In this document: one piece after another, positions 1-58,054 of the stretch
Layout: each line of letters begins with the position of its first letter
Numbering within the stretch: position 1 is the stretch's first letter
Source of the DNA: Thermodesulfovibrionales bacterium
GTDB lineage: Bacteria; Nitrospirota; Thermodesulfovibrionia; Thermodesulfovibrionales; UBA9159
DNA: 58,054 nucleotides
Assembly (NCBI GenBank): GCA_035686305.1
Contig: DASRZP010000002.1
Coordinates: 1-58,054 of the forward strand
Direction: 5' to 3'
Translations under genes and position numbers: made by a program
The notes under the pieces: generated by a model
Databases searched by the model: none
What the model was told of the DNA's origin: nothing
What the model saw: only the letters and a program-made list of their open reading frames with translations

Positions 1-37
1 AAGGATGAATGATCTCCGGCAGTCGTTAGTCTCTTGT

Positions 38-70
38 TGCAAAGCACGGGCACTTTGCTGACCTGATAAG
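38..70 (+). promoter_or_regulatory. conserved leader motif, copy A
   Basis: The core reads CGGGCACTTTGCTGACC, with GCAAAG (39-44) able to pair with CTTTGC (53-58). The same core occurs on the minus strand at 40184-40217 and on the plus strand near 40494-40522. Each copy is followed by GGGAACC/GGAACC/GGGACC and then a long terminator hairpin. Here the start codon of a PEP-CTERM gene lies about 130 bp downstream. The promoter must lie at or before the window edge. I do not recognise it as a known riboswitch class. Confidence 0.5.
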
Positions 71-86
71 CGAAAAGGACACAGGG

Positions 87-130
87 AACCCGGATCGATC
101 CGGTCATTGGATCGACCCGGGTTTTTATTT
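87..130 (+). terminator. intrinsic terminator-like hairpin in the leader of the first PEP-CTERM gene
   Basis: AACCCGGATCGATCC (87-101) pairs with GGATCGACCCGGGTT (109-123) apart from a small internal mismatch. A T-rich tract follows (TTTATTTT, 123-130). It lies between leader motif A and the start codon at 203, so it is placed to act as an attenuator. It could also simply end an upstream transcript outside the window. Confidence 0.6.
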
Positions 131-202
131 TGGGCGTTCGATTCCAAAAAACCACTGCCATCGGCAGTAATGGATATTTTGAGGTGCAAAGGAGAAAAGA
201 GG

Positions 203-895
203 ATGAAGCAGTTAATCGCAGCAGTATGCATGGCAGTCTTGTTTGCGGCAGGGACGGCAAGGGCTGATATTGCCGCCCCCGGTGCGATCGCCTATTGGAA
301 CCAATATGGCCAGACAGGACAGCAGGCATCGACTCCCGGGACCGGTTCTACAAACCTTACGGCAATTGATATGACGAGGGGGGCCGGGTTGCTCACTGAC
401 AGCACCGGCGCCAATTCTCTGAATTCCAACGGATGGACAGGTGAGGCGACCGACTACATACAGTTTGGTCTTACGGTTGCGAGCGGATACGAGGCAAGTC
501 TGAGTAATCTCTGGATCGCAACGCGCTCCTCTGCGTACGGCCCGGGAACAATGGGACTGTACGGTTCATCAGACAACTTCGCCCACCAAACCCTGCTTAA
601 CACATTCACTCAGGGGAACGCAACGTATCTTAATAGCGTGGTCGACCTCAGCAGTCTGGGACCAATAACCGGGACCTACATGTTCCGTTTAGAACAAATC
701 GGCACCAACGCTGCAAATGGTTCGACGACAACATCGGCCGGCACCTTCCGTGTAAGCGACTATAACAGCAGCGGTACATACTATTACGATTCAATCATCG
801 GAACTGTAAACCCCACCCCCATCCCTGCTGCGGTATGGCTGTTTGGGTCGGGTCTGGTCGGTCTGGTGGGGATTCGGAGAAGGTCAAACAGATAG
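203..895 (+). CDS. PEP-CTERM (VPLPA-type) sorted surface protein
   Basis: A 230-residue secreted protein. The start at 203 is chosen because AAGGAG (189-194) precedes it and because it opens directly into a signal peptide (MKQLIAAVCMAVLFAAGTARA). An in-frame upstream start at 107 would run through the leader terminator and is unlikely. The mature part is rich in Ser, Thr, Gly and Asn with no domain I recognise. The C-terminus carries a sorting tail: a short Pro-Ile-Pro-Ala motif, the hydrophobic stretch AVWLFGSGLVGLVG and an Arg cluster. That is the VPLPA-like PEP-CTERM form that exosortase D processes in other bacteria. It is probably cut and attached at the cell surface. A leader motif and terminator precede it. 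The ligand or function is unknown. Confidence 0.85.
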   Translation: MKQLIAAVCMAVLFAAGTARADIAAPGAIAYWNQYGQTGQQASTPGTGSTNLTAIDMTRGAGLLTDSTGANSLNSNGWTGEATDYIQFGLTVASGYEASLSNLWIATRSSAYGPGTMGLYGSSDNFAHQTLLNTFTQGNATYLNSVVDLSSLGPITGTYMFRLEQIGTNAANGSTTTSAGTFRVSDYNSSGTYYYDSIIGTVNPTPIPAAVWLFGSGLVGLVGIRRRSNR

Positions 896-1351
896 TCCTG
901 AAAGCGCTACGGCAGAGGAAAGACGCGATGAGAAAGTTGCTCAAGACAGGCCCAAAAGGAAGACACGTCACGTCGTGTGAGGGCGAGGCCGCATCCCGAT
1001 CGAACAACGGAGAGCCTGTCAAGAGAATTCCGGGTATCTCGAAGATGGTAACGCTGGCGAGACCGGTCTTACGAGGCCCTCTCAGATATTCGGCTGGTTG
1101 GAACTGAGCAGAATGAGTTTCGGGGAGAGTCGTTGAACCTCTCGTGGGGCCCGAAGAGGAGACAGCTAATAGCGCCAAGAAACTGAAGCCTCTTCTAGGA
1201 TTGCTCCTAATTGACCATGACACGCCGAATGTAGTGGCTGATAATTGCTGCGGAATCTGCTTCGAGGAGATGTCCTGGCTGCGGTTCCGGCTCAGGCCAG
1301 GGAACTGCCATAACGGTTCTTTCAAGCATTGAACTCTTTCGGAGGACGACT
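896..1351 (+). other. 456-bp gap with no supported gene
   Basis: No convincing gene is seen. Short open frames on both strands lack a ribosome site and protein-like composition. TGGCTGATAATTGC near 1230 resembles a sigma-54 site, but the GG-to-GC spacing is 9 rather than 10. TCGGAGGA (1339-1346) just before 1352 is the ribosome site of the next gene. Confidence 0.5.
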
Positions 1352-4300
1352 ATGAATTTCTGTAAGCGGCTGCCGGCAATCAAACACAAGAATCTCTTCA
1401 TTGCTTTCATTATCGTTGCGTTCGGGCTGACGGCCGGCACCGCGACCGAAGCAAACGTTACCATTTTCCATGTCAATGACACGCATGCCAGATTGACGCC
1501 TCACAAGATGATCGTACCCGCGCACGGGACGTCTGACAGCCAGTTCGAGGACGTGGGCGGTGCTGCATATCTTGCCGGAAAAATGCTGCAGCTTACGGCT
1601 GCGAATCCGGAAGCACTCGTGATCGATGCAGGCGACATCTCGGAAGGCAACCCCATCGGCGACTTCGGCGGCAGCACGAGCCCCCTTACCATCGGGAACT
1701 ACACAATCGGCGGTTGTGCGCCCCTTTTGCCAGGCACCATCAGCAGCAACTGCGGCATGACCCAGTTCTACCAGCTGCTCTCCAAGAAGCTGCTGGCCCA
1801 GCGTGGCCGCGGCATGGACGCGGTGGTGGTCGGAAACCACGATGTTCGTGACGCAAGCTACATCGCCAATCTCGATAACCTCAAGGCCTCGGGCGCGCCG
1901 GTTCTGTCTGTGAATGTCCGGGATATCTCTAACCATATGCCGCACTTTGCCCCTTACACTGTCGTCACCATCAACGGCAAGAAAATCGGTATCCTCGGTT
2001 ACACCACCTCTGCGGCTGAAGTAGGCGCCTCCCTCTCGAACACCCTGGAGGTCGTCCCTTGTGACTGGAATACTGCCGGCTCGCCCAATCCGCCATCAGG
2101 GACCGGATGCCACATTGCGGACTACGTTAACGACCTGCGCAATCAGGGCTGCGATGTGGTCGTATTTGCCCCCCATATCGGCCACAGTGCGTTGGTTGAC
2201 CCGGCTGCGCCGATCCTCGTCGATACGGTGACGCCCAGACTTCCCGAGGTTGTGGTCACCGGCCACTGGCATACCTGGGCGGAATCAGCCGCATGGCAGC
2301 CGTATATGCTCAACTATAAGACGATCTTCACCGAGGCCGGAAGTTTCATGAAATACATTGGCGAGATCGATATCACCGATACCGGCGCATTCGTGAGCGC
2401 GACCAACCACGTGCTTCGCAATACGGATATCACGCCCGACTCTGATGTACAGGCTTTCATAGACAACCTCATTGCCCAGTATGATGAGGTCCATCCGGGA
2501 CATCCTATCGATGAGGTTGTGGGCTACACCGCAAGCGACCTCCTGCTCGACAATAAGATGAAATGGTGGTCTTTAGAGGAATATCCCTGGAGCGGCAATA
2601 ATACTGCAGGGCAATGGATTTGCGACGCCATGCAGTGGAAGGCTGCGCAACTCTTCGGCCAGTGCGACCTTGCCTTCGAGACAGGCGGCGGTGTTCGCGC
2701 CGACATCCCTGCCGGACCCGTTACCTATCTTCAGATTTATGAAACCTTTCCCTGGAGTGATGATGTCTTCTACCGTGTCAACATGACCGGTCAGGAGATC
2801 ATCAACTTCGTCAAAGAAAACAATATGGATGCCGGGTTTTCGAGTGGCCTGGACGTTACCGCGTTCGACGGTATCCCGTCAAGCGCCAAATTCAATGGGC
2901 AGCCGATTGATGTGAACCACACCTACACCGTGGCGATCAACAGTTACATGTATGCCCATCCGCCGACGGGTTGGACGTGGTCCGATACTAGTCCGCTCAC
3001 ATCGACGGTCCTCTGCCGTGACGGTATCGTGGACTATATGCGTCAGTTCACTGCAGCTAATCCATACAGGATAGGTGGGCCGCGCTATCACCTGAATACG
3101 GAATTTTCCGGCGGCTACCGTGCTGTTGTCACCATGATGAACGACAATGATACGAAGCCGGTTTACGATGACGCGTTTATCCGCCTTTTAAGCGCGACGC
3201 CGGAGACGTTGGCGCGCCGGGGCAGCAAACAGGTTCCCACAGACATGGTCAACGCTGACGGCACGATCAACCCGGCGAACCGGCTGTCTGAAAACGAGCT
3301 TTATCGGAGCTTTCTCGGCTTCAAGACCGGTGCGCTCAAACCGGGTGATATCATCGAGACATGGGGCAAAGGCAGCTCCTATGGCGGCGATCCCGAGTTT
3401 GTCGACCAGGAAGGGATCTATGGCGACGGCAGCGAGTTCAAGATCGTGGGCCATGACGAGAGCCTTGGCAAGCCGACGTTCATGACTTCCATCAGTTCCT
3501 TCTGGAACGACAACTATAAGAACCACTATGTGCAGTTCATTGCGAAGAAAACGGGCACGAATACTGTGGCGGATCAATACGGCACCACCATCACGATCAT
3601 GGACGCTACCGCATACACGGCCAAGACCCTGCCGGGAAGTGTTGGCGACATGCTGCTGATCTCAGGCATTCCGACAATGGAGAGCTACGGCCTGCGCTTC
3701 CGCTGTGATAACGTAGTAGTGACCACTGCAACATTTCCGCCGATGACCGGTCCTTCGTCTCACATGGATCCCATACCTGCGGGCACGGTCTCATCACAGG
3801 CAACCTTGAGCGTTACCGCTAGCGTAGGTGCAGGGCTTTATAATCTCACGCCGGTTGCAGATTCATACGTCGGCAGCGGAAGACCGACATCGAACTACGG
3901 CACGAGCACGACCATCTATATCCAGAGCAGCACCACGAGCACTTACGGCAATGAACGGGGCTGGCTGAGGTTCGACCTTACAAGTATCCCGGCAGGCGCG
4001 AGCATTACCGGCGCTACGCTTCAGCTCTATAACTGGGGGGTAGCTGGTGCAGCGCTGCCGACTGAGGTTCGCGGCGGCCAGAGCGACACATGGATTGAAT
4101 CTGGCAGCGGATCGATCACCTGGAACAACCAGCCTGCCTTCGGCGATGTCCTCGATACTCAGACATTGGCGGCAGGCACGTATAACCTCTGGTACAACTG
4201 GAATGTTACTGCCTTTGTCCAGTCCAAATGGACCGGCAACAAGCTCGTCTCCCTTGTGGTAAAGCCTGTGGCAGAAGGATCACCCGACGCAACAGCACCG

Positions 4301-5362
4301 TCCTATAAATTTGACTCGAAAGAATACAGCAGCAACAAACCAAATCTCCAGGTGGCCACAACCGCGAGTTCGGCCACTATTACGCAGGTACAGGTCTTCT
4401 ATCGCTACTCGTCGGACAACGCGACCTGGGGACCGTGGACGTCATACGTTACGATTATGGGAGGGCCGCCATATTCGACATCGTTCACCTTCCCTCAGGG
4501 CTACGGCTACTATGAATTTTACAGCCGGGCGACCGACAGTAACAATAATGTCGAACCTGCGCCAGCGGCTGCCCAGGCCTTCACGCATTATAGTGCCACC
4601 CCTGCGTATTACCCGATCATCTCCCTTGGCAGTCTGTATCAGAAATACGATGGTTCTCCGAAGGCTGTTACTGTCACCACTATTCCGGCAGGAACTTCGT
4701 ACGGTGTAACTTACAACGGCAGCCCAACCCTGCCGGTGAACCCCGGCATCTATGCCGTGACGGCGACGGCGACCCAGGGGGGAAACACTGCAACGACAAC
4801 CGGCACCCTTTCCATCGGTCCGGGCGCGGCTACCATCAGCATCAGTAACCTGAACCAGACCTACGACGGAACAGCCAAGAGCGTTGACGTCACTACAGTA
4901 CCGGTTGGCCTTGCCGTCGCCGTCACTTACAACGGTTCCTCAACACTCCCGATCGGAGCAGGAGGATATGCGGTGGTTGCGAACATCTCAGACCCGAATT
5001 ATATAGGCGCGGCCGCAACAGGAACCTTGACAATCAGCAAAGCCGCAGCCTCTGTCTCACTCGGCACAATGAACTTCACGTACGATGGTTCAGCCAAGAG
5101 TGTGTCTGTTACGACAGATCCTCCCGGCCTCAATGTGACCGTCACCTATAACGGTTCGCAAACGCCTCCAACCGGTCCTGGCTCCTACAGCGTGGTTGCT
5201 ACAGTCAATGACCCCAATTATCAGGGGACAGCCGCAGGGTCGATGACTATCTCACAGGCAGCGCCGCCTTCAGCGGTGCCGGCTCTCAATGGTTGGGGCT
5301 TCATGGTCGCGGCAGTCGCGCTGGGAGGCTACCTGGCTCAGAGGCGCCGCAGCCGTCATTGA
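1352..5362 (+). CDS. large secreted 5'-nucleotidase-type phosphatase with IPTL-like C-terminal anchor
   Basis: A 1336-residue multidomain surface enzyme, started at an ATG with a good ribosome site and a signal peptide (about residues 1-34). Residues 35-340 are a calcineurin-like metallophosphoesterase: NDTHA near 42, DAGDISEGN near 93, GNHD near 161 and GHWH near 304. Residues of about 390-600 match the 5'-nucleotidase C-terminal substrate domain (GGGVRADIPAG). A region of unknown type follows. A DNRLRE-type beta domain lies near 830-1010 (SYVGSGRPTSNYG, WLRFDL). Three MBG-like repeats close the stalk (YDGSPKAV, YDGTAKSV, YDGSAKSV). The tail VPALNGWGF, a hydrophobic helix and RRRSR fit the IPTLxxWG-CTERM sorting signal, which differs from the VPLPA-type tails of its neighbours. 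It likely releases phosphate from nucleotides or other organic phosphates at the surface. Confidence 0.85.
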   Translation: MNFCKRLPAIKHKNLFIAFIIVAFGLTAGTATEANVTIFHVNDTHARLTPHKMIVPAHGTSDSQFEDVGGAAYLAGKMLQLTAANPEALVIDAGDISEGNPIGDFGGSTSPLTIGNYTIGGCAPLLPGTISSNCGMTQFYQLLSKKLLAQRGRGMDAVVVGNHDVRDASYIANLDNLKASGAPVLSVNVRDISNHMPHFAPYTVVTINGKKIGILGYTTSAAEVGASLSNTLEVVPCDWNTAGSPNPPSGTGCHIADYVNDLRNQGCDVVVFAPHIGHSALVDPAAPILVDTVTPRLPEVVVTGHWHTWAESAAWQPYMLNYKTIFTEAGSFMKYIGEIDITDTGAFVSATNHVLRNTDITPDSDVQAFIDNLIAQYDEVHPGHPIDEVVGYTASDLLLDNKMKWWSLEEYPWSGNNTAGQWICDAMQWKAAQLFGQCDLAFETGGGVRADIPAGPVTYLQIYETFPWSDDVFYRVNMTGQEIINFVKENNMDAGFSSGLDVTAFDGIPSSAKFNGQPIDVNHTYTVAINSYMYAHPPTGWTWSDTSPLTSTVLCRDGIVDYMRQFTAANPYRIGGPRYHLNTEFSGGYRAVVTMMNDNDTKPVYDDAFIRLLSATPETLARRGSKQVPTDMVNADGTINPANRLSENELYRSFLGFKTGALKPGDIIETWGKGSSYGGDPEFVDQEGIYGDGSEFKIVGHDESLGKPTFMTSISSFWNDNYKNHYVQFIAKKTGTNTVADQYGTTITIMDATAYTAKTLPGSVGDMLLISGIPTMESYGLRFRCDNVVVTTATFPPMTGPSSHMDPIPAGTVSSQATLSVTASVGAGLYNLTPVADSYVGSGRPTSNYGTSTTIYIQSSTTSTYGNERGWLRFDLTSIPAGASITGATLQLYNWGVAGAALPTEVRGGQSDTWIESGSGSITWNNQPAFGDVLDTQTLAAGTYNLWYNWNVTAFVQSKWTGNKLVSLVVKPVAEGSPDATAPSYKFDSKEYSSNKPNLQVATTASSATITQVQVFYRYSSDNATWGPWTSYVTIMGGPPYSTSFTFPQGYGYYEFYSRATDSNNNVEPAPAAAQAFTHYSATPAYYPIISLGSLYQKYDGSPKAVTVTTIPAGTSYGVTYNGSPTLPVNPGIYAVTATATQGGNTATTTGTLSIGPGAATISISNLNQTYDGTAKSVDVTTVPVGLAVAVTYNGSSTLPIGAGGYAVVANISDPNYIGAAATGTLTISKAAASVSLGTMNFTYDGSAKSVSVTTDPPGLNVTVTYNGSQTPPTGPGSYSVVATVNDPNYQGTAAGSMTISQAAPPSAVPALNGWGFMVAAVALGGYLAQRRRSRH

Positions 5363-5452
5363 TGCCGTGTTGTTCTGAAAGAGAAGGAATCAGCATAACG
5401 ACCTAATTAATACTTACTACTTACTAAGGGTCTCATAATAGTCTGCATATTC

Positions 5453-5515
5453 TTGGCCGTCATTCCCGCGAAGGCAGGAATCCACTTTGAACAGAATGGA
5501 TGCCTGACTAAGAAT
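5453..5515. repeat. interspersed inverted-repeat element (REP/nemis-like half-palindrome)
   Basis: CGTCATTCCCGCGAAGGCAGG, then AATCCACTTTGAACAGAATGGAT and GCCTGACT. The ends can partly fold on each other (AATCCA with TGGAT, GGCAGG with GCCTGA). The CATTCCCGCGAAGGCAGGAA core is of a kind dispersed in many bacterial genomes. Only one copy is visible in this window. It may be a decayed copy, since the second arm lacks the full complement. Confidence 0.5.
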
Positions 5516-5723
5516 CTCGGGCATAACCAATAATAGGGAGCACATCTGTAAATATTATTTGAACTGTTAATAATGTTTGAGGCGATACCCGGGGGATAGA
5601 AGAGAATGGAGCCCAAGAAAGAATCGTTAAACGGGGCGTCTTCTACCGGAGAAACGCAAAAATGACAGGAAAGGAGGGACGCTACGAGAACCTAAGTGGC
5701 AGTTAACGTTGTTAAGAAGCAAA

Positions 5724-5753
5724 ACGAATAATCTATTAACGAATAATCTATTA
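5724..5753. repeat. perfect 15-bp tandem repeat upstream of the metallophosphoesterase gene
   Basis: ACGAATAATCTATTA occurs twice head to tail, 20 bp before the start codon at 5775 and just ahead of the ribosome site. It is A+T-rich and could overlap a promoter or act as an operator. No clear -35/-10 pair can be assigned. Confidence 0.6.
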
Positions 5754-5774
5754 TAGAAAGAGGAGAAACATCTT

Positions 5775-7655
5775 ATGATAACGAAAAGGAGATTTTGGCC
5801 ACGGGAAATAGGGGTGTTACTCGTTGCATTGGTTCTTACGATATCCGTCAGCGTACCATCTTCGTTCGCAGTGGTGGCCGCGGGACCCTGGAAGTTCGGC
5901 ATAATATCCGACACCCAGTGGACTACCGCAGACCCGGCAAATCAGAACCCCAACACCATACCGGCCAGTATCATTAAGCAGATTAACCAGCAGTTCATCA
6001 ACATCAATAACAGCACGCACGATCTCAAATTCGTCATTGCCATGGGTGACATGGTTGACACCGGGAGCCAGGCCAATGATTATGTCCGGGCGCTTTACTC
6101 CCAGGACCTCTATAACGCTGGTATCGGCTTTTATCCTATGCGCGGCAACCACGAGGCGGCCAACGGCACCTATGCGACCTCTGACGCAGACTTATGGCAT
6201 GCCTATCCGCAGCTCGGGTACGTCCTGAGCAACGCCGGCATAAATAACATGACCCCGTCAGACATCACCATCAGCCTGATCTCTCCCTCGATCGTTCAAA
6301 CTAGTTTCCCGCCTGATGTCGCAACGGGTTCTGCTTTCACCGTCGGTTCAGACTTCTCCTATCCCACAACTGCGAACACAGCAAATAACAGTGTTTCTTA
6401 CTCGTTCCAGTATGACAACGCGACATTCATGATACTCGACCAGTTCAAGTCCACCGACTACTACACCAGCCACATCATTCCTGATCAGCAGCAATGGATC
6501 AGCGATGCGCTTTCCGGACGTCCTGCCAACACCCACGCCTTCGCCTTCACTCACAAGAACATCCTGGGCGGGAATCACAAGGACAACATGTTCGGCGGCA
6601 ATGCCAGCGGCGATCCTGGTGACGGCTATGCGCTTGATCCTGTCACGGGCATTCCCAACACGCTTGCTGACAGCACGAACATTTCCAACACGCCTGGCCT
6701 TACCGTGGGACAAAAGCGGGCGAACGAAAACACCTTCCTTTCCCTCCTGCAGGCTAATAAGGTCAAGTACATGATCTCAGGCCACGATCACCATCATTAC
6801 AATTCTATCGTGACCAGCCCGGACCAGCAGAGCAAGGTCCATCAGCTCATCGCCCAGTCAGACAGTTCCAAATTTTATACCCCGACACTCCCGGTTTCGT
6901 CCAATGATATGCCGGTTGAGCAGGACTTGGCCCGTGTCGGTTACTATATCTTCACCGTTGATGGGCCACGCGTGACCATCGATTATTACGCCGACAACCA
7001 CGGCAACTGGCAGTCAGACAGTAACTATCCTTATGGGGCGAACGATCTTACTAATTATCCCAAGCAGATTACCCCGACCTTCACCTTCGTGAAGCGTTCG
7101 ACCACCGGATACAGCCTGAACGGCATAGAGAAACTGGTTGCCGAAGGCGGATCATATGCCATGACTGACGATACCACCAAGGCCACGACAATGGAAAACG
7201 GCTTCCTCGGCACTTCCATGTCCATACTCTCCGGGACCAACAACAGCAGCGCTAAGACGAACTACAACAAAGCTCTGACGAAGGCCGTGAACACCGGCTG
7301 GGCGGCAAAGACTACCGACACCATTAGTGATGTCCTGTACCTCTGGGGCATGACCGATCTCGGGGCAGCATCTACAGACAAATTTGCCCTCTCCATGACA
7401 TATGATCCGTCTGTAGTTGTAACCGCCGATACTATCAACCAGGGCCATATCGTCACCCTTAGCACGAAGGATGGGACGGGGAATTGGGTGGATGCGGTTA
7501 ATCAAAACGTCGGCACCAGCAGAAAAAGATTCATCCTTGGTCCCTGGAATAGCGCATACCCGTTGGGTACGTATGGAGTTGATCCTGCTACTCATACAGC
7601 CTGGGTCGTCATCAACACGACCGGCTCCGGACAGTTCGCTGTGGTTCAGAAATAG
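5775..7655 (+). CDS. secreted calcineurin-like metallophosphoesterase
   Basis: A 626-residue protein with an AGAGGAG ribosome site (5758-5764) and an N-terminal signal segment (about residues 12-36). Metallophosphoesterase motifs run in order: ISDTQ near 44, MGDMVDTG near 90, RGNHE near 123, FTHKN near 257 and GHDHHH near 336. Motif I is DTQ rather than DxH, a variant known in this superfamily. Residues from about 430 form a second, beta-rich domain of unknown type. No C-terminal sorting tail is present, so it should be released or stay periplasmic. It is followed 40 bp later by a PEP-CTERM gene that probably shares its transcript. A role in phosphate scavenging beside the anchored nucleotidase is an inference; the substrate is not known. 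Confidence 0.8.
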   Translation: MITKRRFWPREIGVLLVALVLTISVSVPSSFAVVAAGPWKFGIISDTQWTTADPANQNPNTIPASIIKQINQQFININNSTHDLKFVIAMGDMVDTGSQANDYVRALYSQDLYNAGIGFYPMRGNHEAANGTYATSDADLWHAYPQLGYVLSNAGINNMTPSDITISLISPSIVQTSFPPDVATGSAFTVGSDFSYPTTANTANNSVSYSFQYDNATFMILDQFKSTDYYTSHIIPDQQQWISDALSGRPANTHAFAFTHKNILGGNHKDNMFGGNASGDPGDGYALDPVTGIPNTLADSTNISNTPGLTVGQKRANENTFLSLLQANKVKYMISGHDHHHYNSIVTSPDQQSKVHQLIAQSDSSKFYTPTLPVSSNDMPVEQDLARVGYYIFTVDGPRVTIDYYADNHGNWQSDSNYPYGANDLTNYPKQITPTFTFVKRSTTGYSLNGIEKLVAEGGSYAMTDDTTKATTMENGFLGTSMSILSGTNNSSAKTNYNKALTKAVNTGWAAKTTDTISDVLYLWGMTDLGAASTDKFALSMTYDPSVVVTADTINQGHIVTLSTKDGTGNWVDAVNQNVGTSRKRFILGPWNSAYPLGTYGVDPATHTAWVVINTTGSGQFAVVQK

Positions 7656-7695
7656 CGGGCACAAAATTTAGATCAAGAAAAGAGGAGAAACTAAC

Positions 7696-8268
7696 ATGTT
7701 CAAGAAGATAATTGTGATTGCAGCAATGGCACTCCTTTCCCTCGGCGCGCAGACCGGTATCGCGAGCGCGGACCTTGTGAACGGCGGCTTCGAGACCGGC
7801 GATTTCACCGGCTGGTCGGTAGATCAACTCAATAACTGGGCAATAGTGTTAAATTCAGGCACTCAACATTCAGGGAATTTTGAGGCTCAATTGGGAACAT
7901 ATGGAACTGCCGGCACGCTCTCGCAGACGTTTGCAACTACAAGTGGCAACGAATACAAAGTCAGCTTCTGGCTTGCGAACGATTATAAGGATTCGACCAA
8001 TGTGTTTCAGGTGCTCTGGAATGGTAACATCCAGAATGTCAGCCCCGTATTAAATCTCACCTTAGCTTCCGTCTATACTGAGTATCAGTTTACGGCAATT
8101 TCTGACAACTTAGGCATGTCAACTCTCACATTCAATTTCCAGAACGATCAGAGCGTATTTCACCTTGACGACGTCAGCGCAACCCCGACGCCTATCCCGG
8201 CGGCGGTATGGCTGTTTGGCTCTGGTCTCCTGGGACTGATCGGCGTTCGGAGAAGAGCGCGGATCTAG
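7696..8268 (+). CDS. PEP-CTERM (VPLPA-type) protein with carbohydrate-binding-like fold
   Basis: A 190-residue secreted protein with ribosome site AAAAGAGGAG (7678-7687) and signal peptide (MFKKIIVIAAMALLSLGAQTG). The mature part begins with LVNGGFETGDFTGW, the usual opening of jelly-roll beta-sandwich PEP-CTERM proteins. It also contains FHLDDVSA, the typical closing strand of these carbohydrate-binding-like modules. The tail has a Pro-Ile-Pro-Ala motif, AVWLFGSGLLGLIG and RRRAR, very close to the tail of the 203-895 protein. Both are thus likely substrates of the same exosortase. It follows the metallophosphoesterase gene by 40 bp and is closed by a hairpin at 8295-8318. Confidence 0.85.
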   Translation: MFKKIIVIAAMALLSLGAQTGIASADLVNGGFETGDFTGWSVDQLNNWAIVLNSGTQHSGNFEAQLGTYGTAGTLSQTFATTSGNEYKVSFWLANDYKDSTNVFQVLWNGNIQNVSPVLNLTLASVYTEYQFTAISDNLGMSTLTFNFQNDQSVFHLDDVSATPTPIPAAVWLFGSGLLGLIGVRRRARI

Positions 8269-8294
8269 GAGTTTTGGTGGTCCTTGGCACGGAA

Positions 8295-8318
8295 AGGCCC
8301 TGCCGTGAGGCAGGGCCT
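8295..8318 (+). terminator. strong hairpin, probable transcription terminator
   Basis: AGGCCCTGCC pairs perfectly with GGCAGGGCCT around a GTGA loop, 26 bp after the stop of the PEP-CTERM gene. The tract after it (CGTCC) is not T-rich, so termination may need help or may be weak. Confidence 0.6.
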
Positions 8319-8382
8319 CGTCCTAAGCGTATGCCGCCAATCAGCTCAGTGGGTTTCACCCCCTCTCACTTGCGCCGGTCAA

Positions 8383-8438
8383 TTTAACAAAACCTTAACG
8401 TGCCCTTCATCACTCTGTAAAGAATAACCGCTTATACT
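8383..8438 (+). promoter_or_regulatory. Pho-box-like promoter before the divergent exosortase gene
   Basis: Four 7-bp repeats at exact 11-bp steps: TTTAACA (8383), CTTAACG (8394), CTTCATC (8405) and TGTAAAG (8416). A -10-like TATACT (8433-8438) follows after 10 bp. This repeat period, with the box in place of a -35, is the known layout of PhoB/PhoP-activated promoters. The last two repeats are weak. Confidence 0.55.
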
Positions 8439-8490
8439 CTCCGTGCAATTGTCTCATACATAGCCAAGTGCCGATAACGGACCTGAGCAT

Positions 8491-9516
8491 ATGGCCCCAA
8501 AGAAACGGAGAGGAAAACGTGATAAAAGGCGGGCCGGCGCCAAGCAGCATGCTCAAGACATGGCGACTCTGTGGTCCTGGGTCCGGTCCGGGCGTTTTCG
8601 ATTCGCCCTCGCCTTCACGCTCTCCTGCCTCGGCCTCTACTGGGCAATTTACTCCCTTCCGCCCTCATTGACCGGGACCGTGAATGAGCACACCGCCGCC
8701 GCCCTGGGTATGCTCCTCAATGTCCTCGGCTTTCCCGTCACCACCGTTCGAGACACGGTGTCAGGGGGGGGGCTGGCATTCAGGATCATTCCCGAATGCA
8801 CGCCGCTCTTTTCATCGTGCCTCTTTGCCTGCTTCATAGCCTTCCATCCTGCCGCACTCTCTCAGAAGGCCGTAGGTCTCGTCATGGGAATACCCGCGCT
8901 CTATCTGGGCAATCTTGTCAGGCTTGCAGCGACATATGTCGTCAGCCTCCATGACCGGAGGCTCTTCGATGTGGTCCACGCCTACCTGGGGCAGGTATTC
9001 ACCATCTTCCTGGTAATTATGGTCTGCCTGTTCTGGCTCAAATGGCTTGAGAGGCAGAAGACCGGGGCCGGTGCTGCCATGAAAGCGGCGGGCTTCCTCG
9101 GACGTTTCGCGCTGATATCAGGATGCCTTTTTCTTGTCTGGCTGAGGCTCCATCACTGGTACATCTGGTGCCTGGACCGCCTCATGCTCATCGGGTTCTC
9201 ACTGTTCGGTTACCGCGTCGAGCTTGCGCACGATACGAGCGTCTACTATGAAACCTTCAGTATCGTCATCACCGTATCCCTTGTCCTTGCCGCCAGAAAG
9301 ATACCGGGTGCGATGAGAATCAGGGGGCTCGCCATAGGACTCGGAGCCCTTGTCGCCTTTCATCTTCTTCACAGAATCGACAACGTCCTGATTGCTTACT
9401 TCAATGCTACCGCTGTCCTGCCAGTGGACCTGACGCTCCTCGTAGTCGGGCAGTACATGGTCCCTGCGATCTTATTGTACTCGCTCATTCGCAGTCAACG
9501 GACAGCAAATCCCTAA
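8491..9516 (+). CDS. divergent exosortase/archaeosortase-family membrane protease
   Basis: A 341-residue protein with a Lys/Arg-rich cytosolic N-terminus (1-35) and about eight or nine hydrophobic segments. The exosortase catalytic triad can be placed: Cys103 in PECTPLF, Arg144 in GNLVRLAATY and His163 in VVHAYLGQ. These match the spacing of the Cys, Arg and His of this transpeptidase family. The Cys motif ECTPLF differs from the ACSGLR motif of the second exosortase at 28285, so it probably recognises another tail. The nearby IPTL-like tail of the 1352-5362 protein is a candidate substrate. The half after about residue 190 is an extra membrane domain. A Pho-box-like promoter precedes it. The ribosome site is weak and an internal ATG at 8560 is a possible later start. 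Confidence 0.75.
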   Translation: MAPKKRRGKRDKRRAGAKQHAQDMATLWSWVRSGRFRFALAFTLSCLGLYWAIYSLPPSLTGTVNEHTAAALGMLLNVLGFPVTTVRDTVSGGGLAFRIIPECTPLFSSCLFACFIAFHPAALSQKAVGLVMGIPALYLGNLVRLAATYVVSLHDRRLFDVVHAYLGQVFTIFLVIMVCLFWLKWLERQKTGAGAAMKAAGFLGRFALISGCLFLVWLRLHHWYIWCLDRLMLIGFSLFGYRVELAHDTSVYYETFSIVITVSLVLAARKIPGAMRIRGLAIGLGALVAFHLLHRIDNVLIAYFNATAVLPVDLTLLVVGQYMVPAILLYSLIRSQRTANP

Positions 9517-9549
9517 TGATTTTGCGAGACACACATTCTGTGAAGAATT

Positions 9550-9605
9550 CTTCAACAAATTGAAACAGTATTGTCATAATCCCTTAACAATCACAATGCT
9601 AACAT
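9550..9605 (+). promoter_or_regulatory. Pho-box-like promoter before the porin gene
   Basis: TGTCATA (9572) and CTTAACA (9583) are spaced 11 bp apart. Weaker repeats lie in register upstream (CTTCAAC at 9550, TGAAACA at 9561). A -10-like TAACAT (9600-9605) lies 10 bp after the last repeat. The start codon at 9754 leaves a leader of about 140 nt. Confidence 0.55.
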
Positions 9606-9753
9606 GATGCGAGAAAGAAGACGAAGCTGTTTCACGATTCCTCAGCAACACACATAATTTCATGATCACGCGGAAGGTGCGCATTTGGGTTACCTCAAGG
9701 GGGGCTATTGACCGTGGGGTGAAAAGCGGAAACGTGGTGAGGAGAGAGCATCC

Positions 9754-11520
9754 ATGAAGGGATTTATAACCGTTCTTGTGGCGGCTGCCGTCGTGGGAAT
9801 TGTTGTCATGTCGGGAAGTTTCGCTTTCGGGGAGGACCATGCTCCCGGAAGCGTTGAGGAGGGCGTCGGCGCCCTTGTCGATCTTCTGAAAGAGAAGGGG
9901 ATGCTTACTCAGGATGACGCAGACCGTTTCCATAAAGAATATCGCAAAGAAGCCCCTGATCAGGGTCTCGCTGCCCTGGTGGAGATGCTCAAGAATAAGA
10001 AGATGCTCAGCGAGGAAGAGGCTACCAGATTCACCCGCACCTATGTAACCGGGCCGGCCGGTCAGAAGGTCCCCACGATCGCTTCCGACAGAAGAGACAA
10101 AGAGTATATGGAGAAGATTACCGCGAACGTCACCGAGGAGGTAAAGAAGGGCGTGCAGGAGCAACTGAGGACCGACGTACGGGACGAGGTTGCCAGAGAA
10201 TTGGAAAAAAGGAAGGCGATGGAGGCTGAGAAAGGGACAGGCGTCCATGAGAGCGAACAGATCGATGAGCTGAACCACAAACTATCGGACGTTACACAGA
10301 AAGTTGCGGAACTCTATTCGGGTAAGGCAGCTCAGCTGGCCGCATCAGCTCCTGAGTGGGCCAAGCGGGTCCGCTTCGGCGGTGACGTGCGCCTGCGTTA
10401 TGAAGCCGATCGCTTTGACCAGAACAACGCTGAACTCGCTCAACCCTCCAACCCGAGTCAGCTTATGAATACCAGGATTAACGAGGACCGCTACAAGTAC
10501 CGGGTCCGCGCAGGGGTAGCCGTGGACGTGAATGAGCAGATTGAGGCAGTTGCCCGTCTTTCTACAGGAAACTCATCGAACCCTGTCTCGACAAATTCGA
10601 TCATCGGGGACTTCATGAACAAAGACAACGTCCTCTTCGACCTGGCCTATCTCAAGTGGAAGCCATCGGAGTTCTTCACCGCGTACGGAGGCCGTATCCC
10701 GAACCCCTGGTTTTCGTCGGACCTCCTCTGGGCAAGGGACCTGAACTTTGAAGGCGTGGCCCTGAACACGCACTTTCCCCTCAACGAATCATGGACATCC
10801 TTTGTTACTGTCGGTGCGTTTCCATTGCAGCAGAATGATTTCACACAGCACAGCAAATGGCTCGCGGCAGGACAAATGGGAGCCGAGACGAAAAACCGGT
10901 CGGGCATAACGACCAAAGTCGCGGCAGCATATTACTATTTCACCAACATGAACGGCATCCGCAACACCCCTGAGAATCCCGGCGCCAACAACTGGACAGC
11001 ACCTCTGTTCCAGCAGAAGGGGAACACCTTGTTCAATATCAGCGCAGACCCTTCGACCGTGCTGACGGCCTACGCCTCAGAGTTCAAGGAACTGAATCTC
11101 ATAGGTACCGTCGATATCGGTTTCTGGGACCCTGTGCACGTCGTGTTCCTTGGAGACTTTGTCCAGAACCTCGGTTTTGACAAGCCTGATGTGGCCCGGC
11201 GGACGGGGATCCCGAATCCCCCTCAGAGAACCGTTGGATTTCAACTCGGTCTGACTGTGGGTCATCCGGCGATCCAGGAGTTCGGCAAGTGGAAGGTGTA
11301 CCTCCTTTATAAGTATTTGGGGGCCGATGCCGTCGTGGACGCCTTTACCGATTCTGATTTCCATCTTGGAGGCACGAACGCCAAAGGATGGATCCTGGGG
11401 GCTGACGTTGGATTATTGAAGAACACCTGGGCGACCCTTCGCTGGATGTCGTCTAACGAGATCAACGGACCGAAGCTTGCCATCGATGTGCTTCAGCTGG
11501 ATCTTAACGTGAGATTTTAG
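9754..11520 (+). CDS. outer-membrane porin (putative porin family)
   Basis: A 588-residue protein with a GAGGAGAG ribosome site (9739-9746) and signal peptide (residues 1-26). Residues 30-115 hold two similar short segments (ALVDLLKEKGMLTQDDADRF and ALVEMLKNKKMLSEEEATRF), an oligomerisation-type N-terminus seen in this porin family. Residues 115-190 are charged and probably coiled-coil. From about 205 onward the sequence alternates as in a beta-barrel, beginning VRFGGDVRLRYEADRF, and it ends in VLQLDLNVRF with a terminal Phe as usual for outer-membrane barrels. It probably forms a diffusion channel. The Pho-box-like promoter suggests anion or phosphate uptake, but selectivity cannot be read from sequence. 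A coiled-coil gene follows 10 bp downstream. Confidence 0.85.
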   Translation: MKGFITVLVAAAVVGIVVMSGSFAFGEDHAPGSVEEGVGALVDLLKEKGMLTQDDADRFHKEYRKEAPDQGLAALVEMLKNKKMLSEEEATRFTRTYVTGPAGQKVPTIASDRRDKEYMEKITANVTEEVKKGVQEQLRTDVRDEVARELEKRKAMEAEKGTGVHESEQIDELNHKLSDVTQKVAELYSGKAAQLAASAPEWAKRVRFGGDVRLRYEADRFDQNNAELAQPSNPSQLMNTRINEDRYKYRVRAGVAVDVNEQIEAVARLSTGNSSNPVSTNSIIGDFMNKDNVLFDLAYLKWKPSEFFTAYGGRIPNPWFSSDLLWARDLNFEGVALNTHFPLNESWTSFVTVGAFPLQQNDFTQHSKWLAAGQMGAETKNRSGITTKVAAAYYYFTNMNGIRNTPENPGANNWTAPLFQQKGNTLFNISADPSTVLTAYASEFKELNLIGTVDIGFWDPVHVVFLGDFVQNLGFDKPDVARRTGIPNPPQRTVGFQLGLTVGHPAIQEFGKWKVYLLYKYLGADAVVDAFTDSDFHLGGTNAKGWILGADVGLLKNTWATLRWMSSNEINGPKLAIDVLQLDLNVRF

Positions 11521-11530
11521 GGGGAAGGGG

Positions 11531-12244
11531 ATGGAAAGGCCTGCCTGGTCGAAGATAATGATTCCTGCCGTTGCCTTGATGGCCGGCCTGATTGCAGGAC
11601 TGGGCATAAGCCATATCCAGATCACAAAGGAGCAAACGGCTTTTCAGGAAAAGATCAAAGAGGCAAACAAGAGGATCGCCTTTCTGCAGAAAAAAGCTGT
11701 GGAGGAAAGAAACGAGGCAGCCTATTCCGTGGAACAGAGACTCCGGGGCGACCTGGATAAGCTCGAGAATGAGAAGCAGGCCCTGGCAGGACAGGCGAGG
11801 ACATTGAAGGACCAGATGGAAAAGACGGAAAAGAAACTCGGTGAAGCGGATGAATCAAGTGCGAGGACCAGGAAGGAATTAAGCGAGGCACGTGCTGCTT
11901 CCGACGGCATCAGGAGAGAGGTCCAGGAGATGGAACGGAAGAATAGGGACCTGGCCGATGAGCTCAAGAGGACAGCGGGTGAGAAACAGGCCCTTCAGGC
12001 AGAGCTGAGAAAGATGAGTCAGGATCTCGATACGAGCGAGTCGAATAATGCCGAGCTCTGTATCATTGCAGAGGAGCTCTTAAAGGAATATAAGAACAAG
12101 GGGTTTGGAACGGTCCTTAAGCACAAAGAGCCCCTGACACAGGTCAAGAGAGTCGAGCTGGAACAGTTCGTTCAGAAGTACCATGAAAGGATCGATCAAC
12201 AGAGGGTCAAGAAGAATCACCTCGGCAAGGATTTTGGCGAGTAA
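11531..12244 (+). CDS. membrane-anchored coiled-coil protein
   Basis: A 237-residue protein with ribosome site GGGGAAGGGG (11521-11530) immediately upstream. One N-terminal membrane segment lies at about residues 8-27. A long, highly charged Glu/Lys/Arg coiled coil fills about 32-170 (heptad-like LENEKQALAGQARTLKDQ). A C-terminal globular part contains AELCIIAEELLKEYKNKGFG. I do not recognise a named family. It sits 10 bp after the porin gene and is probably co-transcribed. A role as a periplasm-spanning or partner protein of the porin is a guess from position only. Confidence 0.7.
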   Translation: MERPAWSKIMIPAVALMAGLIAGLGISHIQITKEQTAFQEKIKEANKRIAFLQKKAVEERNEAAYSVEQRLRGDLDKLENEKQALAGQARTLKDQMEKTEKKLGEADESSARTRKELSEARAASDGIRREVQEMERKNRDLADELKRTAGEKQALQAELRKMSQDLDTSESNNAELCIIAEELLKEYKNKGFGTVLKHKEPLTQVKRVELEQFVQKYHERIDQQRVKKNHLGKDFGE

Positions 12245-12460
12245 TGCTTCAGACATCTGAAATTGGAGCAGACTGACCGGTATTGATTGCGGGGGAACGC
12301 CTGATCGTCGGTCTCTCCGGGCTTCATAGAGAATAACAAAGGCCTTCCCGGTTCTGTCCTTTTGAGGCACTGTGACCGAGAGGGCGGAGCATTGAAAAGA
12401 ACTGGCCGTGCCGGAAGACTTCCCCCCAAAAAGAGAAAGTACTCGACGGATTGATAACGC

Positions 12461-13054
12461 ATGCGGATCGGAAAAAAGAAGTGGCTCATATTGATTATGG
12501 CATTTATACTTCTGGCGGGGACCGCGATATATTATGCCCCTCATTACCTGGCCTGTGCTGACAAGCCGACCAGATCCGACGCCATCATCGTCTTCGAGGG
12601 TGACATCGCCAGGAAGAAAGAGGCCTATGAACTCCGCAAGGAAGGGTATGCGGGGTATCTCATCATTCCGTCATCCCATCTCGTGCTCACGCCTCCATCT
12701 TCTCCCCGGTGGGTCGTCGATACCTCGAAAGAGAATGCCGTCATCATGGGCTATCAGCACTTTCCCCGGTTTTATGAACACACGCATGTGGAAGTTCTTC
12801 GGGCGAAGAGGATGATGGACGCCCTGGGACTCAAATCAGCCATCATGGTCAGCTCCCCGTATCATATGAAGCGCATCCGCATGATCTCAGAAAAGGTCTT
12901 CGGCGAGCAGGCCCGGTCGTTTGCCTATGTCCCGACACGATATGAAGCCGTGCCGGGCGGGCTGCGAAAGGTGAACCAGGTCGACTGGGGCTTCGTGATA
13001 CGGGAGTATCTTAAGATCTGCTGGTTCGGTCTGTATTCTCTTTTTGTAGGTTAA
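12461..13054 (+). CDS. YdcF/SanA-like (DUF218) membrane protein
   Basis: A 197-residue protein with one N-terminal membrane segment (residues 8-27). A periplasmic DUF218 domain follows, with DAIIVFEGDIARKKEAYELRKEGYAG, SKENAVIMG and LGLKSAIMVSSPYHMKRIRMI, the usual order of short motifs in this family. Family members such as ElyC/SanA/YdcF act in envelope or exopolysaccharide metabolism with poorly defined chemistry. It opens the polysaccharide cluster that runs to 28.3 kb. A gap of 216 bp to the preceding gene suggests its own promoter, but none is clear. Confidence 0.75.
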   Translation: MRIGKKKWLILIMAFILLAGTAIYYAPHYLACADKPTRSDAIIVFEGDIARKKEAYELRKEGYAGYLIIPSSHLVLTPPSSPRWVVDTSKENAVIMGYQHFPRFYEHTHVEVLRAKRMMDALGLKSAIMVSSPYHMKRIRMISEKVFGEQARSFAYVPTRYEAVPGGLRKVNQVDWGFVIREYLKICWFGLYSLFVG

Positions 13055-13087
13055 GCTGATACTTCGTCGCGTTGTCAGCGAATCACA

Positions 13088-14560
13088 TTGAGGGAATCAA
13101 AAATTACCATAACCACGAAAAATCTTCAGCATAGAATAACATACCAATTGACAAAACACAAGAAAATAATAACGGTAAGTATATTTCTGTTAGTCACTTT
13201 GCTGGCGATGACGATATTGTATATAAGGCATCTCAAATCCGAGTACTGGTATGACGTGAAGGCGGATTACCGCTATCAGTTTGAGGAAGATCCGGACGTA
13301 TTGCACCGCACGACTGCAAAGATCTCTAAGGATTATGTCTTATTTCCCCCGATACCTGTGAATTGGGACACGGGTTTCCTGCAAATCAGAGTGCACCCCA
13401 CGTTATCGGGAGAAATCAACAGACCTTTCATAGAAGTGTCCCACGGCGACAAGTCTTTCAGGCAGTACTTTGAAATCGGAGCGGAAGGGATCCGGTATAT
13501 AAATCTAAGCTCCTTGTCTGATCACCATCCGGACAAGGTACTTATCAAAGGGCGCCATATCTCCTGGGAAAGTCAGGATGGGCAGCTATTGCTGTTCAGA
13601 AACCCGACGATATCGGGCAAGAAAATTCTCGTGGTCTCGCCGCACCCGGACGATGCCGAAATAGCGGCGTTCGGGTTTTATAGCAACAGGGATTCGTATG
13701 TCGTTACCATAACCGATGGGAGCGCAGGTGCTGCGAGATATTCAAAATATTTTCCGGGACAGGATAAGGCCGCATCATATCAGCTGAAGGCAAAGCTGAG
13801 GGTGATCGACAGCATAACCGTTCCGATGATCGGGGGGATAAGCCCCGTACGATGTTATAACCTGGGCTATTTTGATGGATCCCTTGAGGCAATGCACAAT
13901 TCTCCTGAAAGGGAAAACACGAGCAAGTACACAAAGACATCGGATGTAACTCGATCCCGCAAGATTAACGTTGCCGCACTGTCTGATTCAGGGGCCAAGG
14001 CAACGTGGAATAGTCTGGTCACCGATTTGAGTATATTGCTGAAGAAGATAAACCCTGACATTATCGTCACGCCGCATCCTATCCTGGATTCAAATAGAGA
14101 CCACGAATATTCGTCCCTGGCGGTGTTGGAGGCGCTGGAAAGAGTGAAACCGGAAAAGAAAGGACAGATCTTCCTCTATAGCAATCATTACGTTCATACT
14201 AATCGTTACCCGTTTGGGCGAAGAGGCGCTACCACTTCGCTGCCTCCGCTCTTTTCGCATCCGAAAAGATTGAAAAGCGTGTATTCTTACAGTCTGACTA
14301 CACAACAGCAGGTGGAAAAAGTATTTGCGCTCGACGCCATGCATGACCTGAGAGAACTTCCCCTGGAAGGAGATATGACTTTGGCGGATATGTGGAATGA
14401 CATCCTTCATGACATTCTGCACTACATCAGAAATGATTCGGACTTTGATCTCAGTTATTACAGAAAAGGAATTCACGCCAACGAGTTGTTTATGGTCCAT
14501 CCTTTCAGCGATGCCGCGAACCTTATTGCTGAATACGATGAATACCGCAAAACCGGGTAG
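13088..14560 (+). CDS. membrane-anchored PIG-L/LmbE-type deacetylase
   Basis: A 490-residue protein. A TTG start is used here; no good ribosome site is visible, and an ATG at 13208 would cut off part of the membrane segment at residues 27-47. Residues 50-175 form an unassigned extracytoplasmic domain. Residues 178-470 are a PIG-L domain with the metal-binding motif PHPDDAE (185-191) and a distal motif with PHPILDSNRDHEY. PIG-L enzymes remove acetyl groups from GlcNAc-type sugars using zinc. In this cluster it probably deacetylates an exopolysaccharide or its lipid-linked precursor on the outer face of the inner membrane. The region starts noticeably more A+T-rich than the genes before it. Confidence 0.8.
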   Translation: MRESKITITTKNLQHRITYQLTKHKKIITVSIFLLVTLLAMTILYIRHLKSEYWYDVKADYRYQFEEDPDVLHRTTAKISKDYVLFPPIPVNWDTGFLQIRVHPTLSGEINRPFIEVSHGDKSFRQYFEIGAEGIRYINLSSLSDHHPDKVLIKGRHISWESQDGQLLLFRNPTISGKKILVVSPHPDDAEIAAFGFYSNRDSYVVTITDGSAGAARYSKYFPGQDKAASYQLKAKLRVIDSITVPMIGGISPVRCYNLGYFDGSLEAMHNSPERENTSKYTKTSDVTRSRKINVAALSDSGAKATWNSLVTDLSILLKKINPDIIVTPHPILDSNRDHEYSSLAVLEALERVKPEKKGQIFLYSNHYVHTNRYPFGRRGATTSLPPLFSHPKRLKSVYSYSLTTQQQVEKVFALDAMHDLRELPLEGDMTLADMWNDILHDILHYIRNDSDFDLSYYRKGIHANELFMVHPFSDAANLIAEYDEYRKTG

Positions 14561-14577
14561 CGTGTGGCAGGGCGCGC

Positions 14578-15672
14578 ATGAGAATCCTTTGCCTCATAAC
14601 CGATGCCTTTGGCAGTTATGGTGGAATATCAAAGTTTAACCGTGACTTGCTCACAGCGCTTTGCTCTTGTTCAACCGTGGAGGAAGTCGTGGCAATTCCG
14701 CGAATCATGCCCAACTCACCGGGAGTTCTTCCAAAGAAGCTTACACACGTGACCGAAGCATTGAACAGAAAGGCGCGGTTTATCACCACGACCCTGAGAA
14801 TCGCAGCCCGCAATCGCGATTTTGACCTGATCATCTGCGGCCATATAAACCTGCTCCCCTTATCATGCGTTTGCCGGTGGCTGACAGGCAGGCCGCTCGC
14901 ACTGGTGGTGCATGGGGTCGACGCCTGGAAGCCGACCAGAAGTCTTCTGGCCAATCATCTCGTCGGAAAGGTTGACGCCCTGATCTCTGTAAGCGAATAT
15001 ACGAGGAACCGCATTCGCGAATGGGCGAAGTTGGGAAAAGTCAACTGTTACATACTTCCCAATTGCGTTAATCTCGAGTCATTCGGGCCGGGGCCTAAGA
15101 ACGAGGGACTGCTGGACCGCTATGGGCTGAAGGGTAAGACTGTTCTGATGACGCTGGGGCGCCTTGATTCTCAAGAACGTGCCAAGGGTTTTGACGAAGT
15201 TCTGGAGGTGCTGCCCCACATTGCCCGTGACATACCCGACATAGTCTATTTGATAGCTGGTGACGGACCTGACAGGGCGAGACTCGCGGAGAAGGCACGG
15301 ACGCTGAAGATCGAAGACAGGGTCGTATTTGCAGGATTTGTCCGCGAGGAAGAGAAGGCAGACCATTATCGTCTTGCGGATGCCTATGTGATGCCAAGTC
15401 GCGGTGAAGGCTTCGGCATTGTTTTTCTGGAGGCAATGGCGTGCGGAATCCCTGTAATCGGCAGCAGGGCTGATGCAGGCCGGGAGGCTTTGAGAGATGG
15501 TAAGCTGGGAGCTTTGGTAAATCCGGCTGATAACAAGGAGATTCTCAAAGCGGTAAAGAATGCTCTAAAGGCCCAACGTCGTATACCGGAAGGTCTGGCT
15601 TACTTCTCCGAAGAGGCTTTCCAGGTAAGGGTTCAAGAGATGCTTACTGTCGTAACAGGGACCAGGAACTGA
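14578..15672 (+). CDS. glycosyltransferase family 4
   Basis: A 364-residue GT-B-fold glycosyltransferase, presumably cytosolic or peripheral at the inner membrane. The N-terminal half has the GGISKFNRDL loop that binds the acceptor side. The C-terminal half has the signature LGRLDSQERAKGFDEVL, LIAGDGPDRARLAEKA, VVFAGFV and the nucleotide-sugar motif PSRGEGFGIVFLEAMACGIPVI (EX7E type). It should add one sugar of the repeat unit. The donor sugar cannot be told. It lies 17 bp after the deacetylase gene and directly abuts the flippase gene. Confidence 0.85.
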   Translation: MRILCLITDAFGSYGGISKFNRDLLTALCSCSTVEEVVAIPRIMPNSPGVLPKKLTHVTEALNRKARFITTTLRIAARNRDFDLIICGHINLLPLSCVCRWLTGRPLALVVHGVDAWKPTRSLLANHLVGKVDALISVSEYTRNRIREWAKLGKVNCYILPNCVNLESFGPGPKNEGLLDRYGLKGKTVLMTLGRLDSQERAKGFDEVLEVLPHIARDIPDIVYLIAGDGPDRARLAEKARTLKIEDRVVFAGFVREEEKADHYRLADAYVMPSRGEGFGIVFLEAMACGIPVIGSRADAGREALRDGKLGALVNPADNKEILKAVKNALKAQRRIPEGLAYFSEEAFQVRVQEMLTVVTGTRN

Positions 15673-16995
15673 ATGATCAACAGGCGAAGACTTATCAAGG
15701 ACGGGGTGTGGGTGTCAATCGGCCAGATTGGTTCTGCGGTCGGTACGCTGATAGGTATTAGAGCACTTACTGAGTTCGTAGTGCCGCAAACATTCGGTGC
15801 CGTCGCTTTGCTGCTCGGCTGCACTACGCTGGTCCTCGGTACGATAGTGTCACCTGTCATGCAGGCAGCGTTGAAGTACTATCCCGAGTATTCGAATGGA
15901 CGTGGTCACACGCTGAGATCCGCCATCCTGAATATTCTGGCAAAGAGAATTGCTCTCTGCCTGTCAGCGGCGGCGGTGGGCGCGCTTCTGGCTGCATGGC
16001 TGTTTGGCGTTGATGTAACGTTAGTTTTTCTTTGCGCAGTCCTGCTAATTCTCGACGGACTGAGGACATTTGAAATGTCTTTGCTGAATGCCGCACGCAG
16101 GCAGGCCGCGTGTGCCATGATCTCGAACGGAGAGGCCTGGGGCAGACCTATGGCAGCTATATGGGCGCTCCGGCTTTTTGGTTCAAGCGCCGTATCGATA
16201 CTCTTGGCGTACGCCTTCACAAGCGCAGTCATTCTCTGCATCTTTTACTGCACCACCCGCCTCGAAGGCTCGGGCTCATATACACACCCTGACCCTTCTA
16301 TTCGATCTGTTATCAACGGGTACTCTTTGCCTCTCATCCCTATGGCAGCGCTTGGCTGGATAAACGGCGTTGGAGATCGTTATCTGATCGGGGGGATGCT
16401 CGGCTTGGAGCAGGCGGGGATATATTCAGCTGTCTACGGCCTCATGAGCAGACCCTTTACGATGATTTCTGGAATAGTGGAATTGACGCTTAGACCTCTT
16501 TACAATCGCCTGGTAGCCGACAGAATGCATGAGCAGGCCGATCGGCTACTGGCAAAATGGCTGCTTATTGTATCAGGAGTGGTCGGTACAGGGTTTGTCT
16601 GTATCATTTTGTTCGACACGCTGATAACAAAGATCTTGCTGGCAGAGAAGTACCGGAGCGGGATTGCCCTCATGCCATGGATCGCCGGCGGATATGCGCT
16701 GTTGGCTCTCGCTGATGTTTTTATCAAAATCTGCTACGCATACGGATATACCGGACGAGTTCTGATGGTACAGGTGGTAGGAGCGGCAGTCAGTCTCGTC
16801 TTGGCGGTTGTCGGTATCAAGTTCTTTGGACTGATCGGCGCAGCGATGGCGGTGCCGGCTTACTTTGGGCTGATGTTGCTGATGACAACAATAGCGGCCA
16901 GACTCAATATCAAGAAACCTTCTCTGGAATGTGCTGCGTGTGTCGGGGACTCAGGCAAAATCAAAATTAATGAAGATATACCAATTTCTCCATAG
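15673..16995 (+). CDS. wzx: Wzx-like polysaccharide flippase
   Basis: A 440-residue integral membrane protein with about 12 hydrophobic segments, starting one codon after the stop of the preceding gene. Its shape and length fit the MATE-like polysaccharide transporter (Wzx/RfbX) family: an N-terminal RLIKDGVWVSIGQIGSAVGTL helix, then GVGDRYLIGGMLGLEQAGIYSAVYGLM in the middle. It should flip lipid-linked oligosaccharide units across the inner membrane for polymerisation by the Wzy-like protein at 18795. The symbol is by family and position; such proteins are highly divergent. Confidence 0.8.
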   Translation: MINRRRLIKDGVWVSIGQIGSAVGTLIGIRALTEFVVPQTFGAVALLLGCTTLVLGTIVSPVMQAALKYYPEYSNGRGHTLRSAILNILAKRIALCLSAAAVGALLAAWLFGVDVTLVFLCAVLLILDGLRTFEMSLLNAARRQAACAMISNGEAWGRPMAAIWALRLFGSSAVSILLAYAFTSAVILCIFYCTTRLEGSGSYTHPDPSIRSVINGYSLPLIPMAALGWINGVGDRYLIGGMLGLEQAGIYSAVYGLMSRPFTMISGIVELTLRPLYNRLVADRMHEQADRLLAKWLLIVSGVVGTGFVCIILFDTLITKILLAEKYRSGIALMPWIAGGYALLALADVFIKICYAYGYTGRVLMVQVVGAAVSLVLAVVGIKFFGLIGAAMAVPAYFGLMLLMTTIAARLNIKKPSLECAACVGDSGKIKINEDIPISP

Positions 16996-17049
16996 TGTCG
17001 ACAACCTCGCAGCCAGGCCTTCTCTCTTTGAGGTCCTCTCTGCCACGTT

Positions 17050-18810
17050 ATGAGGAAGAGAAAACATCCACCTACAAGTCTGATCATTTGGATGGCCAGA
17101 GCTCAATCGAAAATCTGCAGGATCTGCGAGAACCGCTTTCTTCAGTTACCGTTGTTTGGGCGAGTTGCGGTTCATCTGGTATTTTTTTGTTATCTTTGCA
17201 TGATGCCGGTCAACGCGGTGGCAAAGACTTATTATGTGGACAATATCGCCGGTGAAGATGCGAATCCCGGCAGCGCAGAAGCTTCCCCGTGGAAGACGGT
17301 GGATCGTGTAAACAGGCAGCAGTTCTTAGCCGGAGATGTCCTGCTGTTTAAGCGAGGAGGAGAGTGGTTCGACGTCATGATCGATGTAACCTCACCTGAT
17401 CTCACTATTGGCGCTTACGGCACAGGTGCGCCTCCCCGTCTTGTGGGGAGCGTTGCGGTTTCAGACTGGCAAAACCGCGGAAACGGAATCTACTCCAGAC
17501 ATTTCCCGAGACCGGCAAGCCGCAAAGAGTGGACAAACTGGGAAGTTCAGCTGGTTATGGAGCCGGAAAACAGGTTTTACAAGAGAGTGGAATCCCTCGA
17601 GGCATTGACCGGAGAACACTTTCGGGATGAGTGGGAACGTTTCTTCGATGACTCGATCTGGGGTGGACGTTTTTATTATGACAAGCGCTCACAGACGCTC
17701 TTCATCAAGCCCCTGAACCCCGACAGTGCATTGACAAAGACTTTTTTTGTCGGCAGACAGGAAAATGTGGTCGAGATAAAGCATGCGCATATTGACCGCC
17801 TGGTGGTCCGCGACGTCGAAATCGCACTGGCAAACCGCTACGGGATCGGCGTCTGGTGGCAGGGAGACAAAATGACTCAGGGAAGCGTGCTGGTAGAAAA
17901 CAATATGTTTGTCGGCAATGCTTTTTCAGCTGTCTGTTTGTCGGGCTATATGAATTACGACAGAATCGCCATCCGCAATAATACAATCCGCATGAGCGGT
18001 GCGGAAGGTATCTATATCGGCAAAAACGCTGCAAGGACTGCAGTCGAGATCACCGGCAACGTGGTCGGCGACCTCCACGACGGCAATTTCGGTTGGCGCG
18101 GCGAAGGTCCGACATCGGCGTTCAATGGCGACGGCATAGAAGTCAAAACCGAAAACGTCGGGGTGCTGATACGCGGTAATACCATTCGCCACCTTGCAAT
18201 CAGCGGCTGCGGCATCTGTACCGGTTCGGGAAGCGCCCTGATCACCGAAAATGTGATCGAGGACATCAGGTTGCCGGGGAGTAAATGGTTGAGTCCTGCT
18301 GAGGCGATCTTTGTAGATATCGACGACCGCCTCGGCGTTCCGACGATAAGGCATAACAGGATAGTCCTGTCCGAAGCCGCCGGAATACACGTAAGAGGAA
18401 ATATGAAGCTTCAGCCTCCGCTGGTTATTGAAGACAATTACATTGAGTTAACACCGACCAATCCAAACGTCCAGATTCTGTTTTCAGTGATGAATTCGCA
18501 TAACATAAAGATCATCGGGAATAAATGCACGGGCGGCGCTTACGGACTGGTCTTTGCTCCCGCAGATGATCCTGCATATGATTATTATGTTCGGGATAAC
18601 GATTTCTTAAATACAGCGGTTGCTCCTTTCTACTTTGCTCAACCGGGGGCGGCCGAGTTTAAACGTTTGTTTGTGTCATCCAATCGAGTATGCGGGAACT
18701 CACATGTATTCATTGAGTGGAAGAATGGCGTGAAGGTTACAACAATTGCCGACGCACATAAGGTACTGGGGCCAAATAGTCTGGTTGCAACTCGATGCCC
18801 GCAATTATAA
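17050..18810 (+). CDS. secreted right-handed parallel beta-helix protein
   Basis: A 586-residue protein. The chosen ATG gives an unusually long basic N-terminus before the membrane or signal segment (residues 36-57, ending VNAVA), so a later start is possible (for instance 17092). After cleavage the sequence opens with KTYYVDNIAGEDANPGSAEA and SPWKTVDRVN, the usual beginning of secreted parallel beta-helix proteins. Repeated NNxI/GNxI rungs follow (VLVENNMFVGNAF, IAIRNNTIRMSGAEGIYIG, VLIRGNTIRHLA). Similar proteins inside exopolysaccharide clusters include polysaccharide lyases and epimerases such as alginate C5-epimerase relatives. The catalytic residues cannot be assigned. Position between flippase and polymerase suggests it acts on the polymer in the periplasm. 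Confidence 0.75.
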   Translation: MRKRKHPPTSLIIWMARAQSKICRICENRFLQLPLFGRVAVHLVFFCYLCMMPVNAVAKTYYVDNIAGEDANPGSAEASPWKTVDRVNRQQFLAGDVLLFKRGGEWFDVMIDVTSPDLTIGAYGTGAPPRLVGSVAVSDWQNRGNGIYSRHFPRPASRKEWTNWEVQLVMEPENRFYKRVESLEALTGEHFRDEWERFFDDSIWGGRFYYDKRSQTLFIKPLNPDSALTKTFFVGRQENVVEIKHAHIDRLVVRDVEIALANRYGIGVWWQGDKMTQGSVLVENNMFVGNAFSAVCLSGYMNYDRIAIRNNTIRMSGAEGIYIGKNAARTAVEITGNVVGDLHDGNFGWRGEGPTSAFNGDGIEVKTENVGVLIRGNTIRHLAISGCGICTGSGSALITENVIEDIRLPGSKWLSPAEAIFVDIDDRLGVPTIRHNRIVLSEAAGIHVRGNMKLQPPLVIEDNYIELTPTNPNVQILFSVMNSHNIKIIGNKCTGGAYGLVFAPADDPAYDYYVRDNDFLNTAVAPFYFAQPGAAEFKRLFVSSNRVCGNSHVFIEWKNGVKVTTIADAHKVLGPNSLVATRCPQL

Positions 18811-20291
18811 ACATGGACGATACGTTGGATATTATTCAGCCATTTTCTGAGATTGAAGAGGCTCAGCCTGCCCCGCCAGTTATCAAAAAGGGGCGTCGAG
18901 GTGGGCTTTACTTATTTGCTAATCTGATCTTCTTTGTTATATTGCTTTCTTTTGAGACGTATAACGCGAGTCCTGGTCATGATCCATTTGCTTACCTTTT
19001 GCTGCTCTTTGCACTGTGCAGCCTGCCGACTATTATGGTGAAACAATCCAATGGGCCGCTCTGTCTTCTTGTCGTTACCGGGCCTGTTCTCTTTTTCTAC
19101 TACGGGTTCAATGACCTCGCGAGCTACTTTCTCGACATCCCCGGATACTACAGGGCTCCTGCGGGCGGGTTGTTCACCGCGGCCGAACTGGCGATCCTTT
19201 TGGGAATCGGCTGTCTATTCCTGGGATATACAGGGGGGACTAAATTGATCGGACGAAAAGGCCAGAGCCTCCTTTGCGCCGATTGGAAGACGGCAAACAT
19301 CGTTGCACTTGGACTTCTTTGCTTCACGGTGGGGGTATATGCCACATGGCAAGGTCAGATTTCGGTTGCATATAATCAAACAATCAATATGGGAAGTTCG
19401 CTCAATGCGTCGCTTATTGTACTTGGACGCATGATGGAACCGGTCGCCGCGGTACTTCTTTCATACGCCTATCTGAAGACGAGAAGCTTTAGGCTGTTGC
19501 TTGTAGTCTTGGCTCTGGCGGCTGTCAAGCTGCCGATTGGCATACTGCTCAACTCTAAAGAAATCGGCGTTTCCTTCATTGCAATCTTTCTGGTCACGAC
19601 TTGGCTTTACGACGGACGGATACCTCTTCGCTGGCTGATAGTCGCAGTTGTCGTCCTGGTTTTTTTCTTCCCCCTCGCATATGCCTATCGGACGGTTCTA
19701 GGAGAACACCAGTTATCAGTCTCAAAATCGCTGAAAAGGTCTGAGGATCTGTTCGATAAAGCTATGAAAAAGGATAGTAAAACAGGCGGGTTTGCTGGTG
19801 GAATCAAGTCTATTGCGGGGCGCACTAATTTGAAGACCCAAATGGAGATGATAATCAATAGGACCGGCCACAGCGTGAAGTTTCAGGGGGGACACACCTT
19901 TGCGGAACTACCTGTTTTTTTTGTGCCGAGGCTCATCTGGCCAGGGAAGCCGACGGTGAGCGTAGGGCAGTTGTTCAACCGTGAATTTCATGTATCTTTG
20001 GATCCCAATACCTACATCTCGACTTCGTTCATTGGCGAGATGTATTGGAACTTTGGATGGGCCGGCATATTTGTCGGCATGATGTGCACAGGCGTTTTCT
20101 GGGGCGGCATAGGAGGCAGTGCAGCCATGGGGGGACAGGCAACGGTCTCGAGGATGCTGATTCTGGTGAGCGCCATCTATCTGCTCATTATACGGTTCGA
20201 GACAGGCTATACGCAGCAAAACATACTTTTCATGAGATCGGCGGGGATTATATTGATTCTTCATATCATGTTTAAAAACAGGGGAAAATGA
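18795..20291 (+). CDS. wzy: Wzy-like polysaccharide polymerase
   Basis: A 498-residue membrane protein with about 11-12 hydrophobic segments, overlapping the preceding gene by 16 bp (an ATG at 18813 is an alternative start). A large extracytoplasmic loop near 300-400 contains QGGHTFAELPVFFVPRLIWPGKP and YISTSFIGEMYWNFGWAGI. This is a pattern I know from O-antigen or oligosaccharide repeat-unit polymerases. It would join flipped repeat units at the periplasmic face. It is flanked by the flippase and glycosyltransferase genes, as expected for a Wzx/Wzy pathway. Confidence 0.75.
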   Translation: MPAIINMDDTLDIIQPFSEIEEAQPAPPVIKKGRRGGLYLFANLIFFVILLSFETYNASPGHDPFAYLLLLFALCSLPTIMVKQSNGPLCLLVVTGPVLFFYYGFNDLASYFLDIPGYYRAPAGGLFTAAELAILLGIGCLFLGYTGGTKLIGRKGQSLLCADWKTANIVALGLLCFTVGVYATWQGQISVAYNQTINMGSSLNASLIVLGRMMEPVAAVLLSYAYLKTRSFRLLLVVLALAAVKLPIGILLNSKEIGVSFIAIFLVTTWLYDGRIPLRWLIVAVVVLVFFFPLAYAYRTVLGEHQLSVSKSLKRSEDLFDKAMKKDSKTGGFAGGIKSIAGRTNLKTQMEMIINRTGHSVKFQGGHTFAELPVFFVPRLIWPGKPTVSVGQLFNREFHVSLDPNTYISTSFIGEMYWNFGWAGIFVGMMCTGVFWGGIGGSAAMGGQATVSRMLILVSAIYLLIIRFETGYTQQNILFMRSAGIILILHIMFKNRGK

Positions 20292-20294
20292 ATT

Positions 20295-21491
20295 GTGACT
20301 GAAAAGATACGTGTAGCAATTGTAGTTTCCCATCCTATCCAGCATTTCATCCACTTATACCGTGCTTTGGCCAAACAGCCGTTCCTTGATCTGTTAGTTA
20401 TTTATTGCTCGGACATAGGCGTCCGGAAATATTTTGATAAAGGCATGGGAGTTGAGATCACCTGGCACTCAGACCTGCTTTCCGGATATAAACATGTTTT
20501 TCTCCCAGAAGCCTCGAGAATTAATGGAACGGGCTTTCAATCGGTCAATAATCCAAGCATTTCTCGTGTGCTTAAAGAGTTCTCGCCCCATATCGTGAAG
20601 TTGCACGGATATGCGCAGATAACACTTCTTAGGGCTCTGTTCTGGTGCAGACTGCACGGAGTGCCCGTCCTTATCTGGTCGGACAGTGAGTTGCTCAGAA
20701 TGCGCAAGCCTTTGAAGCGTTTCCTGAAGCAACTTGTCTTGCGGCCGTTCTTTTCCCTTTTCTCCGGCTTCTTGACCGTCGGAGAAAATAATGAAGCGTA
20801 TTTCAGGAATTATGGCGTTTCTGCACGGCGAATGTTTCGGACCCCTTTTACGTTCGATGAGGACGCCATTCAGAAGTCAAGGGAAAACAGAGACTCGATT
20901 CGCAAAGAAATGAGAACGAAGCTTGGGATACCTGCTTCTGCTTTCGTCGTATTAGTTGTCGGCAAATTGGTTGAATACAAGCGTCCCGGAGATGTGATTG
21001 AGGCTTTGAGATTGCTGAAGGGTACAAGAAATAATGGGAAAGCGGTTTACGCTGTTTTTGTTGGAGACGGGGTTATCCGGGATTTATTAGAGAAACAGTG
21101 CGAGGGAGCACGTGAAAATTGCAGGTTTGCCGGGTTCGTCAATATCGATGAATTACCCGATTATTACGTTATGGCGGACGTTCTCGCACATGTTTCAGAT
21201 GTCGACGCGCACCCGCTCTGCAACTCAGAGGCGATATTATCAGGCCTTCCTCTTATCTTAAGCGACAAGGTCGGAACCATCGGCGCAACGGATGTCGCTC
21301 GTCCCGGCAAGAACGCTATCGTGTGCTCCTGTGGAGACACCCGTGCAGTGGCTTACGCTATCGAGCGCTTGGCCAGCGATAAGGAACTTTATGATCGTAT
21401 GAAAGATGAGTCTCTGAAGATCGCCAAGGAATTGAACATCTCCGCAAGCGTCAGAGGATTTATGAATGCGGTTTATTCAGTGATGCGATGA
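20295..21491 (+). CDS. glycosyltransferase family 4
   Basis: A 398-residue GT-B glycosyltransferase with a GTG start three bases after the stop of the polymerase gene. The N-terminal half begins IRVAIVVSHPIQHFIHLYRALAK, with a His-rich acceptor-side loop. The C-terminal half shows VVLVVGKLVEYKRPGDVIEAL, AVFVGDGVIRDLLE, CRFAGFVNIDELPDYYVMADV and then SEAILSGLPLILSDKVG. It should add a sugar of the repeat unit; the donor is unknown. Confidence 0.8.
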   Translation: MTEKIRVAIVVSHPIQHFIHLYRALAKQPFLDLLVIYCSDIGVRKYFDKGMGVEITWHSDLLSGYKHVFLPEASRINGTGFQSVNNPSISRVLKEFSPHIVKLHGYAQITLLRALFWCRLHGVPVLIWSDSELLRMRKPLKRFLKQLVLRPFFSLFSGFLTVGENNEAYFRNYGVSARRMFRTPFTFDEDAIQKSRENRDSIRKEMRTKLGIPASAFVVLVVGKLVEYKRPGDVIEALRLLKGTRNNGKAVYAVFVGDGVIRDLLEKQCEGARENCRFAGFVNIDELPDYYVMADVLAHVSDVDAHPLCNSEAILSGLPLILSDKVGTIGATDVARPGKNAIVCSCGDTRAVAYAIERLASDKELYDRMKDESLKIAKELNISASVRGFMNAVYSVMR

Positions 21492-21495
21492 TGCA

Positions 21496-22554
21496 ATGAA
21501 TGCAGGGTCGAAAGAGAAGACATCTATCGTCATTGCCGGAGATTTTCGTTATAACTCCACGGCGTTGGGGTTGGCGAACGGATTTAGATCCCTGGGATGG
21601 AGCGTGCGCGAAGTGGCGTTGAGTCGATCTTCCGGGCAGGAGTCTAAAATTGAACGAATTGTAAGACGGGCTCTACGGCCGTTCATTGTGCGTCGATATA
21701 ACAATGATATTATTTCGACCGTAATAGCCTCAAGGCCTCATTTGTTTCTCACCGTGAAAGGCAGTTTCATTAGTCCGGCAACACTGAAAGTTATAGCTGA
21801 AGATTGTGTGCCTGCGGTGAATTATTTCCCCGACTGCCGGATGTCATATCCAGGGTTTGATGAATCAATCCTGTGCGGCTACGACAGGATTTTTACGACA
21901 AAGTCTTTCCACGTCGATTACCTAAAAGACAGACTCGGTCCGGATAAGGTCCAGTTCCTGCATCATGGATATATGACCGGTGTGCACGCGCCTCCCGATC
22001 TGTCAGCCCCCCTTTTTAATACGGATATCCTTTATATCGGAAACCACTCGCTGGAGAAGGAATCATGGCTCTTTTCAGTCAAGCGGCGATTTCCAAGGCT
22101 GAGAATAAAAATATTCGGCAACCGCTGGCAAAATGCTCATTGCAGTACAATTCTTGGAGAATCTGTAACTGGTGGTCCCGTTTACGGTAGGGACTATGCG
22201 GCGGCTATCCATTCCGCAAAAATAAATCTTGGAATCCATATGGGCATTACCGATAGCTCGGGATGGTATGACCGTGTGTCTACCAGAACATTCGAAATAC
22301 CCGCTTGCAAGGGTTTTATGCTCCATGTGGACAATGAGGAAGTCCGGCAGCTCTTTGTGCCGGGAGTCGAGATCGATGTGTTCAAAAATATCGAGGAGTT
22401 GTTCGAAAAAATCGAGTACTATCTCGTCCGTGATGATATCAGAAGAGAGATGGTCGAACGGGCATACAACAGGTGCGTGCCTGCCTACAGTTATGACGCA
22501 AGGGCGAGGGTAATCGCCGATTGGCTTCTCTCGGAAAAAATGGCGGTCCAGTAA
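21496..22554 (+). CDS. CgeB-like glycosyltransferase (glycosyl transferase family 1_2 type)
   Basis: A 352-residue protein starting 4 bp after the stop of the preceding gene. The N-terminal half (TSIVIAGDFRYNSTALGLAN) and C-terminal half (LYIGNHSLEKESWLFSVKRRFP, AAAIHSAKINLGIHMGITDSSGWYDRVSTRTFEIPACKGFMLH) match the glycosyltransferase group that includes CgeB, whose RTFEIPACGGFML-type segment is characteristic. It probably adds a sugar to the exopolysaccharide repeat unit. The donor and linkage are unknown. Confidence 0.75.
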   Translation: MNAGSKEKTSIVIAGDFRYNSTALGLANGFRSLGWSVREVALSRSSGQESKIERIVRRALRPFIVRRYNNDIISTVIASRPHLFLTVKGSFISPATLKVIAEDCVPAVNYFPDCRMSYPGFDESILCGYDRIFTTKSFHVDYLKDRLGPDKVQFLHHGYMTGVHAPPDLSAPLFNTDILYIGNHSLEKESWLFSVKRRFPRLRIKIFGNRWQNAHCSTILGESVTGGPVYGRDYAAAIHSAKINLGIHMGITDSSGWYDRVSTRTFEIPACKGFMLHVDNEEVRQLFVPGVEIDVFKNIEELFEKIEYYLVRDDIRREMVERAYNRCVPAYSYDARARVIADWLLSEKMAVQ

Positions 22555-22599
22555 GGTATCAACTCTGGTTGTAAGATGGTTAATTTGAGAAAGGGAAGG

Positions 22600-23760
22600 A
22601 TGGATATATTTATCACCATAGCGGGGATTGACGCGGCATCCGGAGGACCATCACGGTCTGTGCCGAGTCTTGCGCATCACTTGGGCTCAATGGACGGGAT
22701 TGACGTCCGCCTGTTGACTTGCCTGCGTACCAGTGACGCGCGGGCCGTGGGTAATGGCAAATATTCAATATATTATTATTCATTTAATGGATCCCAACTC
22801 GGCATATTTAGGGCCGTCCGACGAATGCGAAAGGACTTGTCCTGCTGGGTGAGAGAACATGCCGGGAGGGCGGTTATCCACGATCAGGGGATTTGGCTGT
22901 TAAATAACCATGCGGCGATCGGGGTAGCAAAAAGGACCGGAATCCCTCTGGTCGTAAGCCCGCGCGGGATGCTTGAGCCGTGGGCAATCAATCATAAGGC
23001 ATTTAAGAAGAAACTTGCGTGGCTTCTTTACCAGCGGGACGATCTTGCCTGCGTTGACCTCTTTCATGCAACATCGCAACAGGAGGCAGAAAATATTCTG
23101 GAGCTCGGGTTACGTAAGCCTGTAGCAATAATCCCCAACGGGATTACAATGCCGCTCTGTCGAGAGAAGACTAGGTCGGCTGATGGGAAGAAGACAATCC
23201 TTTTTCTATCACGGATTCATCCTAAGAAAGGTTTGCTTAATCTCGTCAGCGCCTGGCGGCAGGTTAAGGGTCCTGGATGGAAGATTGTAGTCGCCGGCCC
23301 CGATGAACGCGGCCATAAAGCAGAGGTAGTGAAGGCTATCAATGCGGCGGGGGTGCAGGACAGTTTCGAGTTGATCGGTTCGGTCGACGATATAGTAAAG
23401 TGGGATTGGTTCTTTAGAGCGGATATTTTTGTCCTGCCAACATTTTCTGAAAACTTCGGCATTGTGGTTGCTGAAGCCCTTGCTTGCGGAGTACCCGTTA
23501 TAACTACTACCGGAGCTCCCTGGCAGGAACTTCAAACGCATAATTGCGGTTGGTGGATACGGATAGGCGTTGAGCCCCTGGCCGAAGCATTGCGGTCAGC
23601 GATTGCTTTAACAGATGAGGAGCGCTGCGAAATGGGTAAACGTGGTCGCAAACTGGTTGCCGATCGGTATTCATGGACTAAGATCGGAAGGGACATGGCA
23701 AACGTGTACGCCTGGGTCTTGGGCGACGGACCGAAGCCCGATTTCATAATGAAACCGTAA
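22600..23760 (+). CDS. glycosyltransferase family 4
   Basis: A 386-residue GT-B glycosyltransferase. The start at 22600 follows AAAGGGAAGG; an ATG at 22576 would add eight residues and has no ribosome site. Motifs: GIDAASGGPSRSVPSLAHHL at the N-terminus, PLVVSPRGMLEPWAINHKAFKK near 125, VAIIPNGI, FLSRIHPKKGLLNLVSAW and the EX7E-type site PTFSENFGIVVAEALACGVPVI. The SPRGMLEPWA stretch is common in GT4 enzymes of exopolysaccharide clusters. It ends the first run of closely packed genes; a 268-bp gap follows. Confidence 0.85.
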   Translation: MDIFITIAGIDAASGGPSRSVPSLAHHLGSMDGIDVRLLTCLRTSDARAVGNGKYSIYYYSFNGSQLGIFRAVRRMRKDLSCWVREHAGRAVIHDQGIWLLNNHAAIGVAKRTGIPLVVSPRGMLEPWAINHKAFKKKLAWLLYQRDDLACVDLFHATSQQEAENILELGLRKPVAIIPNGITMPLCREKTRSADGKKTILFLSRIHPKKGLLNLVSAWRQVKGPGWKIVVAGPDERGHKAEVVKAINAAGVQDSFELIGSVDDIVKWDWFFRADIFVLPTFSENFGIVVAEALACGVPVITTTGAPWQELQTHNCGWWIRIGVEPLAEALRSAIALTDEERCEMGKRGRKLVADRYSWTKIGRDMANVYAWVLGDGPKPDFIMKP

Positions 23761-24028
23761 ACGTGGTTGAGGAACTACATAGTGTAGCTCAACTGGGGGC
23801 TTGACGATCTGTCTCTCGATGGAGAGAAGGTTTGAAAAGTCGATGCAGATGGGTTAGGAACGGACGAACCGTATGCTTTTCTCGATGGCTGAGGGACTGA
23901 TCTGGCTTTCTCTGCAAGAGTTCAGGCACAGATTTCCCGCAAACGCGGAATTTGTGGAATGCATGCGCGTCGCATCCATTCCTAGTCAGTCAGAGAGCTG
24001 ATTAAGTAGGACTTGACACTGCTCACAT

Positions 24029-24829
24029 ATGACGGAAAAACCAGATTTGCACCCAAACGACCCAATAATAAAAGACACGCTATTGCTGCTGTCCGCCTGC
24101 ATCAACCCAAAAGGCATGCCGGATGCTATCCTCGACGTTAAGCGCCGTATTTCCGACTACAAGGCTGCATTGAATTACTATATTACAAATCATCAGAAGG
24201 TATCCAGAATAGTATTTGTTGAGAATTCGGGATGGCCGCTAGATGAGATAAGGAAGGTCAGTGAAGTGAATCCCTACGGCAAGGAACTTGAATTTGTTTC
24301 TCTGGACATGAATGATTACCCGAGAGAATTCGGCAAAGGCTGGGGGGAACATCATCTCATTGGGAGTGCATTGGAATTATCGGCTCTGGCACTCAAAACC
24401 AGATATGTTGCAAAAATGACAGGTAGAATCTTTCTTTCTAATATTTCGCAAATTCTTCAAAGAATAAGAGGGCCGATAGAATTGTTGTGTGACTTTCGCG
24501 ACCATCCGCTTTATGAGTGGCTCCACTTGCCTTATCCTGGACGTTATTGTGATACCAGATTTATTGTATTTACAAAAGAATTTTTTCAGATTAACCTGTC
24601 AATGCTTTCAGAATACCATATTGCCGGGCAATTTTCGATGGAGGAGAATTACTATCGGGCAATTAAGCCTCTTGAAAGAGGCAATACAGTTATTTGCCGT
24701 TTCCCGGTGGAGCCCAAATATAGAGGGATCGCCGGCCATGGAAGCAAGAACTATTCCAGTACGAAGGAAATCACTAAACAAACAGTACGTGGCCTTTGCC
24801 GCAAAATATGTCCGTTCCTTCGGATTTAG
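24029..24829 (+). CDS. putative capsule-type glycosyltransferase-like protein
   Basis: A 266-residue protein visibly more A+T-rich than most neighbours. N-terminal residues 14-70 read like a GT-A fold (DTLLLLSACINPKG, a polar stretch, then VSRIVFVENSGWPLDEI). Later come GKGWGEHHLIGSALELSAL and YVAKMTGRIFLSNI. The KMTGR element with a preceding acidic or aromatic loop is seen in small capsule-cluster transferases, but I cannot name a family with certainty. The 268 bp before it (23761-24028) hold no gene I can support. The flanks and base composition suggest this gene and the next were acquired separately. Confidence 0.6.
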   Translation: MTEKPDLHPNDPIIKDTLLLLSACINPKGMPDAILDVKRRISDYKAALNYYITNHQKVSRIVFVENSGWPLDEIRKVSEVNPYGKELEFVSLDMNDYPREFGKGWGEHHLIGSALELSALALKTRYVAKMTGRIFLSNISQILQRIRGPIELLCDFRDHPLYEWLHLPYPGRYCDTRFIVFTKEFFQINLSMLSEYHIAGQFSMEENYYRAIKPLERGNTVICRFPVEPKYRGIAGHGSKNYSSTKEITKQTVRGLCRKICPFLRI

Positions 24830-24882
24830 TTGCCGTCCGGTTCGATTACGCTACAATCATTTGTTCTTAAATCAGAAGGGTT

Positions 24883-25647
24883 ATGAAAAATAACAATGAT
24901 TCTCACAATAAGCTCGAAAGTTGCGAACGGATGACACTAGGCCATGCGCAAGAGATCGTCGAAATTGAGCATATGGAACGTTACAAATTCATTGCGCCGC
25001 TGGTCGTCGGCAAGGTGGTGGGTGATATTGCATGCGGATCAGGATATGGATCTGCCCTGTTGGCAAAATCAGGGGCGCAGCGAGTCAGCGGCTTTGATAT
25101 TTCCGATCTTGCCGTAGCTTATGCCAAGGCTAATTACGCAGCAAACAATCTTCATTTCTTGGTCGATAATGCCGAATACTTAGAAACAGTGGACGATGAT
25201 ACTTTTGATCTTGTAGTTTCATTTGAGACTATTGAACACTTGCCCAATGTAGGTGCTTACCTGCGAACCCTTTACCGTGTACTACGGCCCGAGGGAGCCT
25301 TATTTGTTTCCACCCCTGATCGCCACTTTAGCACGCTCTATTATCTTCGCGGACGCCCTAACCATCCCTTTCACCTGCGTGAGTATAGTAAAAAGGAGTT
25401 TATTGGTGTGCTGTCCCAATACTTTCGTGTAGACAATTGTTATGGTCAAGCGTACATCCCCCACCCATTACCGTTTTGGCCGCTTCAGGTGACGCTCAAA
25501 GCTTCATGTTATCTATTGCGACAATGGGGCGCTTACAAGTTCATTAGATCCATCTATCAGATCGGATACGGTCTTCAAGTTCAGCGATCTGCACCGCGCT
25601 GGCCGTCGCTTGCCAGATTTTGGTTAGCGCAGTGCACGAAGCCCTGA
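24883..25647 (+). CDS. class I SAM-dependent methyltransferase
   Basis: A 254-residue protein with ribosome site AGAAGGG (24872-24878). The Rossmann-fold SAM-binding motif is VGDIACGSGYGSALLA near 46, followed by the acidic loop RVSGFDISDLAVAYAKANY. Further motifs are FDLVVSFETIEHLPN and LYRVLRPEGALFVSTPD. It belongs to the Methyltransf_11/25 type. In a polysaccharide cluster it most likely O-methylates a sugar residue or the chain end. It sits in the A+T-richer stretch between the glycosyltransferases and a pseudogene. Confidence 0.8.
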   Translation: MKNNNDSHNKLESCERMTLGHAQEIVEIEHMERYKFIAPLVVGKVVGDIACGSGYGSALLAKSGAQRVSGFDISDLAVAYAKANYAANNLHFLVDNAEYLETVDDDTFDLVVSFETIEHLPNVGAYLRTLYRVLRPEGALFVSTPDRHFSTLYYLRGRPNHPFHLREYSKKEFIGVLSQYFRVDNCYGQAYIPHPLPFWPLQVTLKASCYLLRQWGAYKFIRSIYQIGYGLQVQRSAPRWPSLARFWLAQCTKP

Positions 25648-25678
25648 AGACTGTTTGTCAACCGTTGAGCGTTGAGCC

Positions 25679-26000
25679 AAAACATTGACAGTGACCGGCA
25701 CATTCGGCAATGCCGTGCTGCGCCGTTTTCTCAACTCGGAGATACGGGAAATCAGGATATTCAGCAGGGACGAAAAGAAGCAGGAAGACCTCAGGATCAA
25801 GCTGAAGAACGACAAAGTGAAATTCTACATCGGCGACGTTCGTGATTATGGTAGTACTAAGAACGCCATGACCGGAGTCGACTATGTCTTCAGCGCGGCC
25901 GCACTCAAGCAGGTCCCGTCATGCGAGTTTTATCCCCCTTGAGGCGGTGAAGACCAATGTGCTGGGACCGACGTTGTAGGCGTTGGATGTGAGAAGGAAC
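25679..26000 (+). pseudogene. decayed polysaccharide dehydratase/epimerase (CapE/FnlA type)
   Basis: The frame from 25679 gives TVTGTFGNAVLRRFLNSEI, IRIFSRDEKKQEDLR, KVKFYIGDVRDYGS and FSAAALKQVPSCEFYPP. This is the N-terminal third of the UDP-GlcNAc 4,6-dehydratase/5-epimerase family (CapE, FnlA). The glycine-rich loop TGGTGSFG is shortened to TGTFG. An extra C in a run of five (25934-25938) shifts the frame; the next frame continues LEAVKTNVLGP before a stop. The remaining two thirds of the gene are missing, and 26000-26101 holds nothing I can place. The enzyme is therefore lost here, so an activated FucNAc or QuiNAc-type sugar may no longer be made from this locus. Confidence 0.8.
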
Positions 26001-26101
26001 GTTTGAGATTGCCAGTTCCACATACCCGGATATCCCTTTCTCCAGTATGGTGTGCTTGATGCCGTCGCATCGGCCGAAGTTATCAAACATCCGATCTTAG
26101 C

Positions 26102-26680
26102 GTGAAAAGGTCTCCTGTGACTGCGGAAAAAGTCGATATAGTAGACAACCGCAGGGCGTCGAACTATTCAAATAAGGAAATGCTGCTTAGGGTTGCCTGG
26201 GGAATGGTTACTCCATTGTTTCGCTTCAGTCCTAGAATTTCCTTCGGCTGGCGCAATTTCTTGTTGCGTTTGTTCGGTGCTGAGTTTGGGAGACATGTCC
26301 ATAAATACAAAACGGCCACCATCTATATGCCCTGGAACCTGGTCATAGGTGACTGGTCAAGCATCGGAGAGCATGCATATATCTATAATTTGGGAACGAT
26401 TACGATCGGTTCAAGAGCGACCATTTCGCACAGAGCGCATCTTTGCGCCGGCACGCATGATTATACATGCCCAGACCTGCCACTCCTGAAGCCCCCGATC
26501 AATGTTGCGGATCAGGCCTGGATCTGTGCCGACAGTTTTCTCGGTCCGGGAGTCACTGTGGGCGAAGGGGCCATAGTTGCCGCACGGGCAGTGGTTGTAA
26601 GAGATGGTGTTTCCTGGGACATCGTTGCCCGAAATCCTGCGAAGGCGATAAAGAAACGCGTCCTAAAGAGTCAGCCATGA
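26102..26680 (+). CDS. WcaF-like left-handed beta-helix acetyltransferase
   Basis: A 192-residue protein with a GTG start and no strong ribosome site, so the true start could be slightly later. Hexapeptide-repeat rungs occupy about 75-180: LVIGDWSSIGEHAYIYN, ITIGSRATISHRAHLCAGTHDY and WICADSFLGPGVTVGEGAIVAARAVV. The HRAHLCAGTHDY segment with its catalytic His is typical of the WcaF/NodL/LacA group of O-acetyltransferases. It would acetylate a sugar of the exopolysaccharide using acetyl-CoA. Its stop overlaps the next start by 4 bp (ATGA). Confidence 0.8.
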   Translation: MKRSPVTAEKVDIVDNRRASNYSNKEMLLRVAWGMVTPLFRFSPRISFGWRNFLLRLFGAEFGRHVHKYKTATIYMPWNLVIGDWSSIGEHAYIYNLGTITIGSRATISHRAHLCAGTHDYTCPDLPLLKPPINVADQAWICADSFLGPGVTVGEGAIVAARAVVVRDGVSWDIVARNPAKAIKKRVLKSQP

Positions 26681-27519
26681 ATACGAACATAGACTTCTTG
26701 ATTCAGACGCTCAATGAGGAAAAAAACCTCCCCTACGCCCTCGAAAGCTGTTCGTTTGCAGACCAGGTCTTCGTCCTCGATGCGGGTTCCAGCGACAGGA
26801 CAAGACAGATTGCCGAAAGATCCGGCGCTATTTTCGAACACCATGAATGGGAAGGATTCGCCCGCCAGAAGAATTGGGGGTTGTGCAATCTGCCGATCAA
26901 GGCCGAATGGGTGTTTATCTTGGATGCTGATGAAGCAATAACACCGTTATTGCGTCATGAGTTGATCGCCATAGCTTCGGGAAAGGTTTCCACGAAGAAC
27001 GCCGGATATCATGTGAACCGATATTTTGTCTGGGGAGGAAAGAGAATTCGCCATTGCGGTTACTACCCGTCCTGGAACCTCCGGTTTATAAGGCATGGCA
27101 GGGCAAGGTACGAGGATCGCGATGTTCATGAACACATGGTGGTCGATGGTCCCGTCGGATACCTTGAAAACGAGATGCGTCATGAAGATCGGCGGGGTCG
27201 AGATTATTTATGGCAGAAACATCTGAAATATGCGGAGCTCGAAGCGCGGGAGATGGTGAAGACTGTTTTGGGGCAATCAACCGGAGGTCTGAGGCCGTCT
27301 TTCCTTGGTAATACACTTGAAAGGCGCAGGGCAATAAAGGAAAGGATCTGGCCCTATTTGCCCGGCCGGTGGCTGTTCAGGTTCTTTTATATGTATATAA
27401 TGAAGCGGGGCTTTCTTGACGGAAATGCAGGACTTGATATGTGTCTTTTTATGGCCCGCTATGAAATGGAAATTACACGAAAATACAGGTACTTAATAAA
27501 AGAGTCAGCCGTTGCATAA
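26677..27519 (+). CDS. glycosyltransferase family 2 (WaaE/KdtX-like)
   Basis: A 280-residue GT-A enzyme. The start at 26677 is fixed by a 4-bp ATGA overlap with the acetyltransferase gene; a longer upstream frame is just a read-through of that gene. Motifs: FLIQTLNEEKNLPYALES, VFVLDAGSSDRTRQIAE, EHHEWEGFARQKNWGL and the metal-binding FILDADEAIT near 88. The FARQKNWGL and DADE pattern matches the WaaE/KdtX-like group that adds glucose-type sugars. Donor and acceptor are unknown. It overlaps the next gene by 8 bp. Confidence 0.85.
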   Translation: MNTNIDFLIQTLNEEKNLPYALESCSFADQVFVLDAGSSDRTRQIAERSGAIFEHHEWEGFARQKNWGLCNLPIKAEWVFILDADEAITPLLRHELIAIASGKVSTKNAGYHVNRYFVWGGKRIRHCGYYPSWNLRFIRHGRARYEDRDVHEHMVVDGPVGYLENEMRHEDRRGRDYLWQKHLKYAELEAREMVKTVLGQSTGGLRPSFLGNTLERRRAIKERIWPYLPGRWLFRFFYMYIMKRGFLDGNAGLDMCLFMARYEMEITRKYRYLIKESAVA

Positions 27520-28252
27520 AATATCTATAATAACTGCAACTTTGAATAGCGAGGCGACTATCGGTGACTGTCTTGCTTCCATCCATGATCAAAGTATCGA
27601 AGTCGAGCATCTGATTATTGACGGCGGCTCGACTGACAGCACATTAGACATTGTCAAATCATATCCCCATGTCGCAACGATAGTTTCAGAACCCGATAGC
27701 GGCATCTATGATGCCATGAATAAGGGAATTAAACTGGCCACTGGAGATGTCATCGGCATATTGAATTCGGACGACTTCTACGCCGGCCTGGATACACTTG
27801 AGAAGGTCGCTCAGGTATTGTCGCAGGTCGGCATTGACTCCTGTTATGGCGATCTTGTCTATTTTGACCCGGCTGACACAGCGAGAATTGTGAGAAAGTG
27901 GAAGTCCGGTTATTATCATGACCGAAGGTTTCACTGGGGATGGATGCCTCCTCATCCGACCTTTTTTGTCCGGCGGTCCGTTTACGAGAAATACGGTGCC
28001 TTTAGACTAACCCTCGGCTCTGCCGCTGATTATGAGTTGATGCTTCGCCTCTTGGTCAAATGCAGGATCACCACTTCTTATATACCGGAGGTCCTTGTCA
28101 GGATGCGCGCAGGTGGAGTGAGCAACGTATCACTGAAGAACCGGCTAATGGCGAATCGAATGGACCGCCTCGCATGGGAGGTCAACGGATTACGACCTTA
28201 TCCCTGGACAACATATCTTAAGCCGTTATCTAAGGTTATTCAGTTTTTGTGA
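27512..28252 (+). CDS. glycosyltransferase family 2 (WcaE-like)
   Basis: A 246-residue GT-A enzyme with a TTG start overlapping the previous gene by 8 bp. Motifs: ISIITATLNSEATIGDCLAS, EHLIIDGGSTDSTLDI, SEPDSGIYDAMNKGIKLATGD and the DxD-like site ILNSDDFYAG. The segment MPPHPTFFVRRSVYEKYGAF near 145-165 is typical of this PGL/WcaE-like subgroup. It should add a sugar of the repeat unit. It closes the run of sugar-adding genes; the exosortase core begins 32 bp later. Confidence 0.85.
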   Translation: MHKISIITATLNSEATIGDCLASIHDQSIEVEHLIIDGGSTDSTLDIVKSYPHVATIVSEPDSGIYDAMNKGIKLATGDVIGILNSDDFYAGLDTLEKVAQVLSQVGIDSCYGDLVYFDPADTARIVRKWKSGYYHDRRFHWGWMPPHPTFFVRRSVYEKYGAFRLTLGSAADYELMLRLLVKCRITTSYIPEVLVRMRAGGVSNVSLKNRLMANRMDRLAWEVNGLRPYPWTTYLKPLSKVIQFL

Positions 28253-28284
28253 AGAGAAAGAGATAGTTGGGAAGGAACACAGTA

Positions 28285-29886
28285 ATGAAAGCATTCGAAG
28301 GAATCTCGATCAGCCCTGCGGGTTGGATGAAGGCGACATGTTATGCTGTCGTGCTGTTTCTCGTCTATTATACGGCTCTAAAGGAACTGTATTCTCAATG
28401 GTCGGGAGAGGAGTACTCATACTGCTGGTTTATTCCTTTCATTGTGCTCTACCTGATATGGGAAAAGCGGGCGGAGCTCGGCAGGCTCCCCTCCTCTCCT
28501 TCCTGGCAGGGGCTCGCGCTCCTCTGCATCGGTATCTTTCTTTTCTGGCTGGGTGAACTGGGGGGGGAGTACACTACGCTCTATGTGTCGCTCTGGTTTG
28601 TCATCATCGGGATTGTGTGGCTCCATATAGGCCGGGACAAGATGAAGAGCATTGCATTCCCGTTCGTGGTGATGCTTGCGATGTTCCCCCTGCCGACGTT
28701 TGTCTACACGCGCGTTACCCTATGGGCAAAGATGGTTTCGTCCCAGTTGGGCGCCTGGATGCTCCAGGCAGCAGGAATGCCCGTATATCGCGAGGGCAAC
28801 ATCATCGACCTCGGGTTCACCCGGCTTCAGGTCGTCGACGCCTGCAGCGGTCTCCGGTATATTGTGCCTATGATGCTCATCGGCCTCCTCATTGCATACT
28901 GGTTTAAGGGCCATATCTGGAAGAAAACGGCGCTGTTCCTTTTGTCCCTGCCGCTTTCGATCTTCATGAACAGTTTCAGAATCGCCTTTACCGGCATGTT
29001 ATACAGTATTGTCGGCCCGGCCGCAGCAGAAGGTTTCTTCCATGGCTTTTCCGGATGGCTCGTCTTCATGGCAGCCTTTCCTGTCTTCCTTGCCGGGATG
29101 TGGGTCTTGAAGAGACTGCCCCCGAGGGATGCCGGAAGTGGAGATGCACTGGTGCATGTACGCGCGGATGCAGGGGCGGTGGAGTCCGTCACCCCCGAAA
29201 ACCAGGACAAAGAGGCATCAACGGTGAAGAGACTCCTCCTCCCTCAATTCATCGTCAGCATGGCGATGCTTTTGCTGACTTTCGGATTCTCCCACGGTGT
29301 AGAGTTCCGTCAAAAGGTGCCGGTCAGTAAACCCTTCAACGAGTTTCCCATGGAGGTCGGGGAATGGAAGGGGACCAGCGAACAGATGGAATCGCAGTTT
29401 CGAAATGCCTTGAACTTTAGTGATTATATCATCGCGAATTACAGAAATCCGCAAGGTAAGACGGTGAACTTCTACGTTGCCTACTACCAGGACCAGCGAA
29501 AGGGCGAGTCAATTCATTCGCCGGAATCCTGTCTCCCGGGAAGCGGTTGGGATTTCAAGGACGCCGGTGCAGTAACCGTTCCCCTCAATGATGGCGGGTC
29601 TTCACTGCCGGTGAGCAGGGCTTATATGGAAAAGGCAGGAATGAGGGAACTCACGTACTACTGGTTCCCTCAGCGGGGCCGCACGCTCACAAAGCTCTAC
29701 GAGCTCAAACTGTTCACATTCTGGGACGCGTTGACGAAGCAGAGGACAGACGGCGCATTGGTACGCGTGATAACGCCGGTATACGATTCAGAGGGGATGA
29801 AGGATGCCGAAGAGCGTCTGCAGTCTTTCACGAGAAAGATCGTGCCGGTCCTGGAAGGGTTCATCCCCGGTAAGGACCTGCGGTAA
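28285..29886 (+). CDS. xrtD: exosortase D (VPLPA-CTERM type) fused to EpsI domain
   Basis: A 533-residue protein. The start at 28285 follows GGGAAGGAAC (28268-28277); a TTG at 28267 is less likely. Residues 15-280 form the eight-helix exosortase domain with the full triad: Cys187 in VVDACSGLRY, Arg232 in NSFRIAFTG and His253 in EGFFHGFSGW. Residues 325-533 are an EpsI domain (FPMEVGEWKGTSEQME, GESIHSPESCLPGSGW), fused to the protease as in exosortase D. It should cut the hydrophobic tails of PEP-CTERM proteins and transfer them to an envelope acceptor. The three VPLPA-type proteins at 203, 7696 and 39342 are its likely substrates. The acceptor is probably made by the surrounding polysaccharide genes (family knowledge and inference). 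Confidence 0.85.
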   Translation: MKAFEGISISPAGWMKATCYAVVLFLVYYTALKELYSQWSGEEYSYCWFIPFIVLYLIWEKRAELGRLPSSPSWQGLALLCIGIFLFWLGELGGEYTTLYVSLWFVIIGIVWLHIGRDKMKSIAFPFVVMLAMFPLPTFVYTRVTLWAKMVSSQLGAWMLQAAGMPVYREGNIIDLGFTRLQVVDACSGLRYIVPMMLIGLLIAYWFKGHIWKKTALFLLSLPLSIFMNSFRIAFTGMLYSIVGPAAAEGFFHGFSGWLVFMAAFPVFLAGMWVLKRLPPRDAGSGDALVHVRADAGAVESVTPENQDKEASTVKRLLLPQFIVSMAMLLLTFGFSHGVEFRQKVPVSKPFNEFPMEVGEWKGTSEQMESQFRNALNFSDYIIANYRNPQGKTVNFYVAYYQDQRKGESIHSPESCLPGSGWDFKDAGAVTVPLNDGGSSLPVSRAYMEKAGMRELTYYWFPQRGRTLTKLYELKLFTFWDALTKQRTDGALVRVITPVYDSEGMKDAEERLQSFTRKIVPVLEGFIPGKDLR

Positions 29887-29891
29887 GCCTC

Positions 29892-31535
29892 ATGATATAC
29901 GCAACGACCCTGCTGATGTCGGTGTTCATCACCGTCAGCCTGATGCCGATCACGGTGAAGCTGGCAACCAGGTATCAAATGGTTGATTTCCCCAACCCGC
30001 GAAAGGTACACGTGCGACCTGTGCCGAGGATCGGAGGTCTGGCGATGGCTGCCGGAGCCTTTCTTCCGATCATCATCTGGATGCCGTCGGATCAATTTGT
30101 GAGGGCCTTCATGGCATCGACGGGTACGCTTGTGCTGTTCGGTTTCGTTGATGATATGAAAGGACTTGGATACAAGACAAAATTTGCCGGACAGATCCTC
30201 GCGGCAGTGATCATCGTGGTCTTCGGAGGCGTCAGGATAGACTCCATGGGAAGCCTCCTGCCTGGCGGAATGCAATTGCCTGGGTGGTTTTCTTTCCCCT
30301 TCACTCTCGTCGCGATTGTTGGTGTCACAAATGCCGTCAACATGGCCGATGGCCTGGACGGTCTGGCAGGCGGCATTTCCCTTCTCGTACTGTGCTGTAT
30401 AGGATATCTTGCCCATATTCAGGGGAATACCGTTGTTATCCTTCTGTCATTGGCACTGGCAGGCGCGATTTTCGGATTCCTCCGCTATAACACCTATCCT
30501 GCGAATATCTTCATGGGCGATACAGGAAGCCAGCTCCTCGGGTTTGCGTCGGTGGTGCTTGCAATGAAGGTTACCCAGGGCGACACGCCCTTCAGCCCCG
30601 TCTTGCCGCTGATCATCCTCGGCTTTCCCATCCTCGATACGCTGACCGTTATGGCGGAACGGATAAGAGAGGGCAGGTCTCCCTTCTCTCCGGACAAGAA
30701 CCACTTTCATCACCGGCTCATGGGCCTCGGACTTTCACATACCGAGGCGGTCTTCGCGATCTATCTTGTCCAGGCGGCGATGATCGTTTCAGCCATCCTC
30801 TTCAAGTATTACTCGGATTGGGCGCTTGTTATCTCGTATGCCGTTTTTTCCGCAGTCGTCATAAGCGCCTTTGCCGTTGCCGGCAGGAAAGGGTATCGCT
30901 TCTCATGGCATCCGGTGATCGGTCAGATGATCAGGGGGAGATTGCGAAGAATCAGGGATGACAACTGGATTACCAGGATATCATTCGCCCTCTCGAGTAT
31001 AATCGTTCCGGTGCTCCTTCTCTTGTCCTGCCTTCTTCCTGCAAATATCCCCGGATATGTCTCTTTCATCGCCGTGTGCTTCTCTTTGCTCATCGTAGCG
31101 GTTCGGCTCCTTTGGAAGGGGCAGATGGGTTTCTGCCTGAGGTTTGTGGTCTATCTGACTGTCCCCCTTGTCCTCTACCTCATTCGGGAAGGCAGAGGGG
31201 CCTGGCACGGCGAAATAATGTTCACCCTGTATCATCTCTCCTTCGGTCTGACGGCGCTCTTCGTTCTTCTCTCGGTGAAATACGCGAATAATACGAAGGC
31301 ATTCAGGATGACGACCATGGACTTTCTCGTTATCTTCATCGCCGTTGTCGTGCCCAATCTGCCTGACCAGTCGATCCAGAACTACCACCTGGGACTTCTC
31401 GCGGTAGAGATCATCGTGCTGTTATTCAGTTATGAAGTCCTGATTACCGAGCGTCGGGGAAGACTCGATGCCTTAACAGCTTCGACCCTGCTGGCCCTGA
31501 CACTCCTCGCTATAAGGGGCGGAGCGGGATTATAG
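29892..31535 (+). CDS. WecA/MraY-like sugar-1-phosphate transferase with long C-terminal membrane extension
   Basis: A 547-residue membrane protein that starts the lipid-linked sugar chain by transferring a GlcNAc-1-phosphate-type unit to undecaprenyl phosphate. Signature motifs: FVDDMKGL (86-92), NAVNMADGLDG (147-157), FMGDTGSQLLGF (207-218) and HFHHRLMGLG (271-280). The first 330 residues match the usual whole length of WecA. About 215 further residues carry some six more hydrophobic segments with no motif I know. This is an unusual fusion or extension. The gene lies 5 bp after exosortase D, and such pairing is common in exosortase-linked exopolysaccharide loci. Confidence 0.85.
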   Translation: MIYATTLLMSVFITVSLMPITVKLATRYQMVDFPNPRKVHVRPVPRIGGLAMAAGAFLPIIIWMPSDQFVRAFMASTGTLVLFGFVDDMKGLGYKTKFAGQILAAVIIVVFGGVRIDSMGSLLPGGMQLPGWFSFPFTLVAIVGVTNAVNMADGLDGLAGGISLLVLCCIGYLAHIQGNTVVILLSLALAGAIFGFLRYNTYPANIFMGDTGSQLLGFASVVLAMKVTQGDTPFSPVLPLIILGFPILDTLTVMAERIREGRSPFSPDKNHFHHRLMGLGLSHTEAVFAIYLVQAAMIVSAILFKYYSDWALVISYAVFSAVVISAFAVAGRKGYRFSWHPVIGQMIRGRLRRIRDDNWITRISFALSSIIVPVLLLLSCLLPANIPGYVSFIAVCFSLLIVAVRLLWKGQMGFCLRFVVYLTVPLVLYLIREGRGAWHGEIMFTLYHLSFGLTALFVLLSVKYANNTKAFRMTTMDFLVIFIAVVVPNLPDQSIQNYHLGLLAVEIIVLLFSYEVLITERRGRLDALTASTLLALTLLAIRGGAGL

Positions 31536-31550
31536 CAAAGAACGATGTCT

Positions 31551-31600
31551 TGGAGGGGTAGGCCTGTGTGCCTAGCCGGTCTTCAGGAGACGCCCCTCCA
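31551..31600 (+). other. long stem-loop between the WecA-like and TPR genes
   Basis: TGGAGGGG (31551-31558) pairs with CCCCTCCA (31593-31600). A nested TAGGC/GCCTA hairpin (31559-31563 with 31570-31574) lies inside. No T tract follows. It ends 16 bp before the AAGGAGG ribosome site of the next gene, so it could tune processing, termination or translation within the operon. Confidence 0.5.
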
Positions 31601-31627
31601 CAGCAAGCAAAATAAGGAGGAGATCTC

Positions 31628-33625
31628 ATGTTCATGAAGCGTAGAATGATGCTCGGAGTGGCGATGATGCTGACTGCTGTCGCGCTTTTGTCGGGCTGCG
31701 GCGGGCCGGAGGAAAAGAAGGCCAAGTTTTACAGCAAGGGCAAGGCGTTGTATGAAAGAGGGGATTATGTGAAAGCCGGACTGGAGTTTAAGAATGCCGT
31801 CCAGATCGATCCCAAGTATGCTGACGCTTACTACATGCTCGGGCTCGTCGCACTGAAATCAGGAGACCCCAGGGCCGCGTACGGGAGTTTTTCCAAAGTC
31901 GTAGAACTCTCGCCGCAGCACGCCGGCGCCCAGATACAACTCGGCTGGTTTCTGTTAGGTGCAGGGAAGACAGGCGAGGCGATGGATAAGGTTGAACTCG
32001 TCCTGAAGGGCGAACCGAAAGACGAGGATGCCCTTATTCTCAAAGGGGCTGTCTTGGTGAAGAAGAAGCGTAATGACGAGGCCCGTCGATTCCTGGAATC
32101 CGTTGTGGGACGGGATATCCGAAAACCGGAGGGCTATCTGCTCCTGAGCTCTCTTTACGCGCAGAAGGGAGATACGGAGGGTGTCGAAAAGAGACTGCTC
32201 GAGGGTATAAAGCTCAATGAAAAGGCGGTGCCTCTCCACCTGGCCCTTGCAGACCTTTACCTGAAAACGAAGAGGACCGATGAGGCAGCGGGCGTTATGC
32301 AGAAGCTCGTCAAACTGGAGCCTGAGGCATCCCGGCATCATCTTACGCTCGCAGGGATTTACTGGAATGCAGGCAAAGAACAGCAGGCTGTGGACGTGCT
32401 GAAATCATTCGTATCGGCCGATCCGAAAAAGGAGGAACGATGGGTCCAGACGGCAGACTTCTATAATACGAGGAACAGACCGGCCGAAGCCGAACAGCAG
32501 TTAAAAGAAGGAATCCGCGTGAACGAGAAAAGCTTCCGGATTCGCTTTGCCCTGAGCGCGCTGTATGTGAGTACCAACCGCCCTGATCAAGCCATCGCTG
32601 CACTTCAGGAATGTCTGAAGCTGGAGAAGGATTCGGCGAATCCCCAGGTCCTCTATGCGAAGAATTCTCTTGCCCAAATCTATTTTGCCCGGCAGGCAAT
32701 CGACAAAGCAACAAAATATCTCGATGAGGTGCTCAAGGAAAGCCCGAAGAACCTCGATGCAAATTACCTGAAGGGTACCATCCATCTCAGAAAGCTGGAA
32801 GGGGTGCAGGCAGTTTCATCGTTCCGGACCGTGATCAGCGACAACCCGCAATTCATTCCGGGATACATCAGTCTTGCCGAAGCTCATGCCGTGAATAAGG
32901 AGATGAATCTTGCCTTCGACACCCTCCGGGATGCATTGAAGATCGCGCCCGGTTCAAGGGATGTGATCCGCGCAATGGCCCGCCTCTACGGGGTCCAGAA
33001 AGATTTCAAGAATGCCGAAGCCCAATATCGCGGGCTTCTTGCTGCCAATCCCAAAGACCTTGAAGTCAGGGCCGACCTGGGGGACCTCATGATGAGGGCA
33101 GGGGATTTCAGAAAGGCAGAGACCGAATACGCTGCTATAGAGAGGCTGGCGCCCAACCATCCCCTGGGCTATGTCAAACTGAGCGCCTGTTACATGGCAC
33201 AAAGAAAATGGGACAAGGCAATCGCAGAACTTGAGAATGTCGTGCGCACCCATCCGGAGCTGTGGTCGCCTGCGAATGATCTCGCGTACCTCTTGACTGA
33301 ATACGGCGGAGGAAGGAAAGACCTCGACCGGGCTCTTCTCCTCGCAGAGAAGGCGAAATCTCTGAATCCTGACAATCCCGCTGTCATGGATACCGTCGGC
33401 TGGATCAACTACCGGAAGGGTGATCTGAATCAGGCCGTTGCCCTACTCGCTAAGGCGCAGGAGAAGGCCCCTGGGAACCCCTCGATCAATTATCATCTGG
33501 GTATGGCATATAGCCGCGCCGGCGACGCCTCGAAGGCGAAGGAATATCTGAAGATTGCACTCGCTTCAAAGACCGATTTCCCCGGCAAGGAGGAGGCTGA
33601 GAAGACCATGGCAGGGATCCGTTAG
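31628..33625 (+). CDS. TPR-repeat lipoprotein of the exosortase system (PrsT-like)
   Basis: A 665-residue lipoprotein with ribosome site AAGGAGGAG (31614-31622) and a lipobox LLSGCG with the lipidated Cys near residue 24. The mature part is a long array of tetratricopeptide repeats (for example YYMLGLVALKSGDPRAAYGSFSKVV, WINYRKGDLNQAVALLAKAQ) giving an all-helical scaffold. It resembles the large TPR lipoprotein regularly found beside exosortase and exopolysaccharide genes, though that family is usually longer, near 850-900 residues. It probably organises the export or sorting machinery at the periplasmic side of a membrane. Confidence 0.8.
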   Translation: MFMKRRMMLGVAMMLTAVALLSGCGGPEEKKAKFYSKGKALYERGDYVKAGLEFKNAVQIDPKYADAYYMLGLVALKSGDPRAAYGSFSKVVELSPQHAGAQIQLGWFLLGAGKTGEAMDKVELVLKGEPKDEDALILKGAVLVKKKRNDEARRFLESVVGRDIRKPEGYLLLSSLYAQKGDTEGVEKRLLEGIKLNEKAVPLHLALADLYLKTKRTDEAAGVMQKLVKLEPEASRHHLTLAGIYWNAGKEQQAVDVLKSFVSADPKKEERWVQTADFYNTRNRPAEAEQQLKEGIRVNEKSFRIRFALSALYVSTNRPDQAIAALQECLKLEKDSANPQVLYAKNSLAQIYFARQAIDKATKYLDEVLKESPKNLDANYLKGTIHLRKLEGVQAVSSFRTVISDNPQFIPGYISLAEAHAVNKEMNLAFDTLRDALKIAPGSRDVIRAMARLYGVQKDFKNAEAQYRGLLAANPKDLEVRADLGDLMMRAGDFRKAETEYAAIERLAPNHPLGYVKLSACYMAQRKWDKAIAELENVVRTHPELWSPANDLAYLLTEYGGGRKDLDRALLLAEKAKSLNPDNPAVMDTVGWINYRKGDLNQAVALLAKAQEKAPGNPSINYHLGMAYSRAGDASKAKEYLKIALASKTDFPGKEEAEKTMAGIR

Positions 33626-33762
33626 CACATCTGAAAATGAGTTGAGAAGTCCTTAGCATCGGAAAGCCTGGATCGAGGGATGATCGTTTGATCTTGATTC
33701 AGGCTTTCTGCCACTGAAGCACTCCAGGCGAACTGCCGATTCGACCCTGCCTGAAACACAAT

Positions 33763-33807
33763 CTTAACAGAAGTGTAATAAAACGGTAATGACCTTTGGG
33801 TTAGCAT
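33763..33807 (+). promoter_or_regulatory. Pho-box-like promoter before the polysaccharide export operon
   Basis: Three repeats at 11-bp steps: CTTAACA (33763), TGTAATA (33774) and GGTAATG (33785). A -10-like TAGCAT (33802-33807) follows after 10 bp. It would drive the genes from 33900 to 38211. The 274-bp gap before the gene holds nothing else I can identify. Confidence 0.55.
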
Positions 33808-33899
33808 GTTCAGTCAGCGAAACTAGTACGGCAAGAGACCCATCGTAAGAATACTGTGGCGCAAGCTGCGTTACGAGAACTGTCGTGGAACGAACGAGA

Positions 33900-34538
33900 A
33901 TGCTTCGGATAGTACTGACTCTCATAATGGCCGGGACCCTCGTCGCCTCCTCTCCGGTCCTGTCGCGGGCTGGAGGCGAAGATATCTCCGCTCCCCCGGG
34001 GTCCGAGGCAGCGGCAACCCCCGAAACGTCTCCGACGGAAGGGGCGCCCGATGCGTCGAGTTATCTCATAGGGCCGGGAGATGTGCTTGATGTTGCCGTG
34101 TGGAAGGATGAGGCTTTAACGCGGTCGTGCATTGTGCGGCCCGATGGGGCCATCTCATTCCCTCTGATCGGAGAAGTGCGTGTTGAGGGGAGGACCGTAG
34201 CCGACGTCAAAGAAGAGATGGAAAAGAGGCTCGACCGTTATGTCCCGGGGACGACGCTGTCAGTTGAGGTCAAGCAGGTGAACAGCATGATCATTTACGT
34301 CATCGGCAAAGTCAACGCGCCCGGCCGGTACATCATGAATACCAATGTCAATGTCCTGCAGGCCCTCGCCACTGCCGGGGGTCTCAATATCTTCGCGAAG
34401 AGGAACAAGATTAAGATATTCCGGCAGGAAGACCACGAGACCGTCATCTTTCCCTTTGAATACGACGAGGTTGTCGAAGGTAAGCGGCTCGATCGGAACA
34501 TCATGCTCAAACGGGGCGACATTGTCGTCATCCCCTGA
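33900..34538 (+). CDS. Wza-like polysaccharide export protein
   Basis: A 212-residue exported protein, started at the ATG at 33900; a GTG at 33885 would add five residues and neither has a strong ribosome site. A signal segment covers about 1-22. A linker rich in Pro, Ala and Glu leads into the polysaccharide export domain (YLIGPGDVLDVAVWKDEALTR, IVRPDGAISFPLIGEV). A SLBB-type domain follows (VIGKVNAPGRYIMNTNVNVLQALATAGG). It lacks a lipobox Cys, unlike E. coli Wza. It should form or line the periplasm/outer-membrane export channel for the polysaccharide. Its stop overlaps the next start by one base. Confidence 0.85.
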   Translation: MLRIVLTLIMAGTLVASSPVLSRAGGEDISAPPGSEAAATPETSPTEGAPDASSYLIGPGDVLDVAVWKDEALTRSCIVRPDGAISFPLIGEVRVEGRTVADVKEEMEKRLDRYVPGTTLSVEVKQVNSMIIYVIGKVNAPGRYIMNTNVNVLQALATAGGLNIFAKRNKIKIFRQEDHETVIFPFEYDEVVEGKRLDRNIMLKRGDIVVIP

Positions 34539-35767
34539 TGCTCTATGTGCCCGTACTCCTTTCTATCCTCTTGCTCCTGTCATGCGCGGCGCCCGGATGG
34601 GGAGACGACTTCAGCATTGTTCCGTCAATCACGGTCAAAGAGGAATATAATACGAACATCTTGCTGGCGGCAAGCGATATGAAGGATGATTTCATCACCA
34701 CGATCTCTCCAGGTTTGGAAATCGTCGACCATACAGGGCGTTTCGATGGAGATCTGCTTGTTCGATTCGACAGGCTCGAATATGCCGAAAACCAGGGCCT
34801 CAGCGCGACAAATAAGACCTACAGCGGAAGACTGCGGTACCTCGTCACGCCCCTGCTCGGCATTTCAGCCGAAGCGTCCTATGTGAGGCTTCCCAATCCG
34901 GCCCTCGTTACGGGGAGTACCGGCATCGTGACGACAAAGTCTCCCTGGGACCGTATTACTTCTTCCCTGTCCGCTGACTATCGGCTTACCGAAAAGGCAG
35001 CAGCGCAACTCTCCTATAGCTACGCCAGGGACCATTTTGAAAATGCGACGAGCAGTAACGATACGTCCCACAATCTGAACGCAGGGCTCGAATACGATCT
35101 CAGCGAGTACTTCCCCTCGGTGAAGGGGAGACTGAATGCCGGGTACGGTCATTATTTCTCCAGCACTTCCCGGACCGATAATATCGCGGGTACAGTGGGT
35201 TTTTCACGGCAGATTGATGAACTCTGGAGTGTAAGCGCCGACATTGGACCCATTTACGTAAGGTCCACCGTGCTTGTAGGTCAGTTGGTACCTGATTTTT
35301 TGGACATCGACGGCCTGGAGATCCCCGTTGGCTACCACGTGGTCACGGAACAACGGACTAATTCAGGCTGGGGATGGTGGGGAAAGGCCTCGCTCAATTA
35401 TGGCGGTGAATACGTCAATGGCGCTCTAGCTTACACGAGGAGTCTCAGCACCTCGACCGGTTACAACGGTGCAGCCGAGAGCAATGCCGTGACGCTCTCG
35501 GCCCAGTATCGGCTTGCTTCAGAGCTGTCGGCCCTCTTTTCTTCCTCCTACTACACGCTCAAATCCGACCCTTCACGATTCTCCTCGCAGGTTATCAACC
35601 AGAAGACTCTGGTGGTCAGCCCCTCGCTCCGCTACGAATTCTCGAAAGATATGGCCATGGAGCTGTCCTACGAATACACCAAGGTCGACTATCCTGCGTC
35701 AAACACCTCGGCGAACAGACAGGTGATCTCTCTTCGCCTGTTATTCCAGAGCCCCTTGTTCCATTAG
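34538..35767 (+). CDS. outer-membrane beta-barrel protein of the exosortase/EPS system
   Basis: A 409-residue protein with a signal peptide (residues 1-22) whose start overlaps the stop of the export gene (TGATG). The mature part shows alternating polar and hydrophobic strands throughout (SGRLRYLVTPLLGISAEASYV, AAAQLSYSYARDHFENAT) and a barrel-type end VISLRLLFQSPLFH. It resembles the uncharacterised beta-barrel family found beside PEP-CTERM export genes and the EpsL type. A role as an outer-membrane conduit or anchor for the polymer is inferred from position. Confidence 0.75.
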   Translation: MLYVPVLLSILLLLSCAAPGWGDDFSIVPSITVKEEYNTNILLAASDMKDDFITTISPGLEIVDHTGRFDGDLLVRFDRLEYAENQGLSATNKTYSGRLRYLVTPLLGISAEASYVRLPNPALVTGSTGIVTTKSPWDRITSSLSADYRLTEKAAAQLSYSYARDHFENATSSNDTSHNLNAGLEYDLSEYFPSVKGRLNAGYGHYFSSTSRTDNIAGTVGFSRQIDELWSVSADIGPIYVRSTVLVGQLVPDFLDIDGLEIPVGYHVVTEQRTNSGWGWWGKASLNYGGEYVNGALAYTRSLSTSTGYNGAAESNAVTLSAQYRLASELSALFSSSYYTLKSDPSRFSSQVINQKTLVVSPSLRYEFSKDMAMELSYEYTKVDYPASNTSANRQVISLRLLFQSPLFH

Positions 35768-35795
35768 GGTGATCAAGAGAAATGAGGGAAGTGTT

Positions 35796-37367
35796 GTGAA
35801 ACAAAATGAGGCGATAAAGATCGGGGATGTCCTCGCGATAGCGAAGAGGCGACGGTTGGCGCTTCTTGTGCCGGCCCTTGCGGTCTTCCTCCTGTCGGCG
35901 GGGGTCGTGGTGCTTTTGGAGCCTGTGTACCGCTCCACATCGACGATCCTGGTCGAAGAGCAGGAAATCCCCAGGGAATATGTCATGGCAACGGTGACGA
36001 GCTTCGTGGAGCAGCGTCTCCAGAGCATCAACCAGAGGATCATGAGCTCGGCCCGTCTCCTCGAGATCATCAACCGCTTCAACCTCTACGCTGATAAACG
36101 GAGCAGGCTGACTACGGAAGAGATCATCGACGGCATGAGAAAGAAGGATATAAAGTTCGAGACTGTCATGGCAGACGTGATAGACCGCCGGACAGGCCAG
36201 AAGACCGCTGCGACCATCGCCTTTACCGTGTCCTACGAGGGAAAGAACCCCATGGTGGTCCAGCAGGTCGCCAATGTCCTTGCTTCTCTCTATCTCGAGG
36301 AGAACATGAAGGTGGTAGGTCAGCAGACAGCCGGAACCTCGAAATTCCTCGAGGACGAGATGAAGACCGTCCAGACGCACCTGCTGTCGTTAGAGAAGAA
36401 GATAGCCGAGTACAAGGAGAAGAACCCTCGTTCACTTCCCGAGCTCCTCAATTACAACCTCCAGACCCTGGACTGGGCCGACAGGAGTTTCGATCAGTTC
36501 CATGACCAGCTCCGTACCCTGAGAGAGAAGGAGAGCTATCTGCAGAGCCAGCTCACGAGCATGGAGCCTGATGCAAAGAATCAGGACAAGGAACTCCTGA
36601 AGGATCTGAGGGCGAAGCTGGTAATGCTCAGGTCGAAGTATTCCGACGAGTATCCCGACGTGAAGAAGACAAAGAAGGAAATCGCCGAGCTTGAAGAGAG
36701 ACTCCGCGCCGAAAACGGTAAGGAGCCGAACCCGGAAAAACCGGACAACCCTGCCTATGTTGCCCTTGCCGCACAATTGGCCAGCACCCAGTCCGAGATC
36801 AAGTCAGTCACACGGCAGATAAGTGATCTGGAGAAGAAGAGAGACGATTACAGCCAAAGGTTGGAGATGTCACCCAGGGTGGAGGAGGGGTACAAGAACC
36901 TGATGGTGGAGAGAAACAATACCCAGGCCAAGTATGACGATCTCATGAAGAAGTTTATGGAGGCGAGGGTGGCTCAGGGCCTCGAAAAAGGCCAAATGGG
37001 AGAGCGCTTCACCGTGATTGATCCTGCGAGGCTCCCGGAAAAACCGGTAAGACCGAACCGCCCCGCGATCCTCCTGATCGGCCTCATTTTGGGGGTCGGA
37101 TCTGGCGCGGGAACAGCGTGGCTGCGGGAGGCCGGTGACAGTTCTGCGCGCAGCCATGAAGATCTTGCTGCGCGGTTCCCTTTCCCCGTTCTTGCAGAGA
37201 TACCGGAGATTGTCACCCTGGAGGATGAGCTTCGAAAGAGGAGACGGATAAGGGTGATTGTCGGTACAGCGTTGCTCCTGATGGTTGCCCTCGTCATGGC
37301 CCTCCATTTCTTTGTGATCGATCTGAACGTCCTTTGGGCTCGTGTCGCACGACGTTTGCCGGGCTGA
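35796..37367 (+). CDS. Wzz-like polysaccharide chain-length/co-polymerase protein
   Basis: A 523-residue inner-membrane protein. The GTG at 35796 is chosen for its GAGGGAAG ribosome site; a GTG at 35769 would add nine residues. A first membrane helix lies near 25-45, then the Wzz domain (VYRSTSTILVEEQEIP). A long periplasmic coiled coil covers about 180-370. The GNVR-like region ends in LPEKPVRPNRPAILLIGLILG, a Pro-rich motif just before a second helix. A third hydrophobic segment lies near the C-terminus. It controls chain length with the polymerase and hands on to the ATPase encoded next. Confidence 0.85.
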   Translation: MKQNEAIKIGDVLAIAKRRRLALLVPALAVFLLSAGVVVLLEPVYRSTSTILVEEQEIPREYVMATVTSFVEQRLQSINQRIMSSARLLEIINRFNLYADKRSRLTTEEIIDGMRKKDIKFETVMADVIDRRTGQKTAATIAFTVSYEGKNPMVVQQVANVLASLYLEENMKVVGQQTAGTSKFLEDEMKTVQTHLLSLEKKIAEYKEKNPRSLPELLNYNLQTLDWADRSFDQFHDQLRTLREKESYLQSQLTSMEPDAKNQDKELLKDLRAKLVMLRSKYSDEYPDVKKTKKEIAELEERLRAENGKEPNPEKPDNPAYVALAAQLASTQSEIKSVTRQISDLEKKRDDYSQRLEMSPRVEEGYKNLMVERNNTQAKYDDLMKKFMEARVAQGLEKGQMGERFTVIDPARLPEKPVRPNRPAILLIGLILGVGSGAGTAWLREAGDSSARSHEDLAARFPFPVLAEIPEIVTLEDELRKRRRIRVIVGTALLLMVALVMALHFFVIDLNVLWARVARRLPG

Positions 37368-37404
37368 ATAGGAAAGAGTGTTTATTTTTAAGGAAGTGGA
37401 AGAA

Positions 37405-38211
37405 ATGATACGGAAGATAAGGAAGGCGCTGACGTCGTTCAATAGAAAGAGTCCGGAGAAGAAGAGCGGGGAAAGATCCGGGCCCCCTGTGCAGATCAAT
37501 CCCGAAGAAAAAGACAAGGAGATATCCGGATGGGTCTCTCCAAAGTACTCTCAATCCCGGACTGTCGACTTGGACCCCGGGGTCATCGCCAGGAACCGTT
37601 GTCTTGCCTATCTCGACAATATGCCGGAGGCTGAGTCTTACAGGGTCCTGCGGACACATCTCCTGCAGCGGACCAGGGGGTCAGGGAGCAACACCATCAT
37701 GGTTACCAGCGCCCTGCCGGGAGAGGGGAAGACCCTTGCGGCCATTAATCTCGCCTTCACCTTCGCCCGTGAGTTTCAGCATACGGTCTTGCTTATTGAT
37801 GGCGATCTGAGAAATCAGAGTATTCATAAGTATTTGGGATACGCCAGCGAAAAGGGGTTGATAGATCACCTCGTGGACGGCTCGCCCCTTTCCGAATTAA
37901 TCACGTGGCCGGGAGTCGAAAAAATGACGCTTATCTCCGGCGGCCGTTCCTACAAGGAAAGCGCAGAAATCCTCGGATCGCCCCTCATGAAAAAACTGGT
38001 GTCGGAGATGAAGACGCGCTATCCCGAACGGTATCTTCTTTTTGATCTCCCTCCCATCCTGACCGGCGCAGATGTCCTGGCTTTTGCCCCGCTTGTAGAT
38101 TATGTGGTTGTCGTTGTTCAGGCAGGCAAGACATCGATGGACGATGTTAAGAGGGCGCTCCAGTTCCTTCCGAAGGAGAAGATCCTGGGATTTATTCTGA
38201 ACAGATGTTAG
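37405..38211 (+). CDS. CpsD/CapB-like cytosolic ATPase (BY-kinase family)
   Basis: A 268-residue protein started at 37405, after AAGGAAG and GGAAG. Walker A is SALPGEGKT (102-110), Walker A' is VLLIDGDLR (128-136) and Walker B is YLLFDLPP. A CapB-like N-terminal segment AESYRVLRTHLL (near 76) matches the kinase-activating Wzz-contact region. The chain ends just after FILNRC, without the usual Tyr-rich tail that is autophosphorylated in BY-kinases. It therefore may work as a switch ATPase or phosphorylate another protein. It pairs with the Wzz-like protein as a split Wzc. Confidence 0.8.
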   Translation: MIRKIRKALTSFNRKSPEKKSGERSGPPVQINPEEKDKEISGWVSPKYSQSRTVDLDPGVIARNRCLAYLDNMPEAESYRVLRTHLLQRTRGSGSNTIMVTSALPGEGKTLAAINLAFTFAREFQHTVLLIDGDLRNQSIHKYLGYASEKGLIDHLVDGSPLSELITWPGVEKMTLISGGRSYKESAEILGSPLMKKLVSEMKTRYPERYLLFDLPPILTGADVLAFAPLVDYVVVVVQAGKTSMDDVKRALQFLPKEKILGFILNRC

Positions 38212-38514
38212 CCTTTGTCCTGGATCGTGGTTACTGGTAGCATCAATCGGAGGCAAGTAATGAAAGACGCGCTCCCGAGCATGAGGCAATGTACGAATTG
38301 GTCCTTTCGCGACTGAAAGTAAGATAAAAACAATTATCAAGGCTGCAGGCCGTTTATTTGCCTTCTTCCTGACGTTATCGGCATGTTTGTCCGTTGTATA
38401 TAACTGAAGGGTATGGTAGCCTGTAGACGAGAGGACGAGAAGGCTAAACCATCTGGAGAAGGTCGCTTTTTTTACTTTGTAAGTGAAGATGGATAGCAGA
38501 AAGAGAGGTGCATT
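38212..38514 (+). other. 303-bp intergenic region
   Basis: No gene is supported. An imperfect hairpin AAGGCTGCAGGCC ... GGCCGTTTATTTGCCTT near 38339-38367 might end the upstream operon. A TATATA near 38397 could be a weak -10 for the repeat-protein gene. Both are low confidence. Confidence 0.3.
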
Positions 38515-39204
38515 ATGTACGCCGAAGGAGTCAGTGATATACCGTACCATGAAAGAATCGGAATTGCAGGCACGACGGTCAAGGAAGGTATCGTAGGCAG
38601 TCTGAAGGGGATTAATGAGATCGAGGCTGAGATCGTAAGTCTCGTGAGGAATACCGTGTCGAACACCCTCCGGGCCGGCGGAGCTGTGGCGGGCGAGAGC
38701 CTGTCAATCACAAAGGAGGTGCTCAAGGGCGCCATAACCGCAACAGAGGAGGTCGGCGCCGGTCTTGTTCTGAGCACAAAGAGCGTGGCAAAGGGCATTG
38801 TCATGGGAGTGAGCGATATTGGTGGAGACGTTGTTACGGTTGCGAGCCAGACGGCGAAGGGTGCGGTCAAGGGAGCTGCGGAAGTTGGAGCCGACATCGC
38901 TCTTGTGGCACGGAGGGCTGTTGACGGGGTGATCGAGGCTGCCAAGGAAATCGGAGGAAACGTGACTGACGTTGCCAAGGCTGCCGTAGGAGGAGCGATC
39001 GAAGGAGCGGGCAGTATCGGAAACACAGCCCTGAAGGCGGTAAAAGACATGCTCGTCGGAGTTGTGGAGGGCGTCAAGGAGATCGGAAATACCGCTTTTT
39101 CGAGACCACGGATGGAAAGGGAAGCGCGTGAGCAGCATGCCCCGCGTACCGAGGGGGAGCTCGCCGATGCGTATATGAGGAAAGGGAGGCAGAAAAAGTC
39201 GTAA
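38515..39204 (+). CDS. protein built from eight 22-residue amphipathic repeats
   Basis: A 229-residue protein with ribosome site AGAGAGG. No signal peptide or membrane helix is clear. From residue 25 to 200 the sequence divides into eight units of exactly 22 residues, for example TAKGAVKGAAEVGADIALVA (start of unit 113-134), AVDGVIEAAKEIGGNVTDVA (135-156) and AVGGAIEGAGSIGNTALKAV (157-178). Gly and small residues recur at fixed positions, with hydrophobic residues every 3-4. A 22-residue (2 x 11) period is typical of amphipathic lipid-surface helices such as apolipoproteins, and 11-mer repeats occur in other surface-binding proteins. The function is unknown; membrane or polymer-surface binding is an inference. 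A basic, Arg/Glu-rich tail follows. Confidence 0.75.
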   Translation: MYAEGVSDIPYHERIGIAGTTVKEGIVGSLKGINEIEAEIVSLVRNTVSNTLRAGGAVAGESLSITKEVLKGAITATEEVGAGLVLSTKSVAKGIVMGVSDIGGDVVTVASQTAKGAVKGAAEVGADIALVARRAVDGVIEAAKEIGGNVTDVAKAAVGGAIEGAGSIGNTALKAVKDMLVGVVEGVKEIGNTAFSRPRMEREAREQHAPRTEGELADAYMRKGRQKKS

Positions 39205-39239
39205 TAAACAATATAGTTGATGCAGCGCTATGATCAGAA

Positions 39240-39263
39240 AAGGGGAGCATTACCGCTCCCCTT
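39240..39263 (-). terminator. terminator between convergent genes
   Basis: AAGGGGAGC pairs with GCTCCCCTT around a 6-base loop. Read on the minus strand it is followed by TTTTC, fitting an end to the PEP-CTERM transcript. It may also stop the repeat-protein transcript from the other side. Confidence 0.7.
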
Positions 39264-39341
39264 CGTCACATTAAGCTATGTCTTATTTCTTCATCTTCTT
39301 GCGCATGCCCGCCAGTCACAACAGGCCAGAGCCACACATTT

Positions 39342-40028
39342 TCAGCTCAGCTTTTTCCTGAGCCCGACAAGACCAACCAGACCGGGGCCGAAAAGCCACA
39401 GCGCGGCAGGAATTGGTGTAGGCGTTACTGTCATACCCACGTCGCCACCGGAATGCAGGCTTTGCCCATTCGAGGTAAAAGTACCCAGTACGGAGAGTGA
39501 ATATAAGCCGCCGGCAATTGAGCCGTTGCTGTTGGTACCGTTAAAGGAACTGCTGGTATAGGGACCTAAGGCACTGATTGCTGAACCTGTGATTCCACCA
39601 TAAAGTTGATTGGTCGGATCATAGTAAGCCTGGAACACGTCGTTACCGCCACCCAGTGTTCCACCTGCTGTGAGCGTCACCCCGGCAGGTCCCGTTGTAA
39701 AACCTGTTTCGCTCAGTGCAATCTTTAGCCACTTACCACTGGTGGTGGGACCTGATGATATGCCAAAGTTAAGGTCCATCTCAGGGGCGGATAGAGAGCC
39801 TACCAGGGGAGAGCCCAATCCCACATTCTGCGAAAATGTCCAGCTGCCGAGAGTCCCATCAATCTTAATTATCTGCCCTGACCCAGGGACGGTCTCCGGA
39901 ACGGTCACCGAATTGCCGTCGCTGTCCCACAACTTCATCTCGAAGGTGGCATAGGCTGTCGAGTTGATCGCAGTCAGAGCGACCATTGCCAAAAGCATAA
40001 CAACGGCCATTTTCTTAGCTGTTTGCAT
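39342..40028 (-). CDS. PEP-CTERM (VPLPA-type) sorted surface protein
   Basis: A 228-residue secreted protein with an AGAAAGGAGGTG ribosome site and a signal peptide (residues 1-27, ending STAYA). The mature part is Gly/Ser/Thr-rich, with a beta-rich pattern such as GTLGSWTFSQNVGLGSPLVG. No catalytic motif is visible. The tail has Pro-Ile-Pro-Ala, ALWLFGPGLVGLVG and a short basic end LRKKLS. It is expressed divergently from the ParA gene. It has the most complete upstream regulation in the window: a Pho-box-like promoter (40222-40266), a conserved leader motif and a 17-bp terminator hairpin, all before the ribosome site. Confidence 0.85.
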   Translation of the reverse strand: MQTAKKMAVVMLLAMVALTAINSTAYATFEMKLWDSDGNSVTVPETVPGSGQIIKIDGTLGSWTFSQNVGLGSPLVGSLSAPEMDLNFGISSGPTTSGKWLKIALSETGFTTGPAGVTLTAGGTLGGGNDVFQAYYDPTNQLYGGITGSAISALGPYTSSSFNGTNSNGSIAGGLYSLSVLGTFTSNGQSLHSGGDVGMTVTPTPIPAALWLFGPGLVGLVGLRKKLS

Positions 40029-40118
40029 GATATCACCTCCTTTCTATCGTAAATTCCTTTACTTCAGACCGCCATCTCAAGATGGCTTTGGCTTCAGATC
40101 AGAATATGTTGCTTATTA

Positions 40119-40172
40119 AACCAAAAAGCCCACCTCGCGAGCATATCGCTCAAGAAGGTGGGCTTTTTGGTT
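40119..40172 (-). terminator. 17-bp perfect hairpin in the leader of the minus-strand PEP-CTERM gene
   Basis: AACCAAAAAGCCCACCT pairs perfectly with AGGTGGGCTTTTTGGTT around a 20-base loop, and the transcript then runs TTTAATAAG. It stands about 90 bp before the start codon at 40028 and just after leader motif C. Its placement fits an attenuator, not an ordinary gene end. Confidence 0.65.
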
Positions 40173-40183
40173 CCTCATATATA

Positions 40184-40217
40184 CTTATAAGGTCAGCAGA
40201 GTACCCGCACAGCTTAC
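40184..40217 (-). promoter_or_regulatory. conserved leader motif, copy C
   Basis: On the minus strand the core reads GCGGGTACTCTGCTGACCTT and then ATAAG, matching copy A (CGGGCACTTTGCTGACCT, GATAAG). It lies right at the predicted transcription start of the Pho-box-like promoter at 40222-40266, so it should be the very 5' end of the PEP-CTERM mRNA. A terminator hairpin follows directly. Confidence 0.5.
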
Positions 40218-40221
40218 TCAT

Positions 40222-40266
40222 AGTAAACCACAAAACGCATTACAACATTATGACAACAGGGTTAAA
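40222..40266 (-). promoter_or_regulatory. Pho-box-like promoter of the minus-strand PEP-CTERM gene
   Basis: Read on the minus strand: TTTAACC (40266-40260), TGTCATA (40255-40249) and TGTAATG (40244-40238) at exact 11-bp steps. After a 10-bp spacer comes a -10-like TTTACT (40227-40222). The predicted start is near 40215. Confidence 0.6.
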
Positions 40267-40436
40267 TTTATGTGAATTCTAACACCTCGGTGAAAACAAG
40301 CTCCCCCTCACAGGAGTAAGTTTTTTGGCAGTGATATGGCGGTTATTGTCAAGAATCATCCCGGCTATGGAGGGGATAGGCATACAAGAAACTTGCATGG
40401 ATAAGGGGTTAGTATGGTATCATGATATTACTTGCT

Positions 40437-40453
40437 TAGGCATAACTATTGCT
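40437..40453 (+). promoter_or_regulatory. sigma-54-like promoter
   Basis: TAGGCATAACTATTGCT has GG and GC exactly 10 bases apart and TTGCT at the -12 element, close to the TGGCAC-N5-TTGCT consensus. A weaker one, TTGGCAGTGATATGGC, lies at 40325-40340. It would drive the terminated transcript holding leader motif B. Exosortase systems often use a sigma-54 activator (PrsR), but none is encoded here. Confidence 0.45.
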
Positions 40454-40493
40454 AGCTTCGGGCATAGCCGACCTCTTCGGTGGTTTTCGATGG

Positions 40494-40522
40494 GGCCGGG
40501 GATTTTGCTGACCTCTTACCAG
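40494..40522 (+). promoter_or_regulatory. conserved leader motif, copy B
   Basis: GGCCGGGGATTTTGCTGACC and then TCTTACCAGGGACC matches the core of copies A and C (TGCTGACCT, then GGRACC). A partial copy (CGGGCATAGCCGACCT) lies just upstream at 40459-40474. No PEP-CTERM gene follows. The next coding sequence, the ParA gene, starts 340 bp on, beyond a terminator. Confidence 0.45.
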
Positions 40523-40529
40523 GGACCAG

Positions 40530-40579
40530 AAAACCCGGACCAAAAACCCGGAGCGATCCGATGATCTGTCCGGGTTTTT
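40530..40579 (+). terminator. terminator with two alternative left arms after leader motif B
   Basis: TCCGGGTTTTT (40569-40579) can pair with either AAAACCCGGA (40530-40539) or AAAAACCCGGA (40543-40553). A T tract and TTTCTTTC follow. Two competing left arms are compatible with a switch between structures, though simple duplication would give the same picture. Confidence 0.55.
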
Positions 40580-40862
40580 CTTTCTGCGGAAAGCACAACG
40601 AGCAGGAAGAGTGCGTCCAGGTGTCGTGGAAGCCCAAGACCTAAAACGTCCCATTGCTCAAGCTGCTGCTCCTGTCGAACAGGTATCAACCTGCAACTTC
40701 AGAACGAAATGAAGGTTGCTCGAAGCTCGGTGGAATTCACTCCCGAGGATCGGCTATAATGCCTCTAACATTCTAATCGGTCAGAGATGAGGCCCCATCG
40801 CATCAGTGCAGCATACCGGCACGATGAGTCTGGCGGTCGACAATGTCTGTCAGGGAGGCCGT

Positions 40863-41609
40863 GTGCAACAGGTTATCGCGATCGTCAATCATAAGGGCGG
40901 GGTCGGGAAGACCACCTCGGCAATAAATATTGCTGCTTGTTGGGGCGAAATGGGAAAGAGAGTCCTTGTGATTGATCTCGACCCTCAGGGGAGCGCGAGT
41001 CTGTCCTTCGGCATCGATGACGATGGAAGCGCCCTCCTTCGTGCTCTTCAGCAGACATCCTCCCTACCTGTTCTCTCAACAAGGGCGGGAGGAGTAGACC
41101 TCGTGCCGGCAGGACGGGGGCTTGCGGAAGCGAGGCAGAGATTTGCTGGATATGCCGGAAGGGAACTCTTGATGCGATGCCTCAGGCATACGGAAGGATC
41201 ATGGGACTTTGTCATCGCTGACTGTCCACCCAGTTTAGGAATTCTTACGATGAACGCCTTGAAGGCGAGCCCCCATGTCGTCATCCCTGTGGAAGCCAAT
41301 TATCTCTCCTATGTGGGATTGATGCAGATGATGGAGGCAGTAAATTTGTTCCGATCGGAAAATCCAGCCCTCTCCGTCAGCGCCATACTCCCCTGCAGGG
41401 CTCAGATGCGGCGGCGCATACACAGTGAGTTTCTTGCGAAGATGGAGGAGCTTCTGCCAGGAGGGATTGGACCGACGGTCCGCGAGAACGTGTCCCTCGC
41501 CGAGGCGCCGAGGAGCGGGCTGCCGGCTGTGCTCTACTCGCCGCACTCACATGGGGCGCACGATTATCGGCAAGTCGCTCAATGGCTCCTGTACCGGATC
41601 GGATCGTAA
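40863..41609 (+). CDS. orphan ParA/Soj-family ATPase
   Basis: A 248-residue protein. The GTG at 40863 is chosen because AGGGAGG (40852-40858) precedes it and because ParA proteins start just before the Walker motif; a GTG at 40806 would add 19 residues. The deviant Walker A is KGGVGKTT (near 11-18), Walker A' is VLVIDLDPQGSAS and Walker B is FVIADCPPSLG. There is no parB partner, origin or plasmid gene nearby. Orphan ParA proteins place large complexes such as chemosensory arrays, or act beside cellulose synthesis (BcsQ). A link to polysaccharide machinery is possible. TATAAT at 40755-40760 is a likely -10. Confidence 0.8.
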   Translation: MQQVIAIVNHKGGVGKTTSAINIAACWGEMGKRVLVIDLDPQGSASLSFGIDDDGSALLRALQQTSSLPVLSTRAGGVDLVPAGRGLAEARQRFAGYAGRELLMRCLRHTEGSWDFVIADCPPSLGILTMNALKASPHVVIPVEANYLSYVGLMQMMEAVNLFRSENPALSVSAILPCRAQMRRRIHSEFLAKMEELLPGGIGPTVRENVSLAEAPRSGLPAVLYSPHSHGAHDYRQVAQWLLYRIGS

Positions 41610-41639
41610 GTGCCGTAAACACTTGAGCGCCGATCCTCG

Positions 41640-42275
41640 CTATTCCTCGTTTCCGCCGCCATATAACCCGCGCAAAAAGGCTAGAGGATTGTCCCTCCGG
41701 TCCTGCCCTTTGTTCTCATAACCATTCCTGAGACGGTCTTCTAACGTCCGGACAGTCTCGTGATCGTCAAAGGTCTTCGCAACGCACATGTGAGTGAGAT
41801 CGACGAGGAGGGAGCAACAACGCAATGATACTACCAGAGACTCCGGCAAAGGAGTCTCGCAGCCTAGGAAGTGTTGAGCGACATCACAAGAGAAGAGAGA
41901 CAATTGCTGACCTTCCCCGGCTTCACTATACCTCTTGTAATACAGGATACAGTCGTGTAACTCTTCTCCCAGGATCTGTTCGCACAACAGAGGAACAAAC
42001 TCTTCTGCCACTGACGGAGCCAGGTAAGCATGCTCTCGGAGCAGGCGGGAAAGGAGGGTCGCCTGATAAGCCTTTACGGTGCAGGCAGTCTTTCTCGCAA
42101 GATCATCACTCAAGGGTTGAGCCGCACGATATCCGGCCGTTTCTTTCAAGGATTCGAGGCATGAATGAAACCACAGGCGCCTGACATCTTCCAGGTCATC
42201 GCAGAGGTTTGCAGTCAGGGCAGGCAACTCTCTGCGACGCCGCCGCGAATGAAACAGTCTTGAATAAAGTCTCAT
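41640..42275 (-). CDS. uncharacterised 211-residue protein
   Basis: I do not recognise this gene. It is supported by a good ribosome site (AAGAGGAAA, 8 bases before the ATG) and by protein-like composition over 211 residues. It has a short Arg-rich N-terminus (SRRRRREL) and then a mostly helical, Leu/Cys-containing body (seven Cys in all). No signal peptide or membrane helix is visible. It is convergent with the ParA gene, leaving only 30 bp between their stops. It is probably cytosolic. Confidence 0.6.
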   Translation of the reverse strand: MRLYSRLFHSRRRRRELPALTANLCDDLEDVRRLWFHSCLESLKETAGYRAAQPLSDDLARKTACTVKAYQATLLSRLLREHAYLAPSVAEEFVPLLCEQILGEELHDCILYYKRYSEAGEGQQLSLFSCDVAQHFLGCETPLPESLVVSLRCCSLLVDLTHMCVAKTFDDHETVRTLEDRLRNGYENKGQDRRDNPLAFLRGLYGGGNEE

Positions 42276-42951
42276 CTCAGTTTCCTCTTAAGCCCCATGG
42301 CTTCTTACCCCAAATAAACAAGGACTCAGGGAACTCCATAGAGTGATACACCGCCACGGGATTGACGGGGTCTTCCGCCCCGCTTGACGCGGCAAAGTGC
42401 CCGCGAACTGACTGAACTATACCAGATTATTGTTGCAGAATGATGAATCTCGCGTTAAATTTTCACTCCCTGCTGAAGGAGTCAGCTTTCATTGTTCACG
42501 GATCTTTAACAGTACCGTCATACTCCTGCAATGGTGCCCCGAATAGAATTATGAGGAGAACCCTTGCGTTGGTGGGATGAAGTCATGTGTCCTTTGAGCG
42601 TCAATAAGCCGAAACTCTGCAAAGCCGCCTTGTCATCGCTGATGATAGATCTCACATACTGCTCTACCCCTGCATGGCATGACAGATGTGTAATCTATGC
42701 GATCGAGTCGCGGCGGCACAGCAAGAGGAAGAGGCGGACCTCAGTGAAGGAGGCCCAAAAAGGATCGGAGCGGGTCGACGCGGGCATATGTTTCCTTTGC
42801 CGCAGGAGTACGGGCTGCAGATGCGATACCGGCGCGCCCGCGCCTCCATAAAAACCCTTTTCTCCCGTATGATATAATGGTGTGCTTTACGCCGTGTCTG
42901 CCTTTTGCAGATGACGGCAGTCGACGGCCTTTTTGACGGGGGTTGCGTGAT
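42276..42951 (+). other. 676-bp region with promoter signals and no firm gene
   Basis: It contains a small hairpin CGGGG/CCCCG (42366-42382), a Pho-box-like promoter (42505-42549) and a second -10-like TATAAT (42873-42878). A 95-codon frame from a TTG at 42564 has AGGAG before it, but its Arg/Cys-rich composition does not look like a real protein. The likely reading is a long leader to the UppP gene. Confidence 0.4.
42505..42549 (+). promoter_or_regulatory. Pho-box-like promoter upstream of the UppP gene
   Basis: TTTAACA (42505) and CGTCATA (42516) are 11 bp apart, with a weak third repeat TGCAATG (42527). The -10-like TAGAAT (42544-42549) lies 10 bp after it. The coding start is about 400 bp away, so the link to uppP is tentative. 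Confidence 0.5.
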
Positions 42952-43818
42952 ATGAGCATATTCAAGATCATGGTGCTCGCGATCGTGCAGGGCGCTGCTG
43001 AACTGCTGCCGGTATCGAGTTCCGCACATGTCATTGTGGCAGAGAAACTCATGGGGCTTGATCCCACGCGCCCTGAAATGACCCTGCTGCTCGTGATGCT
43101 CCACACGGGCACCATGTTCGCCGTCATAGGGTTTTTCTGGAGAGCATGGAAGCGACATTTTTTTGCTTCCCGCAAAGTGTTTCTAACTTCAGCGAAATTC
43201 GTTGCCCTCGCCACAGTCTTCACGGCGGTGGCGGGCCTCTCTCTGAAACTCCTCATCGAGAAACTCTTTATGAAGGATCTCCCTCATGCCGAAATAGAGT
43301 TGCTCTTCGGAAATTTGGTTCTGATCTCGATCTCCCTTGCCACAGTCGGCATTTTGATCATCATCGCGGGATGGAAAGCCCATGAGCGCCGGGAAGCACC
43401 GTCGGCATTGGACACGAGGAGGTCGATCTGGATAGGGATTATGCAGGGTGTCTGCCTGCCATTCCGCGGCTTTTCCCGTTCAGGGGCGACGATCTCGACG
43501 GGGCTCCTCTTGGGGATCGAAAGAGCAAGGATAGAGGAATTCAGTTTTGCCCTCGCCGTTGTCCTTACTCCGCCCGTTATCGTCCGGGAAGTCCTGAGGC
43601 TCTTGAAGGCGCACCACATGAGCCCGTCAATGTCAGCAAGTATGATGAGTCTCTTCTACCCGAGTCTCCTTGGGATGGTATTGAGTTTTGGCACCGGTAT
43701 CCTGGCCCTTCGCTGGTTGTCCGACTGGCTGGAGCGCGGGCGCTGGCATTTTTTTGGAATATACTGTCTTTGCGCCTCCCTTGCCGTTTTCCTCCTTCAC
43801 GTCACACTCTTCTCGTAA
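42952..43818 (+). CDS. uppP: divergent undecaprenyl-diphosphatase (UppP/BacA family)
   Basis: A 288-residue membrane protein with about eight helices. The ATG at 42952 is chosen over a TTG at 42943. Both family motifs are present: ELLPVSSSAH (17-26, usual EFLPVSSTGH) and FRGFSRSGAT (171-180, usual PGVSRSGAT). It should hydrolyse undecaprenyl diphosphate to the monophosphate, recycling the carrier needed for the lipid-linked sugars of this locus and for peptidoglycan. Motif changes mark it as a divergent member. It probably serves a dedicated polysaccharide pathway, but that is inference. The nonulosonate-type operon starts 142 bp downstream. Confidence 0.8.
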   Translation: MSIFKIMVLAIVQGAAELLPVSSSAHVIVAEKLMGLDPTRPEMTLLLVMLHTGTMFAVIGFFWRAWKRHFFASRKVFLTSAKFVALATVFTAVAGLSLKLLIEKLFMKDLPHAEIELLFGNLVLISISLATVGILIIIAGWKAHERREAPSALDTRRSIWIGIMQGVCLPFRGFSRSGATISTGLLLGIERARIEEFSFALAVVLTPPVIVREVLRLLKAHHMSPSMSASMMSLFYPSLLGMVLSFGTGILALRWLSDWLERGRWHFFGIYCLCASLAVFLLHVTLFS

Positions 43819-43907
43819 GGCAGACCCTTCCCTGTTTTCGAACGAACCCCTCCGTCGGTCTGAGGTTGGCCCAGAGGTCTTTCAGCGGTTCCGCAAAATT
43901 TCACACA

Positions 43908-43953
43908 ATTGTAATATTCTGTTAATTATCTGTTAACAATTGCGTTGTATGCT
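43908..43953 (+). promoter_or_regulatory. Pho-box-like promoter of the nonulosonate-type operon
   Basis: CTGTTAA (43919) and CTGTTAA (43930) are identical repeats exactly 11 bp apart, with a related ATTGTAA at 43908. A -10-like TATGCT (43948-43953) follows after 11 bp. This is the cleanest box in the window. The GTG start codon at 43961 begins only 7 bp after the -10. Confidence 0.65.
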
Positions 43954-43960
43954 CTAAATC

Positions 43961-44920
43961 GTGAAGAGAGAAAAGAGAAAGATACTTTTCATCTGCGGCT
44001 CCCTCAACCAGACCACCATCATGCATAAGATAGCAAACCATCTCGTCGAACATGAATGCTTCTTCACCCCCTATTACGGAGACGGCATCGTGAAGGCTCT
44101 TACCGAAAGGGGACTGCTTGATTTCACGGTGCTCGGCGGACGGTTCAGGGAACATACCGAAGGGCATTTCCAGAAGCATGGCCTCAAGATCGATTACCGG
44201 GGTGAACGGAACTCCTACGACCTCGTGGTAACCTGTCAGGACCTCATTATCCAGAAGAACATTAGGGACAAGAAGATCGTGCTCGTGCAGGAAGGGATGA
44301 CGGATCCCGAGAACGCTGTCTATCATCTCGTGCGCACACTGAGGCTGCCCCGGTATCTTGCGAGTACCGCGATGACAGGGCTTTCCCATTCCTACGAGAA
44401 ATTCTGCGTTGCCTCCGAAGGATACCGGGAGCTCTTCGTGCGAAAGGGAGTTGATCCGAAGAAGATCGCCGTTACCGGCCTGCCCAACTTCGACAATATC
44501 GAAAGGCATCGTTTCAGTGATTTCCCGCACAAGAATTTCACGCTCGTCGCCACATCCGATGCGAGAGAGACATTCAAGCCCGACAACAGGAAGCGATTTA
44601 TCAGAGAGGCGCAAGAGATCTCCAACGGCAGACCCATGATATTCAAGCTCCACCCCAATGAGAAGACCGAGCGCGCGAATGAGATCAAGAGGATTGTCCC
44701 CGAGGCCCTCGTCTTCCAGGACTGCGATATCAATCCGATGATCGCGAATTGCGATGTGCTGATCACCCAGTATTCTTCCGTCTCTTTTGTCGGCCTTGCC
44801 CTCGGCAAGGAGGTCCACTCCTATTTTGACAGGGAAGAGCTGAAACGGCTGCTGCCCATTCAGAACGGTGGCAGATCAGCCGAAAATATTGCGCAGGTAT
44901 GCCGGGAGCATCTCGCATGA
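43961..44920 (+). CDS. GT-B transferase related to CDP-glycerol glycerophosphotransferase/SpsB
   Basis: A 319-residue protein, first gene of a nine-gene operon. The GTG start has no ribosome site and sits 7 bp after a predicted -10, so the mRNA may be leaderless. The N-terminal half (KILFICGSLNQTTIMHKIANHL) and C-terminal half have a GT-B look. PMIFKLHPNEK and ANCDVLITQYSSVSFVGLALG match the poly-glycerol-phosphate transferase/SpsB group. In Bacillus sps genes, a similar protein lies with NeuB-like and SpsF-like genes. It may attach the sugar made by the downstream enzymes. Donor and acceptor are unknown. Confidence 0.7.
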   Translation: MKREKRKILFICGSLNQTTIMHKIANHLVEHECFFTPYYGDGIVKALTERGLLDFTVLGGRFREHTEGHFQKHGLKIDYRGERNSYDLVVTCQDLIIQKNIRDKKIVLVQEGMTDPENAVYHLVRTLRLPRYLASTAMTGLSHSYEKFCVASEGYRELFVRKGVDPKKIAVTGLPNFDNIERHRFSDFPHKNFTLVATSDARETFKPDNRKRFIREAQEISNGRPMIFKLHPNEKTERANEIKRIVPEALVFQDCDINPMIANCDVLITQYSSVSFVGLALGKEVHSYFDREELKRLLPIQNGGRSAENIAQVCREHLA

Positions 44921-45723
44921 GGATACTTGGGGTTATCCAGGCCCGCTGCGGGTCCACCAGGCTCCCGGGAAAGGTCATGCTGCCCCTCGCCGGCAAGGCA
45001 GCGCTGGTCCGGCTCGTCGAACGGGTCCTGAGATCGGCTCTGCTGACGCATACCGTCGTCGCGACGACAACGGCATCCGAAGACGATGCAATCCTGAATC
45101 TCTGTGAACGCGAAGGCTTTTCCTGCTTCAGGGGCCATCCTTCCGACCTCCTCGACAGACACTACAGGACAGGCCTTGCCTTCGGAGCTGACACGGTCGT
45201 GAAAATACCCTCCGATTGTCCCCTCATCGATCCGAAGATCATCGACCGTGTTGTCGCCTTTTACGAAGGGAATCGCGGTTCCCTCGATTTTGTGAGCAAT
45301 CTCCATCCTGCCTCCTATCCTGATGGAAATGACGTCGAGGTCATTCCCATGGAAGTCCTTGAGGCGGCATGGAAGGAGGCTGACAAGACCTTCGAGAGGG
45401 AGCATACCACACCGTTCATTTGGGACAACCCGGAGAGATTTCGTATCGGAAATGTCACGTGGGAAACGGGCTTCGACTACTCGATGAGCCATCGGTGGGT
45501 GCTCGATTACCGCGAGGATTATCAATTCATAGAGAGGGTATACGACGAACTTTACCCCCGTAACCCTTCGTTCGACATGAAAGAGATTCTTCAACTCCTC
45601 GATGAAAAGCCGCATATCCAGGAGATCAACAGGAGACATGCAGGAGTGATCTGGTACCGGCATCATGCCAATGAACTGAAGACAATAGGGCCTGCGCAGG
45701 CCGCATGGAAGGCTGGAGCGTGA
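44917..45723 (+). CDS. SpsF-like cytidylyltransferase
   Basis: A 268-residue cytosolic protein starting in a 4-bp ATGA overlap; an ATG at 44899 is less likely. The nucleotide-binding motif is VIQARCGSTRLPGKVMLPL (near 6-24), then VKIPSDCPLIDPKII, where the acidic residue binds metal. This is the CMP-acylneuraminate synthetase-like/SpsF family, which activates nonulosonic-type acids with CTP. Expected product: a CMP-linked 3-deoxy-2-keto sugar acid. Overlaps on both sides place it firmly in the operon with the NeuB-like synthase. Confidence 0.8.
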   Translation: MRILGVIQARCGSTRLPGKVMLPLAGKAALVRLVERVLRSALLTHTVVATTTASEDDAILNLCEREGFSCFRGHPSDLLDRHYRTGLAFGADTVVKIPSDCPLIDPKIIDRVVAFYEGNRGSLDFVSNLHPASYPDGNDVEVIPMEVLEAAWKEADKTFEREHTTPFIWDNPERFRIGNVTWETGFDYSMSHRWVLDYREDYQFIERVYDELYPRNPSFDMKEILQLLDEKPHIQEINRRHAGVIWYRHHANELKTIGPAQAAWKAGA

Positions 45724-46559
45724 CGCAGCGCATGAGTAATATGAGCACGAGAAATGCGGAAGAGCTCCGGCTCAGAAAGGCATCGAGAAAGGTCCGGGAG
45801 CACATCTTACGGATGTCGGCCAGGGGGGGATGCTTTGTCGGCTCGGCCCTCTCATGTGCCGATGTCCTGCTCTTTCTTTACACAAATTTCTTGAATATCT
45901 CGAGAGAAACGCTCTGCGACGACAACCGGGACTACCTTTTTCTCTCCAAGGGACACGCCGTGCCTGCTCTCTATGCTGTTCTGGCAGAAACGGGCGTCCT
46001 CGATCCGGCCCGGTTGCATGATCATCTCAGCATCGCGGACTCAATCTACTGGCATCCGAACGCCGCTATCCCCGGCGTCGAATTTCACTCAGGCTCACTC
46101 GGACATATCCTTCCGGTGGCTGCGGGAGTTGCTATCGACTGCGCGATGAGAAGGCTTTCAAACAGGGTCGTCGTTATTCTCGGTGACGGGGAACTGAACG
46201 AAGGGTCCATATGGGAAGCGCTTCTCGTTGCCGCCAGCCAGGGGCTGGAGAATCTTGTCATCGTTGTAGACAGGAACAGGTTTCAGGCCAACTGCATGAC
46301 CGAAGATCTTGTCCGTCTGGAGCCCCTTGCGGCAAAATTCGCGGCCTTCCGAACATCGGTGCGAACGGTTGACGGCCATGATTTCGCCGACCTTGCAAGG
46401 GTCTTCAGGGGCCTTCCCTTCGAAAAAGGTATGCCTTCCGTAGTCATAGCAGCTACGGTGAGAGGCAAGGGGCTCCCTGAGTTGGAGGGGCGCGTAGACA
46501 AATGGTTCTGCAATTTCTCTTCTGAGGAGGCAGAGATGCTGGCGGCGAAGCTCGTATGA
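45720..46559 (+). CDS. transketolase, N-terminal (thiamine-diphosphate) subunit
   Basis: A 279-residue protein. The GTG at 45720 overlaps the previous stop (GTGA) and follows GGAAGG by 7 bases; ATGs at 45732 and 45741 are alternatives. Motifs: FLSKGHAVPALYA near 74, EFHSGSLGHILPVAAG near 121, and the diphosphate/Mg motif GDGELNEGSIWEA (155-167) with the partner Asn in DRNRFQ (186). It is one half of a split transketolase. Split pairs are common in archaea and in sugar-modification operons. It works with the next gene to move a two-carbon ketol unit; the substrates here are unknown. Confidence 0.85.
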   Translation: MTQRMSNMSTRNAEELRLRKASRKVREHILRMSARGGCFVGSALSCADVLLFLYTNFLNISRETLCDDNRDYLFLSKGHAVPALYAVLAETGVLDPARLHDHLSIADSIYWHPNAAIPGVEFHSGSLGHILPVAAGVAIDCAMRRLSNRVVVILGDGELNEGSIWEALLVAASQGLENLVIVVDRNRFQANCMTEDLVRLEPLAAKFAAFRTSVRTVDGHDFADLARVFRGLPFEKGMPSVVIAATVRGKGLPELEGRVDKWFCNFSSEEAEMLAAKLV

Positions 46560-47500
46560 AAAGCGGCGTGAAGGCGGAGAGCTATGCCGGATGTCTCAAG
46601 GATATCACCCTTGAAGACAGTCGCCTTGTGGTGCTGACCGCCGAAAACAGGGCCGCAATCCGTGAAATAACGGACAGCCTGGAAGGCCGGTTCATAGATG
46701 TCGGCATCGCAGAGCAGGCGATGATCGGCATTGCTGCCGGACTCGCCCTGCGGGGGAGAATCCCGGTCGTCCATGCCCTCGCCGCCTTTCTCACCATGCG
46801 CGGCTTCGAGTTCATCAGGACCGATATCGGAATTCCGGGACTTCCGGTGAAGCTCGTTGGGGGAGTTCCTGGATTCCTCTCTACCGCAAACGGTCCGACC
46901 CATCAGGCGATCGAGGATATCGCCCTCATGCGGTTAGTGCCGGCCATGCAGATATTCTGCCCTTCCGATGAGGCGGACATGCTCATAGGACTGAAGACAA
47001 TGATCGACAGTCCCGCTCCATGCTATATGCGCTACAACGACCTCCATCCGGTGACCGATCATTCCCCGGCTTTCGAGATCGGAAAGGCCGAGGTAATCTC
47101 TCCCGGTGAGGACGTGATGATTCTCACTTACGGGATCCTCCTCAAAGAGGCGATCACCGCAAGGGAGATTCTTAAAACGAAGGGCATATCGGCGGGGGTC
47201 GTGAACATGCGGACCCTGAAGCCCGTCGATGAGGAGCTCATCGTGGAGGCAGCGTCGCGCCGTTCTCTCATCGTTGCCCTTGAAGACCATTTCCATTCAG
47301 GCGGACTTTATTCGATCATATGCGAAATTCTTACAGCGCGCAGGGTGCCTGGAAACGTTATGCCGATAAACCTGAAGGACCGGTGGTTCCGTCCGGCCCC
47401 GCTTCAGGACGTACTCTTCTCCGAGAGGTTCAGAGGCGAGGACATCGCCGAATCAATTGCCAAGGAGCTTGAAAAGCATGCCGAATACGCTCGATCTTAA
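46556..47500 (+). CDS. transketolase, C-terminal (pyrimidine-binding) subunit
   Basis: A 314-residue protein starting in a 4-bp ATGA overlap. The catalytic Glu is Glu53 in DVGIAEQAMIGIAAGLALRG; GPTHQAIEDIALMR near 110 matches the Pyr domain. Residues from about 180 are the transketolase C-terminal domain (LTYGILLKEAITAREIL, VVNMRTLKPVDEEL). It completes the active site with the previous subunit. In the operon it probably prepares the aldehyde or ketose that the aminotransferase, SDR and NeuB-like synthase act on (inference). Confidence 0.85.
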   Translation: MKSGVKAESYAGCLKDITLEDSRLVVLTAENRAAIREITDSLEGRFIDVGIAEQAMIGIAAGLALRGRIPVVHALAAFLTMRGFEFIRTDIGIPGLPVKLVGGVPGFLSTANGPTHQAIEDIALMRLVPAMQIFCPSDEADMLIGLKTMIDSPAPCYMRYNDLHPVTDHSPAFEIGKAEVISPGEDVMILTYGILLKEAITAREILKTKGISAGVVNMRTLKPVDEELIVEAASRRSLIVALEDHFHSGGLYSIICEILTARRVPGNVMPINLKDRWFRPAPLQDVLFSERFRGEDIAESIAKELEKHAEYARS

Positions 47501-48818
47501 CCAATCCTTTCCTGAGATCACGAAATCTGATGAACTCTATCGCAGGGCCGTCGGCCTGATACCGGCCGCCACACAGACCCTTGCCAAGGGGCCGGGGCAA
47601 TATGTTCGGGGGATAGCACCCAAGTACCTCGTAAGGGGAAAGGGAAGCCACGTGTGGGATGCGGACGGCAATGAATACCTTGACTTCACCATGGCCGTAG
47701 GCCCTCTCTCACTGGGGTACTGTTACGAAAAAGTGGACAACGCAATCAGGGCTCAGCTGGAGGAAGGGATTACCTTCTCGATGATGCACCCCCTCGAGGT
47801 CGAGGTTGCAGAGCTCATCAGGGAGATGGTCCCCAATGCAGCATGCGTGCGCTTCAGCAAGACCGGCGCCGACGTGACGTCGGCTGCGGTGCGGTTGGCC
47901 AGGGCTTATACGGGAAAGAACAAGATCCTCTGCTGCGGTTACCATGGCTGGCATGACTGGTATATCGGGGTAACGGACAGAAACAGCGGTGTCCCCCGAT
48001 GCATTCAGGATATGACCCACACCTTTGCCTATAACGATATCACCTCAGTATTGGATTCGATCGATGACGACACGGCTTGCGTGATCCTTGAGCCTGTGGT
48101 CTTCGACGAGCCCCGCAGTAGCTTTCTTCATCATCTCAGAGATGCATGCAGCGCCACCGATACGGTCCTGATATTCGACGAGATGTGGACAGGCTTCAGG
48201 CTGGCAAAGGGCGGTGCACAGGAGTATTTTTCGGTCCGCGCCGATCTGTCCTGTTATTCAAAGGCCTTGGCAAATGGAATGCCGCTCTCGGTACTTGCAG
48301 GGAAGGGTGAGATCATGGAGCTCCTCGAAAGAGACGTCTTCTTTTTCACAACCTTTGGAGGCGAGGCCCTTTCCCTCGCAGCTGCCCGCGCAACGCTGAC
48401 AGAGATACGAGACAGGGATGTTCCGACCTACCTTGCCCGTCAGGGCGAAAGGCTTAAGGCAGGCTACAACGAGCGAGCCGAAGCCCTGGGAATGGACTAC
48501 ACGAGATGCAAGGGATATCCCTCAAGGACGATCATTACCTTTGATGCTTCCGCAGGCGACCCCCTTGCCATGAAGTCCCTCATGCAGCAGGAATTGATCA
48601 AGCGCGGAGTGCTCTGGTCGGGGTTCCATAATCTCTGTTTCAGCCATTCTGATCGGGATGTGGACTATATGCTCGCCGTGTATGAAGCCGTCCTTCCCAT
48701 TCTGCGGCAGGCGGTAGAGGAGCAGCGCGTGGCAGAGTATCTTCGGGGAGCAGCGGTGGAACCCGTCTTCCGGAAGACGGGGAATTTCGATATGAAACCG
48801 GTGGGGAGACGGCTATGA
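47478..48818 (+). CDS. HemL-like class III aminotransferase
   Basis: A 446-residue PLP enzyme. The ATG at 47478, after AAGGAG, overlaps the previous gene by 23 bp. Motifs: WDADGNEYLDFTMAVGPLSLG near 60-80, GYHGWHDWYIG near 154, FDEMWTGFR with Asp234, and Lys262 in CYSKALANGMPLS for the PLP Schiff base. Sequence type is that of glutamate-1-semialdehyde aminomutase relatives that work on sugars. Nothing else of haem synthesis is nearby, so it likely transfers an amino group to a keto- or aldo-sugar intermediate of this operon rather than acting as HemL. Confidence 0.8.
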   Translation: MPNTLDLNQSFPEITKSDELYRRAVGLIPAATQTLAKGPGQYVRGIAPKYLVRGKGSHVWDADGNEYLDFTMAVGPLSLGYCYEKVDNAIRAQLEEGITFSMMHPLEVEVAELIREMVPNAACVRFSKTGADVTSAAVRLARAYTGKNKILCCGYHGWHDWYIGVTDRNSGVPRCIQDMTHTFAYNDITSVLDSIDDDTACVILEPVVFDEPRSSFLHHLRDACSATDTVLIFDEMWTGFRLAKGGAQEYFSVRADLSCYSKALANGMPLSVLAGKGEIMELLERDVFFFTTFGGEALSLAAARATLTEIRDRDVPTYLARQGERLKAGYNERAEALGMDYTRCKGYPSRTIITFDASAGDPLAMKSLMQQELIKRGVLWSGFHNLCFSHSDRDVDYMLAVYEAVLPILRQAVEEQRVAEYLRGAAVEPVFRKTGNFDMKPVGRRL

Positions 48819-49633
48819 ATAATGAAATAAGGGAGCTCTTTAGCCTGGAGGGGAGCGTCACGATTGTGACCGGTGCCCTCGGCCTCCTCGGCCGGGAGCA
48901 TTGCCGCTGTCTTGCACAGGCAGGCGCCCATGTGATCGCAGCCGATCTTGCAGAAGAGCGCTGCAGGGAATTCGCCTCGAGTCTTCCGACGCCCTCGCGG
49001 GGATACTTTCTCGATGTGACTGATGCCGATTCTGTGCGATGGCTTCTTGACGCGGTCATGAATGAATTCAGCCGCATCGATGTGCTCGTGAACAATGCGG
49101 GGGTGAACGATATGTTCGAAGACCCTCTCCTCGCCCTTCAGGAATCCATGTTTGAATACTATCCTCTCCAGATGTGGAAACGGTTCATGGATGTGAACGT
49201 GTCGGGTGTCTTCCTCTGCTCACAGGTCTTTGGAAGCCAGATGAAGAAGCAGGGAAAGGGAAGCATCATCAACATTGCATCCACTTACGGTATTGTGGCT
49301 CCGGACCAGTCGCTCTACCGTACACCTGCGGGGGAGCAGGCGTTCTTCAAGTCCCCTGCCTATCCGACGAGCAAAGGAGCCGTCATCGCCTTTACCCGCT
49401 ATCTTGCCGCCTACTGGGGACCTGCCGGTGTTCGGGTGAACGCCCTCTCGCCGGGAGGGGTCAGAAACGGACAGGATAGTTTCTTTGTTGAGAAGTACTC
49501 CAGTAAGACACCCCTCGGCAGGATGGCCAATCCCCATGACTACCGGGGTGCCCTCATCTTCCTCGCAAGCGACGCCTCGAGCTACATCACCGGTGAGAAC
49601 CTCGTTGCTGACGGCGGGTGGACCATTATATGA
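48815..49633 (+). CDS. short-chain dehydrogenase/reductase
   Basis: A 272-residue classical SDR starting in a 4-bp overlap with the aminotransferase gene. NAD(P)-binding motif TGALGLLG (19-26), LVNNAG (91-96) and the catalytic Ser156, Tyr183 and Lys187 (NIASTYG and PAYPTSKGA). VNALSPGGV and LVADGGWTII close the fold. A 15-residue insert before the Tyr (YRTPAGEQAFFK) is seen in sugar- or KDO-related SDRs. It probably oxidises or reduces a keto group of the sugar intermediate. Confidence 0.85.
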   Translation: MNNEIRELFSLEGSVTIVTGALGLLGREHCRCLAQAGAHVIAADLAEERCREFASSLPTPSRGYFLDVTDADSVRWLLDAVMNEFSRIDVLVNNAGVNDMFEDPLLALQESMFEYYPLQMWKRFMDVNVSGVFLCSQVFGSQMKKQGKGSIINIASTYGIVAPDQSLYRTPAGEQAFFKSPAYPTSKGAVIAFTRYLAAYWGPAGVRVNALSPGGVRNGQDSFFVEKYSSKTPLGRMANPHDYRGALIFLASDASSYITGENLVADGGWTII

Positions 49634-50136
49634 GCGATGGAATGAAGGAAAGAGCGGGGAGAATAAGGCTCCTCCTTACTGACATCGACGGAGTCTGGAC
49701 CGACACGGGAGTCTATTATTCGGAGCGGGGCGAGGAGATGAAACGATTTTCACTGAGGGACGGGATGGGTGTGGAACGGCTCCGCAAACTGGCGGGGATC
49801 GAGACCGGCATTGTCACCGGCGAAAACTCCGGCGCCGTCATGAGGAGGGCCGAGAAACTCGGGATCAGGGAGGTTCACCTTCAGGTCCAGGACAAGGAAG
49901 CGACGGTGAGTGAAATCATGAAGAGACGGGCGCTGATGCCAGAAGAAGTCGCATTCATCGGTGATGACACGAACGACATCGGTGCGATGAATGCGGTCGG
50001 CCTCTGCGCGTGCCCTGCCGACGCCGTGCCGGAGGTGCTTCAGATCGCCCATTTCGTTTCGACGAATAGAGGAGGCTTTGGGGCATTCCGCGAGTTCGCG
50101 GAAATGATTATTTCCCACATAACCAGGCCGGCATAA
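49630..50136 (+). CDS. KdsC-like HAD phosphatase
   Basis: A 168-residue protein. The start at 49630 is fixed by a 4-bp ATGA overlap; an upstream GTG at 49618 is rejected. HAD motif I is LTDIDGVWTDTGVYY (Asp18, Asp20), motif II VTGENSGAV and motif III GDDTNDIGAM (111-120). The length and motifs are those of the KDO-8-phosphate phosphatase group, which forms a tetramer. Next to a NeuB-like synthase it should remove the phosphate from a nonulosonate-phosphate, as in pathways that make KDN- or Neu5Ac-9-phosphate. It is not simply KDO synthesis, since no kdsA, kdsD or kdsB gene is present. Confidence 0.8.
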   Translation: MSDGMKERAGRIRLLLTDIDGVWTDTGVYYSERGEEMKRFSLRDGMGVERLRKLAGIETGIVTGENSGAVMRRAEKLGIREVHLQVQDKEATVSEIMKRRALMPEEVAFIGDDTNDIGAMNAVGLCACPADAVPEVLQIAHFVSTNRGGFGAFREFAEMIISHITRPA

Positions 50137-50149
50137 TTAGGGAGGTACA

Positions 50150-51055
50150 ATGAATCACGCAAGAAGAGTAAGGGTGAAGGACCGATTCATCGGTGAAAAT
50201 GAACCGGTGTATATCATCGCTGAGATCGGCATAAACCACAACGGCTCCTTGGACCTTGCACTCCAGTTGATCGACGGCGCCCTCTTCGCGGGCTGTAATG
50301 CAGTCAAATTTCAGAAACGCACACCTGAGCTTTGCGTGCCCAAGTCCCAGTGGCACCAGGAACGGAACACCCCTTGGGGGAGGATGACCTATATCGAATA
50401 CCGTCACAAGGTTGAGTTTTCCGTTGAGCAGTATGCGCGGATCGATGCCTATTGCAAGGCAAAAGGGATAGACTGGTTTGCCTCGTGCTGGGACGAGGAG
50501 TCCGTTGACGTTATCGAGCAGTTCAACCCTTCGATCTACAAGGCTCCGTCAGCCTCTTTGACCGACATCCCCCTCCTCAAGAAGATGAAGGCGACGGGAA
50601 AGCCCCTCATCATCTCCACCGGGATGTCAACAGCTGAGGAGATCGGTGAGGCTGTGCGTCAGCTCGGTACGGACAACCTCCTTATCGCACATTCCACCTC
50701 GGCTTATCCATGCAATGTCACCGAGCTGAACCTTCGGATGATCAGGTCTCTCCGGGAACAGTATCCTGAGACGCCTATAGGATACTCAGGGCATGAGGTC
50801 GGTCTCGCCCCGAGCTGGGCAGCGATCAGCCTGGGCGCAACCTTTATCGAACGGCATGTCACCCTCGACAGGTCAATGTGGGGGACCGACCAGGCGGCAT
50901 CTGTCGAGATCATCGGAATGTATCGGCTCGTCAAGGACATCAGGGACATCGAGAAGGCGATGGGCGATGGAGTAAAAAGGGTCTATGAAAGCGAGATGAG
51001 TGCGCGGGGAAAGCTCCGCAGACAATTCGCGGAAAAGGAGCGCTGTCTGGCATGA
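50150..51055 (+). CDS. NeuB-like nonulosonic-acid synthase lacking the SAF domain
   Basis: A 301-residue TIM-barrel enzyme with an AGGGAGG ribosome site (50139-50145), 13 bp after the phosphatase gene. Family motifs: IIAEIGINHNG (22-32), VKFQKR (52-57), YKAPSASLTDIPLL (130-143), HSTSAYPC (181-188), GYSGHEVGL (211-219) and ERHVTLD (234-240). It condenses phosphoenolpyruvate with an aldehyde sugar, sialic-acid-synthase style. It ends where sialic acid synthases continue with a SAF (antifreeze-like) domain that covers the active site; that domain is absent, and family length is usually about 340. The sugar acceptor is unknown. Confidence 0.8.
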   Translation: MNHARRVRVKDRFIGENEPVYIIAEIGINHNGSLDLALQLIDGALFAGCNAVKFQKRTPELCVPKSQWHQERNTPWGRMTYIEYRHKVEFSVEQYARIDAYCKAKGIDWFASCWDEESVDVIEQFNPSIYKAPSASLTDIPLLKKMKATGKPLIISTGMSTAEEIGEAVRQLGTDNLLIAHSTSAYPCNVTELNLRMIRSLREQYPETPIGYSGHEVGLAPSWAAISLGATFIERHVTLDRSMWGTDQAASVEIIGMYRLVKDIRDIEKAMGDGVKRVYESEMSARGKLRRQFAEKERCLA

Positions 51056-51372
51056 GAATGCACTGGATCTATCTTGCTGCGGCAGGGCTTTTTGAGATAG
51101 GCTGGATATTCAGTCTGAAATTCTCTGAAGGCTTTACCAGAGTGGCGCCGCTTATTTCTTATGCCCTCTGCGGACTGGGAGCGGCCTTTTTCCTTTCTCA
51201 GTCTCTGAAAGAACTTCCCGTTGGATTGGCCTATGCAGTCTGGACCGGAACCGCTATTGTTGGCAGCAACGTGATTGCGGTCCTCTTCCTTGGCGAGCCC
51301 GCGAGTGTGGCGCGCATACTTTATGTCCTCATGATCGTGGGAGGTGTCGCAGGCCTAAGGCTTTCGACGTAG
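51052..51372 (+). CDS. SMR-family small membrane transporter (SugE/Gdx-like sequence)
   Basis: A 106-residue protein with four membrane helices, starting in a 4-bp overlap with the synthase gene. AAAGLFEIGWIFSLKFSEGF holds the essential Glu15 and Trp18 of SMR transporters. LPVGLAYAVWTGTAIVG and the end GLRLST resemble the SugE/Gdx guanidinium exporter branch. Tight coupling to a sugar-acid operon is odd for a guanidinium exporter. SMR-like ArnE/ArnF proteins flip a lipid-linked aminosugar, so a similar lipid-sugar role is possible (inference). No guanidine riboswitch is seen near it. Confidence 0.7.
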   Translation: MRMHWIYLAAAGLFEIGWIFSLKFSEGFTRVAPLISYALCGLGAAFFLSQSLKELPVGLAYAVWTGTAIVGSNVIAVLFLGEPASVARILYVLMIVGGVAGLRLST

Positions 51373-51454
51373 CATGGGAAGTCCTGTCGGGTGATGGCAT
51401 CGGCGGTCTTTCACGAGAGGGCTTGCTCCATGGTGTGCATTCGGCCTCTCGCCG

Positions 51455-51496
51455 GTGATCGAGGCTGCCAAGGTGCTGCGGGAGGAGCGATCGAAG
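51455..51496 (+). pseudogene. short remnant resembling the 22-residue-repeat gene
   Basis: GTGATCGAGGCTGCCAAGG (51455-51473) is identical to 38929-38947, and GGAGGAGCGATCGAAG (51481-51496) to 38989-39004, with the repeat unit between them missing. It has no ribosome site or longer open frame. It is probably a deletion scar of a second copy. Confidence 0.45.
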
Positions 51497-51551
51497 CAGC
51501 AGACAGCAGCGCTATGAACCCTCCCCTTGCACGCATAAGCCAATCCGGCCT

Positions 51552-51588
51552 ATGATCATACTGTGTGATCATTTTTTTTGTATATAAT
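51552..51588 (+). promoter_or_regulatory. promoter -10 with 21-bp inverted repeat upstream of the CAP-domain gene
   Basis: ATGATCA (51552-51558) and TGATCAT (51566-51572) form a perfect inverted repeat with a 7-bp centre. It overlaps the -35 area of a clear -10 TATAAT (51583-51588). It looks like a dimeric repressor operator. The start codon at 51610 then lies about 15 bases into the transcript. Confidence 0.55.
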
Positions 51589-51609
51589 AGATGTATGCAA
51601 GGAAGAGGA

Positions 51610-52143
51610 ATGATCCCTTTACTCATAATTCTTCTCCTGGCTTCTCAATCCTTTGCCGAACCTGCCGAGCCACGCGTTAATACAAAAGAGCTGGAGACCA
51701 GGATCCATGAGCTGATCAATATCGAAAGGCACCATGCGGGACTGAGGCCCCTCGCACTGGATGCAATGCTCACCGCCATTGCAAGGGGACATAGCCGGGA
51801 CATGGCTGAAAGGGATTACTTCTCCCATAGAAGCCCCGAGGGAGAGGACTTCCTCTCGAGATATAAGAAAAAGGGTTTTGTCTGTTCAGTGCGTGTTGGC
51901 CAGCACATTTATGGGGGCGCCGAGAACATATCTCAGAACAATCTCTTCTCTTCAGTCACATACATGGACACGGGGGCCCATTACTCCTGGAACAGCCTTG
52001 AAGAGATCGCCCGTTCAACGGTCAGGGGCTGGTTGAAAAGCCCCGGGCACAGGGAAAATATCCTTCAGCCCGTCTTCAGGTCCCATGGCATAGGCGCCTC
52101 CATAAAAGACGGGAAGGTATATATCACAGAGAACTTCTGCTGA
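51610..52143 (+). CDS. secreted CAP/SCP-domain protein
   Basis: A 177-residue protein. The ATG at 51610 follows AAGGAAGAGGA; longer frames from 51565 or 51595 would overlap the promoter -10 or the transcript start. A signal peptide covers residues 1-16 (LLIILLLASQSFA). The CAP domain has IHELINIERHHAGLRPL, IARGHSRDMAERDYFSHRSPEG (metal or active-site His), SWNSLEEIARSTVRGWLKSPGHRENIL and GIGASIKDGKVYITENFC, the full motif set of bacterial CAP proteins. Its role is unknown; such proteins bind lipids or small ligands or have hydrolase activity. Confidence 0.85.
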   Translation: MIPLLIILLLASQSFAEPAEPRVNTKELETRIHELINIERHHAGLRPLALDAMLTAIARGHSRDMAERDYFSHRSPEGEDFLSRYKKKGFVCSVRVGQHIYGGAENISQNNLFSSVTYMDTGAHYSWNSLEEIARSTVRGWLKSPGHRENILQPVFRSHGIGASIKDGKVYITENFC

Positions 52144-52187
52144 AGCCGCGTTTGGCCCCCGGAGAAAAGACGGGTGAATAATCAGGG

Positions 52188-52757
52188 TTAAACCCATTTC
52201 ACCGCGGGCTCCTCCTTTTGAGGCCTCTCAGGATGGGCCGTGGGATACCCAAGAAGGATGGGACCGAATATTGTCTCGTCATCCTTGAGATCGAGGATCC
52301 CTTTTACCTCCTCGTCATCAGTCACCATGGAGCCGAAGCCGACCCAGCAGCTTCCCAGCCCCAGGGAATGAGCGGCGAGCATCATGTTCTCGCAGGCAAG
52401 CGGACAGGAATGGTCGGCGTAACGCCCCGATCCGATAACGAAGATGATCACCGGAGCGGAGTAGTAAACAGGATCGGGCAATTCATTGAGCCGCCGGGTG
52501 ATCGTCTCATACCTCACAGGATCGGACTCCCTCACCAGATCGAGAATCCTCTTTGCGTTCGGAAGGGCAGCCTTGAGCAGCTTCTTCTTCACCTCAGGGT
52601 CTTCAATGACCACGAACCTCCATGGCTGGCTGTTCATTGCCGACGGGGCTTCGTTGCCTGCGTCGATGATCAGATCGACGATATCGCGGGATACCGGTTT
52701 TGACTGATAGGACCTGATTGACCTTCTCGTCCTTATCGCTTCGATGATAGCGTTCAT
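52188..52757 (-). CDS. nitroreductase-family flavoprotein
   Basis: An 189-residue FMN protein. The start at 52757 follows AAGGAGGAACGT on the minus strand; an upstream in-frame start at 52781 would overlap the -10. Motifs: MNAIIEAIRTRRSIRSYQSKPV, APSAMNSQPWRFVVIED, LAAHSLGLGSCWVGFG and ILLGYPTAHP. A -10 TATAAT lies at 52787-52782. It should reduce nitro compounds, quinones or similar using NAD(P)H. Nothing links it to the neighbouring envelope genes. Confidence 0.85.
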   Translation of the reverse strand: MNAIIEAIRTRRSIRSYQSKPVSRDIVDLIIDAGNEAPSAMNSQPWRFVVIEDPEVKKKLLKAALPNAKRILDLVRESDPVRYETITRRLNELPDPVYYSAPVIIFVIGSGRYADHSCPLACENMMLAAHSLGLGSCWVGFGSMVTDDEEVKGILDLKDDETIFGPILLGYPTAHPERPQKEEPAVKWV

Positions 52758-52922
52758 ACGTTCCTCCTTCTGTTTTCTCACATTATATCAGACTGCGTGG
52801 AGCCGGTCAGACAATCAAGGAGCGACACTCCCATCGGGCTTCTTGTCATAAACCTTAACACCTGGCGAGTACCCCGCCGTGACAAATATAAGACGGGTCC
52901 CTTCGGCAAGAACATTTCGGAC

Positions 52923-52951
52923 TTGCTTAAGATCATAATTTATGCTATAAA
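52923..52951 (+). promoter_or_regulatory. sigma-70-type promoter of the HU gene
   Basis: TTGCTT (52923-52928) and TATAAA (52946-52951) are separated by 17 bp. The HU ribosome site AAGGAGG and start follow 25-35 bp downstream. Confidence 0.65.
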
Positions 52952-52984
52952 GAATTCATAACTCATTCCTTTCAAGGAGGCGAT

Positions 52985-53272
52985 ATGGCAAAGGCTATGA
53001 CGAAGTCTCAGATTGCTGACCACCTGGCAAAGAAGGCGGACATCAAGAAGGTGCAGGCCGCAATGGTTCTTGATGAAATTGCGAAGCTCGCTTACAAGGA
53101 GGCGAAGAACTCTTTCACGCTTCCCGGCATTGGAAAGATTGTGCTCATGCAGCGGAAAGCGCGTGTGGGGAGGAATCCTCAGACGGGCGAGGCTATCAAG
53201 ATACCGGCCAAGAAGGTCGTGAAGTTCAGGGTTGCAAAGGCAGCGAAAGACGCCATCCTCGGCAAGAAATAA
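52985..53272 (+). CDS. hup: HU-family DNA-binding protein
   Basis: A 95-residue nucleoid protein with ribosome site AAGGAGGCG (52975-52983). The HU fold is evident: MTKSQIADHLAKKADIKKVQAA helices, TLPGIGKIVLMQRKARVGRNPQTGEAIKIPAKKVVKFRVAKA beta-arm with the conserved Arg-Asn-Pro tip (GRNPQTGE). An Ala/Lys-rich C-terminus ends it. It bends and compacts DNA without strict sequence preference. It is monocistronic. The exact variant is of the type common in Desulfobacterota and Nitrospirota (knowledge of style, not a search). Confidence 0.9.
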   Translation: MAKAMTKSQIADHLAKKADIKKVQAAMVLDEIAKLAYKEAKNSFTLPGIGKIVLMQRKARVGRNPQTGEAIKIPAKKVVKFRVAKAAKDAILGKK

Positions 53273-53450
53273 GTCTTTCAGCTACCGTGGTTGGATAGAT
53301 CACCCTCGGCCTCTCTTATCTTACGAGGGGGCTGGGAGGCGTTCCCTGAATCAATGCAATCATACTGATGGTCTCCTGAGGAACTTCGCAAGGGCTCCGG
53401 GGAGGACAGGTGTACACCGGGAAGAACGGGCGTGAGCGGAGAAAGAGGTT

Positions 53451-53870
53451 ATGGTGAAGAGTGAAAAGACCATTGAACGAGTGGATGAACTCCAGACATG
53501 GGAAGAAGAGAGCGGTCTCCTCGATTTCCTTTCGAAGGTCAGTGAAGGGGTAAAAGAGTTCGACAGAACCTTCGCCTTTGGACTCACCTATCTGATTACC
53601 CCTCCCGGAGAAATAGACGGGAGCACGGCGCCCACAGGTAATATCGGTTTTGTCGTTGTCCGTGACAACACCATGCTCACGGGAAGGGCATACTGTCTTT
53701 ACACAATGCTCAGCGGGAAGATCCTTTCAGGATATATCGGGCTCTATTCAGACGGTAAGATAGAAACGCACAGAGAGCTGAAACCCCTGAAAGATTTTAC
53801 GCAAGGAAAAGCGACTCTCTATGATTGGTTAAGGGAGCTTATCAAGGCGTCCTGCGACAAGAGTTTTTGA
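53451..53870 (+). CDS. uncharacterised 139-residue protein
   Basis: I do not recognise this gene. The ATG at 53451 follows AGAAAGAGG. The N-terminus is acidic and helical (VDELQTWEEESGLLDFLSKVSEGVKEF). The middle is beta-rich (FGLTYLITPPGEIDGSTAPTGNIGFVVVRD, GYIGLYSDGKIETH), and two Cys are present. No signal peptide or membrane helix. The 178 bp before it show an imperfect CCCTCG/CGAGGG hairpin near 53303-53339 that may end the HU transcript. Confidence 0.6.
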   Translation: MVKSEKTIERVDELQTWEEESGLLDFLSKVSEGVKEFDRTFAFGLTYLITPPGEIDGSTAPTGNIGFVVVRDNTMLTGRAYCLYTMLSGKILSGYIGLYSDGKIETHRELKPLKDFTQGKATLYDWLRELIKASCDKSF

Positions 53871-54134
53871 GGCCCGGCTTGCAGCGGCGGACATTCCATG
53901 GCGATGAGAAGCGGGTCCTCTCCGGACCTCTGCTGAGTTTCCGGATAGCATGCGCTTGTGACACAGAGTTCTTTCAATAGGAACTGCTTCGGTTCTTCGA
54001 TGCCTTTCGATAATGTGCGAAGACCGACTCGAAACACTCAGGCTTCCCTCCTCATCGTGTAACCCCCTCTCTCAGGCTGGACACCATCGTTACGCCCTGT
54101 TCTGGTGCTTAGGGATCAGCAGGCTCCGAAAGGG

Positions 54135-55541
54135 ATGGCAACGCTCGACGTCATAAAGAAGTTTATCGAGTCCAGCTGGATCATCGAGAAGGCCGCGAGG
54201 GGAATCCTTGAAAGACTCCCCCTGAGGTTCCGCTACGGGATATCCTACGGTCCGACCTTCAGATACTGGCTCGGCTTCCTGAAGGAATGCGAAACGTGGG
54301 ATAGGGCAAGGCTTGAGGCCTATCAGGTTGAAGAATTGAGGCACTTCCTGATCCATACCGGAAAGAACGTGCCCTATTACCGGAAGATCTTTGCCGAGTA
54401 TGGGTTCAGGCCTGAGAAACTGCACTCTCCGACAGACCTTCAGAGTTTGCCCTATACAGACAAGGAGATTGTCAGGGATAATATCGGGGCTTTTGTTGCC
54501 GAAGATGTCCCGGTCAGATCACTCTTTAAGAAGACCACAAGCGGCTCCACTGGCATACCATTAACAATCTATTCGGACAAGGAAGCAGAGGAAAAGCACT
54601 GGGCAACCGTTGCCTATTCCTGGAGCAAGACTGGCTACTCGCCGAAATCAAGGATCGTCATGTTCTGGAACAGCCGTCAGAGGATGAAACGCTACGGCAA
54701 CACTTTGCTCCTTTCCCGTTACTTTTTTGATGACGAGCCTCTCCAGCAAGAATTTGCCTCCCTCATGAGAGCCTTTGGGCCTGAAGTCGTTTATGGCATC
54801 CCCTCAGCCTTATATGCCTTTTCAACCTTCATGAAGGAAAGAAACATAGCACCCTTTGAGAATATAAAGGCCTGTATCGTTGAGAGTGACACCCTCTACC
54901 CGTGGCAAAGAGAAGTGATCGAGGAAATGTTCCATACCAGGACATTCACCACCTACGGTCTTGTTGAGAAGGTACTCCATGGCTTCCAGTGCATGGAGAC
55001 ACAGACGTATCACATCTATCCGCAATACGGCGTTCTCGAGGGCCTGTCCATGGGAGACAACCTGTTCGAGATTGTGGGAACGGGCCTCATCAATTACGCA
55101 CTTCCCTTGATCAGGTATAAGACCGCGGATTTGGGAACGCTGCGCACCGCGGGAAAATGTCAGGGATGCAAGAGTGATTACCCGTGCCTCGATTTAGCCA
55201 TGGGAAGGGTACGGTATCTCCTCGTCGGCAAGAGCGGGGCCCTCTATTCTCCCTTGACGGTGGGGGTTGATTCGGATGTCTTCGACCATGTAAGAATATT
55301 TCAGTTCTACCAGGATACCCCGGGAAAGGTTCTCCTCCGTCTTGTGAGAAAGGACTCCTTCTCCGATTCAGATCTCCGGAAGATCAGAAAGGTGGTTGTT
55401 ACGGACATTGGTCTCGAGGGGAGGGAGAGTGACCTTGAGGTTGAAATGGTCTTTGTTGACCATATCGAGAAGATGCCGTCGGGGAAGTTCGCCATGGTTC
55501 ACCAGATGCTCGATGTCCGTGCCTTTGCCGGACACCCTTAG
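54135..55541 (+). CDS. PaaK/CapK-like adenylate-forming enzyme (first paralogue)
   Basis: A 468-residue protein of the phenylacetate-CoA-ligase/CapK branch of the ANL superfamily. The ATG at 54135 is preferred over a GTG at 54105 because it aligns with the start of the 56259 paralogue; both are then exactly 468 residues. Motifs: KTTSGSTGIPLTIYSD (ATP loop), YGLVEKV, LPLIRYKTADLGTL and SGKFAMVHQ near the C-terminal Lys. A CQGCKSDYPC cluster in the middle could bind zinc, as known for this branch. CapK-type enzymes occur in capsule loci with unknown substrate. It would activate a carboxylate with ATP. Confidence 0.8.
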   Translation: MATLDVIKKFIESSWIIEKAARGILERLPLRFRYGISYGPTFRYWLGFLKECETWDRARLEAYQVEELRHFLIHTGKNVPYYRKIFAEYGFRPEKLHSPTDLQSLPYTDKEIVRDNIGAFVAEDVPVRSLFKKTTSGSTGIPLTIYSDKEAEEKHWATVAYSWSKTGYSPKSRIVMFWNSRQRMKRYGNTLLLSRYFFDDEPLQQEFASLMRAFGPEVVYGIPSALYAFSTFMKERNIAPFENIKACIVESDTLYPWQREVIEEMFHTRTFTTYGLVEKVLHGFQCMETQTYHIYPQYGVLEGLSMGDNLFEIVGTGLINYALPLIRYKTADLGTLRTAGKCQGCKSDYPCLDLAMGRVRYLLVGKSGALYSPLTVGVDSDVFDHVRIFQFYQDTPGKVLLRLVRKDSFSDSDLRKIRKVVVTDIGLEGRESDLEVEMVFVDHIEKMPSGKFAMVHQMLDVRAFAGHP

Positions 55542-55566
55542 CTTCCGATGCGGCCCGAAGAGTGCT

Positions 55567-56079
55567 TCAGGTCCGGTGATGAGGCTTCGTGCAAGAAAGG
55601 AATCTTTTCAGAAAGGGAGAGAGCAGCGGCAGGAGTCTGATCTGTTCTTTTACATTGAGAAACCGAAATCCCCGAATATATGCCAGGCAGCTGTCTGAGC
55701 CGCAAAGACACCTGAAGGGAGCGGACAATGCAAACTCTGTCGTACAATAGTGAAACGTCAATTCTTCACCTTCCTCTATCTCTCTGAGGGCCCGAAAGGT
55801 AAAATCGTCAAAACAGATATACCCTGACGGATTACAGCTGTGATTGAGATAGTAGACACCGCTGAGAGGCTCATAGTAAATGTCCTGATCATATCGAATG
55901 GTATAGGCTGTGGAACGGTCTGTTTTTCTCGAAATGTTCTTCAAGGACAGGATGATCTGATCCTTTCGAATATTGCGGGTCGCATACCGGGCATATTGTC
56001 CCTTGCCCCGCTTCCATTCTCTTATCTCATCGAGGACCTTCTTCAGGGGTGTCCTATATATGTCGTCAAGCTCTCTCAT
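55567..56079 (-). CDS. SET-domain protein (lysine-methyltransferase-like)
   Basis: A 170-residue protein with the hallmarks of a eukaryote-type SET domain: GKGQYARYATRNIRKDQIIL, VYYLNHSCNPS (NHSC, 79-82), EIEEGEELTFHY (104-111) and a Cys-rich post-SET CLCGSDSC (124-131). The SAM-binding and catalytic Tyr positions appear intact. A -10 TATAAT lies only 8 bases before the ATG, which suggests a leaderless transcript. Bacterial SET proteins methylate lysines of host or own proteins; the target here is unknown. It lies between two paralogous CapK-like genes on the other strand. Confidence 0.8.
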   Translation of the reverse strand: MRELDDIYRTPLKKVLDEIREWKRGKGQYARYATRNIRKDQIILSLKNISRKTDRSTAYTIRYDQDIYYEPLSGVYYLNHSCNPSGYICFDDFTFRALREIEEGEELTFHYCTTEFALSAPFRCLCGSDSCLAYIRGFRFLNVKEQIRLLPLLSPFLKRFLSCTKPHHRT

Positions 56080-56258
56080 GATAAAAAATTATAGCACAGG
56101 GATTGCTTCGGGAAGGACGGCCGCAAAGGTTTTACCGGGCGCAATAACGGATGCCGGTTCCCGAAAAGGCTACGGACGAATACTGCTCGCAAAGGCTGAG
56201 ACATTTCATGAAGCCACAATCTCCCCTGGAAAGGTATAATACAGTATCATGTGAGACG

Positions 56259-57665
56259 ATGAGTCCTTTCGAGGTTCTCAAAAAATTCATAAGGTCGTCA
56301 ACCATAGCGGAGAATTGGGCCCTCAATATCTATGAGGGGTTGCCGCTCGCTCTCCGTTACAGGATATGTTGCGGACCCGGGTTCTTTCGGTGGCTCTCCT
56401 TTCTAAAGGAATCGGAGGAGTGGGACAGGGAGAGGTTCGACGCATACCAGTTCGAACAGACAAAGAATCTCCTTGATCACGCAATGAAGAACGTCCCTTT
56501 CTACAGAAGACTCTTCCCCGATGTTTCTTTCTCTCCCCTGAAAATGCAGAGTCTCGATGACTTACGAACCCTTCCCTGCCTCACCAAAGAGACGGTAAGG
56601 GACAATCCCGCTCAGTTTGTTGATGAGCATCTGGCCCCAGACTCTCTCAGAGAAAGACAGACGAGCGGTTCTTCCGGTATACCCCTGACTATGTATGAGA
56701 ACAGAGAAGCCGTGGCCGCCTTCCATGCTTTCAGGGCTAACCTGTTAGCGAGGATAGGCCACAGCACCAGGTCAAAAGAGGTGATGCTCTGGTCTTCCAT
56801 AGAGGTTGGAAGGACCAAGAACCTCCCTTTTCTCAGATACGGCAATAAACTGATTCTTTCCATACGGTATCTCTCAGGGGCCTGGCTTTATCAATTCTCC
56901 GATATGATAAGAGAGTTCGATCCTGCGTTTATAGCCGGGTTTCCCTCTGCCCTATCAGTCCTTTCATCCTTTATAAAGAACACGAATCTCAGTTCGGGCA
57001 AAAAACCCCGGGCCGTTATATCCTATGCGGAAACCCTCTATGACTGGCAACGGACGCTTATTGAGGAGGCCTTTGGCGCAAGGGTATTTTCGATGTATGC
57101 CATGACAGAGCTTTCGACGATTGGGGCAGAATGCGAGTGCTCCACTCGCCTTCACCTCCATCCTGCATATGGTATGACAGAACTTACGGATGCCCTTCCA
57201 GGTTATAGAGAGATAGTCGCTACGGGATTCACGAATTATGCCATGCCTCTCATACGGTACAAGACAGGCGATCTGGTGAAGGGTCATGAAGAATTCTGCT
57301 CGCAATGCAACCGCCCCCATAAGAATTTCCCGTCACTTGAGGGCAGGACGGACGACTTTCTCATCGGGAGTGGTGGCGAGGTCATTCCGCGTCTCATGCC
57401 ATGGATAAAGACATTTCCGAATACGAAGCAGTTTCAGTTCGTTCAAGAAGAACCCGGGAGGGCCTATCTCAGGATCGTAAGAGGGAAAGCCTTCTCCAAA
57501 TCTGATACTCTCACCATCAGGTCTAAACTTGACGAGATGCTTGGGCCCATGAAGGACGCTATCGAGATAGAACTCGATTTTGTCGATGAGATCCCGAAAA
57601 GACCCTCAGGGAAAATGAAGCTCGTCGTGCAGAGACTGAAGATAAGAGATTTTCTGGAGGTGTGA
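56259..57665 (+). CDS. PaaK/CapK-like adenylate-forming enzyme (second paralogue)
   Basis: A 468-residue protein homologous along its whole length to the 54135 protein (LKKFIRSSTIAENWALNIYEGLPLALRY; KFIESSWIIEKAARGILERLPLRF there). The ATG at 56259 lies about 12 bases after the expected start from TATAAT (56235-56240); a frame opening at 56151 would include the promoter. Motifs: RQTSGSSGIPLTMYE, SMYAMTELST, MPLIRYKTGDLVKG and PSGKMKLVVQ. FCSQCNRPH retains only part of the Cys cluster of its paralogue. It should activate a carboxylic acid with ATP; the substrate is unknown. Confidence 0.8.
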   Translation: MSPFEVLKKFIRSSTIAENWALNIYEGLPLALRYRICCGPGFFRWLSFLKESEEWDRERFDAYQFEQTKNLLDHAMKNVPFYRRLFPDVSFSPLKMQSLDDLRTLPCLTKETVRDNPAQFVDEHLAPDSLRERQTSGSSGIPLTMYENREAVAAFHAFRANLLARIGHSTRSKEVMLWSSIEVGRTKNLPFLRYGNKLILSIRYLSGAWLYQFSDMIREFDPAFIAGFPSALSVLSSFIKNTNLSSGKKPRAVISYAETLYDWQRTLIEEAFGARVFSMYAMTELSTIGAECECSTRLHLHPAYGMTELTDALPGYREIVATGFTNYAMPLIRYKTGDLVKGHEEFCSQCNRPHKNFPSLEGRTDDFLIGSGGEVIPRLMPWIKTFPNTKQFQFVQEEPGRAYLRIVRGKAFSKSDTLTIRSKLDEMLGPMKDAIEIELDFVDEIPKRPSGKMKLVVQRLKIRDFLEV

Positions 57666-57673
57666 GCCCTGCT

Positions 57674-57718
57674 AACCCGCAATCCCCGGTGAAATCAGGA
57701 ACGCGGGGATTGCGGGTT
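57674..57718. terminator. strong bidirectional terminator
   Basis: AACCCGCAATCCCCG (57674-57688) pairs perfectly with CGGGGATTGCGGGTT (57704-57718). It lies between convergent genes, 9 bp after the stop of the CapK-like gene. The following tract is only partly T-rich (CTCCACTTCTT). Confidence 0.7.
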
Positions 57719-57744
57719 CTCCACTTCTTAATGAGGCCTCCGGC

Positions 57745-58032
57745 CTACTTCTCCTCCTTCTTTTCATGCTCTTTGTTCTCTTCCTTCCTCTTCTTCCTGC
57801 CGGTCAGATAGGCTTCAACGGGTCTCCAGCCAAAGGACGCCTCCTTCCCTGCCAGACTCAGAAGTCCGTTCACTGCCGCAACACCAAGGGCGAACAGAAA
57901 GGCCACGGGAAGAGCTGCGATATAGGCCAATCCTACAAAGGGTGCCGTCGCTATCTTCCGGATCGTCTTCATCGTGCTGCCCTGTCCCAGTTCCCTCCGG
58001 TACTCCCTATCCTCCTTTGCCGTGGTCACCAT
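57745..58032 (-). CDS. small membrane protein, uncharacterised; start uncertain at window edge
   Basis: I do not recognise a family. The frame gives 95 residues from the ATG at 58032. A second start at 57972 (MKTIRKIATAPF) gives 75 residues, and the frame also stays open to the window edge. One or two hydrophobic helices lie within FVGLAYIAALPVAFLFALGVAAVNGLLSLAG. The C-terminus is strongly charged (GRKKRKEENKEHEKKEEK). It is probably an inner-membrane protein with a cytosolic basic tail. It is convergent with the CapK-like gene. Confidence 0.5.
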   Translation of the reverse strand: MVTTAKEDREYRRELGQGSTMKTIRKIATAPFVGLAYIAALPVAFLFALGVAAVNGLLSLAGKEASFGWRPVEAYLTGRKKRKEENKEHEKKEEK

Positions 58033-58054
58033 GGACTTGAAGGGCTTCGGCTTC

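Follow-up and report, generated by a model that had tools for sequence, protein, structure and literature searches.

In the DNA analysed here, a 58,054-nucleotide stretch of contig DASRZP010000002.1 from a Thermodesulfovibrionales bacterium (UBA9159; hereafter the window), lies a gene whose product is built of 22-residue repeats, and the question that it raises is what such a protein does in the cell. The initial annotation proposed that the repeats are amphipathic helices of the kind that lie on lipid surfaces, and that the protein may coat membranes or storage granules from the cytosol. We examined this proposal through the protein's repeats, relatives, gene neighborhoods, and predicted fold.

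The 22-residue array and its family

The features of the gene are listed in table 1. Within the core of the protein (residues 14–199), a lag of 22 gave the highest self-match (mean BLOSUM62 score 1.24, with 45 of 164 positions identical), compared with a best-lag mean of −0.07 (sd 0.10, maximum 0.45) in 1000 shuffles scanned over lags 5–89. Lags 44 and 88 were also prominent, and lag 11 was weak (26 of 175). The repeats had been described as eight exact copies; this holds for length and spacing, which are free of gaps, but not for sequence, since units within one protein are only ~23% identical. The array placed at residues 25–200 in the initial annotation is the same array in another phase. 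The unit has Gly or Ala at positions 2, 3, 15, and 19, Val or Ile at 1, 13, and 17, Lys or Arg at 10, and an acidic residue at 22, and the fixed placement of Gly and small residues was borne out across the family, with Gly in 73% of units at position 15, 61% at position 2, and 47% at position 19 (plus 45% Ala). Neither a signal peptide nor a PEP-CTERM motif was seen in the window protein, and no stretch of it resembles a transmembrane segment (maximum 19-residue Kyte–Doolittle value 1.26).

Table 1. Positions in the window of the repeat-protein gene and its parts
Feature	Position	Strand	Basis
Shine–Dalgarno-like GAGAGG, six bases 5' of ATG	38503..38508	+	direct reading
Repeat-protein gene, 229 aa, ATG start, orphan paralogue of operon family	38515..39204	+	ORF call, translation, tree
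Eight ungapped 22-residue units, residues 14–189	38554..39081	+	self-match lag, family alignment
Half unit ending the array, residues 190–199	39082..39111	+	self-match lag, AlphaFold2 model
Variable charged tail, residues 200–229, low-confidence/disordered prediction	39112..39201	+	alignment, AlphaFold2 model

The product of the window gene is one member of a highly conserved bacterial family without a name, whose proteins consist of eight 22-residue helical repeats. No Pfam or NCBIfam model covers this family, for which a scan of genome contigs recovered at least 62 relatives, counted as species loci, in the Nitrospirota, desulfobacteria, Geobacteraceae, Brocadiales, Methylomirabilis, and Pseudomonadota. 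The core is gap-free in 56 of 61 aligned proteins and interrupted by a few residues only in the remainder. For every unit compared (488/488) the best match outside its own protein was the unit of the same number, indicating that the eight units are old, mutually distinct, and kept in order. The spread of the family is patchy: within the window's order, 26 of 149 genomes have a member. A scan of plasmid and phage records for relatives gave no matches; on these grounds, and because a match to PHROG tape-measure proteins (E 2e-4) covers only part of very long models, a phage tape-measure or plasmid origin was rejected.

Three family members are encoded in the genome that carries the window. One, on contig C63, sits in a full operon of DUF5132, HMA_2, repeat protein, ATPase, and MetK genes (locus L110, contig C63:62000–80000, positions 6437–12380). 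The window copy, by contrast, is an orphan that does not directly precede an HMA_2–P2A ATPase gene. It forms a supported tree group (97/93) with the third copy, on contig C29, and with a copy from another UBA9159 locus (L006), which places it in a lineage of free-standing paralogues. The C29 and L006 copies are each followed by a DUF3562 gene (L111:6749–7093 and L006:2742–3008), which also lies behind MetK in many complete operons. Comparison of the window gene with its two paralogues gave a dN of 0.17 with saturated dS, as expected of a real gene, and codon positions 1 and 2 are 81–90% identical versus just 37–42% at position 3, indicating purifying selection.

The region upstream of the window gene (28267–38211) holds an exopolysaccharide locus with exosortase, tyrosine-kinase-like, and PEP-CTERM-type export genes, and several PEP-CTERM-like proteins are encoded in the window (107–895, 7696–8268, and 39342–40028). 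Flanking by an export operon or PEP-CTERM genes was not seen at any other family locus examined, including those of the two other copies in the same genome, and the position of the window gene therefore carries little information. A role in exopolysaccharide or PEP-CTERM biology drawn from this context was rejected accordingly.

Ion-pump and lipid-synthase neighborhoods

A P-type ATPase of the P2A (Ca/Mn) type is encoded directly downstream of the family gene in 48 of 62 assessable loci, representing at least four phyla, and is absent from that place in 14. HMA_2 and DUF5132 genes lie upstream in 46 and 47 loci, respectively, and MetK comes next in 38 of 50. Within the window's order (149 genomes), 22 genomes encode both the repeat protein and the ATPase, and 4 and 9 have just one of the two (Fisher p = 2e-15, uncorrected for kinship). 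Nine genomes of one family (f3) have ATPase and DUF5132 but no repeat protein, indicating that the repeat protein is an added, dispensable fourth part that the pump does not need; DUF5132, HMA_2, and ATPase are all present in three of the f3 loci (L124, L125, and L126).

The ATPase bears an N-terminal HMA_2-like domain of its own. Its best matches are PMR1/SERCA-type models, at scores under their equivalog cut-offs, and human SPCA1 structures, and it retains the PEGLP motif in 38 of 40 sequences and the N..D ion-site motif of M6 in 39 of 40, so that it is probably a Ca/Mn-type pump. The separate HMA_2 proteins of the operon may resemble CoBaHMA domains, a putative calcyanin-type link to calcium carbonate. 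Pst phosphate-uptake genes are often found near the operon. Ferrosome (fez) clusters likewise combine small proteins and a P-type ATPase in one operon; however, the ATPase here is of the P2A and not the heavy-metal P1B-6/fez type, and identity with ferrosomes was rejected. We found no published description of a function for the DUF5132–HMA_2–repeat protein–ATPase–MetK operon. Such a constant pairing of the family with a Ca/Mn-type pump suggests a compartment or membrane domain that is loaded with ions, and the phyla that bear the operon include ones with reported intracellular minerals, namely the Nitrospirota, in which intracellular carbonates have been reported but the underlying genes are not known (PMC12710302).

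The setting is different in the Burkholderiales family searched, where 10 of 245 genomes encode the repeat protein. In nine of these ten, a wax-ester synthase/DGAT (WS_DGAT_C match) is encoded within 2 kb of the repeat gene, and because each such genome has only one to four WS/DGAT genes, chance does not explain the adjacency. Other close neighbors include acyl-CoA synthetases, fatty-acyl-reductase-like proteins, GMC oxidoreductases, and patatins. A further Burkholderiales copy (L162) lies beside a P2A-type ATPase and so joins the ion-pump and lipid contexts. A search for WS/DGAT in the window's order (149 genomes) found none; control genomes in that search gave no match either, but the same query matched ten Burkholderiales genomes, and we take the absence as real. 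Most known coat proteins of bacterial lipid droplets come from actinobacteria, and a conserved gene beside WS/DGAT in Burkholderiales would be a direct, testable candidate for such a coat.

Helix chemistry, predicted fold, and distant resemblances

Read as a 3-11 helix, the window protein has a mean hydrophobic moment of 0.33 (hydrophobic 0.47, aromatic 0, charged 0.22), and the moments of single units (0.26–0.47) have nearly the same phase in all eight, a coherence that is partly a consequence of the 22-residue repeat itself. The usual lipid-binding threshold in HeliQuest is D 1.34; no 18-residue window exceeded it, although 14 of 168 fell in the grey zone, and the net charge of the protein is zero. 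A helical-wheel check of the proposed lipid-surface helices was divided, the moment and its phase speaking for them and HeliQuest against. On the polar face, Lys/Arg are set apart from Asp/Glu, each on a different side (p = 0.001, label permutation), a separation with p < 0.05 in 98% of family members, which are not independent of one another.

The apolipoproteins invoked at the outset share a 22-residue helical unit with a breaker between units, Pro in the 22-mers of apolipoprotein A-I and Gly pairs here, but they are secreted and have no sequence match to the family. The protein also resembles perilipin 4 and the perilipin 11-mer region, which are likewise ungapped repeats in multiples of 11, rich in Gly, Val, and Thr, with a weak hydrophobic moment, almost no aromatic residues, and a polar face that carries its lysines on one side (PMC5889406, PMC8064757). 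In Plin4 such a separation of charges has been tied to lateral helix contacts (PMC5889406, PMC8064757). The mean moment and composition of the window protein are near those of Plin3 (moment, hydrophobic, aromatic, and charged values of 0.35, 0.37, 0.01, and 0.23) and alpha-synuclein (0.30, 0.47, 0.02, and 0.24), and above those of Plin4 (PMC5889406, Table 1). Droplets can be coated even by weak helices, as the case of Plin4 demonstrates. Perilipin 4, however, has 29 near-identical 33-mers and is unfolded in solution, whereas the bacterial protein has eight diverged, strongly conserved units and is predicted to fold; no sequence match of the window protein to perilipin was found. Alpha-synuclein, an 11-mer repeat amphipathic helix with nearly identical composition figures, has fewer repeats and no counterpart of the operon or of WS/DGAT.

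Two AlphaFold2 models were built on largely different alignments. In the first, each unit is predicted to be a single helix, with tight turns at Gly, in a compact array (pLDDT >90 for residues 91–180); in the second, led by a Burkholderiales protein and drawing on 14 of the more divergent sequences, the later units take the same form and the first two are merged. Such a predicted compact fold is an outcome that the initial annotation had itself set against lipid-surface helices. The solved structures closest to the model are designed helical repeat proteins (5cwb DHR4 and 4uos; Foldseek E 2.4e-4, TM 0.57/0.65), and the family profile also matches 4uos (E 7e-4). These proteins resemble the prediction in fold but are artificial and have two helices per repeat, as opposed to one helix per 22 residues here. 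No match below E 0.05 was found in a viral structure library. Because AlphaFold predictions of senescence domains have been judged unreliable (PMC10705495, PMC8079945), the repeat-protein model is also to be read with caution.

Several lipid-surface families weakly match members of the family, and we treat these matches as resemblance rather than homology, given that they fall in differing registers and that the unrelated GCIP_N also scores among members; the GCIP_N and PHROG tape-measure matches indicate that long helical families score by composition too. Senescence (PF06911) matches 13 of 54 members, the best being L053 (9944–10579; 28.0 bits versus a cut-off of 24.6, E 2.4e-6), which alone exceeds the cut-off among the matches inspected individually. 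Reported from eukaryotes, the senescence domain localizes to lipid droplets and also acts in lipid transfer (PMC10705495, PMC8079945). The spartin/ERD7 domain thus offers a multi-helix, droplet-binding parallel and the best-scoring Pfam family in the set, but it leaves the window protein unmatched, varies in register among members, and has no described 22-residue array (PMC10705495, PMC8079945). Phasin_2 (PF09361) scores 12.5 bits on the window protein, against a cut-off of 24.9. Synuclein matches one of 54 members (Pfam E 0.013, under cut-off), and a PDB search gave alpha-synuclein at E 0.89; both are at chance level. We do not claim membership of the perilipins, phasins, or senescence-domain proteins.

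A possible surface coat or pump-complex scaffold

Weighing these results, we favor a soluble, helical protein that acts as a coat or scaffold on lipid or organelle surfaces inside the cell, an explanation to which, judging from sequence, we assign a probability of roughly 45%. It is preferred on account of the WS/DGAT adjacency, the ATPase operon, the Plin3- and alpha-synuclein-like figures, and the charge separation, and is backed by the lipid-surface families (Senescence, Phasin_2, and Synuclein) among the weak Pfam matches. The protein, with its eight amphipathic 22-residue helical units, would be soluble in the cytoplasm, and probably many copies of it would pack next to one another on the cytoplasmic face of lipid-bounded bodies inside the cell. 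These would be neutral-lipid droplets in Burkholderiales; in Nitrospirota, desulfobacteria, Brocadiales, and Methylomirabilis they would be the membrane or vesicles that hold the P2A cation ATPase. Contact with lipid would be made by the weakly hydrophobic faces, and adjacent helices would be held to one another through their one-sided Lys and Glu/Asp edges, in the manner suggested for perilipin 4. In solution the protein would take the compact form of the AlphaFold2 models, with one helix per unit, and this bundle would then open. The window copy, a duplicated free-standing version under purifying selection, may serve one such body. The cytosolic coat of the initial annotation survives in part through the cytosolic, helical character of the protein, its moment, scarce aromatics and one-sided lysines, the WS/DGAT neighbors, and a PHA synthase in the same genome. 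Against it stand the compact arrays, like those of designed repeat proteins; the failure of any window to reach D 1.34, with zero net charge; a fixed length and unit-specific conservation, which are more in keeping with a defined fold than with a loose coat; partners that mostly belong to the ion-pump operon; the lack of WS/DGAT in the window's order; and the lack of any Pfam match at 0.1 for the window protein. In its most specific form, a perilipin- or spartin-senescence-like bacterial family that coats droplets in Burkholderiales and, in Nitrospirota, desulfobacteria, and Brocadiales, a previously undescribed membrane compartment that a P2A Ca/Mn-type ATPase would load, with the window copy as a free-standing coat protein of such a body, the proposal is unlikely.

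The chief rival, which we consider somewhat unlikely, is a compact alpha-helical repeat scaffold that works off lipid and binds the P2A ATPase, HMA_2, or DUF5132 in assembly, regulation, or ion handover, its Burkholderiales copies being re-used beside WS/DGAT as a protein scaffold. The conserved operon, the confident compact prediction, the gapless core with its unit-specific conservation, and the copy at L162 that still adjoins an ATPase all suit it, as do Gly at helix ends and a G/A-xxx-G/A face fit for tight packing. The f3 genomes that keep pump and DUF5132 without it, the lipid synthases beside the Burkholderiales copies, and the persistence of orphan copies argue against it. That the protein coats polyhydroxyalkanoate granules of this organism in the manner of a phasin is very unlikely: the genome does encode a PHA synthase that exceeds its Pfam cut-off, and Phasin_2 matches 6 of 54 members (best E 0.036), but every such match is under cut-off, the synthase gene is on a different, small contig and has no family copy near it, and PHA synthase does not recur beside the family in the neighbor clusters examined. 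Highly improbable is a stress protectant like the group 3 LEA proteins, disordered until dried, despite the 11/22-residue periodicity, the richness in Ala, Gly, Lys, and Glu, and the absence of aromatics. In LEA proteins the number of repeats varies and their conservation is poor, whereas repeat number, register, and unit identity are fixed here, and the operon contains no stress genes. Finally, a Gly-rich helical protein tied to the neighboring exopolysaccharide/exosortase locus is barely credible; the gene follows a tyrosine-kinase-like gene by ~300 bases on the same strand, but relatives and both other copies in the genome lack this context, and the protein shows neither a signal peptide nor a PEP-CTERM motif.

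Two further arrangements were noted. At L055 (8852–10591) two tandem family genes precede the ATPase, the first a much diverged 325-aa version with 30% identity. In Noviherbaspirillum, three copies with identical scores (L133, L134, and L135) lie beside IS3-like transposase ORFs and a UspA-like gene, which suggests recent copying of a large segment.
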